DNA of 64,000 nucleotides, taken from Cellulomonas algicola. GTDB lineage: Bacteria; Actinomycetota; Actinomycetes; Actinomycetales; Cellulomonadaceae. The DNA lies in contig NZ_BHYL01000059.1 in NCBI RefSeq assembly GCF_003851725.1, forward strand, positions 1 to 64,000, read 5' to 3'. Positions 1 through 64,000 of the stretch are shown here, piece after piece (position 1 is the stretch's first letter; each line of letters begins with the position of its first letter). Below the pieces are notes generated by a model. It was not told the DNA's origin. It saw nothing but the letters and a program-made list of their open reading frames with translations, and searched no databases. A program made the translations under genes and the position numbers.

Positions 1-1
1 C

Positions 2-598
2 GTCGGATCGCCGCCCAGCAGCTCGCGTCCGGCCGCACGGCCTGGCGCGTCCGCCCGCCCGGCGTCGCGCGGGCCGTCGTCGACGCCGCCGCGCGGCACG
101 CCCCGCGCCGAGCGGGTGCAGGTGCGCCTGCCGCGGCTGTTCACCGTGCGGGTCCTCGTCTTCTCGCTCGTGCTGCTGCTCGCGTTCGTGCTCGTCTACC
201 CGACGCTGCACTCCTACCTCCAGCAGCAGCAGGAGCTCGCGCAGCTCCGTGCGCAGGTCGCCGCGGCCGAGCAGCGCAACGGCGACCTCGAGGCCGAGAA
301 GGGCCGCTGGGACGACCCGGCGTACGTCGCCGCGCAGGCCCGTGAGCGGCTGTCGTTCGTGCTGCCGGGGGAGAAGGCGTTCCGCGTCCTCGACCCCGAG
401 ACGGTGCCGGACACACCCGCCGTCGACCCGGGGCCGTCGTCGACCGTGCTCGACGAGAGCGCGACGCAGCCCTGGTACACCTCGGTGTGGCAGTCGGTCG
501 AGATTGCCGGGACGGCACCGAGCCAGGAGCGCGCGCCGACCACCGAGCAGCCCGCGACGCCCGAGGGTGGCGGCCAGGAGCCGGCGCCCACACCGTAG
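2..598 (+). CDS. FtsB/DivIC-type septum formation initiator (5' end cut by window edge)
   Basis: The frame is open from the left edge, so the true start lies outside the window; the GTG at 116 is only an internal candidate. A Pro/Ala/Arg-rich disordered N-terminus is followed by one hydrophobic membrane segment (positions about 143-203), then a heptad-like coiled coil rich in Gln, Leu and Glu, and the short conserved block ending in YVAAQARERLSFVLPGE. That layout is typical of the FtsB/DivIC family, which joins FtsL and FtsQ in the divisome. The C-terminal tail is acidic and Pro/Thr-rich. In actinobacteria this gene usually lies between eno and a DUF501 gene, and the DUF501 gene follows here. 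Confidence 0.88.
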   Translation, partial: VGSPPSSSRPAARPGASARPASRGPSSTPPRGTPRAERVQVRLPRLFTVRVLVFSLVLLLAFVLVYPTLHSYLQQQQELAQLRAQVAAAEQRNGDLEAEKGRWDDPAYVAAQARERLSFVLPGEKAFRVLDPETVPDTPAVDPGPSSTVLDESATQPWYTSVWQSVEIAGTAPSQERAPTTEQPATPEGGGQEPAPTP

Positions 599-713
599 GG
601 ACGCGTCGCGGCGTGCCCCTGGCGGTACGGCTGCGGGTCGGCGTCGGGGGAGAATGCGTGCAGCGGGTGCCGCGTCGGCGCCCGGACCCCGTCCCCGACC
701 CGATCGGACCGTC

Positions 714-1217
714 GTGACCCCGACCGCCGCCACCGCCGTGACCGACCAGGACCTCGTCGTGCTGGCCGAGCAGCTCGGCCGTCCCCCGCGCGGCGTCGTC
801 GGGATCGCCGCGCGCTGCGTCTGCGGGCGCCCGCTCGTCGTGCGCACGGCGCCCCGGCTCGACGACGGCACGCCCTTCCCGACGACGTACTACCTCACGT
901 GCCCGCCCGCGGTCGCGGCCGTGAGCACGCTCGAGGCGTCGGGGCTGATGAAGGACCTCACCGCGCGGCTCGCCGAGGACGAGGAGCTCGCGGCGGCCTA
1001 CCGGCGCGCCCACGAGGCCTACCTCGCGGACCGCGAGGAGCTCGGGCACGTCGAGGAGATCGCCGGGATCTCGGCGGGGGGCATGCCGACGCGCGTGAAG
1101 TGCCTGCACGTCCTCGCGGGGCACGCGCTCGCGGCGGGACCGGGCGTCAACCCGATCGGCGACGAGGTGCTCGACCTGGTCCGCGACGAGTGGCGCCCCG
1201 ACCGCTGCACCTGCTGA
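714..1217 (+). CDS. DUF501 domain protein
   Basis: This 167-residue protein matches the DUF501 family in length, in its CxCG-containing N-terminal part (AARCVCGRPLVV) and in the conserved block GGMPTRVKCLHVLAGHALA near the C-terminus, which carries Cys and His residues. The biochemical role of DUF501 proteins is not known to me. The gene lies between the FtsB-like gene and ppx, the usual actinobacterial order. The frame is open further upstream, but family similarity starts near Asp-Gln-Asp-Leu, so a GTG at 714 or at 738 is the likely start. The family assignment is firm; the exact start is not. Confidence 0.85.
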   Translation: MTPTAATAVTDQDLVVLAEQLGRPPRGVVGIAARCVCGRPLVVRTAPRLDDGTPFPTTYYLTCPPAVAAVSTLEASGLMKDLTARLAEDEELAAAYRRAHEAYLADREELGHVEEIAGISAGGMPTRVKCLHVLAGHALAAGPGVNPIGDEVLDLVRDEWRPDRCTC

Positions 1218-1313
1218 CGACGACCGTCGACGTCGCGGGCGACGCATGACACGGACCTCGTGACGCCCTGCGACGGGCGCGAGGACCCGCGCGCCGGATG
1301 GGAGGATGTGCCG

Positions 1314-2267
1314 GTGACGCGTGTGGCTGCCATCGACTGCGGGACCAACTCCATCCGGCTCCTGGTGGCCGACGTCGACCCCGACGCCGGGACGCTGGTC
1401 GACCTCGACCGGCGCATGGAGGTCGTGCGGCTCGGCCAGGGCGTCGACCGCACCGGCCGGATCGCCCCCGAGGCGCTCGCGCGCACGCTCGACGCGGCCC
1501 GCCGCTACGCGGACGTGTGCGACGACCTGGGGGTCGAGGCCGTCCGGTTCGTCGCGACGTCGGCGTCACGCGATGCCGAGAACCGCGGGGACTTCGTCGA
1601 CGGCGTGCGCTCCCTGCTGGGCGTCGAGCCGGAGGTCGTCGGGGGCGAGGAGGAGGCCGCGCTGTCGTTCCGCGGTGCGACGGGCGTCCTCGCCGCGACG
1701 CACCCCGGGCCGTTCCTCGTGGTCGACCTGGGCGGCGGCTCGACCGAGCTCGTGCTCGGCACGTCGGCGCCCGAGGCCGCGTACTCGATGGACGTCGGCT
1801 GCGTCCGGCTGACCGAGCGGCACCTGCTGTCCGACCCGCCGACGGCCCACGAGGTCGCGGGTGCGCGTGCCGACGTCGCCGCCGCGCTCGACGTGGCCGC
1901 GGGCGTCGTGCCGCTCGGCAAGGCCGTGACGCTCGTCGGGCTCGCCGGGTCGGTGACGACGGTGACCGCGCACGCGCTGGGGCTCGACCGCTACCGGCCG
2001 GAGCGCATCGACGGCGCGGTGCTGCCCGTCGACACCGTGCTCGCGGCCTGCGACGACCTGCTGGGGCGGTCCCGTGCGGACCGCGCGGCGCTCGGCTTCA
2101 TGCACCCCGGCCGCGTCGACGTCATCGGTGCGGGCGCGCTGGTGTGGCACGACGTCGTGACGCGCGTGCGCGACGAGGTGGCCGCGGTGGGCGGTGAGCT
2201 CAGCGAGGTCGTGACGTCGGAGCACGACATCCTCGACGGCATCGCCTGGAGCGCCGTCCCCGCCTGA
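1314..2267 (+). CDS. ppx: Ppx/GppA exopolyphosphatase family phosphatase
   Basis: The 317-residue product begins with the actin-like ATPase phosphate-1 motif (AAIDCGTNSIRLLVAD) and has the phosphate-2 loop VVDLGGGSTELVLG in mid-protein. Both are diagnostic of the Ppx/GppA family, which releases phosphate from polyphosphate or converts pppGpp to ppGpp. The short, single-domain form is typical of actinobacteria. The GTG at 1314 is chosen because a GGGAGG ribosome site lies 8 bases upstream and it places the first beta strand directly at the N-terminus. Sequence alone cannot separate polyphosphatase from pppGpp phosphatase activity. Confidence 0.92.
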   Translation: MTRVAAIDCGTNSIRLLVADVDPDAGTLVDLDRRMEVVRLGQGVDRTGRIAPEALARTLDAARRYADVCDDLGVEAVRFVATSASRDAENRGDFVDGVRSLLGVEPEVVGGEEEAALSFRGATGVLAATHPGPFLVVDLGGGSTELVLGTSAPEAAYSMDVGCVRLTERHLLSDPPTAHEVAGARADVAAALDVAAGVVPLGKAVTLVGLAGSVTTVTAHALGLDRYRPERIDGAVLPVDTVLAACDDLLGRSRADRAALGFMHPGRVDVIGAGALVWHDVVTRVRDEVAAVGGELSEVVTSEHDILDGIAWSAVPA

Positions 2268-2314
2268 TCGGGTTCCCGCGGAGGCCCCGCACGACACGCT
2301 GCGGAAACCCACCG

Positions 2315-2335
2315 CTAGTGCGCACTGTGTACTAG
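2315..2335. promoter_or_regulatory. Inverted repeat, probable PadR operator
   Basis: CTAGT and ACTAG form perfect half-sites separated by 11 bases, and the left arm also lies in the palindrome AGTGCGCACT. The repeat is about 90 bases upstream of the padR-like start. PadR regulators commonly repress their own promoters through such palindromes. The link is inferred from position and symmetry. Confidence 0.5.
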
Positions 2336-2424
2336 TGTGCGCCGTGCGGGAGCCTGGAGGGAGGTTCCCGCACCAGACACGACGGCCCCGCGCCACGGGA
2401 GCCGTGACGGGACGGAGGCGGCCG

Positions 2425-2781
2425 ATGGACACGACCCAGCTGCTCAAGGGGGTGCTCGACCTCGCGGTGCTCGCGGTCGTCGCCGACGAGGACGGGTACG
2501 GGTACGACGTCGTCCGCCGGCTGCGAGCCGCGGGCATCGAGGAGGTCGGCGACGCGTCCGTCTACGGCACGCTCCGCCGCCTGTACTCGTCCGGCGCGCT
2601 GACCTCGTACGTGGTCCCGAGCGACGAGGGGCCGCACCGCAAGTACTACGGCATCAACGCGCAGGGCCGGGCGATGCTCGAGGCCCAGCGCAAGGACTGG
2701 CAGGAGTTCGCGGGCACCATGGCCCGCCTGCTGGACACGGACGTCCCGGGCGCTGCGCGGGGCCGGAAGGGAACGCGATGA
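2425..2781 (+). CDS. PadR family transcriptional regulator
   Basis: This is a 118-residue winged-helix protein. It opens with LLKGVLDLAVLAVVADEDGY and continues through SVYGTLRRLYSSG and HRKYYGINAQGR, the hallmarks of the PadR N-terminal domain. The start ATG follows a GGAGG site at 2414-2418. Its stop overlaps the start of the next gene (ATGA), so the two are translationally coupled. PadR regulators paired with HAAS-domain membrane proteins are a recurring actinobacterial arrangement, and the regulator normally represses its own operon. The ligand is unknown. A matching palindrome lies upstream at 2315-2335. Confidence 0.9.
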   Translation: MDTTQLLKGVLDLAVLAVVADEDGYGYDVVRRLRAAGIEEVGDASVYGTLRRLYSSGALTSYVVPSDEGPHRKYYGINAQGRAMLEAQRKDWQEFAGTMARLLDTDVPGAARGRKGTR

Positions 2782-3959
2782 GCACGCAGGCCGTCACCTC
2801 GGACGTCGCGCAGTACGCCGCGGCGGTCCGCCAGCACCTCGCGGGACTCACGCCCGAGCAGGTCGAGGACCTGACCGACGACCTCGAGCTCGACCTCCAG
2901 GACGCGCTCGACGACGACCGCCGCGTCGGCCACGGCCGCACGCTCGCGGACCTGCTCGGGACGCCCGAGGCGTACGCGACCGACCTGCGCACCGCCGCGG
3001 GCCTCGACGCGCCCGCGCCGCAGCGTGCGCGTCGTCCGGTCCGCGACGCGCTCATCTGGCCGGTCCGCCGCGGGCGCGAGCTCGGGCGCCGTGTCCTCGC
3101 GACACTCCGGCAGCACGCGTGGTGGTCGCCCGTCGAGTCGTTCGCCCTGTCCCTGCGGCCGGTGTGGTGGGTCGCGCGCGCCTGGGTCGTCTACGTGCTG
3201 GTCGTCGCGCTGCTCGTCGGCGGCTATCAGTGGGTCCCGCACACGGCCTGGACGTGGCTGCTGCTCGGGGCCGCCGTGGTCGCGAGCGTGCAGTGGGGAC
3301 GCGGCTCATGGGTGGCGTCCCGGCGGACCAGGTGGATGCCGCTCGTCGCGAACGCCGTCGCCGTCGTCGCGATCCTGCCCGTCCTGTCGACGCTGCAGAG
3401 CGACGTCCGGACCGCCCGCTGGTACCCGACGACCTCCGCGGGGACCGCGGTCGAGTACCGCGACCAGATGGTCGACGGCGTGGTCGTCGACGGCGTCCAG
3501 GTGAGCAACCTGTTCGTCTACGACGCCGAGGGCAACCCGCTGAGCGACGTGCAGATCTTCGACGACCGCGGGCGGCCCGTCCGCACGACGTTCGACGAGG
3601 GCTGGGAGCCGTGGACGCTCCCGGGTGTCGACGAGCCGTGGCAGTTCGTCGGTGCGACGGCCGAGGACGGTCGGACGCGGTGGAACGTCTACCCGCTGCG
3701 CGGCGGCCCGTCGTCGCAGTTCACGTACGACGACGAGGGCGGCCGCATGGTGCTCAGCGTCGGCTCCCGCGCGGGCCTCCCGCCGCTCCCGTTCGCGAAG
3801 GCGCCCGCGGTCGACGTGCCCGCGGCGCAGGGCGCGACGTCGTCGGGCGGGACGGTCGTCGCGGACGGTCAGGACGGCGCTGCCGACGCGGGTGCCGACG
3901 CCGGGACGCCGTCGCCGCAGCCGACCGGCCCGGTCGTCGGTGAGACGTCCGGCCCCTGA
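2778..3959 (+). CDS. HAAS-domain membrane protein partner of PadR
   Basis: The 393-residue protein begins with a helical HAAS-type region (residues about 8-75, containing LAGLTPEQVEDLTDDLELDL). An Arg-rich linker follows, then four hydrophobic segments between about residues 130 and 215, and a long extracytoplasmic domain ending in an Ala/Thr/Pro-rich tail. HAAS domains are typically encoded directly downstream of PadR regulators, and here the start overlaps the padR stop by four bases. The family is thought to take part in envelope-related sensing, but no reaction is established. The external domain has no motif I recognise. Confidence 0.78.
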   Translation: MSTQAVTSDVAQYAAAVRQHLAGLTPEQVEDLTDDLELDLQDALDDDRRVGHGRTLADLLGTPEAYATDLRTAAGLDAPAPQRARRPVRDALIWPVRRGRELGRRVLATLRQHAWWSPVESFALSLRPVWWVARAWVVYVLVVALLVGGYQWVPHTAWTWLLLGAAVVASVQWGRGSWVASRRTRWMPLVANAVAVVAILPVLSTLQSDVRTARWYPTTSAGTAVEYRDQMVDGVVVDGVQVSNLFVYDAEGNPLSDVQIFDDRGRPVRTTFDEGWEPWTLPGVDEPWQFVGATAEDGRTRWNVYPLRGGPSSQFTYDDEGGRMVLSVGSRAGLPPLPFAKAPAVDVPAAQGATSSGGTVVADGQDGAADAGADAGTPSPQPTGPVVGETSGP

Positions 3960-4042
3960 CGCACCCACCTCGCGCCGGTCGGCCCGCCGACGGCGTCTCT
4001 GGTCCCGCCGGGCTCTGGACGGCGGGTCGTCGCGGCGGGAGC

Positions 4043-5557
4043 ATGCGGGACGTGCCCGATCGCCGCGCCCGCCCGACGTGGACGTCCGCCCGGCCCGTCT
4101 CCCGCCGCGACGTCCTGCGGCTCGGCGGGGGAGCGCTCGCGCTCGGCGCGCTCGCCGCCTGCACGCCCGGGTCCGACGGGTCGCCGCCGGTCGTGAGCGC
4201 CACGCCGACCTGGACGCCGCCCGCGGAACCGATGCGGCTGCCGGACGGGTTCGTGCTCGGCGCGGCCACCTCGGCGTTCCAGGTCGAGGGCTCGACGACG
4301 GCCGACGGCCGCGGCACCTCGATCTGGGACACGTTCGCCGCGCAGCCGGGGAACGTCCGCGGCGGTGCGACGGGCGACCCGGCCGCGGACCACTACCGCC
4401 ACTGGGCGCAGGACGTCGACCTCATGGCGGACCTCGGCCTCGACGGGTACCGGTTCTCGGTCGCGTGGCCGCGCATCCAGCCGACGGGCTCGGGGGCGGT
4501 GAACCAGGCGGGCGTCGACTTCTACCGGCGCCTCGTCGACCTGCTGCTGGAGCGCGGCATCGAGCCCGCGGTCACGCTGTACCACTGGGACCTGCCGCAG
4601 CCGCTGCAGGACCGCGGGGGCTGGGCAGCGCGGGACACGGCGTCGCGGTTCGCCGACTACGCGGCGATCGTCGTCGACGCCCTGCCGGACGTCACGGGCC
4701 CGTGGCTGACGATCAACGAGCCGAAGACCACCGCCTACGTCGGCTACGGCAGCGGGTACCACGCGCCGGGCGTCAGCGACGTCGACCAGATGGTGGCGGC
4801 CGTCCACCACCAGCTGCTGGGCCACGGGCTGGCGGTGCAGGCGTTCCGCGCGTCGGGCGTGGCCGGGCGGATCGGCATCGCGCTCAACCTGCAGCCCGTC
4901 TACGCCGCCGGGGCGGGCGCGGACGACGCGGCCGTGCGCGCGGACGCGGTCGAGAACCGGCTCTTCCTCGACCCCGTCCTGGTCGGCGCCTACCCGGACG
5001 ACGCGCTCGGCGACCGGCCCGGTCAGATCCCGGCCGACCCGGCCGTCCTGGACGCGCTCGTGCGCGAGGGCGACCTCGCGACGATCAGCGCCCCGCTCGA
5101 CGTGCTCGCGATCCAGTACTACGGGGTCACTGGCGTCGACAGCGGCGGGCAGAACGTGCAGCTGTACCCGACGTCGGACGCGCCCTGGCAGCAGGTCCAC
5201 CCCGAAGGGCTCTACGAGACGCTGACCCGCGTCCGCGACGACTACCCCGGCGCGCCGCCGCTCGTGATCACGGAGAACGGCATCCCCGACCGCACGCCCG
5301 AGGGTACGACGGACGACCCCGAGCGTGTCGCGTTCCTGCGCGCGCACCTCCAGCAGGTGGCCCGGGCGGTCGACGACGGCGTCGACGTGCGGGCGTACTA
5401 CGCGTGGTCGCTGCTGGACAACGTCGAGTGGGCCGAGGGGCTGGACCAGCGCTGGGGGCTCGTGCACGTCGACTTCGAGTCGCAGGAGCGCACGCCGAAG
5501 GCGAGCGCGCGCTGGTACGCCGACGTCGTCGCGCAGCACGCCGTCCCGCTGGCCTGA
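4043..5557 (+). CDS. Exported GH1 beta-glucosidase (Tat lipoprotein)
   Basis: The 504-residue enzyme carries a twin-arginine signal (SRRDVLRLGGGALALGALAAC) whose end is a lipobox with Cys40, so it is predicted to be folded before export and anchored as a lipoprotein. The mature part is a complete glycoside hydrolase family 1 barrel with the acid/base motif TINEPKT (Glu226), the nucleophile motif VITENG (Glu411), and the family landmarks FVLGAATSAFQVEG and LYHWDLPQ. GH1 enzymes of this type release glucose from cellobiose and other beta-glucosides. Most bacterial GH1 beta-glucosidases are cytoplasmic, so a surface-anchored form suggests cellobiose cleavage outside the membrane. Confidence 0.92.
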   Translation: MRDVPDRRARPTWTSARPVSRRDVLRLGGGALALGALAACTPGSDGSPPVVSATPTWTPPAEPMRLPDGFVLGAATSAFQVEGSTTADGRGTSIWDTFAAQPGNVRGGATGDPAADHYRHWAQDVDLMADLGLDGYRFSVAWPRIQPTGSGAVNQAGVDFYRRLVDLLLERGIEPAVTLYHWDLPQPLQDRGGWAARDTASRFADYAAIVVDALPDVTGPWLTINEPKTTAYVGYGSGYHAPGVSDVDQMVAAVHHQLLGHGLAVQAFRASGVAGRIGIALNLQPVYAAGAGADDAAVRADAVENRLFLDPVLVGAYPDDALGDRPGQIPADPAVLDALVREGDLATISAPLDVLAIQYYGVTGVDSGGQNVQLYPTSDAPWQQVHPEGLYETLTRVRDDYPGAPPLVITENGIPDRTPEGTTDDPERVAFLRAHLQQVARAVDDGVDVRAYYAWSLLDNVEWAEGLDQRWGLVHVDFESQERTPKASARWYADVVAQHAVPLA

Positions 5558-5690
5558 CCGGCGTCGACGCGGCGCCGCAGCCGCCGGGCGGCAGCCGTGA
5601 GACCAGGCTCACAGCCGTTTCCCAGGCCGTGTGCGCAGCGTCACCGTCCACCGGACGGCATGGTTCGACGGTGGCGGATACCGTGGAGAT

Positions 5691-7193
5691 ATGCCGACTT
5701 CTGCCCAGACCCCGGTCGACGCCGCACCCGCGGCCGGTGCGGTCGTCCCCCGTGGCAAGCCCCGCAAGGTCCCGCGCGTCGTGATCCTCGGCGGCGGCTC
5801 GGTCGGTCTCACGACCGCCCGCCGTCTGCGCAAGCGACTCGGCAAGCGCGAGGCTGCGATCGTCGTCGTGGACCCGCGCCCGTACATGACGTACGCGCCG
5901 TTCCTGCCCGAGGCCGCGGCCGGCTCGATCGACGCGCGCAACGTCGTCGCCCCGCACCGCCGCGCTCTCAAGGGCGTCGACGTGCTGCAGGGCAAGGTGT
6001 CGCAGATCCACCACGCCGAGCGCACGGTCGAGATCACGCCCGAGGAGGGCGACCCGTACTGGATCACGTACGACCACCTGGTCGTCGGTCTCGGCTCGGT
6101 CGCCCGCACGCTGCCCATCCCCGGCCTCGCGGAGCAGGGCATCGGCTTCAAGAACGTGGAGGAGGCCATCGCGGTCCGCAACCACGTGCTCAACCGGATC
6201 GACGTCGCCTCGAGCACCTGGGACCCGGAGCTGCGCAAGCGCATGCTCACGTTCGTCTTCGTCGGCGGCGGGTTCGCCGGCATCGAGGCGCTCGCCGAGG
6301 TCGAGGACATGGCGCGCTACTCGGTGCGCCACTACAACCAGATCGAGCAGGAGGAGCTGCGCTTCGTCCTGGTCGAGGGCTCGCCGCGCATCCTCCCCGA
6401 GGTCAGCGAGGAGCTCGGCGGCTACACGCTCGAGCAGCTGCGCAAGCGCGACATCGAGATCTTCCTGTCGACGTTCCTCAACTCGTGCGTCGACGGGCAC
6501 GTCGTGCTCTCGAACGGCCAGGAGTTCGACGCCGAGACGATCATCTGGACCGCGGGTGTCAAGGCCAACCCCGTCCTGCAGCAGTCCGACCTGCCGCTCG
6601 ACAAGATGGGCCGCGTCACCTGCAACCCCTTCCTCCAGGTCGTCGACGCCGACGGCACGCCCGTCCCCGACGCGTACGCCGCGGGTGACTGCGCGGCCGT
6701 GCCCGACCTGTTCAACCCCGGCCAGTTCTGCCCGCCGAACGCGCAGCACGCGGTCCGCGAGGGCAAGCACCTCGGTGACAACCTCGCGCGTGTGCTCCGC
6801 TCGGCCGAGCTCACCGAGTACAAGCACAAGAACATCGGCGCCGTCGCGTCCCTCGGCATGTACAAGGGCGTCGCGCAGATGTTCGGCAAGATCAAGGTCC
6901 GCGGTGTGCTGGCGTGGTTCCTGCACCGCACGTACCACGTGTACGCGATGCCGACGATCAACCGGAAGCTGCGCATCATGGCCGGCTGGACCGGATCGAT
7001 CCTGCTGCGCCGCGAGGTCGTCGCGCTCGGCTCGGTGCACGACCCGCGCGCCGAGTTCCGTGCCGCCGCCGTCCCGCCGAAGCCGCGCGCCGTCGACACG
7101 GCCGCGCTGCCGCCGCAGAAGGCCGAGGCGGGCTCGCCCGCCGAGAAGCAGCAGGCGACGGGCAGCGGCCAGGCCGCCAAGAGCGCCAGCTGA
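5691..7193 (+). CDS. ndh: Type II NADH:quinone oxidoreductase (NDH-2)
   Basis: The 500-residue flavoprotein has two Rossmann dinucleotide sites: VVILGGGSVGL near the N-terminus for FAD, and FVFVGGGFAGIEALAEVEDM in the middle for NADH. It also has the C-terminal FAD block AYAAGDCAAVPD and the NDH-2 motif QHAVREGKHLGDN. These fit the non-proton-pumping enzyme that passes electrons from NADH to menaquinone at the inner membrane face, with C-terminal amphipathic segments for membrane association. The ATG at 5691 follows a GGAG site. The last 50 residues are a low-complexity Ala/Pro/Lys/Gln tail. Confidence 0.93.
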   Translation: MPTSAQTPVDAAPAAGAVVPRGKPRKVPRVVILGGGSVGLTTARRLRKRLGKREAAIVVVDPRPYMTYAPFLPEAAAGSIDARNVVAPHRRALKGVDVLQGKVSQIHHAERTVEITPEEGDPYWITYDHLVVGLGSVARTLPIPGLAEQGIGFKNVEEAIAVRNHVLNRIDVASSTWDPELRKRMLTFVFVGGGFAGIEALAEVEDMARYSVRHYNQIEQEELRFVLVEGSPRILPEVSEELGGYTLEQLRKRDIEIFLSTFLNSCVDGHVVLSNGQEFDAETIIWTAGVKANPVLQQSDLPLDKMGRVTCNPFLQVVDADGTPVPDAYAAGDCAAVPDLFNPGQFCPPNAQHAVREGKHLGDNLARVLRSAELTEYKHKNIGAVASLGMYKGVAQMFGKIKVRGVLAWFLHRTYHVYAMPTINRKLRIMAGWTGSILLRREVVALGSVHDPRAEFRAAAVPPKPRAVDTAALPPQKAEAGSPAEKQQATGSGQAAKSAS

Positions 7194-7208
7194 CGCACGC
7201 CGTCCGCC

Positions 7209-7248
7209 GACGAGGCCCGGCTCCCCACGACGGGGGCCGGGCCTCGTC
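7209..7248. terminator. Bidirectional terminator between convergent genes
   Basis: A 12-bp perfect stem (GACGAGGCCCGG with CCGGGCCTCGTC), extended by further C/G pairing, sits in the 58-base gap between the ndh stop and the stop of the convergent hydrolase gene. It has no U tract, as is common in high-GC actinobacteria. Confidence 0.75.
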
Positions 7249-7251
7249 GCG

Positions 7252-8052
7252 TCAGGACCGCTCCGCCGCCTCGACCGCGACCTCGTCGAGCCACGCCGCG
7301 AGCGCGGCCGCCGTCGCGCGCGGCTGGTCGAGGTGCACGTTGTGCCCGGCGGCGTCGAGCACGACGTACGACGCGCGCGGGTAGTGGTCGAGCCGCCGCC
7401 ACGCGTCGGCGTACCCGACGACGTGGTCCTGCCGCCCGCACAGCACCAGCGTCGGTGCCGTGAACGGCTCGGGCGACGCGTCCTCGGGCTCGACGTCGAA
7501 CGGGTACCGCGCGCGCAGGACGTCGAGCGCGTCCTGGTCGGCGTCGTCCTCGCCTGGCTGCACGAACCGCCGGTACGCGTCGAGGCCCGCCGCGGACTCG
7601 ACGACCGCCATCGCGCGGTATCCGCTCGCGACCACCGGGTCGACGCCGGTCAGCGCCGCCGGGTCCTCCCGCAGGACGGTCCGCGGGGGCAGGACGCGCG
7701 CGTCGACCTCCCCGGCCCAGAGTCCCGCGACCGTCGCGAGCCCGAGCACCTGGTCGCGCAGGTCGTGCGCGAGGCGCCGCGCCATCATCCCGCCGTACGA
7801 GCTGCCGACGACCGCGAACGGCTCGTCACCGAGGCGCTCGCGCACCGCGTCGCGCACCGCGCCCGCCACGTCCTCGCTGCTGCGGACGCTGCCGAGCGGC
7901 GTGCGGGCGGTCCAGGGCAGCGACACGTAGAGGCGACGCCACGGCCCGTGCGCCGCGAGCACGGGGTCGAGCGGCAGCATGATCCGGTGGTCGACGCCGA
8001 ACCCGTGGATCATCACGACCGGGATCCCGGCTCCGCGCTCCTCGATGTGCAC
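7252..8052 (-). CDS. Alpha/beta hydrolase
   Basis: The 266-residue product has the alpha/beta hydrolase landmarks in order: the oxyanion region VVMIHGFG near the N-terminus, the nucleophile elbow VVGSSYGG with its Ser, an acidic residue in TLVLCGRQDHVVG, and the catalytic His in DAAGHNVHLDQP. The substrate cannot be read from the sequence. The frame is open upstream across the tRNA gene, which cannot be coding, so I place the start at the GTG at 8052, with a GTG at 8076 as the alternative. It converges on ndh, sharing a terminator, and diverges from the tRNA. Confidence 0.87.
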   Translation of the reverse strand: MHIEERGAGIPVVMIHGFGVDHRIMLPLDPVLAAHGPWRRLYVSLPWTARTPLGSVRSSEDVAGAVRDAVRERLGDEPFAVVGSSYGGMMARRLAHDLRDQVLGLATVAGLWAGEVDARVLPPRTVLREDPAALTGVDPVVASGYRAMAVVESAAGLDAYRRFVQPGEDDADQDALDVLRARYPFDVEPEDASPEPFTAPTLVLCGRQDHVVGYADAWRRLDHYPRASYVVLDAAGHNVHLDQPRATAAALAAWLDEVAVEAAERS

Positions 8053-8150
8053 GCGCAGGACCCTAGGACGGACCACCGACAGCGCCGGGTACGGCGCTGG
8101 CAGGATGAGCGTGCACGTCGCCCGCCGCGCTCCCATGACGCTCGGGCGGC

Positions 8151-8224
8151 GCCCCCGTAGCCCAATCGGCAGAGGCAGCCGGCTTAAACCCGGCCCAGTC
8201 CGGGTTCGAGCCCCGGCGGGGGCA
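8151..8224 (+). tRNA. tRNA with UAA anticodon (Leu codon UUA) but a class I short variable loop
   Basis: A full cloverleaf can be drawn: acceptor stem GCCCCCG/CGGGGGC with discriminator A, a D arm of three pairs plus a C-A mismatch, anticodon stem GCCGG/CCGGC around loop CTTAAAC, a 5-base variable loop CCAGT, and T stem CCGGG/CCCGG around TTCGAGC. The anticodon reads UAA. Normal bacterial tRNA-Leu is class II with a long variable arm, which is missing here. The gene lies at the boundary between housekeeping and accessory DNA. Identity as a charged leucine tRNA is not certain. Confidence 0.85.
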
Positions 8225-8507
8225 CGGACGTGTGGTTGGGGAAACGCGCGCATTGGGGTTGGCGAAACTCAAACACGCCGTGACCTGCGGAAATGCCCGT
8301 TCGCTGCCTGCGCCAAAGACGTTGGCGGTCGGCGCTGAGGCACCCAGATGTCCCGCTGCGCTCGATCGAGCCGTAGTCGACGGACCCTTCTGCATGGCGT
8401 GTCAGGAACCAGTTGGCTAGCTGCGCCTCGTCAGGATTGCGGCGGATGCCCGGCAAATATGCCGCGGATGATGCCAATGTGATGCCAGCTGTAGTACTGT
8501 CCTCTTC

Positions 8508-9614
8508 ATGAACGTACCCAGCGCGGATCCCGCCGTGCTCACATCGAGCGCCGACCGGCGCACGCTGTGCTTGGTGCGCGAGGCGAAGGGCTGGACGCAG
8601 CGGGAGCTCGCGTCGCGCGCGAACGTGAACCAGTCGACGATCTCCAAGTCGGAGAACGGTCTGATGGAGCTCAAGGGGCAGGCGCTGCGCGCGGTGGCCG
8701 ATGCTCTTGATTGCCCCCCGCAGCTGCTGACGCACCCCGCCCCGCTCTTGGGGCTCGACGTCTCCTGTCTGCATCACCGGCGTCGTTCGTCGCGGCTGAC
8801 GGTCGCGTCCAAGAACAAGATCGAGGCGGTCGCGCACCTGTCTCGGCTGTCCGTCGAGAACCTCCTGTCGGGCTACCACGAGCAGACCGTTGCTGTGGAG
8901 CGCGTCGCCGAACTCGACCCGCCGGACCCCGTGGACGTCGCGGCTGACGTTCGAGGCCGTCTCGGCTTGGCGCCCGGGCCGGTACCCAACCTGGTCGCGG
9001 CGCTGGAGCACGCGGGTGTCGTCGTGTTCGAGCGGCCCCTGGGGTCGAGCGCTCAGGATGCGGTGTCGTCCTGGCCGCATGGTTCTGACCAGTTCCCGCT
9101 GCTGATCGTGAACAGCGGCCTGAGCGGCGACCGGCAGCGGTTCACCATCGCGCACGAGCTCGGGCATGTGGTCATGCACCGCATCCCGGGCGAGGACCAG
9201 GAGGCCCAGGCGGACCAGTTCGCCGCGTCGCTCCTCGCCCCTCCCGAGCAGATCCGGCCCGCCCTGACCGGTCTGACGACGGCGCAGTTCCGTCGCCTCG
9301 TCGAGCTCAAGCCGGTGTGGGGAATGTCGGTGGCTGCCCTCGTGCGGCGCGCTCGCGACCTGGGCGAGATCTCCGACCGGCAGTACCGCGAGTTCCAGCT
9401 CCGTCTCACCAGCCTGGGGTGGAAGACGTCCGAGCCGATCGACATCCCCGCCGAGCACCCGACGACCCTGCGGAACGTTCTGGCGCGTCGCCTGGCGGCC
9501 GGGCAGCCGGTCGCGGATCTGGCGCGGACGGCGCTGATGACCGAGAGCAGCTTCCGCCGGTACTTCCCGATCCCAACGCGCTGCGGCGCGCTGACCGCCG
9601 AGAACGGTGCCTGA
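8508..9614 (+). CDS. XRE helix-turn-helix / ImmA-IrrE metallopeptidase fusion
   Basis: The 368-residue protein has an N-terminal XRE helix-turn-helix (about residues 20-75, with GWTQRELASRANVNQSTISK) and a central ImmA/IrrE zinc peptidase domain with HELGH at residues 216-220 and a downstream acidic ligand in EAQADQFAASLLAPP. ImmA proteins cleave repressors in phages and integrative elements, and IrrE/DdrO pairs control DNA-damage responses. The C-terminal 120 residues form the usual helical extension. It is the first gene after the tRNA boundary and is one base from the next gene, so the two form an operon. It may autoregulate through its own HTH. Confidence 0.9.
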   Translation: MNVPSADPAVLTSSADRRTLCLVREAKGWTQRELASRANVNQSTISKSENGLMELKGQALRAVADALDCPPQLLTHPAPLLGLDVSCLHHRRRSSRLTVASKNKIEAVAHLSRLSVENLLSGYHEQTVAVERVAELDPPDPVDVAADVRGRLGLAPGPVPNLVAALEHAGVVVFERPLGSSAQDAVSSWPHGSDQFPLLIVNSGLSGDRQRFTIAHELGHVVMHRIPGEDQEAQADQFAASLLAPPEQIRPALTGLTTAQFRRLVELKPVWGMSVAALVRRARDLGEISDRQYREFQLRLTSLGWKTSEPIDIPAEHPTTLRNVLARRLAAGQPVADLARTALMTESSFRRYFPIPTRCGALTAENGA

Positions 9615-9615
9615 C

Positions 9616-10761
9616 ATGGCTGATGCTGCGACACCGACCCCTCCCGTTTCGTTCGCACCGACGCGTCGTGCGCGTCTGGTGCCGGGCCGTGAGCTGTACG
9701 CGGGCCGTCCCGCTCTGTCAGTCCAGATGGAGGCGACTGCGACGGAAGTCGTGAGGGGGGCTCGTCTGTGTGTCGAGTCGGCCCTCGGTGGGGTCATCAC
9801 GATGCCGTCAGGCCGTCAGCCGAGCCTCGAGCGCCTCACCGAGACGCTGACGGCATTCGGGGCTGTCACCGGTGACGTCAGCGACACCCTCGTCGACGCG
9901 AACCGGTACGCGGGGAAGAAGCGCATCAGCGGCCCGAGCAGCCTGGACGTCGCCTGGGTCGACGCCCAGCTGCGCAACGGGCAGCGGTACGCGCTCACGG
10001 ACTCGCCGTACATCCCCGACGGCGACTTCGCTGCGCTGAACAGCACCCTCAGTCAGGGCCGGGACATGCGCCGGGCCGTAGTCGTGAACCTGCCGATCAG
10101 CTACCTGTGGCTGAAGAACAGGGCCCGCGAGCTGCGGGAGGCCATCAACCGGGCGGGCGTGCCGGTGGCGCTCACGGTCGAGCACGCCAGCGACTCGATG
10201 GGTGTGCAAGCTGTCGTCCGGGGTCTCGTGCACGTGCTCGGCGCCGAACCCCCGGTCCTGCTGCTGCGCTGTGACGCGTCCGCTGTCGTCGCGATCCCGT
10301 ACGGCGCCGCCGGCGGCGCGATCGGCACCAAGACGAGCCTGCGTCACCTGTACCCGCTGCCCGCACCAGGGGCGAAGGGTGGAGGTCGCCCGGCGCGTGT
10401 GGCCGTATGGGTTCCTCGGCTGCTGTCGTACAAATCGCTCGAGGTGGTCGCCGACGTGGTGCAGTACCCGGGCATCCCGCAGTATCTCGTGTGCGACTGC
10501 ACGTCCTGCGATGGACTCACCCTGGACCGGGTCACCGACGAAGCCCAGGCGTACGACCACTCTCTGCGGGCTCTGATGGAGTTCGCGACCACTCGGTTGG
10601 GGGTCGAGCGGTCGCCTGCGCTGCAGCGCCTTGCGTTCTACGAGGCGGGGAAGTCGGCTCAGTTCGCGCACATGGACATCGAGTCGTCCACCGGTGTGCC
10701 GTTCGAAGCGCCGGCTTTCCTGGGGGCGTGGAAGGTGGCCTATGAGGAGCTGAACGCTTAG
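9616..10761 (+). CDS. Unknown protein with CxCxxC motif, co-transcribed with the ImmA protein
   Basis: I do not recognise this 381-residue protein with certainty. It alternates predicted beta strands and helices (for example RAVVVNLPISYLWL, VPVALTVEH, PPVLLLRCDAS, RVAVWVPRLL), which suggests an alpha/beta barrel, and has a glycine-rich loop GAAGGAIGTK. Near the C-terminus CDCTSC gives Cys293, Cys295 and Cys298, with His315 seventeen residues later. That spacing recalls the zinc site of the tRNA-guanine transglycosylase superfamily, which also includes DNA-modifying members. The match is suggestive only. The ATG at 9616 lies directly after the ImmA gene stop, so coupled translation is likely. 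Confidence 0.75.
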   Translation: MADAATPTPPVSFAPTRRARLVPGRELYAGRPALSVQMEATATEVVRGARLCVESALGGVITMPSGRQPSLERLTETLTAFGAVTGDVSDTLVDANRYAGKKRISGPSSLDVAWVDAQLRNGQRYALTDSPYIPDGDFAALNSTLSQGRDMRRAVVVNLPISYLWLKNRARELREAINRAGVPVALTVEHASDSMGVQAVVRGLVHVLGAEPPVLLLRCDASAVVAIPYGAAGGAIGTKTSLRHLYPLPAPGAKGGGRPARVAVWVPRLLSYKSLEVVADVVQYPGIPQYLVCDCTSCDGLTLDRVTDEAQAYDHSLRALMEFATTRLGVERSPALQRLAFYEAGKSAQFAHMDIESSTGVPFEAPAFLGAWKVAYEELNA

Positions 10762-11459
10762 GCGGAACGTAGTGCGATGTCGAACAGTTGCTCTTCGCGC
10801 AGCATGCGTTGGAAGTGCACGTGACCGCCTGGCGGCTTCCACTGACCGCCGTCCACAAGCAGGTCGGCACTGCCGCCTAGCGCGGCGACCACGCTGTACC
10901 CGTAGAGGTCGCAGTGCATCAACTCGACCGTGTCCAGCGCATCCATCGCGGGTAGGAGCGCAGCGACAGGGCCTGTCGTGTGTAGTCGACCCAGCGCACT
11001 ACGGAGACGCCTGCCCGAACTCAGGACAAGGAATCCTTCGATCCTTAAGGGTCGGGCGGGCGCTGCCACGTAAGAGTCATCGGAAGCTCCCGACCACCAG
11101 CCGCGATCCAGGATCGGTCCTAGGCGGTGCGCGCTACGGGCATGCCATGCCGACGCGTCAATCGATACGACAGGGACGACGGGAGCATCAGCGAGCCACA
11201 CCATAGGCAGCGGGTAGCCCCGCCACTTGAGTGTTCGGATCGCTGCTGCCACCGCGCCCTCGACCTGAAGCCGAGACCACAGACCAACTGGTGCCGAGGC
11301 CCGACGGAGCGCCTCGGTGCCTGTTCCGGCGTTCACGAGCGCGTCCCGCACTGTGCGGTCAAGCGTTGGTGTCATCGTCCGGCGGAACGGGTCGGCGTAC
11401 TCATGGTCGGCACGGTACCTGCTGACGCGTACGCTCACGCGGTTGAGAGTGATGTTCAC
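10758..11459 (-). CDS. Hypothetical protein, convergent with the CxCxxC gene
   Basis: The 233-residue product matches no family I know. It begins with a short beta-rich stretch, followed by a helical segment and strand-rich middle (YPLPMVWLADAPVVPVVSID) and the motif-like block VELMHCDLYGYSVVAALGGS. There is no signal peptide or membrane segment. Its stop overlaps the stop of the convergent upstream neighbour by four bases, so expression of the two could interfere. Codon third positions are less GC-rich than in the housekeeping genes at the left, consistent with acquired DNA. Confidence 0.6.
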   Translation of the reverse strand: MNITLNRVSVRVSRYRADHEYADPFRRTMTPTLDRTVRDALVNAGTGTEALRRASAPVGLWSRLQVEGAVAAAIRTLKWRGYPLPMVWLADAPVVPVVSIDASAWHARSAHRLGPILDRGWWSGASDDSYVAAPARPLRIEGFLVLSSGRRLRSALGRLHTTGPVAALLPAMDALDTVELMHCDLYGYSVVAALGGSADLLVDGGQWKPPGGHVHFQRMLREEQLFDIALRSA

Positions 11460-11591
11460 GCCCTGCGGTGCGTGTCATGGTTGCGAACAGATGCCCGCGT
11501 GCGGGTCCGAAAGCTAGGTCTGGCGATGGCGCGAGACCGGGGAGGGGGTCGATGAGCATCGTGACCCGCATGAGCGCAACAGTGTCCTGCG

Positions 11592-12926
11592 ATGACTGCT
11601 GATGCTGTCGAGTTGGCGTACCCGCCTATCACTGGCCTCTTGCCGTATGGGCCGCCTTCCGACCTGATCCAGCTCTTCCGCGGAGACATCCGCTTGAAGT
11701 CCTCGCAAGGCTCCTCGGACGTGCGGCCGGGGGAGATCGTCCTCATGATCCGGTCAGGGTCGCACCTGCTGTGGTCGATCGACGACGACGGGAACAGCCA
11801 TCTTCCACGTAGTTGGACCTATCGCGGCAGCCGCGAGTCCACGGCTCTCGCCCTGACTTTCCTGGGCACGCCGATGGAGCTGGAAGTCCACCACAATGGT
11901 CATGGGCGTGGGTTCATCGGTGGCGCGACGGTCGGCGGCGACGACGTTGATATCGACGAAGTGATCGTCCAGTGGGGCAACCTTGAGCCGCTACGCGGCG
12001 CGACCATGCTGCGCGCCGAACAGCCGGACGGGGGATGGGTGGAGTGGCCCGGACGTTGGTCGCGGGACTTCGCGGGCTGGTCCGTCAGCCTCGACGAGCG
12101 CCACGATGTGCGCGCTGCACTCGCCAGCGCCAAGGAGAACCGCCTGAACGTGCTCACGCACACGATGCGTGTGAGGCGTTCGGATGGTGCAACGTTTCGC
12201 CGTGACGACGTCACGCAGTTCCTCGACGGGCTGCAGATCGCGTTGAGCTTCGCGCTAGGTCGATGGGTAGCGCCAGTGCTCCCCGTTGGCCGCATGGACG
12301 GGCGCGCAGTTTGGGCGCTGTTTGCCGCGCCACACGTCGACACGCCCGCAAAAGCCCACAGTCGATGGTGGGTGGAGTACCGGCCCGAGGACCTCGACGA
12401 GTACCTTGAGCTCTTCCTCGCACGCTGGATGAACCCGACCCGGAGGCACTCCCTGCAGTTCCTGACGGCGTCCGTCATCGCCGCCGGCGAGTCGGGCTTC
12501 GTTGAGCAGCGAATCATGACGGCTGTCGCCGCGCTCGAGCACCTAAGTGATCTCGCGGAGACGAACCGCAGTTCGGACCGAAACCGGCAAGCGGACAAGC
12601 GTCTGCGACGCCTACTTACTTCAGCCCATGTGCCCTGCCAGATCTCCAGGCTCCATCAGCCGCTGCTAGCCGCCTACGCCGGGCAGGACGATGGCCCGAA
12701 GGTGCTGCTTCGCATCCGCCACGCCATCACCCACGGAGGCAGCCCTGCCTCTTTGTACGAGACGCGCGGGATGCTTGGTGAAGCTTCGAGACTCGCCAGC
12801 AGGTATCTCGAACTCGCACTCCTGCACCATCTGGGCTACATGGGTCACGTCACCGACCGCACCATCACCACGCGATGGAGCGGCGACAGTGAACTCGTCC
12901 CGTGGGCCAGGTCCGAGGCCCTGTGA
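11592..12926 (+). CDS. HEPN-like protein with N-terminal sensor-like domain (resembles ApeA)
   Basis: The 444-residue protein has a beta-rich N-terminal half of about 200 residues and a helical C-terminal half. In the latter, RIRHAITHG (residues 374-382) supplies the R-x4-H signature of HEPN ribonuclease domains (Arg376, His381). Single-gene ApeA anti-phage proteins share this plan: an N-terminal ApeA domain and a C-terminal HEPN domain that cleaves RNA on infection. Similarity to ApeA itself is judged by layout only. The gene stands alone, divergent from the gene at 10758-11459 across a 132-base gap that must hold both promoters. Confidence 0.68.
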   Translation: MTADAVELAYPPITGLLPYGPPSDLIQLFRGDIRLKSSQGSSDVRPGEIVLMIRSGSHLLWSIDDDGNSHLPRSWTYRGSRESTALALTFLGTPMELEVHHNGHGRGFIGGATVGGDDVDIDEVIVQWGNLEPLRGATMLRAEQPDGGWVEWPGRWSRDFAGWSVSLDERHDVRAALASAKENRLNVLTHTMRVRRSDGATFRRDDVTQFLDGLQIALSFALGRWVAPVLPVGRMDGRAVWALFAAPHVDTPAKAHSRWWVEYRPEDLDEYLELFLARWMNPTRRHSLQFLTASVIAAGESGFVEQRIMTAVAALEHLSDLAETNRSSDRNRQADKRLRRLLTSAHVPCQISRLHQPLLAAYAGQDDGPKVLLRIRHAITHGGSPASLYETRGMLGEASRLASRYLELALLHHLGYMGHVTDRTITTRWSGDSELVPWARSEAL

Positions 12927-13111
12927 TGTCGGGCATGGCCAGAGCGTCGGACGCGACTCTCACCCCGCCCGTGCGCGGTGCATTCGCTGGTGCGCGGACC
13001 GCTCCTGCGCGTACCACCCGACGGGAATCGGCATTGCCCTCGCACAGGTGGCATGAGAGCGGCTCACGAGTCGTCAGGAATCCGGCATACGATCCGCCGC
13101 GGGGCGAAGCC

Positions 13112-13306
13112 CTACGTCGTCGGCCGAATGATCCGCTTGTCGGCGTCGCGATAGGCACCCCCGATAACGGCGTCGGCCATCGCGCGAGCATCCTTCTCGT
13201 TCGAGTAGCCCTGCCCGCCATCGGTCGCGATGATCTGGCCGTTGTCGGCAGTCAGACGCCACGCCCACCGTCCGTCGGCGCGCGTGTAGAGCAATCGAGT
13301 CGCCAT
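13112..13306 (-). CDS. DUF1508 (YegP-like) small protein
   Basis: The 64-residue protein consists of one DUF1508 unit. The diagnostic run of an aromatic-rich strand, then NGQIIATDGGQGYSNEKDAR, followed by a helix, is complete. DUF1508 units fold as small alpha/beta modules of unknown function, usually in pairs; this one is single. A GAGGAG ribosome site lies just upstream of the ATG. A two-unit relative lies at 57515-57829 and a broken one at 39223-39315. Confidence 0.85.
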   Translation of the reverse strand: MATRLLYTRADGRWAWRLTADNGQIIATDGGQGYSNEKDARAMADAVIGGAYRDADKRIIRPTT

Positions 13307-13348
13307 GGAAATCTCCTCTATTCAGTGGAACCACCGTAGATCGGAGAT

Positions 13349-13501
13349 TTACCCTGCGGCATCGCCTCGACGGGTGGTGTGCGATGGCGTTGCGGACCGA
13401 AAGTACTCTTCGATACTCGCGCGGGTAGGTCGAGCGCCACCCTGATTGACGAGAGCGATGTAGGCGAGGGTGCGGTGGGCGTCATCCGACACGATTTCCA
13501 T
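13349..13501 (-). CDS. Possible small protein, unrecognised
   Basis: A 50-codon frame reads MEIVSDDAHRTLAYIALVNQ and continues with a helical-looking stretch (RPTRASIEEYF), plausible for a truncated winged helix. There is no clear ribosome site. The frame also extends upstream to 13561 but looks unlike protein there. It may be the tail of a decayed gene, and I list it as tentative. Confidence 0.3.
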   Translation of the reverse strand: MEIVSDDAHRTLAYIALVNQGGARPTRASIEEYFRSATPSHTTRRGDAAG

Positions 13502-13737
13502 GGGGCGAGGTAGGAGGCATTCCGGGTTGGGTAGCGCACGCCCACGTAGCGTCGACCGCACCGCCCGCCGCCGTCCACACTGGCTCCGGGCGACGAGAGC
13601 GTGCCGTCGCGGAGTATGTCCTTGAGAGTAGGCCGGTAGAGGGAACCGCTGGGCCCTGGACGCAACGGACCCGGGCGCGCTGTACGTCGAGTCGCGCGCT
13701 CGTGGGTGCTGGCCTCGACGGGCCTGTGTTGCGCCGC

Positions 13738-14208
13738 TCAGCGGATGCGGTTCCAGAGGGCCGCGCCTCGTAGGGCGTCGAGCACCGCGCGCTCAAGTGC
13801 GACTGACTGCGCCGCGTCGATGACTGAGGTCCAGCACACGTCAAGTTCGGCTCGCCGGACGGCCATCGCGCTCCAGTCTTGAACTGTCAGACGCGTGCCC
13901 GCCTCGATCTCGACGAGCCGTGCGCGAACCCACTCCGTGTCCTGAAGAGCGCGCTCGAGTGCGAGGTTGCCCAGGCCGCTGTGCGGGGCGCGGCCCGACA
14001 CGTAGATCGTGAGACGACCACGAAGTCCCCTGCCGCTGCGTTCGCCGGCGCGGCCGGCGTAGACCAGGACCGAACCTTGGCGAAAGAGGTAAACCCCGGG
14101 CGTGGGTGGCGCCGTGCGAACGACGTCGGGAGTGAATGGCGACCAAGCCGACCATGCGGCTAGCTGTGCGACGTTGTTTGGAAGGGGGCCGCTCGACGTC
14201 TCTGTCAC
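13738..14208 (-). CDS. GIY-YIG domain protein
   Basis: The 156-residue product has a GIY-YIG nuclease fold signature in variant form: GVYLF at residues 38-42 and LVYAGRAGE at 48-56, then GLRGRLTIYVSG with the conserved Arg and a later ALERAVLDAL holding the metal-binding Glu. Small stand-alone GIY-YIG proteins of this size often accompany restriction or mobile genes, but the substrate of this one is unknown. It lies 137 bases downstream of the AlbA_2 gene on the same strand and may be co-transcribed. A replaced catalytic Tyr (YAG for YIG) leaves activity open. Confidence 0.72.
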   Translation of the reverse strand: MTETSSGPLPNNVAQLAAWSAWSPFTPDVVRTAPPTPGVYLFRQGSVLVYAGRAGERSGRGLRGRLTIYVSGRAPHSGLGNLALERALQDTEWVRARLVEIEAGTRLTVQDWSAMAVRRAELDVCWTSVIDAAQSVALERAVLDALRGAALWNRIR

Positions 14209-14345
14209 GACGTAGACGGTAGGGCCACCACGCGCGTGGCGATCAAAAGATCGGGGGTACTGCCTTCTAGCACCGCGGCGTCCGGTCGCTGCAGCCGGCC
14301 GACATGTCCGCCACGCAACCGTTCACAACGTCCAGCCGTCTCAAG

Positions 14346-15647
14346 TCACGGCACGCGCGTGAGCACTTCCCGAGCCCGCGCGAAGTCCAGATCCACGAGA
14401 CTAACCTCGTCGTCGACCTGCAGGTCGATGTACAGCCGCTCCATCGGCGCCCGGAAGCGCGCCATGAGGTCGCCTTCGTCAGCCAGTGGGCCGAGTTGAC
14501 GGACTGAACCGGTCCACGGGTTCCCAGGCGTGGGCAACGTGTCGGCGTCCGTCAGGTCGATCGCGCGATCGAACGGGCGGTTGGCGGTCGTGACCCAGCA
14601 GTCGAGGTCGTCAACGGCGGCTGGCGTGCCTCCCATCCAGGACGCGACGACGGGAAGCAAACCATCTTCGACTGTACGCACGGCACATCCAGCGGCTGCG
14701 ATGAAGTCGTGCCGCTGCACAACCGGTAGCGTCGATGCGTCTTGCGGGGTCGATGGGACGTTCGCACTGAAGTCCACCGCGAACGCGACCTGGCGCCCGC
14801 TGACGCGGACGTCCAACGAGATTCGGTGAGGGTTCGGCTCGCTGGGAACGGCAAGGTGTGCCGCGTATCGGCTCGCGCTGCGTGAGTCGTCGGTCATCGT
14901 CGGACGCTCGGAGAGGTTTCGCACGAGGTGAGGCGCGTTGAGCCCCGCGAACGTGGCCAGTGGCGACTCTTCGATGATGTTGGCGAGAGTTGCCCGTTCG
15001 CGTCGTCCTAGCGTGATTGTTCGGGCGGGCGCTAGCCGTGCGTATGCAGCGGTCGCTACTCGGACGGTGAAGGACGGCGTGGGGTCTTGCGACCGGACGT
15101 CGCCGTCAGGTGCGAAAGTCGTTTGAACGCTGTACATCGGGGCATCCGTCGGTGAAGTGGAGCGTCGTGCGACGAGTTCGAGGATCTGGTCGTGCGTGGC
15201 GTTGACAGTTCGGCCCGGCTGACGGATGGGCACCTGCCCGTTGAGCGCGACCGGAAGGAGCGCAGGCTGCGCTTGAACGCGAATCACCAGCACGACCCGA
15301 TCGGTTCCCGGGATCGGCACTGGCGCGATCTCCGGGCTGAACCTCGGCGTGAGGGACGACTGGCACTGGTTCAGCACCCGCATGGCCGTGTCGGCCGGGA
15401 CGCCGGGCGCGTTGTCAAAGTCTGGTTCGTTCTCGTCGACTCCGAGGAGCACGATCCCGCCTGCTGTGTTCGCTAGCGCGGCGATCGCCCGCACGACGTT
15501 CGTCGAGTGGATTTCACGCTTGAACTCCAAAGCCGCGCTCTCCTGAAAGAGGCGATCCGCAAGCTGTCCACGCATGAACGAGCGCAGAAGGTCGGCGTCG
15601 ATGTCGTCGATGTCGGCGGTGAAGATCGTCCATGGCTGCGCAGCCAT
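14346..15647 (-). CDS. Schlafen AlbA_2 domain protein
   Basis: The 433-residue protein opens with an AlbA_2 (Schlafen-type) domain: ESAALEFKRE at residues 36-45, then a helix and NTAGGIVLLGVDENEPDF at 60-77. AlbA_2 domains bind nucleic acid and are found in bacterial regulators and in anti-phage proteins with variable C-terminal parts. The C-terminal 250 residues have no motif I know; they are strand-rich (HRISLDVRVSGRQVAFAVDF), with a Trp/Pro-rich segment. The GIY-YIG gene follows. A defence role is suggested only by the surroundings. Confidence 0.75.
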   Translation of the reverse strand: MAAQPWTIFTADIDDIDADLLRSFMRGQLADRLFQESAALEFKREIHSTNVVRAIAALANTAGGIVLLGVDENEPDFDNAPGVPADTAMRVLNQCQSSLTPRFSPEIAPVPIPGTDRVVLVIRVQAQPALLPVALNGQVPIRQPGRTVNATHDQILELVARRSTSPTDAPMYSVQTTFAPDGDVRSQDPTPSFTVRVATAAYARLAPARTITLGRRERATLANIIEESPLATFAGLNAPHLVRNLSERPTMTDDSRSASRYAAHLAVPSEPNPHRISLDVRVSGRQVAFAVDFSANVPSTPQDASTLPVVQRHDFIAAAGCAVRTVEDGLLPVVASWMGGTPAAVDDLDCWVTTANRPFDRAIDLTDADTLPTPGNPWTGSVRQLGPLADEGDLMARFRAPMERLYIDLQVDDEVSLVDLDFARAREVLTRVP

Positions 15648-16229
15648 CGCATACTCCTGGCGAGTTGTGTCCCGGGGACATGAGCATCATGTCGAATCAG
15701 GCCCCCTTCCGAGTGCCGAACTGGCACACCGGCGCCGCACTCGAGGGAAGAACGGCACCCGAACACTCGCATCGTCGACGCGAGGTAGGTCCAAGTCATG
15801 CCAGATGCGTCGCGTCGGGACCGCGCGGATCGCTCGGGTGCCGAGCGCGATGCTCGGCAACGAGCCACCACTCCCGGCCTGACGCCGGCTCGGTTCGACG
15901 CACTAGCCATGCAGTCAAGCCAGTCGCCGAGATGGTCGGCGGAGCAACCCCGAGAGCTTCCGGACCTGTGCTGCGGCGGGATAACGCTGGTCGAGGCCCC
16001 AGCCGCGGTGGGCCGAGTGAGACGCGATGCCGACGCCGGCCCCATCCCCGCGGACGGCTGCCGTGAGGGTGCGTGCGCACGTCGTGCCCTCGCGTGGCAG
16101 CGTGCTGACCTGTAATAACGCTCCGCACAACTGGGAAGGCGAGCGTCACCCCGACGCGCGTTGGGAAGGCCCGAGCGTTCACGTGGCGCTCCTGTGGGTG
16201 GGGGGTAGGGACTCTTGTGCCGGGCGGCC

Positions 16230-16671
16230 ACCCGTGCAGTTCGCCCGCGCGCCTTCCATCCGGCGCCGTAGGGATTCGTCCGAACTTCTTGACGTGGGTG
16301 CGCACAATCGAGCCCGTTAAGGGTGCTCGTAGCGGTTCGCCGAGGAGCGGCTCGCCCGCATAAGCTGCCCAGTCGACCGATCGCACCCACGCAGCAATCC
16401 TGTGCGGTGGCGCGCCAGCGCACGACCGACCGTCGAGGCCGACAGGCCGAGTCGGCGCCCGATCCAGACCGGAACCCGACGGCTGAGCATCCGCTCGATT
16501 CGCACCCGTTGCTCGACGCACGGCGAGGTGCGGCCGGGTGGTCGCGCGCCATGCCGTGGTGCGTGAGGCGCCCATCTCCGCGGTCACGTGCGCGACCGGG
16601 CGACCGGCCGCGAACCGCGAGACGAGCACGAACGTGTCTGCCGGGGTCAACCGGGCATTGGCATGAGACAC
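16230..16671 (-). pseudogene. IS481-family transposase remnant
   Basis: The frame starting at the GTG at 16671 reads MSHANARLTP and then FAAGRPVAHVTAEMGASRTT, the typical N-terminal helix-turn-helix of IS481 transposases. Similarity then jumps to another frame (RRLGLSASTVGRALARH and CDRSTGQLMR, about 16340-16480) and returns as HVKKFGRIP near 16280. The DDE catalytic core cannot be found. Several frameshifts and loss of the 3' part make this a dead copy. The end coordinate marks where I lose similarity. Confidence 0.72.
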
Positions 16672-16736
16672 GAGAGACCTCCGTTGGCCACACGGGGTTC
16701 CGTCAGCAGTTTCGGCTCGACCCGGAGGTCTCTCGT
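16670..16736. repeat. 14-base inverted repeat at the 5' end of the IS481 remnant
   Basis: ACGAGAGACCTCCG at 16670-16683 is repeated inverted as CGGAGGTCTCTCGT at 16723-16736. The left copy contains the transposase ribosome site (GGAGG read on the minus strand). The right copy, in the opposite orientation, may be the relic of a second, inverted IS start, or the two may form a hairpin. Confidence 0.6.
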
Positions 16737-16883
16737 CACATCAAAGAATGCTCGTGGTCAGTGCAACGAGGCGGGCCGCGTGCTACGGCGACCGTGAACC
16801 AGCGCGGAATGAAGTCGACGACTCGTCTGAGGTTGTATAGTCGCGTCTATGGGAAAATATAGAGTTACCTGGGGTGGTGGTAC

Positions 16884-18074
16884 GTGGACGACGCCCGCAA
16901 TCCCTACACGCCCGGAGCGGGGCTAAAACCCGTCGAACTCGTTGGGCGCGACCCACAACTGCGCGCGGTAGCTGTGCTCCGCGAACGAACCGCGAACCAG
17001 CTCGTCGGGCGTTCGGTCATGCTTCATGGCCTTCGAGGCGTGGGCAAGACCGTGCTGCTGCGCGAGATGCAGAACCGGCTGGAAGCAGCCGACTGGCTGA
17101 CGGTGGCAATCGAAGCCCAATCGGAGAGACGCGCAGGGCAGCAGGTGCGGCGTCAGCTGGAGCGCGGCCTCGTTGCGGGCGCGCGTCGCATGCAGACCCG
17201 GGCCGAGCGGTTCAGCGACAAGCTGCACACGGCCCTCGCTACGATCTCGTCGTTCACCGTCGACGTGGGCGTGAAGCTGAAGGTCGACCTGGAGCCGACC
17301 AAAGGCAGGGCTGACTCTGGCGATCTCGAGCTCGATCTCCCCGAGCTCGTCGCCGACATCACGCCTGCACTACAGGCGGCTGGGATCGGATTCGCCGTCT
17401 TCGCGGACGAGATTCAAGATCTTGACCGCGAGACCCTCGCTGCGTTGCTCTCGACGCAGCACCAGGCAGTGCAGCAGGGATGGCCGTTCTACCTGTTCGG
17501 TGCGGGCCTCCCGAGCGTCCCAGCCACACTGGCTGATGTCCGGCCTTACGCCGAGCGCCAGTTCGAGTACCACTCCATCGGTCAACTATCGAAGGCCGAG
17601 GCCGCAGAGGCTTACGCGGGTCCGGCTGCTCGCAGCGGGGCACGCTTCGACACCGATGCGCTCAGTTCGTTGGTGGATGCCTCCGCGGGCTACCCATACT
17701 TCGTTCAGGAGTTCGGCGCACACACGTGGCGTGCGGCCGCAGGACCCGAGGTCATCACGGTCCAGGACGCGATTCTTGGACGCCTATCCGGTGGCGAGGC
17801 ACTTGACTCGGGTTTCTTCCTCGCTCGCTGGGAACGGGCCACAAAGTCTGAGCAACGGCTCATGCAGGCAATGGCGCTCGACAGCGGGCCTTCCGCGGTG
17901 CAGGACCTTGTGAGCCGACTCGGCAAGCGGAAGTTGCAGGACTTGTCGGTGACGCGCAGTGCCCTGATCGCCAAGGGCTTGCTGTACGCGCCGGCACGAG
18001 GCGAACTGGCGTTCACCGTCCCTCATATGGCTACCTACATCATGCGTCGCGACGACTGGTCCGTTCACGGCTGA
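16884..18074 (+). CDS. AAA/STAND-like ATPase
   Basis: The 396-residue protein has a Walker A motif GLRGVGKT (residues 49-56) after the start-domain motif ELVGRDPQL, and a Walker B segment GFAVFADEIQDL ending near residue 180. The region between carries a short hydrophobic and charged insert. The C-terminal half is helical with a winged-helix look (RKLQDLSVTRSALIAKGLLY). This organisation matches AAA_16 or archaeal-type ATPases used as switches in regulators and defence proteins. No effector domain is fused to it. The next gene is a predicted nuclease on the same strand 176 bases away. The GTG start gives full coverage of the ATPase fold. Confidence 0.8.
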   Translation: MDDARNPYTPGAGLKPVELVGRDPQLRAVAVLRERTANQLVGRSVMLHGLRGVGKTVLLREMQNRLEAADWLTVAIEAQSERRAGQQVRRQLERGLVAGARRMQTRAERFSDKLHTALATISSFTVDVGVKLKVDLEPTKGRADSGDLELDLPELVADITPALQAAGIGFAVFADEIQDLDRETLAALLSTQHQAVQQGWPFYLFGAGLPSVPATLADVRPYAERQFEYHSIGQLSKAEAAEAYAGPAARSGARFDTDALSSLVDASAGYPYFVQEFGAHTWRAAAGPEVITVQDAILGRLSGGEALDSGFFLARWERATKSEQRLMQAMALDSGPSAVQDLVSRLGKRKLQDLSVTRSALIAKGLLYAPARGELAFTVPHMATYIMRRDDWSVHG

Positions 18075-18250
18075 CCACCCGTCGTATCCACGCCAGCTGG
18101 GTCATGGACCGCTGCTGCAGCAGTAGCGTTGTCGGCGCTGGGAACGACGCAACAGCTAGCGGTGCCGTCGATGACCGCTGGTGCCTCAGAGCGAGCCCGC
18201 AGATTGCGGCAGGGCGTGTCGGCCGTGTCTCACCTGGTCGCTCCATCTAG

Positions 18251-19201
18251 GTGACTGGGACGAGGATCTGGGTCGCAGGCGCGCACGGGTGCTGCACGCT
18301 GGGTGTCGTGACTGCGCACCTACTCTCTCCGGCTGGGCTATCGCTCAAGCAAGCGTTGGCGTTCCAAGAGCAACAAGCCGGTCATGACATCGCGTGCGCG
18401 CGAATGCTCAGGACGCCCTACCAAGAGGAGACGGTCACCGAGAGACTTCTTCTCGGTCTCGCTCAGGACCGCCGTGCTAGCGGGATCACCGCGACCGCCT
18501 ACAGCAAGCCCGTTGAGGGCCGAATCGGTGCGGACTGGCTGTGGACGTTCCGTGGACGAACTGGTGGGATGACCGGCCTCCTGGTGCAGGCGAAGCTTCT
18601 GACCGTGCGTCCTCACCATGCGTACGCGATCGGGCAGGCAGCGTCGCGGGGCGCTCGCACCAGAGCCGGCAACGAGGATCTAACTCAGTTGCAGGTGCTT
18701 CTCGACCACGCGGCGCAACTTGGACTGCCTGCGGCCTACGCCCTGTACAACGACTCGGCATCCGCCTCGCATTACGCCCAGCAGTGCCCATGGCAGCGCG
18801 TGTTAGGACCACTGGGAGGTATCGCGCTGTGTGGTGCGAATCTCGCAGCCGCACTAGTCGAGGCCTCGGCGCCCTGCGTGCCCGCTCACGCCTTCGAGAC
18901 CTTGGCGCGACCGCTGTCGTGCGCGCTCGCGTGCCAGGACCACGTCAGCGGCCGTCAACTGGCTGAACCCCTCGACGAGACGGTGCATAGCGCGTTGCGA
19001 GCACAGTTCTATGCGTACGGCGGGCCGGGCGTCGAGTCGAGCCAACAGGAGTTCAGTCAAGGCCTACTGCGAAGACTCTTTGAGGCCAGCCGGACGTTCG
19101 ACGAACCCGAAGCGGGCGAGGAGTTCCTGAACGCGGTGCTCGACGACACCGGACTCGCTGGCGTGGTGTGGGTGTCGGAGGGTGACCCGAGCAATAGCTA
19201 G
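18251..19201 (+). CDS. DUF6615-like predicted restriction-fold protein
   Basis: The 316-residue protein has an N-terminal helix leading to Glu60, then Glu89, GADWLW (Asp95) and LLVQAK (Lys115). This series resembles the PD-(D/E)XK nuclease core and the DUF6615 family, whose hallmark is GADxxW followed by a QAK motif. The family is uncharacterised as far as I know. The C-terminal 170 residues are mostly helical. The start may be the GTG at 18251 or the GTG at 18308; conserved residues begin after both. The ATPase gene lies upstream on the same strand, so the two could work as an ATPase-nuclease pair. Confidence 0.62.
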   Translation: MTGTRIWVAGAHGCCTLGVVTAHLLSPAGLSLKQALAFQEQQAGHDIACARMLRTPYQEETVTERLLLGLAQDRRASGITATAYSKPVEGRIGADWLWTFRGRTGGMTGLLVQAKLLTVRPHHAYAIGQAASRGARTRAGNEDLTQLQVLLDHAAQLGLPAAYALYNDSASASHYAQQCPWQRVLGPLGGIALCGANLAAALVEASAPCVPAHAFETLARPLSCALACQDHVSGRQLAEPLDETVHSALRAQFYAYGGPGVESSQQEFSQGLLRRLFEASRTFDEPEAGEEFLNAVLDDTGLAGVVWVSEGDPSNS

Positions 19202-19516
19202 AGACGCGCTCTCGACCCCCACCGCCGCACACGCACAGCACTCGGCGGCGCCGTGCTCATCGACCGGGGCAACGACCTCACGCCGCCGCGGTCTGGTCGG
19301 CAACGAGTCCCAGGTGCGCTACCGCCGCGTCCGGCGTGCCGTCATAGTGGACATGTATCGATGTAGCTCAACGCCGTATTCTGCGTTCGCCAGTCCAGGT
19401 TCGTTACCGCACGATTAGTCCGAGCTGACTCGACACAGCCCTCGCGCCATCCCCTTCACGCGCTCCTTGCGCGCCACATGTAGTGCCGGGAGTCGCCCTC
19501 CCGTATCGGCACGCGG
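19202..19516. other. Intergenic stretch with no gene recognised
   Basis: Neither strand shows a frame with protein-like composition, a ribosome site or a hairpin I would call a terminator. It separates the rightward ATPase/DUF6615 genes from leftward genes, so it probably contains a transcription end. Confidence 0.4.
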
Positions 19517-19672
19517 TCAGCCCTTGTTCCGGCAGTGCTCGCAACGGCGGTAGCCGTTGGTCCCGCTGCGCTTGTTCTGCCAGGGGATCTGCTGCCCCGA
19601 CGGGCAGTCGTCGTGGTCGTGGTAGACGTCGGGGTCGGTCGGGTTGGTCGAGTGGTACGGGTTGACCTTCAC
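19517..19672 (-). CDS. 51-residue Cys/His-rich protein
   Basis: A 52-codon frame starts at GTG 19672 with an AAGGAGG ribosome site 8 bases upstream, one of the best in the window. The protein starts MKVNPYHSTNPTDPDVYHDH, then has DDCPSGQQIP, and ends in RRCEHCRNKG. The CxxC pair plus an earlier Cys and several His residues suggest a small zinc-binding module. The pattern looks like a widespread actinobacterial small protein, but I cannot name its family. It lies downstream of the jet operon on the same strand, 313 bases away, and is probably transcribed separately. Confidence 0.7.
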   Translation of the reverse strand: MKVNPYHSTNPTDPDVYHDHDDCPSGQQIPWQNKRSGTNGYRRCEHCRNKG

Positions 19673-19985
19673 GGCTTCGGCCTCCTTGCCGAGCGCACCC
19701 GCCCTGTGCGGGGCGTTGTCCCGACCGTAAGGAACCAGGACGTGGGCGCGGAAGGCCTCAAACCGGGTGAAACTGGGGTGCGGCGAGGACGCTCCTCCGC
19801 GCTGTGAAGGAGGCCCGTGGCATCGTCGACCAATGGCTGACCAACGTTCGGTGGAGCATCTGCCTGCCCAGGAACAGGCGCGCGACGAGTGGCGTTGGTC
19901 GTAACCGTGTCGTGGGCTGAGTGGTCGTGGCGTTGGTGCCCGCTTGCGGGGGCGCAGTCCGTGGGCTCGGCGAGCGCTTGGTAGG

Positions 19986-21275
19986 TCAGTGCACGCGGCC
20001 GGCCGAGATGTCGGCCATTAGGTCATCGACGAGCACCTCCTCGTAGGCGGCCTGTCTGCGGTTGCGCATCTCTACGGCGAGGGCTGGATCCCACGGGGTC
20101 TCACCGACGACGCGGTTGAGTGCGGCAAGCGGGTCGGCTCCCGCCAGCGTCAGCGAGCGCATGTAGTCGTCCGCACCCATGCGCCAGGGGACGGCGCCAG
20201 CTATTGCCGCAAGCATGTCGCGCACGTGCCGCAGGCCTGCCTGGTCGAAGTCCGCTCGGACGGCGACGCGCCATCCCGCGACCGGCAAGAGGGCGAGCGC
20301 TCCGAGCTCGCGGGACGACGGGGTTCCGTTGATGCAGATGACCGGCGAGTCGCCCTCGACATAGCGGTCCGCGGCGGCGGTCAGGATTGACGGGTTCTCA
20401 GTCACGAAGACCAGCTGTCCAGCTGCGCGCGGTCCGCCCCAAGAAGGCGCTCGGACGAGCTCTCGGGGCGGGATGGTGACGAGGGAACCTGCGGGAATCG
20501 ACCAGCCGGCGGGGAGGACGCCCAGACAGCTGACGCCGCCGATGACGTCGTCGCTGTGCACGCCGACGTACTCCCAGGCGTCGCGGTACGCCAAACCTGC
20601 CGGGACCCAGCCGCCTCCGACGAGAACCGCTTGCGCGAGGCTGGCGGTACGCATCCCTTCGTCCAGGGCGTGCGGTGAGCCGAGGGCCGCCGAGATGAAG
20701 CGCCGGTCGCGGCGGACGTTCCCCGATGGGAGCTCGGCGAGGATCGCGAACACGGAACCCATGAGCGCGCGCCAGTCGGGAAGCCTCTCGAGGCTGCCCG
20801 CCCACTTGTTGCGGCGCAGGTGCTCCCATACGCCTTCGGCGTCGAGGTGACAGGCGACGTGCGGTGGTAGTGATGCGACACCGTCGACCACGGCCTGGCG
20901 CATCTGGCTTCGCGTGACGTCACGTTGGGCGCGCGCTCGTACGCGAGCGCCCAACGTTCGACGGGTCGCGTGCGCTGCGACCATGCCCGGCGTAATCCCC
21001 GGCGCCGTCGTGCTCAGCTTGCGAGTCAGGTGCGCGAGGTCGACGCGTCGCCGTGCGTGCGCCTTCAGCGGCGTGTTCCCTGTGAGTGACTGGCCGGCGC
21101 TTCGTTCCTCCGCCGACGCGGGCGCCGTGACGGTGATGAACCCTTCGACCATGTGGATGTCGCCGCGCCTGTCGCCCGCGTCTGCTACGGCGGCCCACAG
21201 CCAGAGCAGGTCGTCATCGACGAAGCGTGTGACGTCCAGCGCGGCGCAGTCCTGCTGGCAGACACGACAGGTCAC
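19986..21275 (-). CDS. jetD: Wadjet type II nuclease subunit JetD (DUF2399, TOPRIM)
   Basis: The 429-residue protein ends with a TOPRIM-like DUF2399 domain: VFVTENPS gives the catalytic Glu293, and RVAVRADFDQAG gives the acidic pair Asp342 and Asp344. In Wadjet, JetD is the topoisomerase VI-like nuclease that cuts small circular DNA after it has been extruded by the JetABC complex. The N-terminal region holds a CxxC pair (VTCRVCQQDC). I place the start at GTG 21275, which overlaps the jetC stop (GTGA), although the frame is open further upstream. It is the last gene of the operon. Confidence 0.88.
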   Translation of the reverse strand: MTCRVCQQDCAALDVTRFVDDDLLWLWAAVADAGDRRGDIHMVEGFITVTAPASAEERSAGQSLTGNTPLKAHARRRVDLAHLTRKLSTTAPGITPGMVAAHATRRTLGARVRARAQRDVTRSQMRQAVVDGVASLPPHVACHLDAEGVWEHLRRNKWAGSLERLPDWRALMGSVFAILAELPSGNVRRDRRFISAALGSPHALDEGMRTASLAQAVLVGGGWVPAGLAYRDAWEYVGVHSDDVIGGVSCLGVLPAGWSIPAGSLVTIPPRELVRAPSWGGPRAAGQLVFVTENPSILTAAADRYVEGDSPVICINGTPSSRELGALALLPVAGWRVAVRADFDQAGLRHVRDMLAAIAGAVPWRMGADDYMRSLTLAGADPLAALNRVVGETPWDPALAVEMRNRRQAAYEEVLVDDLMADISAGRVH

Positions 21276-24200
21276 GAGAGCATCCAGGAGTCTGGGTCCC
21301 CGTTGAGCAGTTCGGTGCCACGCAGGACGCTGCGCGTCTCGATGACGGTCCCGTCGCTGGCACGCTCCAAGTCCCACGCGTCGACTCCGTCGGTGGCACC
21401 GGGCGCGCCGTCCCACCCGAAGCTCGTGCACACCAGGTCGAGGTCGAGTTCGGCGATGTAGCGCGCCAGCCCACCTCGGCCGTGCGGGTCGACCTCGGCG
21501 GGGACCTCGTCGAGCACGAGAACGCGCGCCGCCGCTGGGCCGAGCTTGTCGTACGCCGCGGCAGCCGCGGCGACCATCGGGGCCAGCGTGATGAGTCGCG
21601 CCTCACCGGTCGACACACCGATGCGGTTGCTCCACCGGGTCGGCTCCTGGTTGTTGCGCGTGATCACGTAGTGCACGGAGACCCAGCTGCGGACGTCGAC
21701 CGCGTTCAGGACCTGCTCCTCGAGGGTGGCGCCGTCGTTCGAGCGGATCAGCTGGTCGAGAGCGTCCCGCAGGGTCTCGGACTCTTGGTCGGTGCGCTCG
21801 TGAACGGACTTGCGGCACGCAAGCTGGTACACCGTCCAGACCGCGTCGCCGAGCACGTCGTGGTCCTTGATGTCGACCCGGATCTGGACGCCGACGCCGG
21901 ATGACGCCGTGGTGCGCGCCATCATCTTGTTCACGTCGTTGACCCAGTCGCGCATTGTGGTCCACGCGACGGAGATCGCCTTGGGCAGCGTGCCGAGGAC
22001 GAACGTCTCGAGCGCCTCACGCTCCTGTTCGTTGACGGCCCGCTGGGCGCGCTCGCGCCGCTGCATGGCGAGCGTCGCCGCCTGGTGTGGGGTGTACGGG
22101 TGGCTGTCGAACGTGACCACATACGTCTCGACTCCGTGGTCCTCGCTGTTGTCGATCTGCCATGTGCCCTGGAGCGCAGCCCGTGCGACGTCGCGAGCGT
22201 TGCGCAGCACGACCCCGCTGGTCTGGGGGCGGTCCTGGGTCGCTGTCTCCAGGGCCGCCAGCAACGTGTCGTCGTCCACGTCTGTCCCGGCCCTCGTCGT
22301 GGGTAGGACCGCCCGGGCGACGCCGGCGACGGCGAGGGCGGCGCGCACGTCTGCCATGGTCTTCTGGACGGCCGGTTCCGCCTCGGTGACCTTCGCCTCG
22401 GCGGCCGCGAGCAGCGCGGTCGCACTTCCGGCCTGAACATCTCTTTCCGCCTTGGTCGTGCGTGCCCCGGTCAGCTTGGTCGCCAGTGACCGCAGCTCCT
22501 GCTCGAGCCGCTGCACCTCCTGACGTGCGGCGTCGGCCGCGATGCCGATCTGGCTGCGTGCCTGCTCGTGCCTGATGGCGCAGGTGTGCGCTTCACCGTG
22601 GGTGGTGCGGGCCTCGTCGATCAGCTCGACGGCCTCACGTCGGCGCTCCTGTGCGTCGGCGGCTTCGGTGAGCAGATCGGTGAACGTGTCCAGTAGTCGA
22701 GGGATCGGCTGGCCGGCGGCCCGCAGTGCCCGGGCGGTTGACTCTCCGCTGACCCGCAGCGCGACCAACGCAGGTTTCGACGCGGGCAGGCCGGCGGCCT
22801 CGGTGCGGCCGACCCATAGGCGAAGCGCACCGGTGGCGGCTTCTCGCAACTGCTCAGCTTCAAGACTGCGGCTGTGCGCCCGGGCCGAGAGGGCCGAGTG
22901 CGCACTCGCCGAGGCGGCCCTGCGAGCTTCAGCGGCGACGAGGGCCGTGAGCGTGGGAGCCTGCTCGATCCGGCGCTCCACCTGGCGGGCCTTGCCGGTG
23001 AGGTCACGCGCGTTGGAGGCATGCGTGGCGGCCTGCGCACGCAGGTGGAGAGCTTCTGCTCGAAGCTCCGCGGCGCGTGCGAGCGCTGCGGTGCGGCGTG
23101 CGTGCGCACCCACGAACTGCGCGGTCGGGACGGGGCTCGGCGCGGCCGCCACCATGGGCCCGCTGCGGAAGTGGCCGTCGCGGGTAATGACCAGGCCAGC
23201 CGTGTCGAGGTCGTCGAACCCGATCCTCTCCAGGACAGCTGCAGCGGTGGCCGCCTGTGGATGGTTCGGGTCGACGCCGAGCACCGCGGCGAGGTTCGGG
23301 TGGACCGGTGGCTGGTCGGTGCGGACCGTCCACGACCCGGCCTGCGCACCGTCCGGGATGAGGTGCGCGCCTAGGACGCCGGCCGACCCGAGAGCCCATT
23401 CGACCGCGTCGCGCTCGTCGCTGCTCATGATGATGTCGGGCGCCCACGTCAGTGCCGCCCCGAGGAGTTCGTCCTGGGGTCGCGCATCGGCCCACGCCGG
23501 GCGCGGCAGGTCGGTGAGCTTGCCGTCCTCGAACTCCTGCGCCTGACGGTCGCGTTCGTCGGCGTCGTCCAGGGCACGCTGCCGGGCGTCGTCCTCGCCG
23601 CTCGCTCGCGCGCGCAGCCCGGCGGCGAGGGTCGCCGCCCGCGTCTGGGAGTACGTCAGCCAGGCGGCGACCTGCTGGTGAGCGGCGCTGGGCTCCATCG
23701 AGGTCAGCTCGTCGACGTCCTGCGTGCCCCAGCCGGCCTGTTCCGCGTGGGGGGCGATCAGGTCGACGTTGTCCTGCGCCCATTCGCGCAGGTTGGCCGC
23801 CAGGGCCGTCTGGGCCGCCTGTGTGTCCTTGACGGCCTGCGACAGGTGACGTGCGGCATCGTCGGCCTGAGCGGCCAGTTGTGCGGCGTCGCGCTCGGCT
23901 GCGCCTGCCGTGGCATCGGCGGTCTCGACATCCTCGAAGTCGGTCAGCGCGAGGCTGGCACGTTCGGCGTCGACCTCGGCCTGGTTCGCGCGCCTGGCCC
24001 AGTCGTCAGCTGCCTCCCTCAGCGTCTTCGGGTCGGCGTCGAGAATGACGTCCGAGATGTGGTCGAGCGTGGCGTCGCCGACGTCACCGATGGGCGCCGT
24101 TGTCAGACCGACCGTCACGTTGGCGCCGGCAGCGTGCGGGTCGGCGTTCTGTGCTGACGCCACGGCGTGCGTGAGCTCTGCGGCGGCGCTGTTGGACTGC

Positions 24201-25399
24201 CGGATCAGCCGGGCGGCTTGCTTGTTGACCGTCGAGATGGCGCTACGCGCGGCGGTCAGTGCGGCGCCGGCGAGGCGCCGCGCTGAGTCCGCCTGGATCG
24301 CCAGACCGGCGATCCGCTCGCTGTCCTTGTACGCCTCGGACGCGATGAGGACGCTGTGGCGCGCCTCGTCCTCTGCGATGTGCTCCTCAAGGTTCGTGAT
24401 CTCGCGCTGAGCTGCCTCGACGGCGTCCCGGGCGCTCTTGTCCTTGGTCTTGGCTTCGGCCAGGGAGCGCGTGGCCCGCTTCAGGTCGCTCACAGCGGTT
24501 CGCGCCAGGCGGGCACGTTCCGCAGCGACGGTCGACATCCGGTTCGCCCACGTGTCGGAGAACCGCACCAGGTCGTCAGCGTTGCGCTGCTCCAGCTCGT
24601 ACGCCTCCCGGGTCGCCTTCGATGCGTCCAAGGCGCTGGCGGTGTCCGCAATGACCTGGGAGGCCACGGTGGGCAGGGCAGCCCGCAACGCGTCCGCAGC
24701 CTCACGGTGGTTCGTGTTCGCCAGCAGCGCCGGGTTGCGCACGATGCGCAGCCGGGCAGTCATCGCCTTGACCTGCTCGACGGACGCGCCGTCAAGCACG
24801 GTGTTGCCGAGGTGCGCGACGTAGCTGTCGTGCTCGTTGCGGTCCCAGACTGTGCCGCCGAGCCGCTGCACGGCCTCGCGAAACGTGTCCAGCCCGAGCG
24901 CCTCACCGGCGCTGGTCGTGAGCTCCAGGTCGTGCCCGCGGCCGGGCACGCCGGGCACCACGAACGGGTACACGACGACGGCCGGCGAGCTCTTCTCGGA
25001 GTACTGCATGCGGACACCGAAACTCAGCGTCTGTTCTGCGCCGGGCGAGGTGAACGTCAGCCACGCGTATCCGTACTGCTTCTTGCCCTTGCGGTCGGCG
25101 CGCGTTCCGCCCATCAGGAGGCTGAGGGTCGTGGTGCGGTTGCGGCCGGCGCGCAGCTGGTTGGCGTCCAGGTCGTACAGGTAGGTCATCAGCGCCTCGA
25201 GCAACGTCGTCTTGCCGGTGCCGTTGGGGCCGCGCAGCAGGATGCGGCCGGACGGTGCGCTGAGGGTCATCGGGCCGAAGTCCCACACGTTGTCGACGCC
25301 AGCGCCGGTCAGATGCCAGCGCCGGTCGAACCGCTCCGGGTCTCCGGACGGCAGCGTGACGTACTTCTCGAAGAGATCCGGGTCGATCTCGAGGCTCAC
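21272..25399 (-). CDS. jetC: Wadjet type II SMC-like ATPase JetC (TIGR02680 type)
   Basis: The 1375-residue protein has the SMC/MukB-like plan: an N-terminal Walker A GPNGTGKT (residues 57-64), two very long Ala/Glu/Arg-rich coiled coils around a hinge-like centre, and a C-terminal half-site with the signature STGEARL (1263-1269) and Walker B VLVLDE (Asp1297, Glu1298). In Wadjet it is the motor that loop-extrudes DNA and identifies small circles such as plasmids. The length and the companion genes fit the actinobacterial type II system. It overlaps jetB and jetD by four bases each. Confidence 0.92.
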   Translation of the reverse strand: MSLEIDPDLFEKYVTLPSGDPERFDRRWHLTGAGVDNVWDFGPMTLSAPSGRILLRGPNGTGKTTLLEALMTYLYDLDANQLRAGRNRTTTLSLLMGGTRADRKGKKQYGYAWLTFTSPGAEQTLSFGVRMQYSEKSSPAVVVYPFVVPGVPGRGHDLELTTSAGEALGLDTFREAVQRLGGTVWDRNEHDSYVAHLGNTVLDGASVEQVKAMTARLRIVRNPALLANTNHREAADALRAALPTVASQVIADTASALDASKATREAYELEQRNADDLVRFSDTWANRMSTVAAERARLARTAVSDLKRATRSLAEAKTKDKSARDAVEAAQREITNLEEHIAEDEARHSVLIASEAYKDSERIAGLAIQADSARRLAGAALTAARSAISTVNKQAARLIRQSNSAAAELTHAVASAQNADPHAAGANVTVGLTTAPIGDVGDATLDHISDVILDADPKTLREAADDWARRANQAEVDAERASLALTDFEDVETADATAGAAERDAAQLAAQADDAARHLSQAVKDTQAAQTALAANLREWAQDNVDLIAPHAEQAGWGTQDVDELTSMEPSAAHQQVAAWLTYSQTRAATLAAGLRARASGEDDARQRALDDADERDRQAQEFEDGKLTDLPRPAWADARPQDELLGAALTWAPDIIMSSDERDAVEWALGSAGVLGAHLIPDGAQAGSWTVRTDQPPVHPNLAAVLGVDPNHPQAATAAAVLERIGFDDLDTAGLVITRDGHFRSGPMVAAAPSPVPTAQFVGAHARRTAALARAAELRAEALHLRAQAATHASNARDLTGKARQVERRIEQAPTLTALVAAEARRAASASAHSALSARAHSRSLEAEQLREAATGALRLWVGRTEAAGLPASKPALVALRVSGESTARALRAAGQPIPRLLDTFTDLLTEAADAQERRREAVELIDEARTTHGEAHTCAIRHEQARSQIGIAADAARQEVQRLEQELRSLATKLTGARTTKAERDVQAGSATALLAAAEAKVTEAEPAVQKTMADVRAALAVAGVARAVLPTTRAGTDVDDDTLLAALETATQDRPQTSGVVLRNARDVARAALQGTWQIDNSEDHGVETYVVTFDSHPYTPHQAATLAMQRRERAQRAVNEQEREALETFVLGTLPKAISVAWTTMRDWVNDVNKMMARTTASSGVGVQIRVDIKDHDVLGDAVWTVYQLACRKSVHERTDQESETLRDALDQLIRSNDGATLEEQVLNAVDVRSWVSVHYVITRNNQEPTRWSNRIGVSTGEARLITLAPMVAAAAAAYDKLGPAAARVLVLDEVPAEVDPHGRGGLARYIAELDLDLVCTSFGWDGAPGATDGVDAWDLERASDGTVIETRSVLRGTELLNGDPDSWMLS

Positions 25400-26592
25400 A
25401 GCAGCGTCTCCTGAGGCTGGTCAGATGCTGTCCGGTCGATGGGTGCCCGTTCGGTGCGGGCGCGCGGCGGCGCCGGTCGTGACTTCCAGCGGCCGGTCGC
25501 GGGGGAGAACTTCCACGTGCCGTCGACGTGCAGCAGGTTGAGCGGGACCAGCAGCGCCTTGATCTTGCTGGCGAGCAGGTGGGGGTTGGCGGCGTCCTCG
25601 GCCGCCCACGCGGGGTTGGTGGCGGCGAGCTCGGCGAGAATCTCGGTGACCTGCGCGTAGGTGACCTGCCGCCACCCGGTCCACCCCTCGACGGCGTCAC
25701 CTCCAGCTGCGACGAGGTCGCACAGGTCGAGCGCAGCCTGCGCGACCGTCCCGACACCCGGAAGGACCTGAGGTCCAAGCTCGCGGGGGTACCGGAAGGA
25801 CTCGGCAGGCACGACCCACGCGAGGCCCTCTTCGCGCCGTTCCCGGTACAGGGCGAACGCGGCGGCGAGCGCTCGCGAGTCACGGTCACCGGCGCGCCGG
25901 CGGAGCCAGTCCGCCTCGTCAGGGTCGAGCTCGATGGTGTGGATGACGGCCTCGTCGAGAACGCGACGTCGCATCCGGCGCATGTCGTCGTTCTCACGTC
26001 GCAGGTCGCTGAGGAAGGTGTGCGGGTCGTCGAGCGGGTCCGTGAGGCTGAAGTTGGCGATGAGGTGCAGCAGGCGCTGGTGGTGGATGGCCACGAGAAC
26101 CTCAGGGTCGTCGCTGGCCGCGTAGTCGTCGCTGTTGCCGTCCTTCTCCTCCAGGACGCCGCGGTCGTACAGCTCACGCAGACCGGCCAGCAGCGCGCGC
26201 CGTTCGGTGATGTCGCCGGTTACGGGGACACCTGCGGTGGCGGCTGCTTCGTGGGCGGCGACGGCGATGGCACCGAGCCGCTCCAGGGGGCGTAGCCGTT
26301 CGGCGCCGGCCGCGATGAGGAACATCCACGTGTGGGCGGCGGCCCTCAGTCCCGAGGACGACAGATGCGCGGGCGGGGCGGTCTTGCGCAGGCGCACGAA
26401 GTCGCGCGCGATGGTGATCTGCCAGCCGAGCCTGCTGAACGTGTCCTTGATGACCTTCTCGTGGCGGCGGATCGTGGCGATCTGCTCGTCATCGCGTCCG
26501 GCGACGAGCCACGGGTTCAGCATCAGCCGGCGCAGGACGGCGGCGATCTCCATCGAGGCATTCGGGTTGTACACGTCGAGGCGCTCGGTCAT
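25396..26592 (-). CDS. jetB: Wadjet type II subunit JetB (DUF2398, TIGR02678 type)
   Basis: The 398-residue protein fits DUF2398, the MukE-like winged-helix subunit of type II Wadjet. It opens with a helical region (AAVLRRLMLNPWLVAGRDDE), has the family-like block GWQITIARDFVRLRKTAPP, and contains winged-helix segments through the middle. JetB bridges the JetC heads together with JetA. Assignment relies on gene order and length as well as on the sequence blocks. It overlaps jetA by four bases at its start and jetC by four at its stop, so the proteins are likely made in fixed ratio. Confidence 0.87.
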   Translation of the reverse strand: MTERLDVYNPNASMEIAAVLRRLMLNPWLVAGRDDEQIATIRRHEKVIKDTFSRLGWQITIARDFVRLRKTAPPAHLSSSGLRAAAHTWMFLIAAGAERLRPLERLGAIAVAAHEAAATAGVPVTGDITERRALLAGLRELYDRGVLEEKDGNSDDYAASDDPEVLVAIHHQRLLHLIANFSLTDPLDDPHTFLSDLRRENDDMRRMRRRVLDEAVIHTIELDPDEADWLRRRAGDRDSRALAAAFALYRERREEGLAWVVPAESFRYPRELGPQVLPGVGTVAQAALDLCDLVAAGGDAVEGWTGWRQVTYAQVTEILAELAATNPAWAAEDAANPHLLASKIKALLVPLNLLHVDGTWKFSPATGRWKSRPAPPRARTERAPIDRTASDQPQETLL

Positions 26593-28121
26593 GACGTCCT
26601 CTCAGCTGACGCCAGCTCGTTGCCTCGGGTGGTTCGCGGAGCGCGACCCGGCAGGTGGAAGGTCACGGTGTGGTTCGGCAAGATGGCCCGCCATCCCGGC
26701 CCGCAGATGACCGCGTCGGTGCCGGCAGCAGCAATCGTGCAGGCCAGCCCATCGCTGGTACCGGTGCGCGAGCGCGTGCTGGTCGACACACGCCCGCGGA
26801 TCGCTGCAAGCACGGCGGCGTGGGCGAGATGGGCGGCTGTGTGGGTGAGCTCCTGCCCGGGACGGGCACTGAGGATCTCGCGAAGCGCACGCAGGTGCTC
26901 CAAGCGTCGCAGCTCCTGCCGGGCGGCGATCTCGGCGCGGGCGTCTGCGGCATCGCGTGGTGCGGCGGCACGGCCTCGGCTCCCCGTGCGGGCAGTGCGC
27001 CGCAAGTTCTCCGGGACGGCGATCTGCGGCCCGGTGCGCCAGGACGGGACACGGTCGATGGTGTCGTCCTCGTCAGGGGCGCCGTAGAGCTTGCGCCACG
27101 GGTGGTCGCCGAGCGTGGCCGCTGCCAGCTGCTCGGCAAGCGCCGGGTGCGCGTGGCATGCGCGCGCGAGGGCGAGCGCTCGTGCACGGGTGGTCCCCTG
27201 CTCGCTGGAGCTCGTCAGCCGTCGGACGTTGGCATGCAGCGTGGGAATGGCTCGCACGAGACGCTTCACGAACCGTGCGACGCGGCCGTCGGTCTGGTCG
27301 CACCACGCGTCCAGGTCGTGCCACTCGCTGGCGGCACCGCCACGCGCGGCCCGGATGGCGCCGGCGCGGATCTTGTCGGCGTCGGGTGAGGCGGTGACGG
27401 ACGCGTCGGCGAGCTGGTCGAAGCGGGGTCGGAGCTCGTCGAGAGCGGCGCGCGCCCGGGCGACGCCTCGTTCCAGGTGCATGGCGGCGCGGGTCGCGTA
27501 CTCGACGAGCAGCCCCTTGAGCTCGTCGGTGGTCTGGGTGTCAAGGTCGTACCGTTCGGCCATCGCAACGATCGCGTCTTCAGCCGCGACGACGCCGGAG
27601 TCGAGGTTCTCCAGCGCGTCGAACGCAGCACGCACGTGACTGGCGACGGCGGGGATGTCCCGGAGTTGCCCGTCGCGGCTCATCGTGGCGAGCACCTCGA
27701 GAGCGGTAACCAGCGTGTTCAGGTTGGTGATCGGGATCTCGCGCAGCACCTGCTGGGTTCGCATGTCGGCGTACAAGCGATGGACACGCCGCCCAGGCCC
27801 CGTGATGGCGTAGCGGAAGTTGCGAGCGAGAAGTTGGGCGGCGGCGCGGGCATCGGACGGGTCCGGCCGGCCGGTCACCGCCCGCCACCGCTGGAGGCTT
27901 TCCAGGCGTCGCACAACGGCGTCGTCGTCGAGGGTGATCTCCTGCGTGCGCAGCCGGGCGACGATCTGGGTTGGCCGCAGGTCGTCAACGGCCGCCTCAA
28001 GGACATCGAGAATGGCGGCGTACTCATCGGCGTGCTCGCTGAGCCAATACGCGACGACCGAGCGGCCGTCGTCCACGGCGATGATGACGCTCTCGCTCGA
28101 AGCGGCCGCCTCGCTGGTCAC
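26589..28121 (-). CDS. jetA: Wadjet type II kleisin-like subunit JetA (DUF2397, TIGR02677 type)
   Basis: The 510-residue protein fits DUF2397: an N-terminal winged-helix region (VVAYWLSEHADEYAAILDVL), the block YAITGPGRRVHRLYADM, and a long helical middle. DUF2397 proteins are the MukF/kleisin-like first subunit of the type II Wadjet complex, tying the JetC heads together. The GTG start at 28121 follows a weak GAGG. It is the first gene of the jetABCD operon, so the promoter should lie in the 28122-28300 interval. Confidence 0.87.
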   Translation of the reverse strand: MTSEAAASSESVIIAVDDGRSVVAYWLSEHADEYAAILDVLEAAVDDLRPTQIVARLRTQEITLDDDAVVRRLESLQRWRAVTGRPDPSDARAAAQLLARNFRYAITGPGRRVHRLYADMRTQQVLREIPITNLNTLVTALEVLATMSRDGQLRDIPAVASHVRAAFDALENLDSGVVAAEDAIVAMAERYDLDTQTTDELKGLLVEYATRAAMHLERGVARARAALDELRPRFDQLADASVTASPDADKIRAGAIRAARGGAASEWHDLDAWCDQTDGRVARFVKRLVRAIPTLHANVRRLTSSSEQGTTRARALALARACHAHPALAEQLAAATLGDHPWRKLYGAPDEDDTIDRVPSWRTGPQIAVPENLRRTARTGSRGRAAAPRDAADARAEIAARQELRRLEHLRALREILSARPGQELTHTAAHLAHAAVLAAIRGRVSTSTRSRTGTSDGLACTIAAAGTDAVICGPGWRAILPNHTVTFHLPGRAPRTTRGNELASAERTS

Positions 28122-28766
28122 GGGTCCTCACGGGATTGTCGATCAGTTGTCTGGAAGGTACTCGCAGCCCCCGACAACTACATCGGCATGCAGGGCCAGC
28201 ACCGTTACTGGCTCGCCAGGTCAGGATGAGGAATGCGCTGACCGTCCTCATGATCTCGGCCCCTCGCAGCGACCGAACGACCGCCGTGAGGTGAGCGCCG
28301 GATGGAGTCAGCAACGCGTTGGCCGCGTTGAGCGACGACCGCGACGTTCACAGGTCGACTGCCGTTCGGTCTGCTGCTGTCGTAGATGGTGGCGATAGAG
28401 GAGTCCCGAGAGGACGCACCCCGTTCGACACCGACCGGCCGGTCTTCCGTGCGGGGTTCGTGCTCTAGGTGTGGCTCCCACAGCCACGCGTGCCGGTGTC
28501 TTGCGCTCGGCCGAATGGCGGCGGGGGGGCGGTGAGATGGGCTCCCGCTCGTGTGGTGACTCCGACCGGCGCCATAGCAGCACAGCATCGCGGATCGAAT
28601 GGCCATTGTGACGCCTGGAGACAGCACGTCGTGCCGGAGGGTCCTCTTGCAACGCGAGTTATTTTGGCGGGCGCGGAGGAATGGCAACTACCACCTCGTT
28701 GCGGCCCACTGTCAGAGTCTGGCGATAGAATGGCGTCGACACTGATCGATGGAGGGCGGTGACGAA
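28122..28766. other. Divergent promoter interval between the Wadjet and Kiwa-like operons
   Basis: No gene is supported in this 645-base stretch. It must hold the leftward jet promoter and the rightward kwa promoter. A TAGAAT hexamer at 28726-28731, about 35 bases before the kwaA start, is a plausible -10 element, but no well-spaced -35 is evident. Confidence 0.4.
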
Positions 28767-29294
28767 GTGCTGCGTGCAAGACTCTTTCTCATTTCTTACG
28801 TACCGCTGCTGTGGATCATCGCGCTGCAGCATTGGCCGACCGGCGTCAACGACTGGACGGGTTACCTGCCAACCAGCGGCGTACTCGCACTGAGCGTGAT
28901 TGGACTGGGTGATGCGTTCAACCTGACGCTCGCCCCCGCGCGCCTCGGAGTCCTCCCAGTCCGAATCGAAAACGTCACGGATGAGGGAGCGAACGCTGCC
29001 GCGTACCTCGTGACCTACCTGCTGCCGTTCGTCTCCGTCAGCCTCGACGAGTGGAATGCGTGGGCCGCGCACGCCGTCTTCTTTATCGTGCTGTTCATCA
29101 TCTTCGTCCGGTCAAACTTCGGGCTGATCAACCCAACGATGTACCTGCTCGGCTGGAAGGTTATCCAGGCTGACATTCTCGCTGGCGAATGGGGCGGACA
29201 TACTCGCCGTGTCACGCTCCTCGCGAAGGAGATCCCGCCGCCTGGTAACGTGCGAGTTCGGAAGATGGCAGGTGGGTTTCGGCTCGAGGAGTGA
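28767..29294 (+). CDS. kwaA: Kiwa-like membrane protein KwaA
   Basis: The 175-residue protein has four hydrophobic segments (around LFLISYVPLLWIIAL, GVLALSVIGLGDAFN, AAYLVTYLLPFVSV and AVFFIVLFIIFV) and a cytoplasmic tail. In Kiwa, KwaA is a four-helix membrane protein that senses infection and holds KwaB at the membrane. A GTG at 28767 is preferred because a GGAGGG site lies 10 bases upstream; an ATG at 28749 is in frame. The gene overlaps kwaB by four bases. Identification depends mainly on the pairing with a DUF4868-like gene. Confidence 0.76.
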   Translation: MLRARLFLISYVPLLWIIALQHWPTGVNDWTGYLPTSGVLALSVIGLGDAFNLTLAPARLGVLPVRIENVTDEGANAAAYLVTYLLPFVSVSLDEWNAWAAHAVFFIVLFIIFVRSNFGLINPTMYLLGWKVIQADILAGEWGGHTRRVTLLAKEIPPPGNVRVRKMAGGFRLEE

Positions 29295-30283
29295 GCGGGC
29301 GAATGAACGGTGATGCAGCGCCGGACTGGACGGGCGTCGAACTTGCGGGCGACCCGACGATGTTCATCGGATGGCGCAGGTCGAACAAGCGCCTTGAAGC
29401 TCGTCGCGTGAGCCTCCACGAGGACACGTTCGAAGCGCTGCACGAGATCGGCGCGGCTGCGATCAGTCAACTACGGACGATGAGAGGACTTCCGTACTCG
29501 CCCTACGTGCACCCCGAGCTTGGTGAGGAGTACATCTATCTGCCGCTCGCCGCCGACGTGCCCGACTCCGACGGGCGTGGAAGCGATCTTGCGGGGCTGT
29601 GCCGAAACCTTGACGCCGTGCAGGAGATCACCGCCGAGGAGCTGCGCACGCATGACTTCCAGTTCTACGGCATTGCATACGCCAGTGGGGAGAACCTGGT
29701 CGCGTTCGTGCGCAAGAGCAACCCGCGCCGCACGTTGCAGGGGGCGCACAAGTTCTTCAAGTTCAGCGGCTCGCTGAAGCGAGTCGCGCGGCCCGACATC
29801 GTGCTGGAAGACACGGTTGATCTCGTCGTCACCCAGCGTGCGTTGGCGGTGTTGCGTTCGTTCTCGTTCGAGATGCTCGCTCCCGACGTTAACTTCTCGG
29901 AAGAGAACGTCCAACGGTATGTCGACGATCTTGTCGGTGCGCTGCAGGGCAAAGTCGTACTCTCCGCGGGGTCCATCGAGGCGCTCAGGGAGGTCAGCGG
30001 ACGCAAGACATCACTGGTAAAGCGGCTTAAGAACCTCCATTCCCGTGCATCGCAACTGCAAATCACGCCCGCATCCGTCCAAGAGATCCTACGAAGGCAC
30101 GACCTCGCGGAAGTCGTGCAGTTCGACGCAGACGGCAACGTGGTCCTCAATGTGGAGTCGGTAGAGGTGTTCGTGGACCTACTCGAAGGACGCTACTTCG
30201 AACAGGACTTCACCGGAGACGCGGTTCGCGCTGACCGCTTCCGTCGCCGGACGGTCCGCTCTTCGCCTCGCGAGGAGGCGTAA
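29291..30283 (+). CDS. kwaB: Kiwa-like effector KwaB (DUF4868)
   Basis: The 330-residue protein has the look of DUF4868: the block DFQFYGIAYASGENLVAFVR followed by KSNPRRTLQ, then FKFSGSLKR and PDIVLEDTVDLVVTQRALAV, with a helical C-terminal half. KwaB is the DNA-binding effector of Kiwa, which blocks phage replication or late transcription. Length matches known KwaB proteins of a little over 300 residues. The start overlaps the kwaA stop by four bases. Together with the adjacent jet operon this makes two known systems side by side. Confidence 0.8.
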   Translation: MSGRMNGDAAPDWTGVELAGDPTMFIGWRRSNKRLEARRVSLHEDTFEALHEIGAAAISQLRTMRGLPYSPYVHPELGEEYIYLPLAADVPDSDGRGSDLAGLCRNLDAVQEITAEELRTHDFQFYGIAYASGENLVAFVRKSNPRRTLQGAHKFFKFSGSLKRVARPDIVLEDTVDLVVTQRALAVLRSFSFEMLAPDVNFSEENVQRYVDDLVGALQGKVVLSAGSIEALREVSGRKTSLVKRLKNLHSRASQLQITPASVQEILRRHDLAEVVQFDADGNVVLNVESVEVFVDLLEGRYFEQDFTGDAVRADRFRRRTVRSSPREEA

Positions 30284-30901
30284 GGAGCCGGCGAAACGAA
30301 CGCTGAACCGGCAAGATGCCTAGGTCCGCGTGTACCGGGCCACGCCAATCGGCGTTGGCGGCCTGTGTGGTCGTCACCGAATGTGCTCCAAAGTGACAGT
30401 GTCCTTGGCGCCCAATAGCGGCGAGACGGTACGGTCCGTTGAGTCGTCACCGCTTCTGGATCGGCCAGCGAGTCACTGCACCGCACGGCAGGGGCCGTGA
30501 AAACGACATGCCGCGTCGTCGCGTGAGGTGAGGGCGACTGACTCACGACCAGCAAGACCACTCCGTCCCGGTTAGCGCTCGGCATGCCGTTCTCGTGGTT
30601 CTCAGGAAGAGGTCGGCGTCGCGCTGGTCGCGGCGCACGATCCGAAGGTTGCGAGCAGCACACGGGGTGAAAGGGGCCGTCCGGGCGCGGCATGGCCGCC
30701 TTGCTGACCTCCTCGCACGGTTGGGACGTAATCGCCTGAAGTGAGCGGCCCGCCGTGGCGACTTGGTGCAGTCGCAGCCATTTCTACGGTCGCGTCGTCC
30801 GAGGACCGGTATTCGCGTCGGTCGTGCCCGCGGCGGATCCAGACCTACTCGGCCGACCTGCCCACCGGCAGCCTGTGATCGGTGAATCAGGCGGTGAACC
30901 A
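30284..30901. other. Gene-poor stretch
   Basis: I see no supported gene here. Frames on both strands are Arg/Ser/Pro-rich with no recognisable block or ribosome site. It separates the convergent kwaB and lsr2 genes and is probably decayed DNA plus transcription ends. Confidence 0.4.
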
Positions 30902-31213
30902 TCACCGCTTGTCGTATGCGGCCAGCACCTCAGGGGGGATATGTCCACGGGTCTTCAACTCAAAGCCGTTCTTCGACGCCCACGCCTGGACGGCGGCTGT
31001 GTCAGCCTGACTGCGGCGCGAAGGCGACGACAAACGCCGACCAGTGCGACGCGCTGCGGTGATGTAGGGCTCGAGCGCACGCAAGAACTCGTCGCGGTTC
31101 GCGTCGCTGAGGTCGATCTCGTACGACGTCGACTGCCAGGCGAACCGATAGGTCTGCGCACCTTCGCTGCCATCTAGGTCGTCGGCGACAATCACGATCT
31201 GCTTCTGCGCCAT
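30902..31213 (-). CDS. Lsr2 family nucleoid protein, copy 1 (altered RGR motif)
   Basis: The 103-residue protein is full-length Lsr2: the N-terminal dimerisation part (MAQKQIVIVADDLDGSEGAQ, then YRFAWQSTSYEIDLSDANRD) and the C-terminal DNA-binding helix pair (VQAWASKNGFELKTRG). Lsr2 binds AT-rich DNA and silences acquired genes. The AT-hook-like Arg-Gly-Arg is here Arg89-Gly90-His91, so minor-groove binding may be weaker. The second copy at 39562 keeps RGR. The start is the ATG before MAQKQ, in the same position as in the other copy. Confidence 0.9.
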   Translation of the reverse strand: MAQKQIVIVADDLDGSEGAQTYRFAWQSTSYEIDLSDANRDEFLRALEPYITAARRTGRRLSSPSRRSQADTAAVQAWASKNGFELKTRGHIPPEVLAAYDKR

Positions 31214-31531
31214 TGAACAAGCATGCAGGAAACAGCGGCGTTCGTCTGCGTCGCAGGTCCCACTTCCTCGCATGAGGCCGACCGGTCGATTCAGCGCGCA
31301 AATGCACCGCGGGCGTTGTCCGTGCGACGCCCGTCGCCTGTCGACCCGCCGCGTGCTCCGCCCTCCAACGGCCGCGCGCCCGTGGTCCGCAGAGCGGCGG
31401 GAGGTCTGGGACTCCTGTGTGACCGACGAGCCCGAAAGTCAGCCACCTGAGGCTCGCGCAGCCGGCGCACCGAGGGTGCGGCCGACGCCGCCAGACGAGC
31501 CGAGAGACCGCGGCGCGGTGCACCGTCGACG

Positions 31532-31687
31532 GTGGCCGACGTGCGCGCCGCCATCGAACGCGCTAAGGAAACTCGCGAACGTGCGGACGGCGCACTCGAC
31601 GCCGTGCGCGCATTACCGATGCGACGACTGGCCCAGCGGAACTCCTTGAGGTCGGATGGTGCCACTAATGCGGGACCGTGCAGCTGA
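31532..31687 (+). CDS. Short helical protein or gene fragment
   Basis: A 51-codon frame starting at GTG 31532 reads MADVRAAIERAKETRERADG and continues ALDAVRALPMRRLAQ, a helical pattern resembling the N-terminus of small actinobacterial coiled-coil proteins. The sequence loses protein character after about residue 40, so it is probably a truncated gene. No ribosome site is clear. Confidence 0.35.
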   Translation: MADVRAAIERAKETRERADGALDAVRALPMRRLAQRNSLRSDGATNAGPCS

Positions 31688-31890
31688 AGGACGAGATGCC
31701 GTCCGAGTGGCTGGCATAGAGACAACTGGTCGAGCCGGTTTGGGGTGCCGACGGGTACGCCGAGCCGTGGGGCTGGGCGTCTGGCGCAACGGCCCGCATA
31801 AGCCAGCGTGCAGTGCGGTAGCTGCGGCCCGCGAACGGGTCGTCGACTGGACGCCCGACTTCCGGGGATGCTGCGACGACTGACGCGCAC

Positions 31891-31936
31891 GACCCCGTGA
31901 CCGAGCCCAGCAGGGTGAAGGCCCGGTCACGGGGTC
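31891..31936 (-). terminator. Terminator hairpin after the nuclease/inhibitor pair
   Basis: A 13-bp perfect stem (GACCCCGTGACCG with CGGTCACGGGGTC) with a 20-base loop lies just beyond the stop of the leftward gene at 31941. It would end the nuclease-inhibitor transcript. Confidence 0.7.
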
Positions 31937-31940
31937 GCTC

Positions 31941-32435
31941 TCAGCCTGACAGCTCCTCGAGCGCCTTCGTGCTACGTGACCGCAGCGACCGCGGTGGTTC
32001 AGCCGGCGCCGGCCACGCAACGATCAGGTACTGCTCGACAGGCTCCCCGACGGCAAGATCTGAGGAGCGGTCGCGGCCGTTCGCGTGGACCCTCACCCGG
32101 TAGCTGCCCGGTCCGGCGGCGTTGAGTCGCCCGAGGGCGGCCCCCTCGGTCCCGCCCCAGCCGGACACCTCCAAGCTGTTCGCGACCTCGAGGGAGACCT
32201 CTGCGACGTCCTCCCATGTGTCGTCGACTGCGATCGGCGGTGAGGTAAGCGCGGCGACCGTCACCTTGACGGGCCCGGTGGCGATGCCGGTGAGCACGGC
32301 GGCGCGAGTTGTCCGCGGCTCGAACAACAGTGCCAGAGGGCCAGGACTCGGTTGCAGCGGGACCTCGTCAGACCAAGCGTCGTCGGCGACCACGGTGAAC
32401 TGGTGGAAGTCGACGTAGATGTTCACGTCACCCAT
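31941..32435 (-). CDS. ComJ/Nin-like putative inhibitor of the adjacent nuclease
   Basis: The 164-residue protein is predicted to be a cytoplasmic beta sandwich. Its landmarks recall the ComJ/Nin family, which inhibits the competence nuclease NucA in Bacillus: an early strand VDFHQFTVVADDAWSD (Nin has a similar HQFTV strand), then LALLFEPRTTRAAVLTG, a GPGSYRVRVHA turn, and a final VEQYLIVAWPA strand. The order and spacing agree with my memory of Nin, but I could not align it. It lies 21 bases downstream of a NucA/NucB-type nuclease gene, the arrangement expected for toxin and immunity. A different immunity fold remains possible. Confidence 0.62.
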   Translation of the reverse strand: MGDVNIYVDFHQFTVVADDAWSDEVPLQPSPGPLALLFEPRTTRAAVLTGIATGPVKVTVAALTSPPIAVDDTWEDVAEVSLEVANSLEVSGWGGTEGAALGRLNAAGPGSYRVRVHANGRDRSSDLAVGEPVEQYLIVAWPAPAEPPRSLRSRSTKALEELSG

Positions 32436-32456
32436 CGGACGACCTTCTCACCGTCG

Positions 32457-33782
32457 TCAAGCGCCGAACCGGACGTAGAACGCGTCCATGTGCAGGACTC
32501 GCTGGGACCTGTAGAAGGAGCCGAGCAGTCCCCCGGCGCGGGAGTTGTCCGTGTCCTTGATCATGCAGATGCTGTACCCCATGGGTCCTAGCGATGTGGT
32601 CTGGCCGGCCAGCGAGACCTGGCACCAGGAGTGCGTCCGGGGGTAGATCGTGTACCCACCGCCGGTGTACGCGCCCTCGTAGGTCGAACGGAACGGGTAC
32701 TCGTCGCACTCGTGGGCGTAGGGCGTCTTCGGCCTCGGCAGCGACGCGGGGCACGCCTTGTCGCCGTTCTTCCGGATGTCGATCTCGTCCACGATCCGGT
32801 GGAGCGGTGTGCTCAGGCCGGGAAGCCCGGAAGCTTGCGCGGCCTCGACGTGCCTGGCGAACTGCGGGACCGCAGCGCGCGAGTACGTGATGGTCGGGTC
32901 GAAGTACGGGTTGACGCACCCCGGTGTGGTGGTCGCCTGGGTGTCGCACCGCACGTTCGAGGCGTACAGGTTGGTGGCCACGGGGGTCGCCGTGGGGTGC
33001 GTGAAGCTCAGCCTCCAGGCGCCTCGTCCCGTCGACAGGTTCGAGCCGCGGAAGGTGTAGAACGCCTCTGCGGCAACCGTGCGTCCAACGATCATCGGCT
33101 GGGTCGGGATGGTGGTAGCGGCGTCGATGCCGCACGCGCCGCTCTGCCACCCTGGAACGATGTTGCACGCGCTCACGGCGGAGTACGACGTGCCGGGTGC
33201 CTCTCCGGTCAAGGACGTCGGGGTGATCTGAACCTGGTGCGCCCAGGTCGCGAGGGTCGTCGAGCTGTAGACGTAGAACGTCGCGACGAAGTTCATCGTC
33301 CCCACGATCGTGTCGACTCCGTTGATCTTCTGGCGCACGTTGAGTCGGTAGGCGGCCCTGGCGCACGCTTCCGTCCGGGACACGTCGACCCAGAAGGAGT
33401 CAGCCGAGCCTTGACAGCGCTGCGGTACCGGCTGAATCGCGTTGATCCCGGCGTTGGTGTCGGCTCGAACCTCGGGGGACTGGGCGGCTGCTGCGAGGGC
33501 GGCCTTGAGCTCGCGGTCGACGACCTGGAGGCTGGCCGGTTCGATCGTTAGGCAGTCGGTTGTCGCGGCGTCGCAGGGCGGGCTCTCGAGTTCGAGCTCC
33601 AGCGGTCGCGGCGTCTTCTTGCTGTCAGCGAGCAACTGTAGCGGTCGGGGCTGCACCCGGTTCGTTAGCGCCGACCCGCCGGTGGTTTCGTCAGCGGCGT
33701 GAGCGGTGGCCGCGGTGGTGAGTAGAAGTGCCGTGGCCGCCGTCAGTGCAGCGACCAGCCCCCGGTTTCGGCGATTCCTCAC
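32457..33782 (-). CDS. Secreted NucA/NucB-type deoxyribonuclease
   Basis: The 441-residue protein starts at a GTG at 33782 with an AAGGG site upstream and has a clear Sec signal peptide (RNRRNRGLVAALTAATALLL, ending near AHA-AD). A long Cys-containing middle region of about 280 residues follows. The C-terminal 110 residues contain HECDEYPFRSTYEGAY, the NucA/NucB active-site signature, and a later HSWCQVSLAG block. NucA/NucB enzymes are secreted DNases that degrade external DNA or act as antibacterial toxins. The large N-terminal part may serve surface attachment or target binding. The inhibitor-like gene follows in the same transcript. Confidence 0.78.
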   Translation of the reverse strand: MRNRRNRGLVAALTAATALLLTTAATAHAADETTGGSALTNRVQPRPLQLLADSKKTPRPLELELESPPCDAATTDCLTIEPASLQVVDRELKAALAAAAQSPEVRADTNAGINAIQPVPQRCQGSADSFWVDVSRTEACARAAYRLNVRQKINGVDTIVGTMNFVATFYVYSSTTLATWAHQVQITPTSLTGEAPGTSYSAVSACNIVPGWQSGACGIDAATTIPTQPMIVGRTVAAEAFYTFRGSNLSTGRGAWRLSFTHPTATPVATNLYASNVRCDTQATTTPGCVNPYFDPTITYSRAAVPQFARHVEAAQASGLPGLSTPLHRIVDEIDIRKNGDKACPASLPRPKTPYAHECDEYPFRSTYEGAYTGGGYTIYPRTHSWCQVSLAGQTTSLGPMGYSICMIKDTDNSRAGGLLGSFYRSQRVLHMDAFYVRFGA

Positions 33783-34281
33783 AAGGGTCCCTTCGTGGTG
33801 ATGGGTGGGGCACGCACATTCCCACAGCAAGTGCCCTGTACACAGGCAAATGAAACGATTAGGTGGGTTGCGCTCTGTCGCGGTCGACGGGGAATGTGCC
33901 GGCGGGGCGGCGTCGACCCGCCGAAGCCGGGGCCTCCGCGGCTGACTGACGGGCTGGGATGGCCGCCATGGAAAAGAGCGGCCGGCGTACCCGGGAGCAG
34001 ATACTGGCGAAGCGCGGGCCTCACCGGGGGACCAGCGTTTGCGTCGTTTAGCGCGAACGTCCGGGGGGTGATCGTGTACCTGGACGACGTGAACGCGCAC
34101 CTCTCCGGCGGGGATGGCTGTTCGAGGAGGAGTTTGCCCTGGCAGGCATGCTCTCCTGGCGCTGGCCACCTCCGGAGGTTTCAGAGCAGAGGGACAGCCC
34201 CGAGCGTTGCTCCGTCACCAGCACCCAGCCGAGGGCCGCGTCCCTGGAGGCCGCGACGAGGTGGTGCGAGCCTGGCTTGGT
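33783..34281. other. Intergenic stretch before the IS5 remnant
   Basis: The first 100 bases carry the leftward nuclease promoter. TACACAGG and AAACGATT are unusually AT-rich for the region, around 33840-33860. No gene is supported in the rest. Confidence 0.35.
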
Positions 34282-34708
34282 GTGTCTCGTCGCGCGTTGC
34301 TCACGCGCGCCCAATGGGAGCGGATCGCACACCTGGTTCCGTCCAGCGCTGGGCCGACAGGGCCGTCCGTTCCGCGACCATAGCCAGGTTGTCGAGGGCA
34401 TCGTGTAGCGCTATCGCACCGGGGTTGCCGGGCGCGATCTGCCGGTGGAGTTCGGGCCGTGGCAGACCGTGTAGGAGAGCCAACGTAACGTCCTCACTGC
34501 GCTGCTCGTGCAAGCAGATGCCGCGGGAGACATCGATTGGGCGGTGCCGCTCGACTCCACGATCAACCGCGCGCATCGGCACGCCGCGACACTGCCGCGT
34601 ACCGCGGGGCGCGAACGAATCATCATGAAGCAGGAATCCGAACCGGCTGACCACGCGATCGCCCTCGTCGGGCTGTGGACACGGCGGGCCGGGCGCTGGC
34701 GGTCGAAC
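34282..34708 (+). pseudogene. IS5-family transposase remnant
   Basis: The frame at GTG 34282 reads MSRRALLTRAQWERIAHLVP, the standard start of actinobacterial IS5-type transposases. Similarity then moves between frames: GRPFRDHSQVVEGIV, then RYRTGVAGRDLPVEFGPWQT, then VQADAAGDIDWAVPLDSTI and RAHRHAATLPRT. In-frame stops and a frameshift break it, and it ends before the catalytic C-terminal half. It is a dead fragment. Confidence 0.75.
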
Positions 34709-34794
34709 GAAGTCTGTCGGTTATTTCGGGCACGCCGCATGACGTGCGCTGCTAGGTTCACACAGGCCAGGCAAATCGACACAGCGGAGTTTCC

Positions 34795-35205
34795 ATGCGG
34801 GTCAAGCGTCTCGTTCCGGTCGTCGCTGCGGCAGCAGCCCTCTTCCTCGCCTCGGCTGTCCCCGCCCAAGCGTGGACTCCAGCGTCATTCACGTTCTCCA
34901 AGCGCTTCAGCGAATCGTGGTCGACCGCGGGGTTCAACGTCGACAAGAACTTCGACGCCAAGGTCATCGCGATGGACGTCAAGTGCACCGAGGGTTACGG
35001 CAATCAGTTTGCCGTGTCATTGATCAAGGACAGCTGGCCATGGGACCTCGGCCACGGAAGCGCCACCTTCATGTGCGCCGCTGGCAAGACCTATTACCCG
35101 ACGTTCGCCATCAACTCCGAAGGTAAGTTCCACTTCAAGTTCAGCAAGGTGGACAACGGCAAGTTCATCAAGCTCTCCGGAACGGTCTCCTACCCCAAGC
35201 AGTGA
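34795..35205 (+). CDS. Small secreted protein of unknown function
   Basis: The 136-residue protein has a strong Sec signal peptide (KRLVPVVAAAAALFLASAVP, cleavage after AQA). The mature domain of about 110 residues is beta-rich and contains two Cys residues (VKCTEGYG and TFMCAAGK) that could form a disulphide. Many Lys, Phe and Ser residues make it basic and unlike the neighbouring genes in composition. I recognise no family. It stands alone just after the IS5 remnant, and the ATG follows a GGAG-like site. Confidence 0.72.
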   Translation: MRVKRLVPVVAAAAALFLASAVPAQAWTPASFTFSKRFSESWSTAGFNVDKNFDAKVIAMDVKCTEGYGNQFAVSLIKDSWPWDLGHGSATFMCAAGKTYYPTFAINSEGKFHFKFSKVDNGKFIKLSGTVSYPKQ

Positions 35206-35828
35206 GGCGTAGGCGGGCTCGTCGACCCTGCGACACGGGGCGGCGCGAGACGATCTGGACCGACGCGTCCCGGCGGGGAGGTGTGCCCTTCGCGTGCGCG
35301 GTGAGCGGCATCGACGGTATGCCACCATCGGCCGCGATAGCGACGGCGGCCGTGCCGCCATCGTCGTCCGACGCGTCCTCATTCTTACTCTGCGCTGTTG
35401 GTTGGTGGGTACCTTGTCACGGCACGTTCGGGAGCGGCCGGACAGCGAAGGTCTGATCGTCGACTACAACCTGCAAGGAAGCTGCGTCGGGCGCATCGTT
35501 CGGGAGTCGCAATGCGGTGTGCTCTGGGCAGTATCCGCCGTGCCAGGCTCGCCCTGATGGGCATCCAAAGCCACTCCCAGACGCAAGACGTGATCGTTGC
35601 TGTCCCACTCGACGTGACGGGGAGGGGGACGGGACGAGTTGCCCAACGTGACGACGAATACAGCCGCGACGTCATGAAGAAGGCGTGGGTTGATGCCCAG
35701 GTTTCCGTCAGCAGGGCCGCTGCTGTGTTGGGGCGCTGGCGGAGCGGTGCGGGGCGCGCCGAGGCAGCGCTGACGTGCTCGCGTGCCGGGCGCCTTCGGC
35801 GCTGGTATGGCACCAAGAGGAGCGGCGT
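35206..35828. other. Gene-poor stretch
   Basis: No frame on either strand looks like a protein. The stretch lies between a rightward secreted-protein gene and a leftward regulator gene, so at least one transcription end is expected. Confidence 0.35.
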
Positions 35829-36086
35829 TTATGGGTGCTTCGTGGTTGGCTGCTCGACGAAGAACTCAGCGGGTGTTGTCTCAAGTGCATGCGCGAGCTG
35901 CCACATGGCGTGCAGCGAGAGGTTGCGTCTGCCGTTCTCGACGGCGCCGATGTAGGTGCGGTCGAGTTCGGATGCGTGAGCGAGCCGTTCCTGGCTCAGG
36001 CCGGCCGCATTGCGGATGCCTCTCAGTCGTGCCCCGAATGCGCGTCGTTGCGCGGCTTGCTCGTTCGGATCTGACACGCCGGTGAC
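35829..36086 (-). CDS. XRE family helix-turn-helix regulator
   Basis: The 85-residue protein is a single XRE domain: RRAFGARLRGIRNAAGLSQE, then RLAHASELDRTYIGAVENGR and RNLSLHAMWQLAHALETTPA, ending in a short FFVEQP tail. This compact form is typical of controller proteins of restriction systems and of phage-type repressors. The frame extends upstream to 36143, but that part translates the DNA repeats at 36109-36138 (PSTHSPSTHG), so the GTG at 36086 is preferred. It diverges from the operon starting at 36340 and is the likely regulator of both. Confidence 0.83.
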   Translation of the reverse strand, partial: VTGVSDPNEQAAQRRAFGARLRGIRNAAGLSQERLAHASELDRTYIGAVENGRRNLSLHAMWQLAHALETTPAEFFVEQPTTKHP

Positions 36087-36108
36087 GCTAGGTCCGGGCC
36101 GTCCATGG

Positions 36109-36314
36109 GTCGACGGACTATGAGTCGACGGACGATAAGTCACTGCGCCAGTGTCACACGTTGTATAGACGTTTGTGTCTAGCGCGAGGTCGGGGCGGCG
36201 TCGCGTTGTGGCGTGCGGCGCGGTCGCGGGAGACGTCGTTCGCGCAGAGCGGTGGTGGCGCGGGCGGTAGATGTGCGTACGATCGAGTGTTGACGATCAG
36301 TCGCCGGACTATCA
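36109..36314. promoter_or_regulatory. Three 15-base repeats, probable XRE operator sites
   Basis: GTCGACGGACTATGA (36109-36123) is followed directly by GTCGACGGACGATAA (36124-36138), and GTCGCCGGACTATCA occurs at 36300-36314. The first two lie next to the divergent XRE gene start and the third lies 26 bases before the start at 36340. A TTGACG at 36290 could be a -35 element. The arrangement suits shared repression of both directions. Confidence 0.6.
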
Positions 36315-36339
36315 GTCGCATCGACGTTCGGAGGCCGCC

Positions 36340-36600
36340 ATGGCCATCACCACCCGCAAGCCCGTCCGGCAGCGTTTCGTGCCCACAGGTCGACGTCGAC
36401 GACGCGAAGGCGGTGCCACGACGCCGGCCAGCCTGCGTAGCGGGCTGCAACGTCCCGCCCCCGAGAGGCCGCCACGCTCGACCGCCGGCAGCGTCTCGGT
36501 CGGGTGGCGTGCCAGCGCGGGACGCGCACCCCGGCGCACGACCGGTCAGGCGACGCCACCAGTGCTCCTCTCACCGAGTCCCGGCCAGGGGTCACGGTGA
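36340..36600 (+). CDS. Arg-rich 86-residue leader protein of the unknown operon
   Basis: The ATG at 36340 has a GGAGG site at 36330-36334. The product starts MAITTRKPVRQRFVPTGRRR and remains Arg/Pro/Ser-rich throughout, with no predicted fold. Its stop overlaps the next start (GTGA), so it could serve mainly to couple translation. It may also be a basic nucleic acid-binding protein. I know no relatives. Confidence 0.5.
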   Translation: MAITTRKPVRQRFVPTGRRRRREGGATTPASLRSGLQRPAPERPPRSTAGSVSVGWRASAGRAPRRTTGQATPPVLLSPSPGQGSR

Positions 36601-37319
36601 CCGCGCCGAAGGGCAGCCGCGACCTGCGCCCCGCCGCACGTGCGTTCCTGTCGCCGGAAGCGGCCGTCACGCTGCACGACGCAGCGGCCGAACCCCTCAC
36701 CCTCGAGCACGACACCGTGCAGAACCTGTTCGCCCTAGGGGTTCAGCTGGCAGCGCGTGATCGACGTCGGCGCACCACCAACAAGCCGAGGCTCACCCTC
36801 GAGGGACACGCGCAGTTCCTGGTGGGGCACGTCGACCTCGGACGCAAGCGAGGCCTACGTGCTGTCCGCGACGGTCTTGAACACTGCATCGGCGCCTTCG
36901 CTGGCGAACAGTTGCAGACCGCGACGGCCGAGCCGGACGCGTCACACAGCCCTCACAGGTCCGGCCGCGACCCCGCGTCGACGGACCCGATGCCCGAGCC
37001 TGCTGGCCTTATCGACGGCGGACTGTACGTCGAGAGGTCGCGGGCCGGCGACAACTTCGACGCGATCGTCGACCTCGCCCTCGGTGAAGGCATCGTCGTG
37101 CTCACCCGCCACGGCGCCCCGCAGCTTGTGCTCCTCGCATGGGAGGAGCACTGCCTGCAGCGAGAACGCGACGCTCAGCTGCGTGCGGCGTACTGGTCCG
37201 CTGTCCGCACCGGCGAGCGACCGTCCCAACCGCCGGACCCGACTGCGGCCCCGCCTGGCGCGGGTCCCGCAGCGCCGCAGCCCGACACGGACGAGGTCGG
37301 GAGCGGACATGACCGGTGA
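36597..37319 (+). CDS. Two-domain protein with Phd/YefM-like C-terminal domain, paralogue 1
   Basis: The 240-residue protein has an N-terminal domain shared with the gene at 37752: TVQNLFALGVQLAARD, then an Arg/Lys patch, then FLVGHVDLGRKRGLRAVRDG. The C-terminal domain (about residues 140-195, VERSRAGDNFDAIVDLALGE then GIVVLTRHGAPQLVLLAWEE) looks like a Phd/YefM antitoxin fold. No toxin of the Doc or YoeB type is adjacent. The tail is Pro-rich. The start GTG overlaps the leader stop and its own end overlaps the next gene by 11 bases, so the cluster is one operon. Confidence 0.68.
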   Translation: MTAPKGSRDLRPAARAFLSPEAAVTLHDAAAEPLTLEHDTVQNLFALGVQLAARDRRRRTTNKPRLTLEGHAQFLVGHVDLGRKRGLRAVRDGLEHCIGAFAGEQLQTATAEPDASHSPHRSGRDPASTDPMPEPAGLIDGGLYVERSRAGDNFDAIVDLALGEGIVVLTRHGAPQLVLLAWEEHCLQRERDAQLRAAYWSAVRTGERPSQPPDPTAAPPGAGPAAPQPDTDEVGSGHDR

Positions 37320-37755
37320 CCGCAATAAGGAACCGACGTCCGCCGCGGACGCCCTGGCGTCCCTGTTGGAGATCGATCCGTTCACCAGGGCTGGCGTCTG
37401 GGCGGTCGTCACGGCAAGCGGTGCCGTGCACCTCATCAACAGCACTGACGCCGACTCGGCGGTGACGGTCACTCGCCTCACCGGAGCGCTCGACACCGCA
37501 GATGCAGAGCAGGGCTTCCCGCTCGCGCATCTGCGCCGTGACGGCCACCCCGTGCAAGTCCTCGCGCTCGAGCACCTCACCAGCGACGGGCATCGCGCAG
37601 CGGGCGTCCTGGTCGGGGCCGACCTGCTCATGGCGCTCGAACCGCTCGGACCGAACGCACTGGTGACGTTCCGAGGAACGACGCCGGTGCGGTTGATCCA
37701 CGTCCTTCCGCCCGACGCCAGGTCGAGCATGTCAAAGCCGTCCGGGGGATCGTGA
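37309..37755 (+). CDS. Unknown protein, family shared with the gene at 43186
   Basis: The 148-residue protein starts at an ATG after a GGGAG site and overlaps the previous gene by 11 bases. Its core begins LLEIDPFTRAGVWAVVTASG and continues AVHLINSTDADSAVTVTRL, then a strand-rich half. The gene at 43186-43563 has the same core (LDPFSRSGAWDVVTERGARH) and the same length, so this is a real family with two members in the window. I cannot name it. No catalytic motif, signal or membrane segment is seen. Confidence 0.7.
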   Translation: MTGDRNKEPTSAADALASLLEIDPFTRAGVWAVVTASGAVHLINSTDADSAVTVTRLTGALDTADAEQGFPLAHLRRDGHPVQVLALEHLTSDGHRAAGVLVGADLLMALEPLGPNALVTFRGTTPVRLIHVLPPDARSSMSKPSGGS

Positions 37756-38435
37756 TGCTGACCCGACTGATCCTTCCCGGCGTGACGAGGGTGTGGCTGC
37801 GCCTGCCGGGCGAGGACGAACCAGCAACGATCGCGGCGTCGACGGCGCGAGCACTGTTCGCGCTCGGCGTCGGGCTCGGGCCACGACATGCCGTTCCTCG
37901 GTCCAAACGCGACCTTCCCGAGGTGACGGTCGACGGTCCCGCACGGTTCTTCGTGAGCGGCGTCGAGGTCGGCGAGAAACGAGGTCTGCGCACGATCCGA
38001 GTCGGCCTCGGCCACGTCCTCGACCTGCTCTCGGAGGTCGGCGCGCTGAACGAGGTCAGGCGGCGCGCCTACCCGGTGCCGGGATCGACCGGCCGTGCGT
38101 CCCACCTGGCTGGAGGTGTGGCTGGAGACGTGCCCGCCGAGGAGTTCGTCGACGTGGCCACTGCCCAGCAGCGGTTCGACGACATGATCGCCGCGATCGG
38201 CCAGGGACGTCGAGCTGTCCTCGTCCAGGACGGGACGCCAGTCGCGGTGATGTTGCCGTGGTCGCTTTGGCGCGACATGAACGCTGAACTGGCCTGGGCG
38301 CAGTACGTGCGCTGGGCGACGTGGGGCGAGGACGGCGTGTTCGACGCAGAGACTCACGTCGCTCTCCTGAGGGGTGGCCCGCCCTCGACCGAGGACCTTC
38401 GCGCACACAAGCTGGGCCGGGAGCGTCATGAATGA
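37752..38435 (+). CDS. Two-domain protein with Phd/YefM-like C-terminal domain, paralogue 2
   Basis: This 227-residue protein repeats the layout of the gene at 36597: an N-terminal domain with TARALFALGVGLGPRH and VSGVEVGEKRGLRTIRVGLG, and a C-terminal Phd/YefM-like part with VDVATAQQRFDDMIAAIGQG and RRAVLVQDGTPVAVMLPWSL. Two such proteins in one operon suggest a heterodimer or a duplicated antitoxin-like regulator. The GTG at 37752 overlaps the previous stop by four bases, and an ATG follows immediately. No toxin partner is apparent. Confidence 0.7.
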   Translation: MMLTRLILPGVTRVWLRLPGEDEPATIAASTARALFALGVGLGPRHAVPRSKRDLPEVTVDGPARFFVSGVEVGEKRGLRTIRVGLGHVLDLLSEVGALNEVRRRAYPVPGSTGRASHLAGGVAGDVPAEEFVDVATAQQRFDDMIAAIGQGRRAVLVQDGTPVAVMLPWSLWRDMNAELAWAQYVRWATWGEDGVFDAETHVALLRGGPPSTEDLRAHKLGRERHE

Positions 38436-38964
38436 CGACCACCGCCGGCCCCGGCCGACGCGGCCAACCTCGCCCGAACGCGCTAGCGGTATCCCGGACG
38501 ACGTGGGTTGCGCTCACGAGGTCGCATTCGAGACCGACCAGCGGCTGGCCGACATCCGGGCAGCGATGGCCGCCAGCAAGGCAGAGATCACCGACGCTGC
38601 GAGGCGGCTGGGCGTCGACGCCCGACAGCTGATTCCCGCCGCGCCCTGGGTGATCACCGGCACGGTGGACGACCGTGCCTTCTACATGCGTGAGCGCGGG
38701 GACCAGTACACGATCGTCATCGCGTCCGACGAGGAGCCCACCGTGCAGCCGTGGGGACGCCCTGACGCGCGTGCTATCACGGTACGAACTGGCGACGCCG
38801 ACGACATCTACATCGGAACGCCGCCGGACTACGGCCGAGCGATGGACTTCATCGTCGGAGTGATCCGCCAGCACCTTCGTCGCGCGTCGTGCCCGCACCC
38901 TCACCGGTCCGGCGACCGGTACTGCGCGGCCTGCGGGATCGCGTTCGACGACGCCGATGTCTAG
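38428..38964 (+). CDS. Unknown protein with C-terminal zinc ribbon
   Basis: The 178-residue protein has a helical middle (DQRLADIRAAMAASKAEITD then ARRLGVDARQL), a beta-rich domain (WVITGTVDDRAFYMRERGDQ then YTIVIASDEEP), and a C-terminal ribbon CPHPHRSGDRYCAACG whose three Cys and two His residues could bind zinc. Such short ribbons often mediate nucleic acid or protein contacts. It is the last gene of the operon and overlaps the previous stop by eight bases. I recognise no family. Confidence 0.65.
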   Translation: MNDDHRRPRPTRPTSPERASGIPDDVGCAHEVAFETDQRLADIRAAMAASKAEITDAARRLGVDARQLIPAAPWVITGTVDDRAFYMRERGDQYTIVIASDEEPTVQPWGRPDARAITVRTGDADDIYIGTPPDYGRAMDFIVGVIRQHLRRASCPHPHRSGDRYCAACGIAFDDADV

Positions 38965-39222
38965 GGGAGACTCGGCAGCGCGGTCAGAAGACGTCGTGTG
39001 AAGGACGCCGACGGCAGTCGCGCCGATCTTCGCGTAGACGATGACGACGGCGATCGACCGGGCCGCGAAAGCCGGATCATGTGCACCACCGCACCGGTAC
39101 AGGCTGGGGCGATCGATCGCGAGCTGCTGGGCGCGGCCCTGCAGGTCGGTGTGCGCGTATCGGGTCCTCGCCGGGAGCACGAAGACGTTCGTGAGCATTG
39201 AGGCCGACAGGGAGGCTCCGGG

Positions 39223-39315
39223 AGTGCTTCTCCAGCGGAGTCCTTCTCCAGCGCGAGTGCCGCGCTGGACGCCGCTGAGAACGTCCGCCGCAACGCAGGG
39301 AACGCCGTCCTTTAG
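39223..39315 (+). pseudogene. DUF1508 3' fragment
   Basis: The frame ending at the TAG at 39313-39315 reads ESFSSASAALDAAENVRRNA and GNAVL, almost identical to the end of the intact two-unit DUF1508 protein at 57515-57829 (ESFSSKNAAQDAAENVRRNA then GNAVL). Nothing upstream continues the domain. It is the broken tail of a second copy. Confidence 0.72.
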
Positions 39316-39561
39316 GACTTCGCCCGGGAACGGGGCACTTTGGTCCGCCCCAGCTGGCATCTGCATGCTGGACGGACGGTCTGGCACCGCCGGCCGCTCG
39401 CGGCATGTTGTGCCGACTTGGGAGTTGACGACTCTGGTCGAGACCCTGGGCTCGTCGAACACCTCGGCTCTCCTCGAGAGCCGGCGGCGAGCTGGCGCCT
39501 GCGGCGCACAGCGCCGCCTTGCGCCCGTCGGTTGCGCGACGCCTTTTCACCCGGAAGGCTC

Positions 39562-39873
39562 CTACCGCTTGTCGTACGCAGCTTGCACCTCGGCAGGAAT
39601 ACGCCCTCGGCCCTTGAGCGCGAAGCCGTTCGCCGCAGCCCAAGCGCGCACCGCGGCTGCATCAGACTGGCTGCGCCGCGCAACGGGAGCCGTTCGACTG
39701 CTGGTACGCCGCGCTGCGTTGATGTACGGCTCAAGCGCGCGGAGGAGCCCGTCGCGGTTGGTGTCCGAGAGGTCGATCTCATAGGACGTCGACTGCCAGG
39801 AGAACCGGTAAGTTCGCGCGCCTTCGCTGCCGTCTAGGTCGTCGGTAGTAACCACAAGCTGCTTCTGTGCCAT
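39562..39873 (-). CDS. Lsr2 family nucleoid protein, copy 2
   Basis: The 103-residue protein is a complete Lsr2: MAQKQLVVTTDDLDGSEGAR, then YRFSWQSTSYEIDLSDTNRD, and the C-terminal DNA-binding part ending KGRGRIPAEVQAAYDKR. Arg89-Gly90-Arg91 is the AT-hook-like motif that enters the minor groove. Lsr2 binds AT-rich DNA and represses foreign genes. Compared with copy 1 at 30902 it is the same length and more canonical. The bases just upstream of both starts match for about 15 positions, so they descend from one duplicated locus. Confidence 0.92.
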   Translation of the reverse strand: MAQKQLVVTTDDLDGSEGARTYRFSWQSTSYEIDLSDTNRDGLLRALEPYINAARRTSSRTAPVARRSQSDAAAVRAWAAANGFALKGRGRIPAEVQAAYDKR

Positions 39874-40054
39874 TCGACAAGCATGCAGGAAGAACAGGTC
39901 ACAGTCCGTGAAGCACAAGACTCTCATTATGGCGCGCTGGTGCGGGTCGGTCTCTCGGTGAAGACAGCGACGCTTGCCCGGAGCGCGATGAACGCGGCAG
40001 CGATAACTGTGGCGCGCGACAGACGCCCAGCTACGGAGATCGCCGGCGAGTAAC

Positions 40055-41017
40055 TCAGTGCCTTCGAGTTCTCGTGGGTGCGACAATCGGGCGACTCGCG
40101 AGCGAGCGCAGGCGAGTCACCTTGTGCGGTACCGCTTTGGACTCGGAGTACTCATAGGGCCGGCGTACGAAGGTGTTCACGACCCGCCACATCTCTCGTT
40201 CGGACTCAACATTCGACGGGATGGTCAGGCCGTACGCCTTGGCTACGTCCGCACGCGACAGGTCGATCAGCGCGGTCACGGTCGACGCCCACTCGTCCGT
40301 AGCAAGTACAGCGGATCGGTACCAGACAACGACGAGCGCAGCGGAGCAGGCGACGGTGAGCAGCAACGGGATGGTCAGGCCCGCGCGGAGGGTTGTGGCG
40401 GCCGCGGCGAGTGCGAGCGCGGCCGAACCGTAGAGCGCCGCGACGAAGAAGTCGACGTTGGCTCGTGCGTTGGTCATCGCCGTGACGGAACGTTCGGGCG
40501 CGACGCTGAGAAGGCGATGCCACAAGAGCTGTGAGTCGAGCCGGTAGCGGTCGTTCGCGTACATCTCGAATCGGCGGATCGCGTTGCCGAGCTGCGTGGG
40601 CGCGAACTGTGCCGGCGCCGCGGGGTATCGCGCGGCACGCTCGTACGCGAGGCCGGTGCGCACGCCTCGGTCTGCGGCTGGCGCACCCTCGAACTTGTCG
40701 TTCAGGCGACGCCACCGTCGCCGGTGTGCTTCGACGCGGCTGTCGAAGAGCCATCGGGGCCACAGGAGGTACCCCTCGAGGAGTCGGTACAGCGGAGCCT
40801 GGTTGGCGGCGAGAACCAGTCCGATGACGGCGGCGGCCGCGGCAAGCAGCAGTTGTTGGGTGCTCCATGCCAACGTACCGAAGCGGAGCGCGGCCTCGGG
40901 CGACGCGGCAGGCAGGAGAACGAACGCAGCCACCTCCACTGTGAGGAGCGCCGGCAGGATCCACCCGACGACCAAGCCCCATCCGCCGCCAAGGACCCCT
41001 TTGATCACGTCACCCAC
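40055..41017 (-). CDS. Membrane protein of unknown function
   Basis: The 320-residue protein has an N-terminal hydrophobic pair (GWGLVVGWILPALLTVEVAA and QLLLAAAAAVIGLVLAANQA), a soluble middle rich in Arg and Tyr, a second pair (ALYGSAALALAAAATTL and IPLLLTVACSAALVVVWY), and a cytoplasmic C-terminus. Both termini are therefore predicted to be inside. No enzymatic motif is seen. It follows a 145-residue gene with an 8-base gap and a 68-residue gene before that, so it closes a small operon. Membrane proteins of this plan are common effectors in defence operons, but that role is only a guess here. Confidence 0.7.
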   Translation of the reverse strand: MGDVIKGVLGGGWGLVVGWILPALLTVEVAAFVLLPAASPEAALRFGTLAWSTQQLLLAAAAAVIGLVLAANQAPLYRLLEGYLLWPRWLFDSRVEAHRRRWRRLNDKFEGAPAADRGVRTGLAYERAARYPAAPAQFAPTQLGNAIRRFEMYANDRYRLDSQLLWHRLLSVAPERSVTAMTNARANVDFFVAALYGSAALALAAAATTLRAGLTIPLLLTVACSAALVVVWYRSAVLATDEWASTVTALIDLSRADVAKAYGLTIPSNVESEREMWRVVNTFVRRPYEYSESKAVPHKVTRLRSLASRPIVAPTRTRRH

Positions 41018-41025
41018 GTGCGGTC

Positions 41026-41463
41026 CTACAGGTCGCCGTCGGGGTCGCCCGGCCCGGGCGGGGTCGACATCGCGCCCTCACTGCCAGTTCCTGGCGCGCT
41101 GTCGCCGGTGAAGGTGCCCTCGCCTTGCTCGTACAGCGCGGAGAGCTGCTCGACCAGCCCCGCAGGAATGCGTTCGTGAACCGCGAAAAGGCGCCCCGTG
41201 AGCGTGCCCGAAATCGCCGGCGCAGCGAACTGGGTGCCCGACCACTTGGCGAAGTCCCGCACCCGAGCCCCCTCCACCACCCACATCGCGACTCGCTGAG
41301 ACAGCACATCGCGGACGTTGAGAGCGATCATCGCGGTGTCTGCCGTTATGAAGACCGCCCTTACCTCCGCGATTGGTGCGCCGGTGCGGTCGAGAAGCAC
41401 CGGCCTGTCCTCAGAGCTCACATCTGTCCGGGCGTCGTCGCTCCGTGCTTCCTCGTCGTTCAC
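41026..41463 (-). CDS. Hypothetical protein in the membrane-protein operon
   Basis: The 145-residue protein has a polar N-terminus, a mixed core (APIAEVRAVFITADTAMIAL then NVRDVLSQRVAMWVVEGARV) and a Gly/Pro/Asp-rich tail. No family is recognised, and there is no signal peptide or membrane segment. It overlaps the upstream 68-residue gene by four bases and precedes the membrane protein by eight, so it is translated as part of one operon. Confidence 0.6.
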   Translation of the reverse strand: MNDEEARSDDARTDVSSEDRPVLLDRTGAPIAEVRAVFITADTAMIALNVRDVLSQRVAMWVVEGARVRDFAKWSGTQFAAPAISGTLTGRLFAVHERIPAGLVEQLSALYEQGEGTFTGDSAPGTGSEGAMSTPPGPGDPDGDL

Positions 41464-41666
41464 GATGCGCTCCCCAGGCTCTCGTCGTGCGAGGATCGTT
41501 CGATGTCCTGAATGTACCGAATGACCGGTTCGTAGTGCATGGGCCGACGGGTGAACCGGTACTCCGGAACTTCCTCAGGACCGTCGCCTGCGCCCTGTGT
41601 GATCGCTTCGGCCGACTGGCTGGTCAGCGTCGGCGCACGGGACCCACTCTGCTCGAATCCGCACAC
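41460..41666 (-). CDS. Small hypothetical protein, first gene of the membrane-protein operon
   Basis: The 68-residue frame begins at GTG 41666 and ends overlapping the next start by four bases, which is the main reason to accept it. The C-terminal part RFTRRPMHYEPVIRYIQDIE looks protein-like; the N-terminus is polar and variable. The start could lie further down. I recognise no family. Confidence 0.45.
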   Translation of the reverse strand: MCGFEQSGSRAPTLTSQSAEAITQGAGDGPEEVPEYRFTRRPMHYEPVIRYIQDIERSSHDESLGSAS

Positions 41667-41780
41667 GGTTGGCGGCGATCAGCCGGACCTATCAACGCGC
41701 GTAGCGCGCTCGCCGAGGGCGACTCCCGGACAACCGACTTGTTTGGGAAACCTACGGAGTTCCGCGACGTCCGGCAGGCG

Positions 41781-42251
41781 TCACGACGCGCGCTTGTGCG
41801 CCATCGCCGCAGAGAGGACCTCGAGGACCAGGTCGAGAAGTCCGGATGATGCCCACGTCGAACTCTCAGCATCCCGCTCAATCGCGAAGGCGCGCTGATC
41901 GAGGGCGGCCAACGCGTCGCGGACGCGAGTGGGCTCATCGAACTGGTCGAACCAGCCGTCCTTCGCGACATCATCCAGGACGTCGTCGTCGACCCAGATC
42001 ACGGCTGTGCCACGAGGGACGGGCGGGCGGTACATCGCGGGCAGCTCGACGTCATAGCGGTCACCGACGCCCGGTCGCGCTGCGCACACCCGTCCGAGCG
42101 AGCCCAGCGTGTCGTCGATGGCGGCGGTGAGCAGGGCGTGCACGACGACGTCGATGGAGCGATTCGCGTTCACGCGTACTGCTGCTGCCAGGTGCTCGGC
42201 GTCGCGTGCGAGGTCCTCGAACACATTGGTCCCGCGGCTTGTGTACGACAC
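41781..42251 (-). CDS. Hypothetical protein
   Basis: The 156-residue protein is mostly helical, with FEDLARDAEHLAAAVRVNAN, then VVVHALLTAAIDDTLGSLGR, and a strand pair around GTAVIWVDDDVLDDV. The GTG at 42251 is chosen because GGAGG lies 5 bases upstream. There is no signal or membrane segment, and I know no relatives. It is 114 bases upstream of the 68-residue gene on the same strand and may head the same transcript. Confidence 0.6.
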   Translation of the reverse strand: MSYTSRGTNVFEDLARDAEHLAAAVRVNANRSIDVVVHALLTAAIDDTLGSLGRVCAARPGVGDRYDVELPAMYRPPVPRGTAVIWVDDDVLDDVAKDGWFDQFDEPTRVRDALAALDQRAFAIERDAESSTWASSGLLDLVLEVLSAAMAHKRAS

Positions 42252-42419
42252 GATTACCTCCAAGGGAGAGGGAAACGGGCTCCGGTCGGGGTCCGTACCT
42301 CTAGAGCCACGAACTGCAGGGAGTTCCGGCCGGACCCGCTGCCTTCGGGCGACACGCCCTTATCGGGAGGTGCTCCACACGCTCTGACGAGTCGCGCAGG
42401 TCCGGCTACGGTCCGTGGC

Positions 42420-42920
42420 GTGCCGAGAATCACCCCCGTCTATGCGCTCCTGACGACCACGCTCCTCCTCGCGACGCTAGCCGGATGCGCGACTGACGAC
42501 GCGAACCCGACAGCCCAGTCCAGCGACGACGCCGTTGCTACGGCAACACCGACGACGACCGAGCCGGACACGTTCGAAGGCAGCGTGACCGTGCAGTTCG
42601 TGAGCGACACGTTCGTCTCGGAGTCACCAACTGAAGGATGCGTGTTCCTCGCTCCTGGGGGTCTCCCCGACGGCGGGTGGATCGGCGACCTCGACCAGCT
42701 CGTGGTGCGCGACGCGAACGGGACGATTGTCGCCACGGCCGACGGCAGCGCACCGGCGTTCACTGAGACTCCGGTGAAAACATGCTCCCGGACGTACGAA
42801 CTTGCGGGGCTACCCGGCCAGATGGAGTTCTTCGCGATCACGACCGGGCCGTACACCTCCGAAGAAGTGATCGATGCCGCCGACCTGGCTGGGGGCTACA
42901 CCTGGCAGCTCAACGGCTGA
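42420..42920 (+). CDS. Lipoprotein of unknown function
   Basis: The 166-residue product has a lipoprotein signal (ITPVYALLTTTLLLATLAGC, lipobox LAGC) followed by a Thr/Ala/Asp-rich linker of about 30 residues and a beta-rich domain with two Cys residues (EGCVFLAPGG and VKTCSRTYEL). The start is the GTG at 42420; an in-frame extension upstream has no ribosome site and would spoil the signal. It is alone, on the strand opposite its neighbours. The role is unknown and the envelope location is confident. Confidence 0.75.
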   Translation: MPRITPVYALLTTTLLLATLAGCATDDANPTAQSSDDAVATATPTTTEPDTFEGSVTVQFVSDTFVSESPTEGCVFLAPGGLPDGGWIGDLDQLVVRDANGTIVATADGSAPAFTETPVKTCSRTYELAGLPGQMEFFAITTGPYTSEEVIDAADLAGGYTWQLNG

Positions 42921-43185
42921 CCAGGTCGGGCAACGTCGGCACGTGGGCGGAATCGATCCGCGCCCGGCTGCGGACACAGTCCCTCGTGCTCGCGCGCACG
43001 AAGCGCCCCGCCAGCGGGCCGGAGCAGAGGAGAGACGGCCGCAGGGATCCGCCTCCGGTTTAGCCTGGTGGACGGTTCGGGCAAGCTACCCACATAGGAG
43101 CTCGCACCGTCACGCCGGGACCGGAGCCGATGACGTCTATGTCTCGATCAGGGTTGCGGTCCGGACCGATCCGTTTATCGGGGGC
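42921..43185. other. Intergenic stretch between convergent genes
   Basis: No supported gene is found. The stretch lies between the stops of the lipoprotein gene and the leftward gene at 43186. Confidence 0.35.
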
Positions 43186-43563
43186 CTATTCGACAAGGAA
43201 TCCGTCGTCGCCGATGAAGTCAGAGTATTCGTCGATCGGCATCTCGACGATGGACCGAACCGCACTGGTGACGCGCAGCGACCACGCACCGCCCCGGCCC
43301 AGAATGTGCAGGCGCATTGGCGCGCCGATGGCGATGCCTCTGCGACGCTCGTTGCCGACCGCGTAGTGCACTGAAAGCAGCGGAAGTGCGTCACCGTCAT
43401 CGTCCCGGCGCTGGAAGCGGTCAAAGTCGGCGTCAAGGGTGAGCGGTGCCCAACGTGTCACGACCACGTTGGGCCGCTGACAGACGAACAGGTGACGCGC
43501 CCCACGCTCGGTGACGACATCCCACGCACCGGAGCGACTGAACGGGTCAAGGACGCTCGTCAC
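43186..43563 (-). CDS. Unknown protein, family shared with the operon gene at 37309
   Basis: The 125-residue protein starts at GTG 43563 with a perfect AGGAGG six bases upstream. Its core LDPFSRSGAWDVVTERGARH and the strand series that follows align by eye with the gene at 37309 (IDPFTRAGVWAVVTASGAVH). Unlike that copy it is not in an operon with Phd-like genes, so it may be a solitary relative left by recombination. The function is unknown and no motif suggests an enzyme. Confidence 0.68.
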   Translation of the reverse strand: MTSVLDPFSRSGAWDVVTERGARHLFVCQRPNVVVTRWAPLTLDADFDRFQRRDDDGDALPLLSVHYAVGNERRRGIAIGAPMRLHILGRGGAWSLRVTSAVRSIVEMPIDEYSDFIGDDGFLVE

Positions 43564-43650
43564 GGCGTTCCTCCTCGGCGAGGTCACGCGACGGAGGGAC
43601 CGGTGATCGCGCTGCACGAAGTGGGCTGTCGTCCTGCGGGGCCGGCTCGG

Positions 43651-43887
43651 TCAGCGGTCGCCCGCATTGGAACTACCGGTCGCCGACTTGGTGCTGATGG
43701 AGACAAGCGTCCCGGATGAGGTGCTTGCGGACAACTCCGACGATGACCGCACCGTGTGGCCGTAGTGGGTGGCGTCCCTCAGTGGGGTCGCAACGTCCGC
43801 GCTGCGGATCGTGAACCTCTCGGCGTCGTCGGCTGCACCCCACTGCTGGACGCGGGGTCGGCGCCGGTCGAGATGACGATCGTGCAC
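43651..43887 (-). CDS. Possible gene fragment upstream of the unknown paralogue
   Basis: A 78-codon frame reads RVQQWGAADDAERFTIRSAD and continues with a Ser/Thr-rich tail. The third-position GC content looks coding. The upstream continuation lies in another frame (MVTRLVAWYVRERHERCTIV, about 43880-43940), suggesting a frameshifted gene. It lies just downstream of the polymorphic toxin immunity gene on the same strand, so it could be an old orphan immunity gene. Confidence 0.3.
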   Translation of the reverse strand: MHDRHLDRRRPRVQQWGAADDAERFTIRSADVATPLRDATHYGHTVRSSSELSASTSSGTLVSISTKSATGSSNAGDR

Positions 43888-44002
43888 CTCTCGTGCCGCT
43901 CCCGCACGTACCAGGCGACGAGTCTCGTCACCATTCTCGGTCGAACACCTTGCGCGGCGACGTGCTCAGGGACGGTCATCGGGGCCGGGGTAGGACCCGC
44001 GC

Positions 44003-44554
44003 TCAGGAAAGTTCGGCCAGACCAGCGGGCGTCAGCACGTGTGTGCCAGCAGTGAGCCGCTTCTCCACCCATACCGGCATGCGGTCTGGGGTCAGGTCGT
44101 TGATGCGGGCCCAGCCTTCCGCCAGTCTGTCCTGCAGCCACGGCGGCTGGTGCTCGACGTCGCGCGGGTGGGTGTGCTGGTCAGTGACATAGACGATTGG
44201 GTCAACCGCGACGTCCCAGGCAGGCTCGTGGTCGTAGTCGAATCGCGACGTCACCGCCGACGGGGGTGTCACCTGCAGGGTGAAGGTGTACCAGGTCCCC
44301 GCCCCCTCGCGGTACATGACGTCGCGCAGCTGCTTGGCAAGCTTCGCGACATCGCGCGGTGCGAGTGGTTGCGCTTGACGGTCCGGGTACGACACCTGCA
44401 GGCGTCCCTCGCTGGTGGACGAGACCGCGATGCGGCGATAGTCGAGAACCGTCCAGCCCGGCGCGACGGAACCGACCAGCGACCGCGCGATGGCGTCGAT
44501 GAGCCGGGCCTGCGCAAGCATCGGCGGGAGACCTTCGACGTCAGTCGACGACAT
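44003..44554 (-). CDS. Putative immunity protein for the adjacent endonuclease toxin
   Basis: The 183-residue protein begins MSSTDVEGLPPMLAQARLID and shows alternating helices and strands (GWTVLDYRRIAVSSTSEGRL, then GTWYTFTLQVTPPSAV), with no signal peptide. It matches no immunity family I can name, but its ATG overlaps the toxin gene stop by 14 bases on the same strand, the standard position for a cognate immunity gene. Tight coupling would ensure protection of the producer cell. The length is normal for such proteins. Confidence 0.68.
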   Translation of the reverse strand: MSSTDVEGLPPMLAQARLIDAIARSLVGSVAPGWTVLDYRRIAVSSTSEGRLQVSYPDRQAQPLAPRDVAKLAKQLRDVMYREGAGTWYTFTLQVTPPSAVTSRFDYDHEPAWDVAVDPIVYVTDQHTHPRDVEHQPPWLQDRLAEGWARINDLTPDRMPVWVEKRLTAGTHVLTPAGLAELS

Positions 44555-46787
44555 TCTCGAACACCTTGTCCTTCCAGGCACCGTTCTCGGACCACTCCAC
44601 GAGGATGCTGTCCGGGACCCGGCTCGATCCTACGTAGTCGGGTGTGATCCTCACGCTGACGTGGACGGGAGGGTGCCCGTCGATGAGCGAGCGCCACTGC
44701 TGCTCGAGCTCGTAGAAGCTGCCGGGACCGGAGCGGTTGACGCGTTCGAGCATCGCGACGATGTTGACGTACTCGCCGCCGCCGCCGTACATGTTCGCGT
44801 ACAGGTGGCCGCCGTCGTACCCAGGACCGCCCTCGGCGCCGACGCGCGTCTGTACAGACTCGGACCGGTCCGCCGCCCCGAGGGCCAGGTCGTCTGTATA
44901 TGCGACCTCCGTGCGCCCGTCGAGGCCGATCTCGAAGACGTGCGCGCCGCCGTGGTGCGGGTGGACGACGTAGGTGACGCCGTCCTGAGGGTTGTTCAGG
45001 TCGGCGTTGAGGTTGTTCAAGCCGCCGTAGGTCGTCTCGACGTACCGGACTCTCCCGTCGGCGTCGGTGTAGAAGTCCCCGCGGCCTTCCACGCGGTAGA
45101 GCGTCGAGGGGGCGAGGTCGGTGCGGGCGGCGAACGGCGTCCGCGACCCCGGGAAGCCGGAGTCGTCCGGTCGCACAGTGACCTCGAGCTCGGACGCGGG
45201 CCGCGGATACAGGTCCGGCACCGTCCGACCGTGCAGGGCGCCTGGCGCTGCGCCGGTCGGCGGCACGTCCGCGCGGGGCGCGGTCGCGTCCGGGGGCGGG
45301 CCTCCAGGGGAGCCCGCACCCCCGACGTGAGGCGTACCTCCGTCGAGCAGGCCACCACTGTGCGGAGCGTCGGCCCTGTGGCCGCCTCCCGGGCTCCCGT
45401 CGCCGCCGGTCCCACCAGAGGCCTGGTCGGCACGACCGTCGGCGGTGACGAGCTCCCGCTCGGGCACGTGGGCGCGCTCGGGCGCGTGTGTGCCGTCGAC
45501 AGTCGCACGGCTCTGCGGCATGGCGTCGACGTCGCGGACCGCGACGCCGCCGAGGCCGTCGTGGACGGTTCCCGAAGGCAGGTCGTCGAGCGTGCTGGTC
45601 GCGGGCGGCAGGTCGAGGGTGAGCGTCTCGTCCAGGCCCTCGACTCCGCGCAGGCCGGCGACGAGGTCGTCGAGCCGCGGGAGCGCGCCCCGCAGGCCGC
45701 GTGCCCCGAGGGCGAGCGGGTCCGTGAGGTCGACGATCTCGGCGCCGCGGGCCAGCCACGCCGAGACCTTGGCACCCTTGCCCGCCGCGTTGGCGGCGGT
45801 CGCGGCGCCCTTCGTCCCGGACACCGCAGCACCGGCGGGCAGGAGGACGGTCGCGATATTGAAGACCGCACCGCCGGCCGCGCGGCCCGGGTCGTCGTCC
45901 CAGGTGTCCCACGAGACCATGCCCTTGCCGAGCCCGATCCACGCGGTGCCGGTGCGCTGGGCGGAGTACACGCCGCTGCCGTCCGACAGGTGCATGACGA
46001 CACCCATGACGGTGAACGGGAACAGGTCCGACATGCCCATCCAGGTCTCGCGCAGCGTCGCGTTCGAGTACCGCCAGTCCCGGAACCCCACGAACCCCGC
46101 GAGCCCGGTCACGGTGCCCCACAGCCCGTCGACCACGACTCCGTCCCACACGAACCGCTTGACCTGGACCGCCGCCGCCTTCGGGCAGGCGTCCTCCCGC
46201 TTCACCGCCGAGCCCCACGGCATCGCCGCCTCCGCCGGCAACGCGGCGTAGCCATACCCGAGCGGGTCGTCCTCGCCGGTCGACGCATGCCACGGCGCCG
46301 CGCAGTACAGCGCCCGGATCTCGTTCGCGCACGCCCGCTCGGCCTCCCACAGGGCGACCTGCTGAGCGTTGACGCGCTCGACCAGGTCGGTGTTCGCGTC
46401 CACCAGGCCCTGGTCCTGCCGCCACTCGCTGTTCGACGCGATCGAGCTCCGGAACGCGCGCGCGTCGGTGCGGGTCCGGGCGAGCGACGCCTTGATCGGC
46501 CGGATCGCCTCCGCGTACCGGCGCAGCGCCGCGGCCAGCAGTTCGACCCCGTCGCCGACGTCGCGCGCACCCGTCTCCACGGGATCCATCACCGTGAACA
46601 ACCGGCCGGCCTCGGGCGCCTCGTAGACCGCCGACAGCCCACGCCACCGAGCGACGGCCTGCGCGCCGTGCTCCCGGAGCGCCGCACCCTGCGCCGCGAG
46701 CGCGTCCGCCGCGGCCAGCACGCCGTCCGGGTCGAGGGCGTCGCCCGGGATCGTGGTCGGGTCGATCGCGCGGTGGAGCGTCGACAT
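44541..46787 (-). CDS. Polymorphic toxin with DNA/RNA non-specific endonuclease C-terminus
   Basis: The 748-residue protein has a helical N-terminal part (residues about 1-180, with LAAQGAALREHGAQAVARWR) resembling WXG/LXG-type secreted toxin leaders, a middle with hydrophobic stretches around 260-340, a long Gly/Pro/Asp-rich linker (about 430-560), and a C-terminal nuclease. The tip contains YDGGHLYANM (His661) followed by NIVAMLERVN, the pattern of Endonuclea_NS_2 enzymes that cut DNA and RNA. No Sec signal is present, so export through a type VII-like route is inferred. ATG 46787 is chosen because the N-terminal homology begins there. The immunity gene overlaps its 3' end. Confidence 0.82.
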   Translation of the reverse strand: MSTLHRAIDPTTIPGDALDPDGVLAAADALAAQGAALREHGAQAVARWRGLSAVYEAPEAGRLFTVMDPVETGARDVGDGVELLAAALRRYAEAIRPIKASLARTRTDARAFRSSIASNSEWRQDQGLVDANTDLVERVNAQQVALWEAERACANEIRALYCAAPWHASTGEDDPLGYGYAALPAEAAMPWGSAVKREDACPKAAAVQVKRFVWDGVVVDGLWGTVTGLAGFVGFRDWRYSNATLRETWMGMSDLFPFTVMGVVMHLSDGSGVYSAQRTGTAWIGLGKGMVSWDTWDDDPGRAAGGAVFNIATVLLPAGAAVSGTKGAATAANAAGKGAKVSAWLARGAEIVDLTDPLALGARGLRGALPRLDDLVAGLRGVEGLDETLTLDLPPATSTLDDLPSGTVHDGLGGVAVRDVDAMPQSRATVDGTHAPERAHVPERELVTADGRADQASGGTGGDGSPGGGHRADAPHSGGLLDGGTPHVGGAGSPGGPPPDATAPRADVPPTGAAPGALHGRTVPDLYPRPASELEVTVRPDDSGFPGSRTPFAARTDLAPSTLYRVEGRGDFYTDADGRVRYVETTYGGLNNLNADLNNPQDGVTYVVHPHHGGAHVFEIGLDGRTEVAYTDDLALGAADRSESVQTRVGAEGGPGYDGGHLYANMYGGGGEYVNIVAMLERVNRSGPGSFYELEQQWRSLIDGHPPVHVSVRITPDYVGSSRVPDSILVEWSENGAWKDKVFENVVD

Positions 46788-47163
46788 CGTGGCCCCCGGC
46801 GGATCGGACGAAACGAACGCGCTGACCCTAGCGGCTGCCATCCTGACCGTGAGGCTGATGACCGGTGCACCACACGATCGCAGGACCCCGCCGGAGTTGG
46901 CTCCCGATGACGCCATGCCGGACGGGGCATCGCCGTCGCGGAGGCGACGACATCGTGGATCCAACCCGGGAGGGGAGTTGGCGCTGCAAGGGGCAAGAGC
47001 GCGCGGGACATCGGCAGCGGCGCCAATGCTTTGCCCGCCGCTGCGTGCGATTCCCGCTCTCGCGTCGCTGACAGCGCGGACGTTCGCGAAGGCGCCATTG
47101 GGCGCGCGGTTCGGCCGCTTCATCGCCGGTCTTGCGACCCCGGTGTGGGCCACCAGCCTTTTC
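46788..47163. other. Toxin promoter region
   Basis: No gene is supported. The first 100 bases upstream of the toxin start should hold its leftward promoter, though no strong -10/-35 pair stands out. A plus-strand frame continuous with the pseudogene at 47164 starts within this stretch at 47026 but has no ribosome site. Confidence 0.35.
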
Positions 47164-47648
47164 ATGACGCGACGCCGGCTCTACCACGCTGCGGGTCGCG
47201 CCGGACGCGCTGTTGTCGTCGTTCAGCCGACAAGCCGGCGCCGACCAGACCAGGTGCGCGGTGTCCTGGAGTTCGCCGCAGTGGCACTTGCGGTGGCCGT
47301 CTCGTTCGCCATCGTGCGCGCGGCTGTCGATTCCCGCTGGGGGTCGACGTCGCACCGATCGTCTTCATTGCACTTCTCGTCAGTGCATTGGCCTACGTGT
47401 CGACGATGTACGCCCCCTACACGGGGCGGATCTGGAATGCCGGCCCTCACGTTCAGTCGGACTGGACTGTCTCGCTGGCGGCCGCCGATTACGCCGCCGG
47501 GCTGTTGACGATCCGACGCCAGATCGCGCGTACGACACAGGCAGGCGATCTCATCGAGCTCTGCGCCCACGATGGGCGCTTGGTCAGCGTCTACTCGCAA
47601 CTGGGGTTCGAGCAAGCTACGCCAGACGCTGCACGCATGACACTGAGG
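47164..47648 (+). pseudogene. Frameshifted membrane protein with GNAT-like C-terminus
   Basis: The frame from ATG 47164 gives MTRRRLYHAAGRAGRAVVVV and a membrane segment (FAAVALAVAVSFAIVRA). At a G5 run (47339-47343) the coding signal jumps to another frame, continuing VDVAPIVFIALLVSALAYVS and TMYAPYTGRIWNAGPHVQ. The end, GDLIELCAHDGRLVSVYSQL then GFEQA and RMTL, resembles the last strands of a GNAT acetyltransferase. A one-base indel in the G run would join the parts. It may be a true pseudogene or a sequencing error. The 3' end overlaps the convergent regulator gene. Confidence 0.55.
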
Positions 47649-47923
47649 GCTTCAGCGGGCAGCAACCTTCCAGTCGGTTCGTCGCGCGTCGCGAGGCGGG
47701 CCGCCAGGCCCTGGCGCGCTTCTGCGTCGGCGAGCGCACTTCGCGCGCGCAACGCGGCCTCGACGTCCGTGGCGCGATAGCGGCGGTGCCCGCCCGCGGT
47801 GCGTTCTGCCGGAAGCAGGCCCGCGTCCGTCCATCGCCGGACGGTGCCGATCGAGACCGAGAAGCGAGTCGCTACGTGCTTGATCGACAGCAGGTTCTCT
47901 GCATCATTGCCTCGGCTGACCAC
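47591..47923 (-). CDS. MerR/BldC-type helix-turn-helix protein
   Basis: The 110-residue protein has a winged-helix core LSIKHVATRFSVSIGTVRRW then TDAGLLPAERTAGGHRRYRA, matching MerR-type and BldC/excisionase DNA-binding domains, with a short Ala/Arg-rich helical tail. There is no effector domain. The conserved GGHRRYR wing is intact. Its target is unknown. Its 3' end overlaps the decayed membrane-protein gene on the other strand, so that gene has probably been overwritten or is not functional. Confidence 0.8.
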   Translation of the reverse strand: MVSRGNDAENLLSIKHVATRFSVSIGTVRRWTDAGLLPAERTAGGHRRYRATDVEAALRARSALADAEARQGLAARLATRDEPTGRLLPAEALSVMRAASGVACSNPSCE

Positions 47924-48137
47924 AGCCGCACCCTAGAGGCCAGACACGCATGACATGTGACCGGTGTCACAGCGACCGTGAGTGACAATCGGTACTCGGG
48001 CGGGAACTCACAGGTGGTGTCGCACAGCGGCCCCTCCGACTGACACGGCGACTGGCCGTGTCAGTTCGGAGTTGCGGACGGCGGGCGTAACGGTCGCTGT
48101 CCGCCACCTAGGTAGTTCCGATCAGACTGGAGGAACG

Positions 48138-48452
48138 ATGAGGAGAGCTGGAGCCGCGTTCGCCGCGGTGCTGCTGCTCACGATCGCGGTGGCCTCGCCT
48201 GCCGCAGCAGTCGTCAGCAAGTCCGGCAGCAAGACCTGCTACGCCCCGAACTCGAACTCGTACACAGTGGGCCTCGCGAACGGCAACGTGAACATCAAGG
48301 GCCCCGGCGGCACCACTGCGTACTACGTCGGCGACTCCACCTGGGTGACGCGGACGCGCGCTGGCGCCTACGGCGGTGGCAGCTGGTTCGTGAACTCCGA
48401 TCGGTCGCTGAACGACCCCGGCACCTACGCCGGATGCACAGGAGCGGTCTGA
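48138..48452 (+). CDS. Small secreted protein heading an ABC exporter operon
   Basis: The 104-residue protein starts at an ATG with a GGAGGA site and has a Sec signal peptide (RRAGAAFAAVLLLTIAVASP, cleavage after AAA). The mature 78 residues are Gly/Ser/Tyr-rich with two Cys (KTCYAPNS and YAGCTGAV at the end) that could form a disulphide. Size and context (a lipoprotein, an adaptor and an ABC pair follow) recall lactococcin-972-type bacteriocin clusters, but the sequence itself does not match that family to my eye. It could be a bacteriocin or the substrate of the exporter. Confidence 0.72.
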   Translation: MRRAGAAFAAVLLLTIAVASPAAAVVSKSGSKTCYAPNSNSYTVGLANGNVNIKGPGGTTAYYVGDSTWVTRTRAGAYGGGSWFVNSDRSLNDPGTYAGCTGAV

Positions 48453-48455
48453 CCG

Positions 48456-49028
48456 TTGCGAACGACGATGCGTGACCACGTCCGACTGATCGTCGTGGTT
48501 GGCGCCGTCACGGCGCTGACGGGGTGCACTACCCCGTCAGCGCCATCGCCGGAGCCGACTGCCGGGACCGCCGCACCCACGACGGGCGCTGAAGGTGCGC
48601 CGGTCTACCCGGCGTACGAAGGATCGTGGGACGAGTGGTCGCAGGACTTCATGACCTGCATGCGGGACGAGGGATGGCAGATCGAGCCCGGTGATCCCAA
48701 CGACGGCATCAGCTTCGAGTACGGCGTGGTCGACGACGACCAGATGGACTCGTTGATGGCGTCGCAGGACACCTGCAACATGTCCGTCGGTCGGATCGTC
48801 GCTCCCGAACTGGACGACGCGGCGCTCACGGAGTTCTACGGTCGTTTGGTTGATCACTACGACTGTCTGGTGTCGGCGGGTTTCAGTGCTGAGGCGCCTC
48901 CGACAGTCGAGGTGTACATCGACCGCCAACGTTCCGGCGCGGCGACGTGGGATCCCATGAGCGGCGTCCCGTCGGAGGACTACACATCGGCCCTGTCTGC
49001 ATGCCCGCGGCCGGTATTCGGGCAATGA
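48456..49028 (+). CDS. Lipoprotein in the ABC exporter operon
   Basis: The 190-residue product has a lipoprotein signal (RLIVVVGAVTALTGC), a Pro/Thr/Ala linker, and a domain with several Cys residues (DFMTCMRDEGWQ, QDTCNMSVGRI, HYDCLVSAGF, SACPRP). The TTG at 48456 has a GGAGCGG site upstream; an ATG at 48468 is the alternative. The gene starts 3 bases after the small secreted protein gene, and its stop overlaps the next start by four bases. In similar clusters such lipoproteins protect the producer, but that is inference. Confidence 0.75.
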   Translation: MRTTMRDHVRLIVVVGAVTALTGCTTPSAPSPEPTAGTAAPTTGAEGAPVYPAYEGSWDEWSQDFMTCMRDEGWQIEPGDPNDGISFEYGVVDDDQMDSLMASQDTCNMSVGRIVAPELDDAALTEFYGRLVDHYDCLVSAGFSAEAPPTVEVYIDRQRSGAATWDPMSGVPSEDYTSALSACPRPVFGQ

Positions 49029-50083
49029 GTCGCGCATGGCGAGCTCGCGCGGCGTGGGCGATCAGCCTCGTCGCGGTAGGAGCCCTCGCGTTCTGGGCGG
49101 GGGGCCGGTTCGCCGAACCGCCGCCGCCCCCTGCGGCCGAGCCGACGGACGTCGCGTACGAGGTCATCGACGGACAGGTTGGCTTCTCCCAGAGCTTCGC
49201 AGGACGTGCTCAATGGGACCGGTCGCCCGGTACACCGGCGGCGGTCAGTGGAACGGTCACGTCGGTCAGTCTCCCCGCGGATGGCGTGGTGAGCGCAGGA
49301 CAGGTCGTGATGACGGTAAACCTGCGCCCGGTCGTCGTCGCGCAGGGCGCCGTGCCGGCCTTCCGGGCGATGCAGCGCGGCGACCGAGGCCCAGACGTCG
49401 CCCAACTGCAGCAGCTGCTACGGCAGCTCGGGTATGCCGCGCCGGAAAGCTCGGCATACGACGCAGCAACGGCGTCCGCGGTTCGCTCGTGGCAGCGCGC
49501 GATCGGCTTGCCGGTCGACGGCGTCGTAGCTGCGGGTGACGTGTTGTTCTTGCCTACGCTCCCAGGTCGGCTCGCTCTCGCTGAGGATGTGCGTGTCGGT
49601 GCAGTGGTCGCGGCCGGCGAGGCCTTGTTCGACGTTCTGTCCGCAGAACCCAAGGTGACGGTGACTCTTGACGCTGCTCAGGTTGCGACCGTGCCGCAGG
49701 ACGCGGCAGTGACGGTTCGAGTCGGCGACCGCCGATGGGAGGGCGTCATCGCGAGCTCTACGACCGTCGATGACGGCTCAATGGTGCTGGCCCTCACTGC
49801 TGTGGACGGCACGCCGGTGTGTGGAGAGGACTGCGCCGCGATCCCTCCGATAGGGGTGCTCAACGTCTCTGTGGACGTCATCGTCACCCCAGCAACTGAC
49901 GGGCCGGTCGTACCGACCTCGGCCGTAAGAACGACGCCCTCAGGGGCCACGGTCGTAAGGGCGGCGCCCGATGGCCAGGAGAAGCCCGTGGAGGTGCTGG
50001 CGAGTGCTCGAGGACTTGCCGTCGTCGAGGGCATCGAGGTCGGCGACCTCATCCTCGTTCCCGCTGCCTCGGCGGGCGCGTGA
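49025..50083 (+). CDS. HlyD-like adaptor with peptidoglycan-binding domain
   Basis: The 352-residue protein has an N-terminal membrane anchor (AAWAISLVAVGALAFWAGGR) and a biotinyl-lipoyl-like segment (PAAVSGTVTSVSLPADGVVS). A peptidoglycan-binding type 1 domain is inserted at about residues 115-165 (RGDRGPDVAQLQQLLRQLGY then RSWQRAIGLPVDGVV), and beta-barrel segments follow. This is the periplasmic/wall adaptor plan of actinobacterial MacA-like exporters, joining an ABC permease to the cell wall. Starts and stops overlap the neighbouring genes by four bases, so the adaptor, ATPase and permease form one complex. Confidence 0.87.
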   Translation: MSRAWRARAAWAISLVAVGALAFWAGGRFAEPPPPPAAEPTDVAYEVIDGQVGFSQSFAGRAQWDRSPGTPAAVSGTVTSVSLPADGVVSAGQVVMTVNLRPVVVAQGAVPAFRAMQRGDRGPDVAQLQQLLRQLGYAAPESSAYDAATASAVRSWQRAIGLPVDGVVAAGDVLFLPTLPGRLALAEDVRVGAVVAAGEALFDVLSAEPKVTVTLDAAQVATVPQDAAVTVRVGDRRWEGVIASSTTVDDGSMVLALTAVDGTPVCGEDCAAIPPIGVLNVSVDVIVTPATDGPVVPTSAVRTTPSGATVVRAAPDGQEKPVEVLASARGLAVVEGIEVGDLILVPAASAGA

Positions 50084-50715
50084 TCAGCGTCGACGCGTTG
50101 ACGTTCGGCTACGGGCCGCGAACCGGGCCCGTACTGAACGACCTGACCTGCAAGTTCAGCGAGGGTGCGCTCACGACCATCACGGGGCCGTCGGGCGGGG
50201 GGAAGTCGACGCTTCTGTATCTGCTCGGGCTGATGCTGACGCCGACGGCTGGAACGGTGGTGCTGGACGGCGTGGCGACCGCGCGCCTGCCCGATGGTGA
50301 GCGAGCGAGGTTGCGGGCAACACAGATCGGATTCGTTTTCCAGGACGCGGTTCTCGACCCCGCGCGAACCGTGCTGGACAACGTGATGGAGGGAGCGCTG
50401 TTCACGGGCACCTCACGTCGTGTGGCGGAGCGCCGAGCGCGTGACCTGCTCGGGGCGCTCGGCGTTGAGCATCGACACGACCATCGGCCCGGTCAGATCT
50501 CAGGAGGGCAAGCGCAGCGCGTCGCGCTGTGCCGCGCACTGATGAAGAGCCCCACGATCATCTTGGCGGACGAGCCGTCTGGCAATCTCGACCCCGCATC
50601 TGCGGACGTCGTGTGGGACACCCTCCGGGAACGTGCCCAATCCGGAGCCACGGTCATCGTGGCAACGCACGACCCACTGCGGGCGCCCACCGGGGACGCC
50701 CGGGTGCAGCTGTGA
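50080..50715 (+). CDS. ABC transporter ATPase (MacB/LolD-like)
   Basis: The 211-residue subunit has Walker A GPSGGGKST (residues 36-44), Q-loop FVFQDAVLDP, signature ISGGQAQRVALCRAL, Walker B TIILADEPSGNLDPA and the H-loop HDPLR. This set belongs to the LolD/MacB type of ATPase that powers FtsX-like permeases in a mechanotransmission manner. The GTG start overlaps the adaptor stop (GTGA) and the stop overlaps the permease start. The substrate is probably the small secreted protein or another envelope peptide. Confidence 0.93.
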   Translation: MISVDALTFGYGPRTGPVLNDLTCKFSEGALTTITGPSGGGKSTLLYLLGLMLTPTAGTVVLDGVATARLPDGERARLRATQIGFVFQDAVLDPARTVLDNVMEGALFTGTSRRVAERRARDLLGALGVEHRHDHRPGQISGGQAQRVALCRALMKSPTIILADEPSGNLDPASADVVWDTLRERAQSGATVIVATHDPLRAPTGDARVQL

Positions 50716-51809
50716 CCTCGCTGCGGAGTCTGCTTGGCGAATCAGGACGGGTCGCGTTCGCCAACCGTGCCAGCTCTCTCGTCGTCGTCGCAGTAACGGC
50801 AGCAACCTGCCTACTCGCGCTTGCGACGGCCGGAAGGTCGGCGGCGACTGAGTCGGCCGTCGTCGCTTCCATCGACCGCGCGGGTTCGCGTCTCATCGTG
50901 GTGACCAGCGCCTCGCCAGAAGACAGGCCACCCCCGGACTTCGTGCGCCGCGCGACGGCACTCGCGGACGTCGACTGGGCGCTCGCTGTCGGACCGGCGA
51001 TCGACGTCCGCAACGCCGCAGTGTCCGCCGCCGCTGCGGTGCCGGCACGAGCGATGTACGGCGACCCGCCCCCAGACTTGCGGCTGTTGGCCGGCCGATG
51101 GCCAGCGCAAGGTGAGGTCATCGTGAGTTCAGCCGTTGCGCCGCAGCTCGGCCTGACGGCCGCCGCAGGCTCTCTTGTCGCTACCGACGGGAAGGGCAGC
51201 TGGGACGTCGTCGGCACATTCGAAGCGGAGGGCGCTCTCACCGATCTCGATCGAGTCGTCCTGCTCGGCCCCGACCGCGATCAGTCGGTGGGCGTCTTGT
51301 ACGCCGTAGCCAGCACCCCGCAGAGCGTTGCGCCCGTGTCTCGGCTTTTGCGACAGATTGCTGACGTGCGCGATCCGACGACGCTGAGCGTCACTACGTC
51401 CGACGAGCTCGTCGAGCTGTCCGCGGTGGTCACCGGCCAGCTCGGGGTTGTCGCTCGGCAGCAGGCTTCCGGAGCGATGGCCGCTGGCCTGATCTTCACT
51501 GCGGTGACTTTGTACGCATCGATCGGTGCGCGGCGACGCGACTTCGGACGCCGTCGCGCGCTTGGGGCAAGCCGGTCGGCGCTCGTGGTTCTCGTCGTCG
51601 GTCAGGCGATGTGGCCCGCGCTGGTCGGCGTCGCCCTCGGAACGGCCGGCGGGCTCGCTGTGGTTGCCCGAATCACCGGTGGACAACCTCCCGTGCCCTT
51701 CACAGCGGCGGTGAGCGTGCTCGCGGTCATCAGTGCGGTCGTCGCGAGCGTTCCCGCTGCGCTCGCGGCGGCCATGCGGGACCCGGTGCAGATCCTGCGA
51801 GTGCCGTGA
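50712..51809 (+). CDS. ABC transporter permease (FtsX/MacB-like)
   Basis: The 365-residue protein has one N-terminal membrane segment (SSLVVVAVTAATCLLALATA), a large extracytoplasmic domain of about 200 residues, and three C-terminal segments (AAGLIFTAVTLYASIGARRR, then a segment around LVVLVVGQAMWPALVGVALG and one around AAVSVLAVISAVVASVPAAL). The loop RRRDFGRRRALGASRSALV between segments is the FtsX signature where the permease meets its ATPase. This is the MacB/FtsX plan with four helices. It is the last gene of the operon. A hairpin at 51815-51832 follows. Confidence 0.9.
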   Translation: MTSLRSLLGESGRVAFANRASSLVVVAVTAATCLLALATAGRSAATESAVVASIDRAGSRLIVVTSASPEDRPPPDFVRRATALADVDWALAVGPAIDVRNAAVSAAAAVPARAMYGDPPPDLRLLAGRWPAQGEVIVSSAVAPQLGLTAAAGSLVATDGKGSWDVVGTFEAEGALTDLDRVVLLGPDRDQSVGVLYAVASTPQSVAPVSRLLRQIADVRDPTTLSVTTSDELVELSAVVTGQLGVVARQQASGAMAAGLIFTAVTLYASIGARRRDFGRRRALGASRSALVVLVVGQAMWPALVGVALGTAGGLAVVARITGGQPPVPFTAAVSVLAVISAVVASVPAALAAAMRDPVQILRVP

Positions 51810-51814
51810 TCGTT

Positions 51815-51832
51815 CGCCCCTGATCCGGGGCG
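51815..51832. terminator. Short hairpin between convergent genes
   Basis: CGCCCC and GGGGCG pair around a 6-base loop in the 23-base gap between the permease stop and the stop of the convergent gene. Position suggests a shared terminator, although the stem is only 6 bp. Confidence 0.5.
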
Positions 51833-52897
51833 CTAGTCGACCCAGCGGGCGCTAGTGATCGCTTGGAACGCGGTAACTGTCGGCTCGTTGATCTGCAGGT
51901 CGGGGATCGACATCGAAACCTGCTCCCAGGAGAGCAACTGACCGGTGCCTGCGTCTATCACCAGGACCAGCGACTGATTGGCGCCGGCCGGGTCGGGGGG
52001 CACTGCGACTGCACGGCCGGAGCGTCCAAGACGATCGGTGACCTCTCCGAGATCCGCCAACGCCGGTTCGGCGGCGAGCATCGCCCACACGGTGGCGCTC
52101 AGGTCGGCCGGCACGACCCAGCGGCCATACAAGTCCGCGACTGCCGCGCCGAGGCACGACGCGGCGGCGACGTCGGACGTTCCGCACAGTTCCGGACCGC
52201 CTTGCGACGCGGTGAGGCTTTCTCGCAGCAGGTGCGGGTCTCGGGGCAGGTTCGCCGCGTAGGCCGCGTCGAACGTTCCTGCGGGCAGTTCGTCTCCTGA
52301 GTGCGCACCACCTACGGGGTAGCGATCGGGATCGACCACCCGTCCGTCCGGTGAGAGTGCCGGTGTGCGTGTCTCCTGACTGGAGAACGAGCCGTCCGGC
52401 CCGATCGTTGTCGCCTGCCGGGTGGGGGCGAGTTCGACCTCTGTGTTGCCCTCGTCGTCGACGACAGTGTTGATGTACCAGGCGAACGACAGGACTTGCT
52501 GCGCGCCGTGGCCTTCTTCGACGGGTTGCCGACGTGCTTCTGCGGCGATGGCACGCAACGCCTCCGAGGCTGGCGGAGCACTGCCGGCGGCAACGGCCTG
52601 AATGTTCGACATTGAGTACGTCAGCATCGGCGGAGCAGCAAGCGCGGGTGCCTGCGCACCGCGCACGACGAATCCTGCGACCGCGATTGCCGTCACGATG
52701 CCGAACGCAACCGCAATCCGCACGGGCAGGCGAATCCGGCGACGGGACGCCGAGACGCGGTCCTGACCGCCTGCGACGATCCGACGCAGGATCGCCTCGT
52801 CCCGCGCCGTCACCGGGTCGTGGTGGATGTGCACTTCGACTCCGAGCACGTCGCGCAGGCGCGCGACCTCGTCCTCAGCTCGACGTTCTGGATTCAT
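51833..52897 (-). CDS. CU044_5270-type membrane protein, probable anti-sigma partner
   Basis: The 354-residue protein has an N-terminal cytoplasmic stretch (RRAEDEVARLRDVLGVEVHI), one membrane segment near residue 65 (IAVAFGIVTAIAVAGFVVRG), and a large external domain with VLSFAWYINTVVDDEG and TQSGDE-like strands. This is the CU044_5270 family plan found next to ECF sigma factors in actinobacteria. The gene overlaps the upstream sigma gene by four bases. The N-terminal helix could hold the sigma factor at the membrane until an envelope signal releases it. That is inferred from context. Confidence 0.76.
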   Translation of the reverse strand: MNPERRAEDEVARLRDVLGVEVHIHHDPVTARDEAILRRIVAGGQDRVSASRRRIRLPVRIAVAFGIVTAIAVAGFVVRGAQAPALAAPPMLTYSMSNIQAVAAGSAPPASEALRAIAAEARRQPVEEGHGAQQVLSFAWYINTVVDDEGNTEVELAPTRQATTIGPDGSFSSQETRTPALSPDGRVVDPDRYPVGGAHSGDELPAGTFDAAYAANLPRDPHLLRESLTASQGGPELCGTSDVAAASCLGAAVADLYGRWVVPADLSATVWAMLAAEPALADLGEVTDRLGRSGRAVAVPPDPAGANQSLVLVIDAGTGQLLSWEQVSMSIPDLQINEPTVTAFQAITSARWVD

Positions 52898-53448
52898 GAG
52901 CGCACCTCCTCACCCTGCTCGTCGAGGTTGCTGATTCCGGCAACGAGGCGTTGCCGCGCACGCGTCAGGCGCGAGCTCAGCGCTGTGACAGAGCATTCGA
53001 GAGCGAATGCGGCCTGTTGCGGTGTCAGGTCCTCCCACACCACGAGCGCCATCGCCTCACGCTCGCGGAACGGAAGAGCGAGAAGCACCTGCTTGACGTG
53101 GTCGTCGCCGACCACACGGTCCGCTGGATCAGGAGGGTGCGACTCGGTCGCCATCTGTCCCGCCCACCGCAGCAACCGACCGCGGCGTACCTGGGAGCGG
53201 ACGTGATGCGCCATCACGTTGTGCGCGATCCTGAACAGCCACGCGCGCCTCACACCTTCGGCAGCGGGAGCGTCGGACCACTTACGCCACGCGATCGTGA
53301 ATGTCTCGCTCACCACGTCGTCCGCGTACATGTCGCCCACGGAGCGGCAAGCAAACCTCCGAACACTTGCTACGTGCTGGCGAAAGAACCCTTCGAAGGA
53401 GTCGACGGGCGTGCGGTCGCCGGAAGTCACCGCACCCCCATCACTCAA
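52894..53448 (-). CDS. ECF sigma factor (sigma-70 family)
   Basis: The 184-residue protein has region 2 (FFRQHVASVRRFACRSVGDM then YADDVVSETFTIAWRKW) and region 4 (LLALPFREREAMALVVWEDL then TPQQAAFALECSVTALSSRL), the two domains of extracytoplasmic-function sigma factors. It directs RNA polymerase to a small regulon, often including its own operon. The ATG at 53448 or a GTG at 53424 could be the start. It overlaps the anti-sigma-like gene by four bases and lies immediately downstream of the small secreted protein gene at 53449. Confidence 0.92.
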   Translation of the reverse strand: MSDGGAVTSGDRTPVDSFEGFFRQHVASVRRFACRSVGDMYADDVVSETFTIAWRKWSDAPAAEGVRRAWLFRIAHNVMAHHVRSQVRRGRLLRWAGQMATESHPPDPADRVVGDDHVKQVLLALPFREREAMALVVWEDLTPQQAAFALECSVTALSSRLTRARQRLVAGISNLDEQGEEVRS

Positions 53449-53814
53449 CTAGCACGTTGCCGTGCTGAGGATACGGAACGACGCCGCCCCGGCAGTGGTC
53501 GACGCGACCATCGCACCCGGCGCATAGCACTTCGCCGTTCCTGTGCCGCCTGTACCCGAGTACACGACAGCTGCGCGGGCCGAGCGATTCCACACCGACT
53601 TCGCCGTCGAGACGCCGGTCGACGACACGGACGTGCTCGTTGTGCTCGCGAACGTCCCCGCGTACCCGGTGGCTCCCCAGACACAGAACGCTGCGGCTGC
53701 GCATTGCGATGTCGACGTCGGCCCGATGTCGCTCGCGACGGCGGGACCTCCTGAAGTCGAGCCGAGCAGTACGGCGGCAGCGATTGCGATGAGGCCACGA
53801 TGCGATGTCTTCAC
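53449..53814 (-). CDS. Secreted small protein resembling peptidase inhibitor family I36
   Basis: The 121-residue protein starts at GTG 53814 and has a Sec signal peptide (RGLIAIAAAVLLGSTSGGPA). The mature domain has a Cys/Trp pattern (CAAAAFCVWGATGYAGTF) and later SVWNRSARAAVVYSG and a Cys near the end, typical of the I36 family of Streptomyces-type small secreted inhibitors. Its stop is one base from the sigma factor start, so it probably heads that operon. The activity as an inhibitor is untested by sequence. Confidence 0.72.
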   Translation of the reverse strand: MKTSHRGLIAIAAAVLLGSTSGGPAVASDIGPTSTSQCAAAAFCVWGATGYAGTFASTTSTSVSSTGVSTAKSVWNRSARAAVVYSGTGGTGTAKCYAPGAMVASTTAGAASFRILSTATC

Positions 53815-54071
53815 GCGTACATGATCGGGTATCAGACGAGGGCCTGTGACCAGGACTACTACTGCGACGGAACGGTTTGCCCAGTCGTGCGTGTGTCGCC
53901 AGTCGCGCTGCAGCGTGCCAGAGGTCCTCTGGGGCGAAGGTCGGCGCGACGCTCTCAACTCGTCGCACCAGTCCATCGGGAGAACCGCCTCCGAGTCGCA
54001 TGGACGCTAAGGGGGTCTGCTGCACGGATGGGTGACACCTGACCTGTGGGGACGCGGTCCCCGCTGGAAGG

Positions 54072-54383
54072 ATGTGCACCGTGCCCAGGCCCTATCCCAT
54101 GGAGTTCCGCCGGGACGTCGTGGCGGTCGCCCGCCGTGGCGAGGCCCCGATCAAGCAGATCGCGCACGACTTCGGGATCGCCGAGTCGTGTCTGCGCAAC
54201 TGGCTGCGTGACGCGGACGTCGAGGACGGCAACCGTCCGGGCGTGACCGCCTCGGAGTCGGTCGAGCTGCGTGAGGCGCGTCGGCGGATCCGGCTGCTGG
54301 AGCAGGAGAACGAGGTGCTGCGTCGCGCAGCGGCGTATCTCTCGCAGGCGCAGCTGCCGGGAAAAGGCTCTACCCGCTCGTGA
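54072..54383 (+). CDS. IS3 transposase OrfA (helix-turn-helix)
   Basis: The 103-residue protein holds the IS3 OrfA domain: YPMEFRRDVVAVARRGEAPI then KQIAHDFGIAESCLRNWLRD (helix-turn-helix) and a leucine-zipper-like tail RRRIRLLEQENEVLRRAAAY. It binds the terminal repeats. The stop overlaps orfB by four bases. A slippery run AAAAG at 54362-54366 lies in the overlap, where -1 frameshifting would give GKRLYPLVSEL and join OrfA to OrfB, as is usual for active IS3 elements. Confidence 0.9.
   Translation: MCTVPRPYPMEFRRDVVAVARRGEAPIKQIAHDFGIAESCLRNWLRDADVEDGNRPGVTASESVELREARRRIRLLEQENEVLRRAAAYLSQAQLPGKGSTRS
54362..54366 (+). promoter_or_regulatory. Putative -1 programmed frameshift site of the IS3 element
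   Basis: AAAAG lies 18 bases before the orfA stop. Slipping back one base there continues directly into conserved OrfB sequence (KRLYPLVSELAADGVPVAVT), with no gap in homology. Such sites produce the OrfAB transposase. Confidence 0.7.
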
Positions 54384-55240
54384 GTGAGCTCGCCGCCGAC
54401 GGGGTGCCTGTGGCGGTGACGTGTCGGGTTCTCAAGCTCGCCAGACAGCCCTACTACCGCTGGCTCGCAGCGCCTGTCGGTGCGCGTGAGCTCAAGCAGG
54501 CGCACCTCGCGAACGCGCTGTTTGACGCCCACTGCGACGACCCCGAGTTCGGCCACCGGCTGCTCGCCGACGAGGCGGCCCGGGCCGGTCTGGTGGCTTG
54601 CGACCGCACGGTGTGGCGGATCTGCTCGTCCAACGGCTGGTGGTCGGTGTTCGGCAAGAAGCGCCCCCGAGGTGGCAAGAAGGCCGGGCCGCCGGCGCAC
54701 GACGACCTTGTGCTGCGCGTGTTCACCGCCGACGGACCGAACCGGTTGTGGCTGTGGGACATCACCGAGCACCCCACGAGCGAGGGCAAGGTCTACCTCT
54801 GCGCGATCAAGGACGTGTTCTCCAACCGGACCGTCGGGTACTCGATCAGTGACCGCATGACGTCCCACATCGCGGTGAACGCCCTGGCCAGCGCCGTGCA
54901 ACGTCGCGGTGACGTGGCCGGGTGCATCGTTCACGGGGACCGTGGGAGCCAGTTCCGAAGCCGCAAGGTCCTGCGCGAGCTGGCCCGCCACGACCTGGTC
55001 GGGTCGATGGGCCAGGTCGCCTCCGCGGGCGACAACGCCGCGATGGAGTCGTTCTTCTCACTCCTGCAGAACAACGTCCTGAACCGGCGCCGCTGGACCA
55101 CCCGCGACGAGCTGCGCCTGGCGATCATCGTCTGGATCGAACGGACCTACCACCGCCGCCGACGCCAAGCGCGACTCGGTCGCCTGACCCCCATCGAGTA
55201 CGAGACCATCAACACCCCTCAGGTCGCACTCGCCGCCTGA
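54380..55240 (+). CDS. IS3 transposase OrfB (DDE integrase domain)
   Basis: The 286-residue protein is a full rve-type catalytic domain: RLWLWDITEHPTSEGKVYLC gives the first Asp, VHGDRGSQFRSRKV the second, and NAAMESFFSLLQNNVLNRRR the Glu. The N-terminal part PVAVTCRVLKLARQPYYRWL is the IS3 HTH_21 region. All three catalytic acidic residues are present, so the copy may be active. It can start at GTG 54380 or be made as a fusion with OrfA by -1 frameshifting. Confidence 0.93.
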   Translation: MSELAADGVPVAVTCRVLKLARQPYYRWLAAPVGARELKQAHLANALFDAHCDDPEFGHRLLADEAARAGLVACDRTVWRICSSNGWWSVFGKKRPRGGKKAGPPAHDDLVLRVFTADGPNRLWLWDITEHPTSEGKVYLCAIKDVFSNRTVGYSISDRMTSHIAVNALASAVQRRGDVAGCIVHGDRGSQFRSRKVLRELARHDLVGSMGQVASAGDNAAMESFFSLLQNNVLNRRRWTTRDELRLAIIVWIERTYHRRRRQARLGRLTPIEYETINTPQVALAA

Positions 55241-55498
55241 GACCCGCTGTCACCTACTCGTGCAGCAGACCCCACCGCACACGGCGACCGGTTGCTCCGG
55301 GGTATCGGTCGGTTTCGGTTCCGGTGCTGGTTTCGGGAGGGCAGCTGCCGAAATGCAAGATCGCTAGAGGTCAGGCATCGGCACCACGTACGGCGACTTG
55401 CCGCGACGGCCGATGTGGTACCTGTCGTGACCGATGCCCCCCGGCCTGGGAGCCCGGTGGTGGCGGTGGCGATGGGCCGCCCGGCGCTCCTTGCCGGG

Positions 55499-56281
55499 CT
55501 ACAGCGTTACGTCTTGGTGCCCCGCCTCGGTGCCGTCGCTGAGGTACCAGGTGATGGTGAAGTTCTCCATCCTGCCGCCGGCCTTCGCGGGCACGGGCCA
55601 CCAGCCGGCGAAGTAGCCGTCGGAGACGGTTGTCTCGATGACGACCCCGTCGGCCCGGGTGAGAGTGACTCGATCGACGTCAGCGCCGACGTGACCGTAG
55701 GCGGATCGCCACCCATCGTGGCTGAGTCCACCGCTCCACTCCGCCTCGGTCGCGGATGGCTGCACCACGCCGCCCGCAGTCGCCGTGCCGCCCGAGCCGC
55801 CACCAAGATCGGCAGTGTCGGGCGTGAGGCACTCGTGCACCGATCCGACGCTTCGTCCCGAGACTTCGCTGCTCAGTAGCGTGTAGGTCCAGGCTCCACG
55901 GCGCTCAGCCAGGACGGGCTTCGCGTTCTGGACATCCAGGGCCGCGCCGCCGCTCGAATCGGCGATGAGGCGCCGGCACTCGGCTGCGCTCTGCGCAACG
56001 TCGATCCCCGTGACGGGCTCCGGGATCGCCGTCCAGCTGGCGAAGGCCGTGGACGCACCGATCCCGGGCACCACGGCGACGGCCACGGCTAGGGCAACGG
56101 CAGCCGCGGCCGGTAGCGCGAGCGATCGCCACGCTGAACGTCGGCGATCGACGTCGACCTTCGAGTCGGCCTCGTCGGCGATGCAGGCATCGAGAAGCGC
56201 CCTCGCTGCCGACAGGCCCTCAGTTTGGGTGGGGGCAGGAGCGAGCGCATCGAGGACGTCGTACGCGTCAGGACGGGTCAT
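55499..56281 (-). CDS. Membrane-anchored putative anti-sigma partner
   Basis: The 260-residue protein has a short cytoplasmic N-terminus (DAYDVLDALAPAPTQTEGLS), one membrane segment near residues 52-72 (SLALPAAAAVALAVAVAVVP) and an external domain with one Cys pair (AAECRRLI and HECLTPDT) and a beta-rich end. It overlaps the upstream sigma gene by four bases. The arrangement mirrors the sigma pair at 51833-53448, though the sequences differ. I know no family name for the external domain. A role as sigma regulator is inferred from the pairing. Confidence 0.7.
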   Translation of the reverse strand: MTRPDAYDVLDALAPAPTQTEGLSAARALLDACIADEADSKVDVDRRRSAWRSLALPAAAAVALAVAVAVVPGIGASTAFASWTAIPEPVTGIDVAQSAAECRRLIADSSGGAALDVQNAKPVLAERRGAWTYTLLSSEVSGRSVGSVHECLTPDTADLGGGSGGTATAGGVVQPSATEAEWSGGLSHDGWRSAYGHVGADVDRVTLTRADGVVIETTVSDGYFAGWWPVPAKAGGRMENFTITWYLSDGTEAGHQDVTL

Positions 56282-56862
56282 GGCCTGCTCCTCAAGGGGA
56301 TCGCTGTCGGGTCGACGGAATGAGCGGCCCGCCGCTCAGAAGGCTCGTCGTCACCTGCGGACTGCGCGAGTCGCCGCCGGGCTCGTGAGAGGCGAGCTCG
56401 GAACGCCTCGGGCGAGCAGCCGGCTACGTCGGCTGCTGCTGTGGTCGACAAGCCGTCCCAGGCCGTGAGCAGCAGCGCTTCTCGGTCGCGAGCATCCAGG
56501 CCGGCCAACGCGGTCAGCACCCGCGTCCGCTCACCGGCGGCGACGTCCGCCCCTGCAGCTGGCGCGGCTAGGTGGGCAATGCGCGCGAGCTCCACTTCGA
56601 CTGCACGCTTGCGGTACAGCGACCGGCGCTGGTTGGCGATGGTGTTCTTGGCCACGACGAGCAGCCAGGGCAGCGGCTCGCCAGGTACATCGGCGAGCCG
56701 GCGCCATGCGACCAGAAAGGTCTCTGCCACCACTTCCTGAGCGGTGTGCGGATCGACGTGCCGCAGCGCGTACGCGTGAACACGTCCAGCGTTCGCCCCC
56801 CACAGCAACTCGAAGCGCTGGGCCTCGAACTGGGCGGTCCCGTCCGGGGGGTCTGTGTTCAC
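56278..56862 (-). CDS. ECF sigma factor (sigma-70 family), second copy
   Basis: The 194-residue protein has region 2 (FELLWGANAGRVHAYALRHV then DPHTAQEVVAETFLVAWRRL) and region 4 (LTALAGLDARDREALLLTAW then DGLSTTAAADVAGCSPEAFR), as in ECF factors. GTG 56862 is chosen as the start because the frame upstream of it is not protein-like. It is coupled by four overlapping bases to the membrane protein gene at 55499. With the first pair 3 kb away, two separate ECF modules flank the IS3 element. Confidence 0.9.
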   Translation of the reverse strand: MNTDPPDGTAQFEAQRFELLWGANAGRVHAYALRHVDPHTAQEVVAETFLVAWRRLADVPGEPLPWLLVVAKNTIANQRRSLYRKRAVEVELARIAHLAAPAAGADVAAGERTRVLTALAGLDARDREALLLTAWDGLSTTAAADVAGCSPEAFRARLSRARRRLAQSAGDDEPSERRAAHSVDPTAIPLRSRP

Positions 56863-57514
56863 ACAAGGAAGTGTCCGGACCCCGCCCAGATGTGACAGGG
56901 AGGCGCGCACCACCCTCCTGTGGGAAGCCACAAGCCGCCGGAACTGATGGCGCTCTCAACCGGTCAACGCACCATCTGTCAGCTGGACGGTAGCGCTCGG
57001 CGGGCGCCGCTGCTGGTGGCGGAGCGGAGTCCTCGTGTGCGCTCTCAAGGGCGTCCTGAACTGAGCGCGCACGACGTGGCTCGCCCGGCCGGTCCTGCTT
57101 GCCAAACGTCCGGATCATCGTCCTAGCCAAGCCCTACAACGTTGGCGGAGTGGGCACGATCTAGCGCTGCCTGGGGTGGACCGACCGGCGTGGGCGGATC
57201 CGGGGGTAAGCAGGTTTCGGTAGCGCGGCTAGAACCCACCTGAACGTCGGGCGTCCCTTTGCCCTCTTGTGGTCATCGGCCGGGTGTGGTTACTCGTGAG
57301 TCGTCCGGGGTCCCTGCCCCGCTGCACGTCATCTCCGATTGCGGCCTCGGCGGGCGGCCCCCGTGCTGGACGTGACCGAGAGGTCGCCTCGTCCCGGTGG
57401 GCGCGTCGCTCACCGACCACAAGACCGGCACACTGCTCGCGGCGGCGTCCCGGACCCGACATGTGCCCTGCCTGGGTCCGGGACGCCATCGTTGACGCCC
57501 GCACGGACGTCCAG
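56863..57514. other. Gene-poor stretch
   Basis: No protein-like frame is seen on either strand in about 650 bases. It contains the promoter of the second ECF operon at its left end. Confidence 0.35.
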
Positions 57515-57829
57515 CTACAGAACGGCGTTGCCCGCGTTGCGACGAACGTTCTCGGCGGCATCCTGTGCGGCGTTCTTGCTGGAGAACGACTCCCCGGAGG
57601 CGGCGACCTTGTCCGACGAGCGCCAGGCGCGCCATCGCCACGCGCCACCGGCGTCGGTGTAGACCTCGTAGCGGGCCGTGAACGCTCCGCTCTTGAACGC
57701 GGCTGCCGCGCGACGGGCGTTGCTGGTCGAGTCGAACGTCTCCCCGGCCCAGGCGACGAGCCGGTTGTTGTTGGCGTAGAGCCACCAGGACGGGGCTCCG
57801 GACTGGGTGTTGGCGATCTTGAAGTACAC
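57515..57829 (-). CDS. DUF1508 protein with two repeat units
   Basis: The 104-residue protein has two DUF1508 units: the first begins YFKIANTQSGAPSWWLYANN and includes RLVAWAGETFDSTSNARRAA, the second covers RYEVYTDAGGAWRWRAWRSS to AASGESFSSKNAAQDAAENV. An AAGGAG ribosome site lies 7 bases before the GTG. DUF1508 proteins are small alpha/beta modules of unknown function found in many bacteria. A broken relative of its C-terminus lies at 39223-39315. The gene precedes the DUF4352 gene in the genome but is transcribed after it on the minus strand. Confidence 0.9.
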   Translation of the reverse strand: MYFKIANTQSGAPSWWLYANNNRLVAWAGETFDSTSNARRAAAAFKSGAFTARYEVYTDAGGAWRWRAWRSSDKVAASGESFSSKNAAQDAAENVRRNAGNAVL

Positions 57830-57877
57830 GGCTGTGCTCCTTCGGTTCGGTGTTGCGGCGGTTGACGGGCTCGTGGA

Positions 57878-58528
57878 CTACAGGGCGACCTCCGTTCCGC
57901 CGGAGAACGGCGAGTCGTGCAGCTCGAGTCGGGTGAGGGTTGCGTCCGTCGGGATGTCGAAGACGACGGTCCCGGTGACGGTGTTGCCGGGGTTGATCTC
58001 GTTGAGGAACGAGTTCGAGTCCGGCAGGTAGATCGCGGCGCCGGAGTCGGCGGAGAACTGCCGGTCCTGGGCGTCGAACGCCTTCTGCGAGGACCCGTCG
58101 AAGTACTGGGCCTCGGCGCCGATGTTCGTCACCGTCATGTGCACGAGGACGAACTGGCCCTGGGCTGTCTGCCCGAACGAGTCGGTGCCGATCAGCGGCA
58201 CGCCGGGCTCGATCGCGGTGACGGTGAACTCGAACTTGCCGTCGCGCACCGGTGTGCCGATCCCGGGGGCGGCGGCCGGCTGGTCGTTGTCGACGGGCGG
58301 CTGCGTCTGCTCGTCTTCTGCGGCCGAGGTGGGGGCCGCCGGGTTGCCGGCGCCTCCGCCGGAGGTCGCGATCGAGACCACCGTCAGGGCGACCACCGCG
58401 ACACCGATGCTCGTAAGGACCTTGTGCCGGGCGAACCACGAGCGCTTCGCGGCGGGCTGAGCGGTTCCAGGAACCGGGTAGGGCGCGGTGGGTGCTGGCT
58501 GGTGTTCGGGGAGTGTGGGGTCGGACAT
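57878..58528 (-). CDS. DUF4352 membrane-anchored protein
   Basis: The 216-residue protein has a Pro/Ala-rich N-terminus, one membrane segment (VLTSIGVAVVALTVVSIATS) and an external immunoglobulin-like DUF4352 domain (DGKFEFTVTAIEPGVPLIGT, then GQFVLVHMTVTNIGAEAQYF and NPGNTVTGTVVFDIPTDATL). The ATG at 58528 is preferred over the longer open frame. DUF4352 domains are common in actinobacterial envelope proteins, but a precise function is not established. It lies upstream of the DUF1508 gene with a 48-base gap, so they probably share a transcript. Confidence 0.86.
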   Translation of the reverse strand: MSDPTLPEHQPAPTAPYPVPGTAQPAAKRSWFARHKVLTSIGVAVVALTVVSIATSGGGAGNPAAPTSAAEDEQTQPPVDNDQPAAAPGIGTPVRDGKFEFTVTAIEPGVPLIGTDSFGQTAQGQFVLVHMTVTNIGAEAQYFDGSSQKAFDAQDRQFSADSGAAIYLPDSNSFLNEINPGNTVTGTVVFDIPTDATLTRLELHDSPFSGGTEVAL

Positions 58529-58709
58529 CGTGGGCTCCTTGTCGGTGCAACTGGGCTTTGGTGATGTCTCAGAACCTTGCTCGTGGGTACTGGGGGGACG
58601 CGTCGGCGAACCGGTCAGACCTGCGGTGCCCGATCGGGTACGTGTGCCCGTCTCAGAGGTGACCGGTCGGCCGAAGAGGCTGGCGTCGAGAGGTCCGTAC
58701 CCTGGCGCC

Positions 58710-59984
58710 ATGTCCTACGCGCCGCCGCCCTACGGCCAGCCGCCGCCGGCCGCGGTTCGTGCCCACCGGGCACACCCGGGAAGCCCGGGAACCGGTCGCG
58801 GTCGGGGGTCGAGGGCAGGCACGGTGGGAGCCGTCACACTCGCCGCGTTCAGCTCGATGGTGGCTGTCTCCTTCAACGCCCAGGCCCGCGCGGAGCCGGG
58901 GACGCTGCACCCCGTCGACGGGATCGCGATGCTGGTCGGCCTGACCGCAGCAGGGTTCCTTGTCGCGCGGCGCAGATGGCCCGTGCCCCTCACGCTCGCG
59001 GCCGCGGCGTCGGCGGTAGTTCTCCCGTTGGATACCGTCACGGCGCTGATCGCTCTGCCGTGGGTGTTCGCGACGGCGGCGCGTCGAGTGGCGTGGTGGT
59101 GCACCGGCGCGGTCGCAGTCGCGACGGCGATCGCCCTATGGCGTGACGGGTCGCGCGACCCGGCCGACATGGTGCTGTCGACAAGGAACGTGGAGACCGG
59201 TCAGCTCACCAGCTTCAACACGGTCGGGCTGATCCTCGTGGGGCTGGTGTGCGTGGGAGCTGCCGTGGCGGCCGGGCTCGTGCGGTCGTCAGGCGTGCTG
59301 GCGCGGCAGGCCGTCGCGGCATACGAGGGGCAGAGCGCACAGGTCGAGACGTTGCACGACCGGATGACACGGCAGGAGGAACGTGAGCTGATCGCCCGCG
59401 AGGTCCACGACACGGTGGCGCACCACATCTCGCGCATCTCTTTGCAGGCCTCCGCACTCGAGGTGCAGAACGGGGCGACCAGCGACGACGTGAAGGCCGC
59501 CGCCCAGCAGCGCTCGTCAGCCCAGCAGGCGATCGCCGAGATGCGTGGGCTGATCACGACGCTCCGCACCGGGGACGACGCGTCGATGGCAGGCACCACG
59601 CTCGACGACCTGGCGACACTGCTTGACGGTGCACGCAGGCAAGGCCGGTGGGTCACCAGCTCGGTGTTCGTCACCGACGCTCACACCGCACCGCCCGCCC
59701 TGACACGTGCGACGTTCCGCATCGTCCAGGAGGGCCTGACGAACGCGCTTAAGCACGCGCCCGGAGAGCCGGTCGAGGTGACGATCCGAGCCGGCTCGAT
59801 GACCGGCGTCGACGTGCGCATCATCAATCCGATGCCCGCGACGGCTCCGGTCGGGGTAGTCGGTACCGGTTCAGGACTGACCGGCATGAGGGAACGTGCC
59901 GCGCTTCTCGGCGGAACCGTCGTCACCCGCATCGACGGCGGATGGCACGTCCTCGAGGCACACCTGCCGTGGGTGTCGCCGTAG
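58710..59984 (+). CDS. Two-component sensor histidine kinase (HisKA_3/NarL type)
   Basis: The 424-residue kinase has a Pro-rich cytoplasmic start, then about five or six membrane segments (residues about 38-190), a coiled-coil linker, and the HisKA_3 domain with REVHDTVAHH (phosphorylated His233). The ATPase domain has ATFRIVQEGLTNALKHAPGE (N box) and GVVGTGSGLTGMRERAALLG (G box). It has no periplasmic sensor domain, so it probably senses the membrane itself. The response regulator gene follows 18 bases later. Confidence 0.93.
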   Translation: MSYAPPPYGQPPPAAVRAHRAHPGSPGTGRGRGSRAGTVGAVTLAAFSSMVAVSFNAQARAEPGTLHPVDGIAMLVGLTAAGFLVARRRWPVPLTLAAAASAVVLPLDTVTALIALPWVFATAARRVAWWCTGAVAVATAIALWRDGSRDPADMVLSTRNVETGQLTSFNTVGLILVGLVCVGAAVAAGLVRSSGVLARQAVAAYEGQSAQVETLHDRMTRQEERELIAREVHDTVAHHISRISLQASALEVQNGATSDDVKAAAQQRSSAQQAIAEMRGLITTLRTGDDASMAGTTLDDLATLLDGARRQGRWVTSSVFVTDAHTAPPALTRATFRIVQEGLTNALKHAPGEPVEVTIRAGSMTGVDVRIINPMPATAPVGVVGTGSGLTGMRERAALLGGTVVTRIDGGWHVLEAHLPWVSP

Positions 59985-60002
59985 CCCGACTACCATCGGC
60001 CC

Positions 60003-60665
60003 GTGGTCCGGGTCTTGGTCGTCGACGACGACGCGTTCGTGCGCAACTTGCTCACGACGATCCTGACAGCCCAAGACATCGACGTCGTCGGGCACGCCAC
60101 GGACGGTGACGAGGTTGTCGCCGCCGTTCTCGCTCACCGCCCCGACGTCGTCCTGATGGACCTTCACATGCGACGCATGTCTGGCCTCGAGGCCATCGCA
60201 GCGGTCAACCAGCTCCCTACGCCTCCCGCGGTCATCGCAGTGACCTCGTTCGGAACCGACGACACGGTTCTGGCGGCCGTCCGGGCCGGGGCTGCCGGGT
60301 TCCTCTCCAAGGATGATGACCCGGGACCGATCGCTGACGCGGTCCGCAAGGTCGCCGCTGGTGACGGCGCCCTCGACCACGCCGCGGCGGGAAGCGTGCT
60401 ACGCCATGTGGCCGCGACCTCACACAACGACCGCACCACCGAGGCACGAGCTCAGCTCGCAGTGCTCACCGCAGCCGAGTTGGAGACGGCAACCTTCGTG
60501 CCGAGCGGCATGTCGAACCAGGCGATCGCGCAGCGCACGTTCCGCTCCGAGTCGACCGTGAAGGCGCAACTGAGCAGCGCGATGAGCAAGCTCGGAGTGA
60601 CCAGCCGTGCCCAGCTCGCCGTCCTGATCGACCGTGCAGGACTTACTGCCGCAGACACCGACTAG
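60003..60665 (+). CDS. NarL/LuxR-type response regulator
   Basis: The 220-residue protein has a receiver domain with the acidic pocket VVDDD (residues 6-10), phosphorylation site Asp53 in VLMDLHM, and Lys in FLSKDD. A C-terminal LuxR-like helix-turn-helix follows (SNQAIAQRTFRSESTVKAQL then SSAMSKLGVTSRAQLAVLID). It is paired with the upstream histidine kinase gene on the same strand. Likely targets are envelope genes such as the PASTA and Ltp genes that follow, but this is a guess from position. Confidence 0.94.
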   Translation: MVRVLVVDDDAFVRNLLTTILTAQDIDVVGHATDGDEVVAAVLAHRPDVVLMDLHMRRMSGLEAIAAVNQLPTPPAVIAVTSFGTDDTVLAAVRAGAAGFLSKDDDPGPIADAVRKVAAGDGALDHAAAGSVLRHVAATSHNDRTTEARAQLAVLTAAELETATFVPSGMSNQAIAQRTFRSESTVKAQLSSAMSKLGVTSRAQLAVLIDRAGLTAADTD

Positions 60666-60757
60666 CACCGACTCTCGCACCGCACGTGTCGGTGGCGTGA
60701 CCAGCGTCATCACCCGTCGACGTTCAGGCTCACCCGTCAGCGGCCGATGAGTCGGGC

Positions 60758-61201
60758 ATGACCGCACGTCCCGCACGGTTTTGGCTCGTCTCGCTGACCG
60801 CTGCCGCTGCCGCGTCCGTTTCCGCCTGCACGACGACGACCGCTCCGGCTGACCCCACCCCGCCACCCGTAACGGTCACTGTCACCGCCCCGGCACCTGA
60901 GGCCACACCCACACCGCCGGCCGAGACTGCGCCTACCGACGCCGCGCCCGCTCCCGCCCCCGCGCACGAGACGTTCACCATGCCGGCGCTCATCGGGGTC
61001 AACCTGCAACTCGCGCAGGACCAGCTTCAGGCGCTCGGGTCCTTCGTGCTCGACCAGACAGACGCCAGCACTCTCGGGCGGGTGCAGGTCCTGGACTCGA
61101 ACTGGCAGGTCTGCGGTCAAGACCCCGCGGCAGGGACGGTCGTGCCGGTCGAGACGGTCGTGGTGCTGGCATCCGTGAAGCTCGACGAGGTGTGCCCGTA
61201 G
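60758..61201 (+). CDS. PASTA-domain lipoprotein
   Basis: The 147-residue protein has a lipoprotein-like signal (FWLVSLTAAAAASVSAC), a long Pro/Ala/Thr linker, and one PASTA domain (MPALIGVNLQLAQDQLQALG then VVPVETVVVLASVKL). PASTA domains bind muropeptides or beta-lactam-like shapes and usually occur in penicillin-binding proteins and Ser/Thr kinases; here one is attached to the membrane surface alone. It follows the two-component genes by 92 bases. Confidence 0.82.
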   Translation: MTARPARFWLVSLTAAAAASVSACTTTTAPADPTPPPVTVTVTAPAPEATPTPPAETAPTDAAPAPAPAHETFTMPALIGVNLQLAQDQLQALGSFVLDQTDASTLGRVQVLDSNWQVCGQDPAAGTVVPVETVVVLASVKLDEVCP

Positions 61202-61293
61202 CCGCGCCCGGAGACGGATACGACCGAGGTCCGTACCGGATCGGTTCAGGCGACACCGCATCGCCCCTACCAGCTGACTCGCAAGGAGACGTC

Positions 61294-62070
61294 ATGACCC
61301 AGCAGTTCCCCGGGCCGCAGCCGCAGCCTGGTCCGCACCCAGCACCCATGAGCGACGAGCACGCGCCTCACCCTGCTCTTCCGCCCTACGGTGTGCCGCC
61401 CACCGCCGCGACCTCTCCGGTTGACCCCAACGCGCCGAAGCGCCCGTGGTACACGAAGAAGCGCGTCATCATTCCCGGTGCCCTCCTTCTGCTCTTCATC
61501 ATCATCGGGGCGCTGGGTGGGGGCGGTGACGAGGACAGCGATCGCGTCGCCGGCGCGACCCAGTCCGCCGCGCCGACGGAGAAGACCGCGGCGGAGATCG
61601 CCGCCGACGCCGAGGCGGAAGCCGAGCGGAAGGCCCAGGAAGAGGCGGACGCCGCCGCCAAGGCCGAAGAGGCGCGCCTCGCCGAGGAGCAGCGTCTGGC
61701 TGAGGAAGCAGCAGCCGCCGAGGCCGCAGCCGCTGAGGCTGCCCGCGTCGGGACGGTGTCCCAGCAGAACGCGTACGCCTCCGCCAAGTCCTACCTGGAC
61801 TTCAAGGGCTTCTCGCGTGCGGGGATCATCGAGCAGCTCACGAGCGAGTACGGCGAGGGCTTCCCGCCCGCCGACGCCGAGTTCGCCATTGCGCGGCTTG
61901 AGGCCGAAGGCGGTGTGGACTGGAACGCGGAGGCGGCGCAGGCCGCGCAGTCGTACCTGGAGTTCAAGGCCTTCTCTCGGCAGGGACTGATCGAGCAGCT
62001 GACAAGCGAGTACGGCGAGGGCTTCACGCGTGAGCAGGCCGAGTACGGCGTGAACACAACCGGTCTGTGA
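61294..62070 (+). CDS. Ltp family protein with two surface repeats
   Basis: The 258-residue protein has a Pro-rich cytoplasmic stretch, one membrane segment (VIIPGALLLLFIIIGALGGG), an Ala/Glu-rich coiled-coil stalk, and two Ltp units (AYASAKSYLDFKGFSRAGII and AAQSYLEFKAFSRQGLIEQL, each followed by TSEYGEGF). Ltp units were described in phage-encoded lipoproteins that block superinfecting phage DNA entry. An AAGGAG site lies before the ATG at 61294. The protein could be a surface structural protein or a superinfection-exclusion factor. Confidence 0.86.
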   Translation: MTQQFPGPQPQPGPHPAPMSDEHAPHPALPPYGVPPTAATSPVDPNAPKRPWYTKKRVIIPGALLLLFIIIGALGGGGDEDSDRVAGATQSAAPTEKTAAEIAADAEAEAERKAQEEADAAAKAEEARLAEEQRLAEEAAAAEAAAAEAARVGTVSQQNAYASAKSYLDFKGFSRAGIIEQLTSEYGEGFPPADAEFAIARLEAEGGVDWNAEAAQAAQSYLEFKAFSRQGLIEQLTSEYGEGFTREQAEYGVNTTGL

Positions 62071-62083
62071 CCTTACGAACCGC

Positions 62084-62122
62084 CCAGAAGGCTCCTTCCC
62101 CGGTCGGGACGGGGCCTTCTGG
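62084..62122 (+). terminator. Rho-independent-like hairpin after the Ltp gene
   Basis: CCAGAAGG and CCTTCTGG form the base of a long stem, continued by further G/C pairing, just 14 bases after the stop at 62070. No U tract follows. Confidence 0.72.
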
Positions 62123-62349
62123 CCATCAGCTTCTTCGGCACGATCGTGTGCGGCGGCATGTCCGACCTCTGATGGGCCTGGTTCGTCGGGCCGACATGCA
62201 GGCTCGCACTTCGTTGGCGCGGATCTCTCGGATGCCGTCGTGGGGGGCAGGTTGAGGCCGCGTACCTCGGACGCCCCGTGACTGCCCGACGGCGACACTG
62301 TCTTTCGGGTGTACGGGGGCGACGGCATCCGCTAGACGAGGCGAGCTCG

Positions 62350-62580
62350 ACCGGCGGTTCCCCGGGCTGCGAGCCGCGGCGGACGACCGACCCGGACGGG
62401 CTGCGGGCGGCATGCGACGCGCTGCAGCGGACGTGGGACGCGACGGACGCTCGGACCGGCGGCCCGCTGGACGACACCGTGGACGAGCCGGTCGACGGCG
62501 AGTGGTCGTTCGCACAGACGCTGCGGCCGCGTGGTTTTCGCGACCGACACGTTCAGGATCCCCGACCCGCATTGCGGCGT
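62350..62580 (+). pseudogene. DinB-like fragment
   Basis: One frame reads GLRAACDALQRTWDATDART and VDEPVDGEWSFAQTLR, the start of a DinB/mycothiol-dependent isomerase-type domain. The next conserved stretch (VVFATDT) is in another frame at about 62530. No further domain is found. It is a short, frameshifted remnant. Confidence 0.62.
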
Positions 62581-63002
62581 GCCCGGACCAACCTGATGTG
62601 AACCTCGTCGCGACCGGTGATGCGTCTGTCGTACGCCAGTTCCAGTCGAGCGACCGTCTCCAGTCCAACCCAACGATCGCCTTGGTAGACGTGCCGCAAC
62701 TGGGTCCATGCGATGCCGCACTCCTCCTCCATCTGTCGGAGAGGTCCCTCGATCCCCGGGTTCACCCGCCTCTTCATCGGTTCCCGGTCCGCCGTGCTCG
62801 CCGTGGTGGAGCCTCGTTGTTCAGCCCGCGTCGTCTCCTCGGCGATGAGCGCGTCTACACGTTCATGGACGAACGCGGACACGAGCGCGGCGTAGAGGAC
62901 CACGTCGCTTGCACCCTGTCGCGGTGAACCGTCAGGCCACTGGTCGTCATCGAAGTAGTCCCGTGGCGCGAGTCTTCGCGGTCCAGTCTGATCAACCGAC
63001 AC
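62553..63002 (-). CDS. Hypothetical protein with possible C-terminal helix-turn-helix
   Basis: The 149-residue protein has an N-terminal helical part (ASDVVLYAALVSAFVHERVD), a polar linker, and a C-terminal block GPLRQMEEECGIAWTQLRHV then YQGDRWVGLETVARLELAYD, which could be an XRE-like helix-turn-helix. No family is recognised. Its 3' end overlaps the decayed DinB fragment on the opposite strand. The ribosome site is weak, so the exact start is uncertain. Confidence 0.55.
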   Translation of the reverse strand: MSVDQTGPRRLAPRDYFDDDQWPDGSPRQGASDVVLYAALVSAFVHERVDALIAEETTRAEQRGSTTASTADREPMKRRVNPGIEGPLRQMEEECGIAWTQLRHVYQGDRWVGLETVARLELAYDRRITGRDEVHIRLVRARRNAGRGS

Positions 63003-63444
63003 ACCGCCGTTATAGCAGGTGACCAGCGCCGCTAGCCATCACCAAACGGGTAGCCGGCGTCAATGTCGCTCAACTGTCGCCGCGCGAGCTTCCGGACGAG
63101 CGGCTGAGTGTCGAGTCGAAGGCTTTGTCGAATGTCGACAGTCGCCGACGGCGCTGCGGAGGGATACCTACCTGTATAGACGCGGCAAGAGCTGACCTCG
63201 CCAAACAAACTTCTGCATCACTATGCATCCGGACAGATGGGTCGGAGGGCAGTGATCGAGGTCGACGCGCGCGGCCCCAGACGTTGTGGACTAACCAATC
63301 GGTGAGGCGTAGCGTGCGAAGCGAGGTACAGCACAGTGACCGACTGCCCGGCGTCACTGCTGGCCCGCCGGCGGCAACCGACGGACCAGCAGGCGGGCTC
63401 GTCGGCCCGCGACGCTCGACCCCACCTTGATTGGGAGCGACCGC
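63003..63444. other. Gene-poor stretch
   Basis: No supported gene. CTGTATAGACGC at about 63171 is AT-rich for this DNA and resembles the TTGTATAGACG stretch near 36161 in the promoter interval of the unknown operon, so it may be a promoter for the frames that follow. Confidence 0.35.
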
Positions 63445-63676
63445 ATGACCACCCTCGCACAGACCGCCGACACTGCCTGGCAGTCGCAGCACCAGACAGC
63501 GCGCGCCCCCCCGAACCTCGCGGCACCGGGTAGAGCCAGTCGCGCCACGCGCTCCGCAACCAGCGCGGTCCCCGGCAGCACCGTCCTCGCGGGTCACTCC
63601 ATGACCGCCTGTGTCCGAAGGCAGCACGGCGTCCGGGATCAGCCAGAAGCCACCCTCACTGTTGGGAGTAAGCACC
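63445..63676 (+). other. Possible leader frame, unresolved
   Basis: An ATG at 63445 with GGGAG upstream opens a frame starting MTTLAQTADTAWQSQHQTAR, but after about 40 codons the translation becomes Arg/Ser/Ala-rich and a C7 run at about 63508 suggests a frameshift. The position, ahead of the frame at 63677, resembles the Arg-rich leader at 36340. Confidence 0.3.
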
Positions 63677-63916
63677 ATGGTGAAGCCTGTGTTCCACATC
63701 GCCAGCCCCGGGGGCGTGACGCCCTCGACCGCTACACGTCAACCTGAGCCGGAGCCGTGGGTGCAGAACTTGCTCACACTCGGTTCGCGCGCCCACCACG
63801 CTGCCGTCCCGGCACGCCGCCCTCGAGCGACGTGCACCGCCCGCCCGAACACCGCGGTGAAGTCGACGCCGGCGAGCTGGACCCGTCGTCCGGGTCAGCC
63901 GTATCCGCGACGGTGA
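63677..63916 (+). CDS. Possible small protein related to the Phd-like operon family
   Basis: An ATG with a GGGAG site eight bases upstream begins a 79-residue frame, MVKPVFHIASPGGVTPSTAT. It contains EPWVQNLLTLGSRA, similar to TVQNLFALGVQLAA in the operon protein at 36597. Past residue 50 the translation looks like a wrong frame, and another frame (RIRDGDTIVARDRLFKDIHG) looks better near the window end, so a frameshift is likely. Confidence 0.35.
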   Translation: MVKPVFHIASPGGVTPSTATRQPEPEPWVQNLLTLGSRAHHAAVPARRPRATCTARPNTAVKSTPASWTRRPGQPYPRR

Positions 63917-64000
63917 CACCATCGTGGCGAGAGATCGGCTGTTCAAGGACATCCACGGGCCGCTCTTCCTGACTGCGTTGCAGGACCGCACGGTCACAAC

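Follow-up and report, generated by a model that had tools for sequence, protein, structure and literature searches.

A modular operon on Cellulomonas mobile or defence islands with a putative controller-protein-type switch

Introduction

What might a string of small, overlapping genes from unnamed protein families do on a bacterial island, and why would it face a dedicated regulator? The question is raised by positions 35,829 to 38,964 of the window, the 64,000-nucleotide stretch of Cellulomonas algicola contig NZ_BHYL01000059.1 that was analysed as a whole. A sequence-only reading of this DNA had proposed a five-gene, XRE-controlled operon of Phd/YefM-like and other proteins, carried on mobile DNA. 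Controller (C) proteins are known as timers of restriction-modification (R-M) systems, in which a delay in expression keeps a lethal enzyme from harming a new host. Our data suggest that the operon carries a switch of this type, and we regard it as probable, though only modestly so, that the locus is a modular operon of Cellulomonas mobile or defence islands whose output is of a conflict type.

Results

Four rightward, overlapping open reading frames in the window's list (36597-37319, 37309-37755, 37752-38435 and 38428-38964) make up the operon, and the XRE gene is divergent from them. All four show GC codon periodicity, with third-position GC of 0.80-0.84, and homologues were present in searches of genus genomes. 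The fifth gene originally proposed, 36340-36600, carries no coding signal: its codon-position GC is flat (0.71/0.78/0.74), Pfam, PHROGs and NCBIfam gave no family match, and a simple gene caller did not pick it. The same caller also skipped the short XRE gene, and its silence on 36340-36600 is weak evidence when taken alone; because the three observations coincide, this frame is unlikely to be a gene. The idea that 36340-36600 is a membrane-hairpin or B2 gene in decay was rejected as well (best E 0.075, no consistent alignment), and no convincing traces of membrane-hairpin, B2, E or F modules were found there. The features are as follows.

35829 to 36077, minus strand: XRE regulator of the R-M controller (C) protein type, 82 aa (Pfam, PDB phmmer, profile, relatives)
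36340 to 36600, plus strand: proposed first gene, probably a non-coding leader region
36597 to 37319, plus strand: module C, first copy, N-terminal domain of unassigned family and Phd/YefM-type domain, 240 aa (Pfam, paralogy, genus search)
37309 to 37755, plus strand: module B, small all-beta protein, 148 aa (AlphaFold2, mean pLDDT 85.1)
37752 to 38435, plus strand: module C, second copy, N-terminal domain (1-107), linker, Phd/YefM-type domain (~130-189) and C-terminal helices (AlphaFold2)
38428 to 38964, plus strand: module D, 178 aa, with a terminal C-x-H...C-x-x-C zinc ribbon (alignment A10)

The divergent regulator was correctly recognised as an XRE protein (Pfam HTH_31, E 4.3e-13 for its longer version), while its class was missed. 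The GTG start at 36077 is preferred over 36143, since the longer version crosses the operators and similarity to relatives starts only at 36077. The nearest solved structures to this small helix-turn-helix protein are R-M controller proteins: in a PDB phmmer search the window protein alone matched C.AhdI (5.8e-15) and C.BclI (3.1e-10), and a profile built from it and four relatives (53-70% identity to the window protein) matched C.AhdI at 9.3e-20, C.BclI at 8.8e-18 and C.Esp1396I entries at 6.9e-11.

The intergenic DNA tells a similar story. Three 15-base repeats had been noted between the XRE gene and the operon; repeats do exist, but they are four 11-bp dyads, GACNATNAGTC, at 36116, 36131, 36292 and 36307, arranged as two tandem pairs.

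36116 to 36141, no strand: putative tandem C-box-like operator pair, XRE side (1 mismatch in 16 to GACTNNNAGTC-N4-GACTNNNAGTC)
36292 to 36317, no strand: putative tandem C-box-like operator pair, operon side (1 mismatch in 16)

The dyad has five matches in the window, the fifth at 48484, against 0.40 expected, and none of 100 shuffles reached five. Each pair has GACT-N3-AGTC twice with a 4-bp gap, as in C-boxes, and these tandem dyads, about 15 bp apart, lie upstream of the genes that they would regulate. Known C operators share this tandem form (PMC3115060, PMC3758141). In the 4.5-Mb assembly the tandem pattern, itself derived from the window, occurs at two sites only, both in this XRE-operon intergenic region.

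The operators are also found among relatives. Across 19 loci (383,395 bases, up to 3 mismatches in 16, spacers of 0 to 11 compared), the 4-bp spacer gave 13 pairs, three of which share one dyad with a neighbouring pair, whereas every other spacer gave 0-2 pairs each. Twelve of the 13 lie upstream of one of these XRE genes at a distance of no more than 420 bp, and with the window excluded 9 of 10 still lie just upstream of them. Tandem C-boxes are clear at 4 of the 11 XRE loci (the window, L021, L037 and L040, the last on the operon side only) and weaker at three (L110 with 2 mismatches, L020 with 3, and L111 with 4, a pair equalled by 7 of 300 shuffles); none were found at L038, L041, L108 and L112, where the real sequence was equalled by at least 163 of 300 shuffles. 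The two-sided layout recurs in two relatives, L021 and L037, with single-sided or weaker forms in four more. Together, the XRE protein and its operators very probably constitute a C-protein-type switch.

XRE-linked versions of the operon were found 11 times, in 10 genomes that all belong to the genus Cellulomonas, the window included. They draw on a shared set of modules that is shuffled between loci, comprising Phd/YefM-type proteins whose N-terminal domain is unassigned, small beta-barrels, zinc proteins and a two-helix membrane protein predicted from hydropathy. Among the 11 loci, B and a Phd-type protein are each present at 10, the membrane hairpin and B2 at 9 each, D at 8 (one partial), E at 5 and F at 4 (one partial). 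The XRE gene is divergent at nine loci and runs in the same direction as the operon at L038 and L112. Modules are also fused, B2 to C at L038:7739-8737 and F to B at L037:7614-8744, and the window operon is a reduced version that lacks the membrane hairpin. In all 13 gene pairs compared, amino-acid change was lower than silent change (pN/pS 0.21-0.74, and 0.27-0.36 for the XRE gene; values carry no significance test). This is almost certainly a conserved modular operon, which bears out the earlier proposal of a modular, XRE-controlled system on mobile DNA with no assigned role; neither of the outcomes that would have spoken against it occurred, be it confident matches of every gene to a known maintenance or toxin-antitoxin (TA) operon or a lack of conserved gene order.

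Several matches were set aside in reaching these counts. Two matches to the XRE model belong to other XRE genes, namely window 8544-8723, which carries an ImmA/IrrE-type peptidase domain, and L020 7316-7507, assigned by eye. Weak D matches at L025 (5.3e-5) and L026 (8.8e-4), two loci that by eye contain ordinary core genes, and a weak match in the window's own genome (L012) were not used, and L113 and L109 were excluded from alignment A8. A close-relative scan of genome contigs gave no relative of the 37752-38435 protein and 2 loci for alignment A4.

The C-type regulator raises the alternative of a degenerate R-M island in which the controller survived and the operon is unrelated filler, and such a history would suit the type I methyltransferase-like gene ~5 kb from the L038 operon and, at L024, the restriction-subunit-like gene close to the B genes. 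However, the modules accompany the regulator at all 11 places, their amino-acid change is the lower one, and the operators face the operon itself; this already disfavoured explanation is very improbable.

Both copies of module C had been described as a shared N-terminal domain joined to a Phd/YefM-like C-terminal domain, and this architecture is upheld: the copies are paralogues (33% identity, E 1e-16), and in the model of the second (mean pLDDT 83.2, pTM 0.50) the Phd/YefM-type part lies in the C-terminal half. The top PDB profile match of that part was Rv2865 (E 1.3e-4, positions 135-187), and the best 38 Foldseek rows are all Phd, YefM, RelB or VapB antitoxins or TA complexes. VIA aligned it to Phd with Z 6.2 and rmsd 1.9 over 61 residues, a range (Z below 8) that can mean a common arrangement. 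Pfam scores of the window copies (16.5 and 15.3) fall under the cut-off of 29.8, which relatives at L037 and L021 exceed, and the fold also occurs in separate small genes of these two loci. The whole C model never reached E 0.001 in Foldseek, and VIA rows scarcely cover the N-terminal domain, for which a new fold is therefore not claimed. Within the genus, 33 of 81 genomes match the C family in all, weak Phd-only matches being left out of the full-length count. A wide spread of the whole family was considered and rejected: 112 of 394 class genomes match (up to 6 candidates scored per genome), but the non-genus matches listed start at model position 86 or later and therefore cover mainly the Phd part.

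The Phd/YefM-type domain, the small overlapping genes, and a DUF2442 protein beside the B genes of L024 (L024:10604-11167, E 4.1e-12), a locus with no XRE gene, would all fit an addiction module similar to TA pairs, with the Phd-type proteins as antitoxins and the toxin being the membrane hairpin elsewhere and the beta-barrel or zinc protein here. DUF2442 proteins are known from TA-like pairs. Against this, the Phd-type domain sits in the second half of its protein (residues ~130-189 of 227 in the 37752-38435 model), unlike the N-terminal DNA-binding domain and toxin-binding tail of classical antitoxins, the window has no membrane protein, and the beta-barrel model resembles no clear known fold. 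For the last, matches were weak and mixed (biotin-binding barrels, Sm proteins; best Foldseek E 0.18, best VIA Z 3.7), and a fold-based function for module B is therefore not claimed. Taken together, an addiction module is quite unlikely.

The family of B is found in 12 of 81 genus genomes and that of D in 8 of 81. The zinc ribbon reported at the end of the 38428-38964 protein is real and invariant in 9 of 9 aligned members, and the Cys/His motif found at the N-terminus of longer relatives is missing from the window protein. This protein had no match in the phage and plasmid collections, nor had the 37752-38435 protein in the plasmid collection. A longer D relative from L020 matched three Mycobacterium or Mycolicibacterium plasmids at 24-28% identity and had no phage match, and the L020 C protein had no plasmid match. 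A weak PDB match of alignment A10 to FlhB (E 0.0028) was taken as chance. The further member of the B family at 43186, also noted from sequence, is a paralogue of 37309-37755 (33%, E 2e-11); since a decayed zinc-ribbon gene adjoins it, it probably derives from the remains of a second operon copy.

43186 to 43617, minus strand: second module B gene, probably from the remains of a second copy (single-sequence search, E 6.2e-8)
43640 to 43919, minus strand: decayed remnant of a module D gene, split over three frames and interrupted by a stop codon

Transposase, tRNA or defence genes are found near several operon loci. Wadjet and a Kiwa-like pair are present in the window, and L107 has BREX proteins; the defence neighbours were picked by eye, with no background rate for comparison. 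Paired recombinase-like and DDE-transposase-like genes occur near 8 of 18 non-window loci, and one tRNA-Leu site is common to three operon loci and one lone-B locus. In the window, a repeat of the tRNA-Leu end (at least 14 bases) marking the far island end was not found; the contig runs to 85 kb.

The paired genes and the common tRNA-Leu site could point to a housekeeping or transfer operon that serves the island itself, by aiding integration, excision, regulation or establishment in a new host (anti-defence included), with the C-type protein as a repressor that permits a burst on entry and with no defence or addiction role. C-protein logic suits such post-transfer timing (PMC3874152), and the scanned module proteins yielded no recognisable toxin or enzyme. 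However, the recombinase and transposase pair is absent from the window and, within the fetched stretch, from 10 of the 18 other loci (tblastn, five query pairs, E 1e-4), and no scanned module protein matched a relaxase, integrase or replication family. We consider this a real, if minority, possibility.

Discussion

Sequence supports the switch well; for the output function we rely on inference. By analogy with known C proteins, one dimer of the XRE protein would bind one dyad and a second would join cooperatively. Since each of the two genes has an operator pair immediately upstream, the protein may limit its own transcript and that of the operon, by repression rather than activation. On arrival in a new host that lacks the C protein, expression would then change sharply and settle. 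More tentatively, the products may assemble into a complex, with the Phd/YefM-type proteins bound to DNA and, through the N-terminal domain or the C-terminal helices, to a partner, and with the beta-barrel and zinc proteins as possible further subunits. The two-helix membrane protein is the best effector candidate in most loci, the window version having no membrane protein.

Such a complex could act in defence, against DNA that invades or competes, or in addiction, by securing retention of the island. The case for a conflict function of either kind is evenly balanced, its defence part being somewhat unlikely and its addiction part less likely than that. A more specific form, in which the locus is an undescribed modular system of Actinomycetes against phages or plasmids, with a C-protein timer free of nuclease or methyltransferase and interchangeable Phd-type, beta-barrel, zinc and hairpin proteins as sensor and effector, is unlikely as it stands. 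A C-type regulator with operators on an operon in which no enzyme was recognised suggests products that are dangerous, or useful, only when timed, and such timing allows these unnamed families to be tested as a conflict system. A search handle for hidden systems is a further gain: a C-type regulator and tandem C-boxes where R-M genes are missing.

Comparison with known systems

The operon resembles the C.AhdI, C.BclI and C.Esp1396I switches in its small helix-turn-helix regulator, close to C.AhdI, and in tandem GACT-N3-AGTC dyads upstream of the regulator's own gene and a second unit (PMC3115060, PMC3758141). It differs in that no endonuclease or methyltransferase was recognised in the controlled unit (36597-38964 proteins and module proteins scanned), in operator pairs that flank both sides of a divergent intergenic region, and in what it encodes, roughly four to nine small proteins from families not yet described. 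With Phd/YefM type II TA operons it shares the Phd/YefM-type DNA-binding fold, which occurs both in module C and in the separate small L021 and L037 genes, whereas here the domain follows another domain in the C-terminal half, the window operon has two Phd-type copies, and a separate C-type regulator is present. A cognate toxin was not recognised: as had been remarked from sequence, none is visible, and neither the four operon proteins (Pfam, PHROGs and NCBIfam; three also PADLOC) nor the other module proteins scanned matched a known toxin family.

In a thin search of open literature no title among the papers listed describes the operon, and at E 0.001 PHROGs, NCBIfam and PADLOC gave nothing for the scanned B, C, D, E, F, B2 and hairpin proteins. 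Although all seven also differ from the catalogued anti-phage systems in having no PADLOC match (2023 library) at E up to 1, the operon shares its islands with such systems, with Wadjet in the window and with BREX proteins at L107.

The regulator and its operators

Divergent from the operon, the XRE gene (35829-36077, minus strand) encodes a short helix-turn-helix protein, and the structures matched by its profile are those of restriction-modification (R-M) controller proteins, or C proteins (distinct from module C below). Built from the window sequence together with four relatives that are 53-70% identical to it, this profile matched the solved structures of C.AhdI (9.3e-20) and C.BclI (8.8e-18) and an R-M controller entry (6.9e-11) that also covers, among other codes, 4iwr and 4i8t, the C.Esp1396I structures (PMC3758141). 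C.AhdI and C.BclI were again the best two matches of the single window sequence. Of the genes compared between loci, none except one pair of zinc-ribbon (D) genes is more conserved than the XRE gene.

The usual C-protein operator is described as two quasi-palindromes, GACTtatAGTC, with TG...CA flanks and a total length of ~35 bp (PMC3115060), and C-boxes and cooperative binding are described for C proteins (PMC3758141). Two similar sites lie between the XRE gene and the operon:

36116-36141, tandem C-box-like pair, XRE-gene side, 1 mismatch of 16
36292-36317, tandem C-box-like pair, operon side, 1 mismatch of 16

Across the assembly to which the window belongs (4.5 Mb, 535 contigs), tandem copies of a narrower window-derived pattern are confined to these two sites. 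Pairs with ≤3 mismatches and spacers of 0 to 11 were also counted in 19 loci (383,395 bases, window included; L-numbers denote loci with module relatives in other genomes). The 4-bp spacer yielded 13 pairs, not all independent since some neighbors share a dyad (in the window, L021 and L037), and every other spacer 0-2 each. Twelve of the 13 lie ≤420 bp upstream of this family's XRE genes (nine of 10 without the window). Clear pairs occur in four of the 11 XRE-linked loci (window, L021, L037 and, on the operon side only, L040) and weaker pairs in three (L110, L020, L111), while no outstanding pair was found in L038, L041, L108 and L112. In L021, L037 and L040, one half-site of the operon-side pair has TAC in place of GAC and may coincide with a promoter -10 element.

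A modular operon

The 11 XRE-linked loci come from 10 genomes, window included, out of 19 loci scanned with local profiles; the remaining eight hold operon parts without this XRE gene, which is divergent from the operon in nine of the 11. Module B (small, all-beta) and a Phd-type protein are each present in 10 XRE-linked loci, a putative membrane hairpin and the B-relative B2 in nine each, D in eight (one partial), E in five, and F in four (one partial). Some modules are physically joined: B2 is fused to C in L038, and F to B in L037. Silent change exceeded amino-acid change in all 13 between-locus gene pairs (pN/pS 0.21-0.74, with no significance test).

Within the genus, the D and B families occur in eight and 12 of 81 genomes, respectively, and full-length C in eight (G000, G014, G346, G356, G358, G364, G366, G378). 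Among 394 genomes of the class, C matched 112, the matches listed outside the genus mainly covering the Phd part; B matched eight, of which seven were outside the genus and mostly weak (2.9e-11 to 6.0e-4); and D matched five, four of them in one other genus, including one (G281) that had itself given a row to the D alignment.

The window operon is a reduced form with the order C-B-C-D, its four genes (36597-37319, 37309-37755, 37752-38435, 38428-38964) joined by head-to-tail overlaps. All four show codon periodicity, which the preceding open frame (36340-36600) lacks. Two further module genes lie downstream:

43186-43617, lone B gene, adjoining the decayed D gene
43640-43919, decayed D gene, in pieces in three frames

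In the AlphaFold2 model of the second C copy (mean pLDDT 83.2, pTM 0.50), a poorly predicted linker (108-125) separates the N-terminal domain from a second one, which a PDB profile match (best Rv2865, 1.3e-4), Foldseek and VIA identify as Phd/YefM-type. The top 38 Foldseek rows were all Phd, YefM, RelB or VapB antitoxins or toxin-antitoxin complexes, none of the whole-model rows having E < 0.001, and VIA aligned C with Phd over 61 residues (Z 6.2, rmsd 1.9). The B model (mean pLDDT 85.1) is small and all-beta except for an N-terminal helix, and its structural comparison gave no clear match. D ends in an invariant C-x-H...C-x-x-C; a second Cys/His motif in longer relatives is absent from the window copy. 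Hydropathy analysis of three copies of the hairpin (117-123 aa) shows hydrophobic stretches, and E, read by eye, has many Cys and His near its end. At E 0.001, nothing in the libraries scanned, which varied by family, matched B, B2, D, E, F, the hairpin or the C N-terminal domain.

Genomic neighborhood

The operon lies ~28 kb inside a region that starts at a tRNA-Leu gene (8151-8225), from which GC in 2-kb steps falls from 0.73-0.76 to mostly 0.63-0.72. One chromosomal tRNA-Leu(cag) site is common to operon loci L020, L110 and L111 and lone-B locus L109. Just inside the island, 8508-10761 holds two genes, one of them an XRE gene that also encodes a Peptidase_M78 (ImmA/IrrE-type) domain; by eye, a pair near the L020 operon (5884-7549) resembles them. 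Similar alpha/beta-hydrolase-like genes, also recognized by eye, stand at the island start (7252-8225) and beside the D gene of L039 (7647-10041), hinting at a common insertion hotspot; a tRNA was sought in L039 and none found.

Two defense-related systems precede the operon:

19986-28121, minus strand, Wadjet system
28749-30283, plus strand, Kiwa-like pair beside Wadjet, second protein KwaB-like

PADLOC profiles confirmed JetB, JetC and JetD (19986-26592), and gene order points to JetA at 26589-28121. The KwaB-like protein (29303-30283) scored E 3.8e-4, under the curated cut-off, and its partner had no match in Pfam. Separately, 44003-46841 (minus strand) encodes a large protein with a C-terminal DNA/RNA non-specific endonuclease domain (E 2.4e-17); the small gene that follows has no Pfam match and may be an immunity gene.

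Ten neighbor proteins elsewhere, chosen by eye from six loci with no background rate, include BrxA, BrxB and BrxC (L107), a SIR2-type protein (L111), an E1-like protein (L112), a type I methyltransferase-like protein (L038) and restriction-type proteins (L024); no XRE gene of this family is present in L107, L024 or L113. The L024 protein at 10604-11167 joins a DUF2442 domain (E 4.1e-12) to an N-terminal part that looks, by eye, like those of proteins in L107 and L114. Pairs of recombinase-like (so called by eye) and DDE-transposase-like genes lie near modules in eight of 18 non-window loci:

L020, 13049-15876, recombinase/DDE unit
L024, 4298-9836, recombinase/DDE unit
L037, 730-3535, recombinase/DDE unit
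L040, 3373-6188, recombinase/DDE unit
L041, 10868-13642, recombinase/DDE unit
L110, 12056-14898, recombinase/DDE unit
L111, 3608-6453, recombinase/DDE unit
L113, 9050-11414, recombinase/DDE unit

Searching two pairs against Pfam gave nothing significant for the first gene and only sub-cut-off matches for the second. This recurrent unit is possibly a mobile element carrying these operons.

Proposed role

No enzyme was recognized among the operon products, and the Phd-type fold points to proteins that bind DNA and a partner protein. Because the modules diverge, have defense genes nearby and reshuffle, a conflict function, either defense or addiction, is suggested, and we consider the chances of it evenly balanced. 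By analogy with C.Esp1396I, the C-type protein would bind the tandem boxes cooperatively and thereby limit both its own gene and the operon. Entry into a cell without this protein would then give transient expression followed by settling; in R-M systems, C-protein timing delays the enzyme (PMC3874152). No title among the papers listed in literature searches described the operon. Since the regulator is of an already known type and the modules had neither a match in the libraries scanned nor a description among those titles, we regard this system as a C-protein switch placed on a non-restriction operon.
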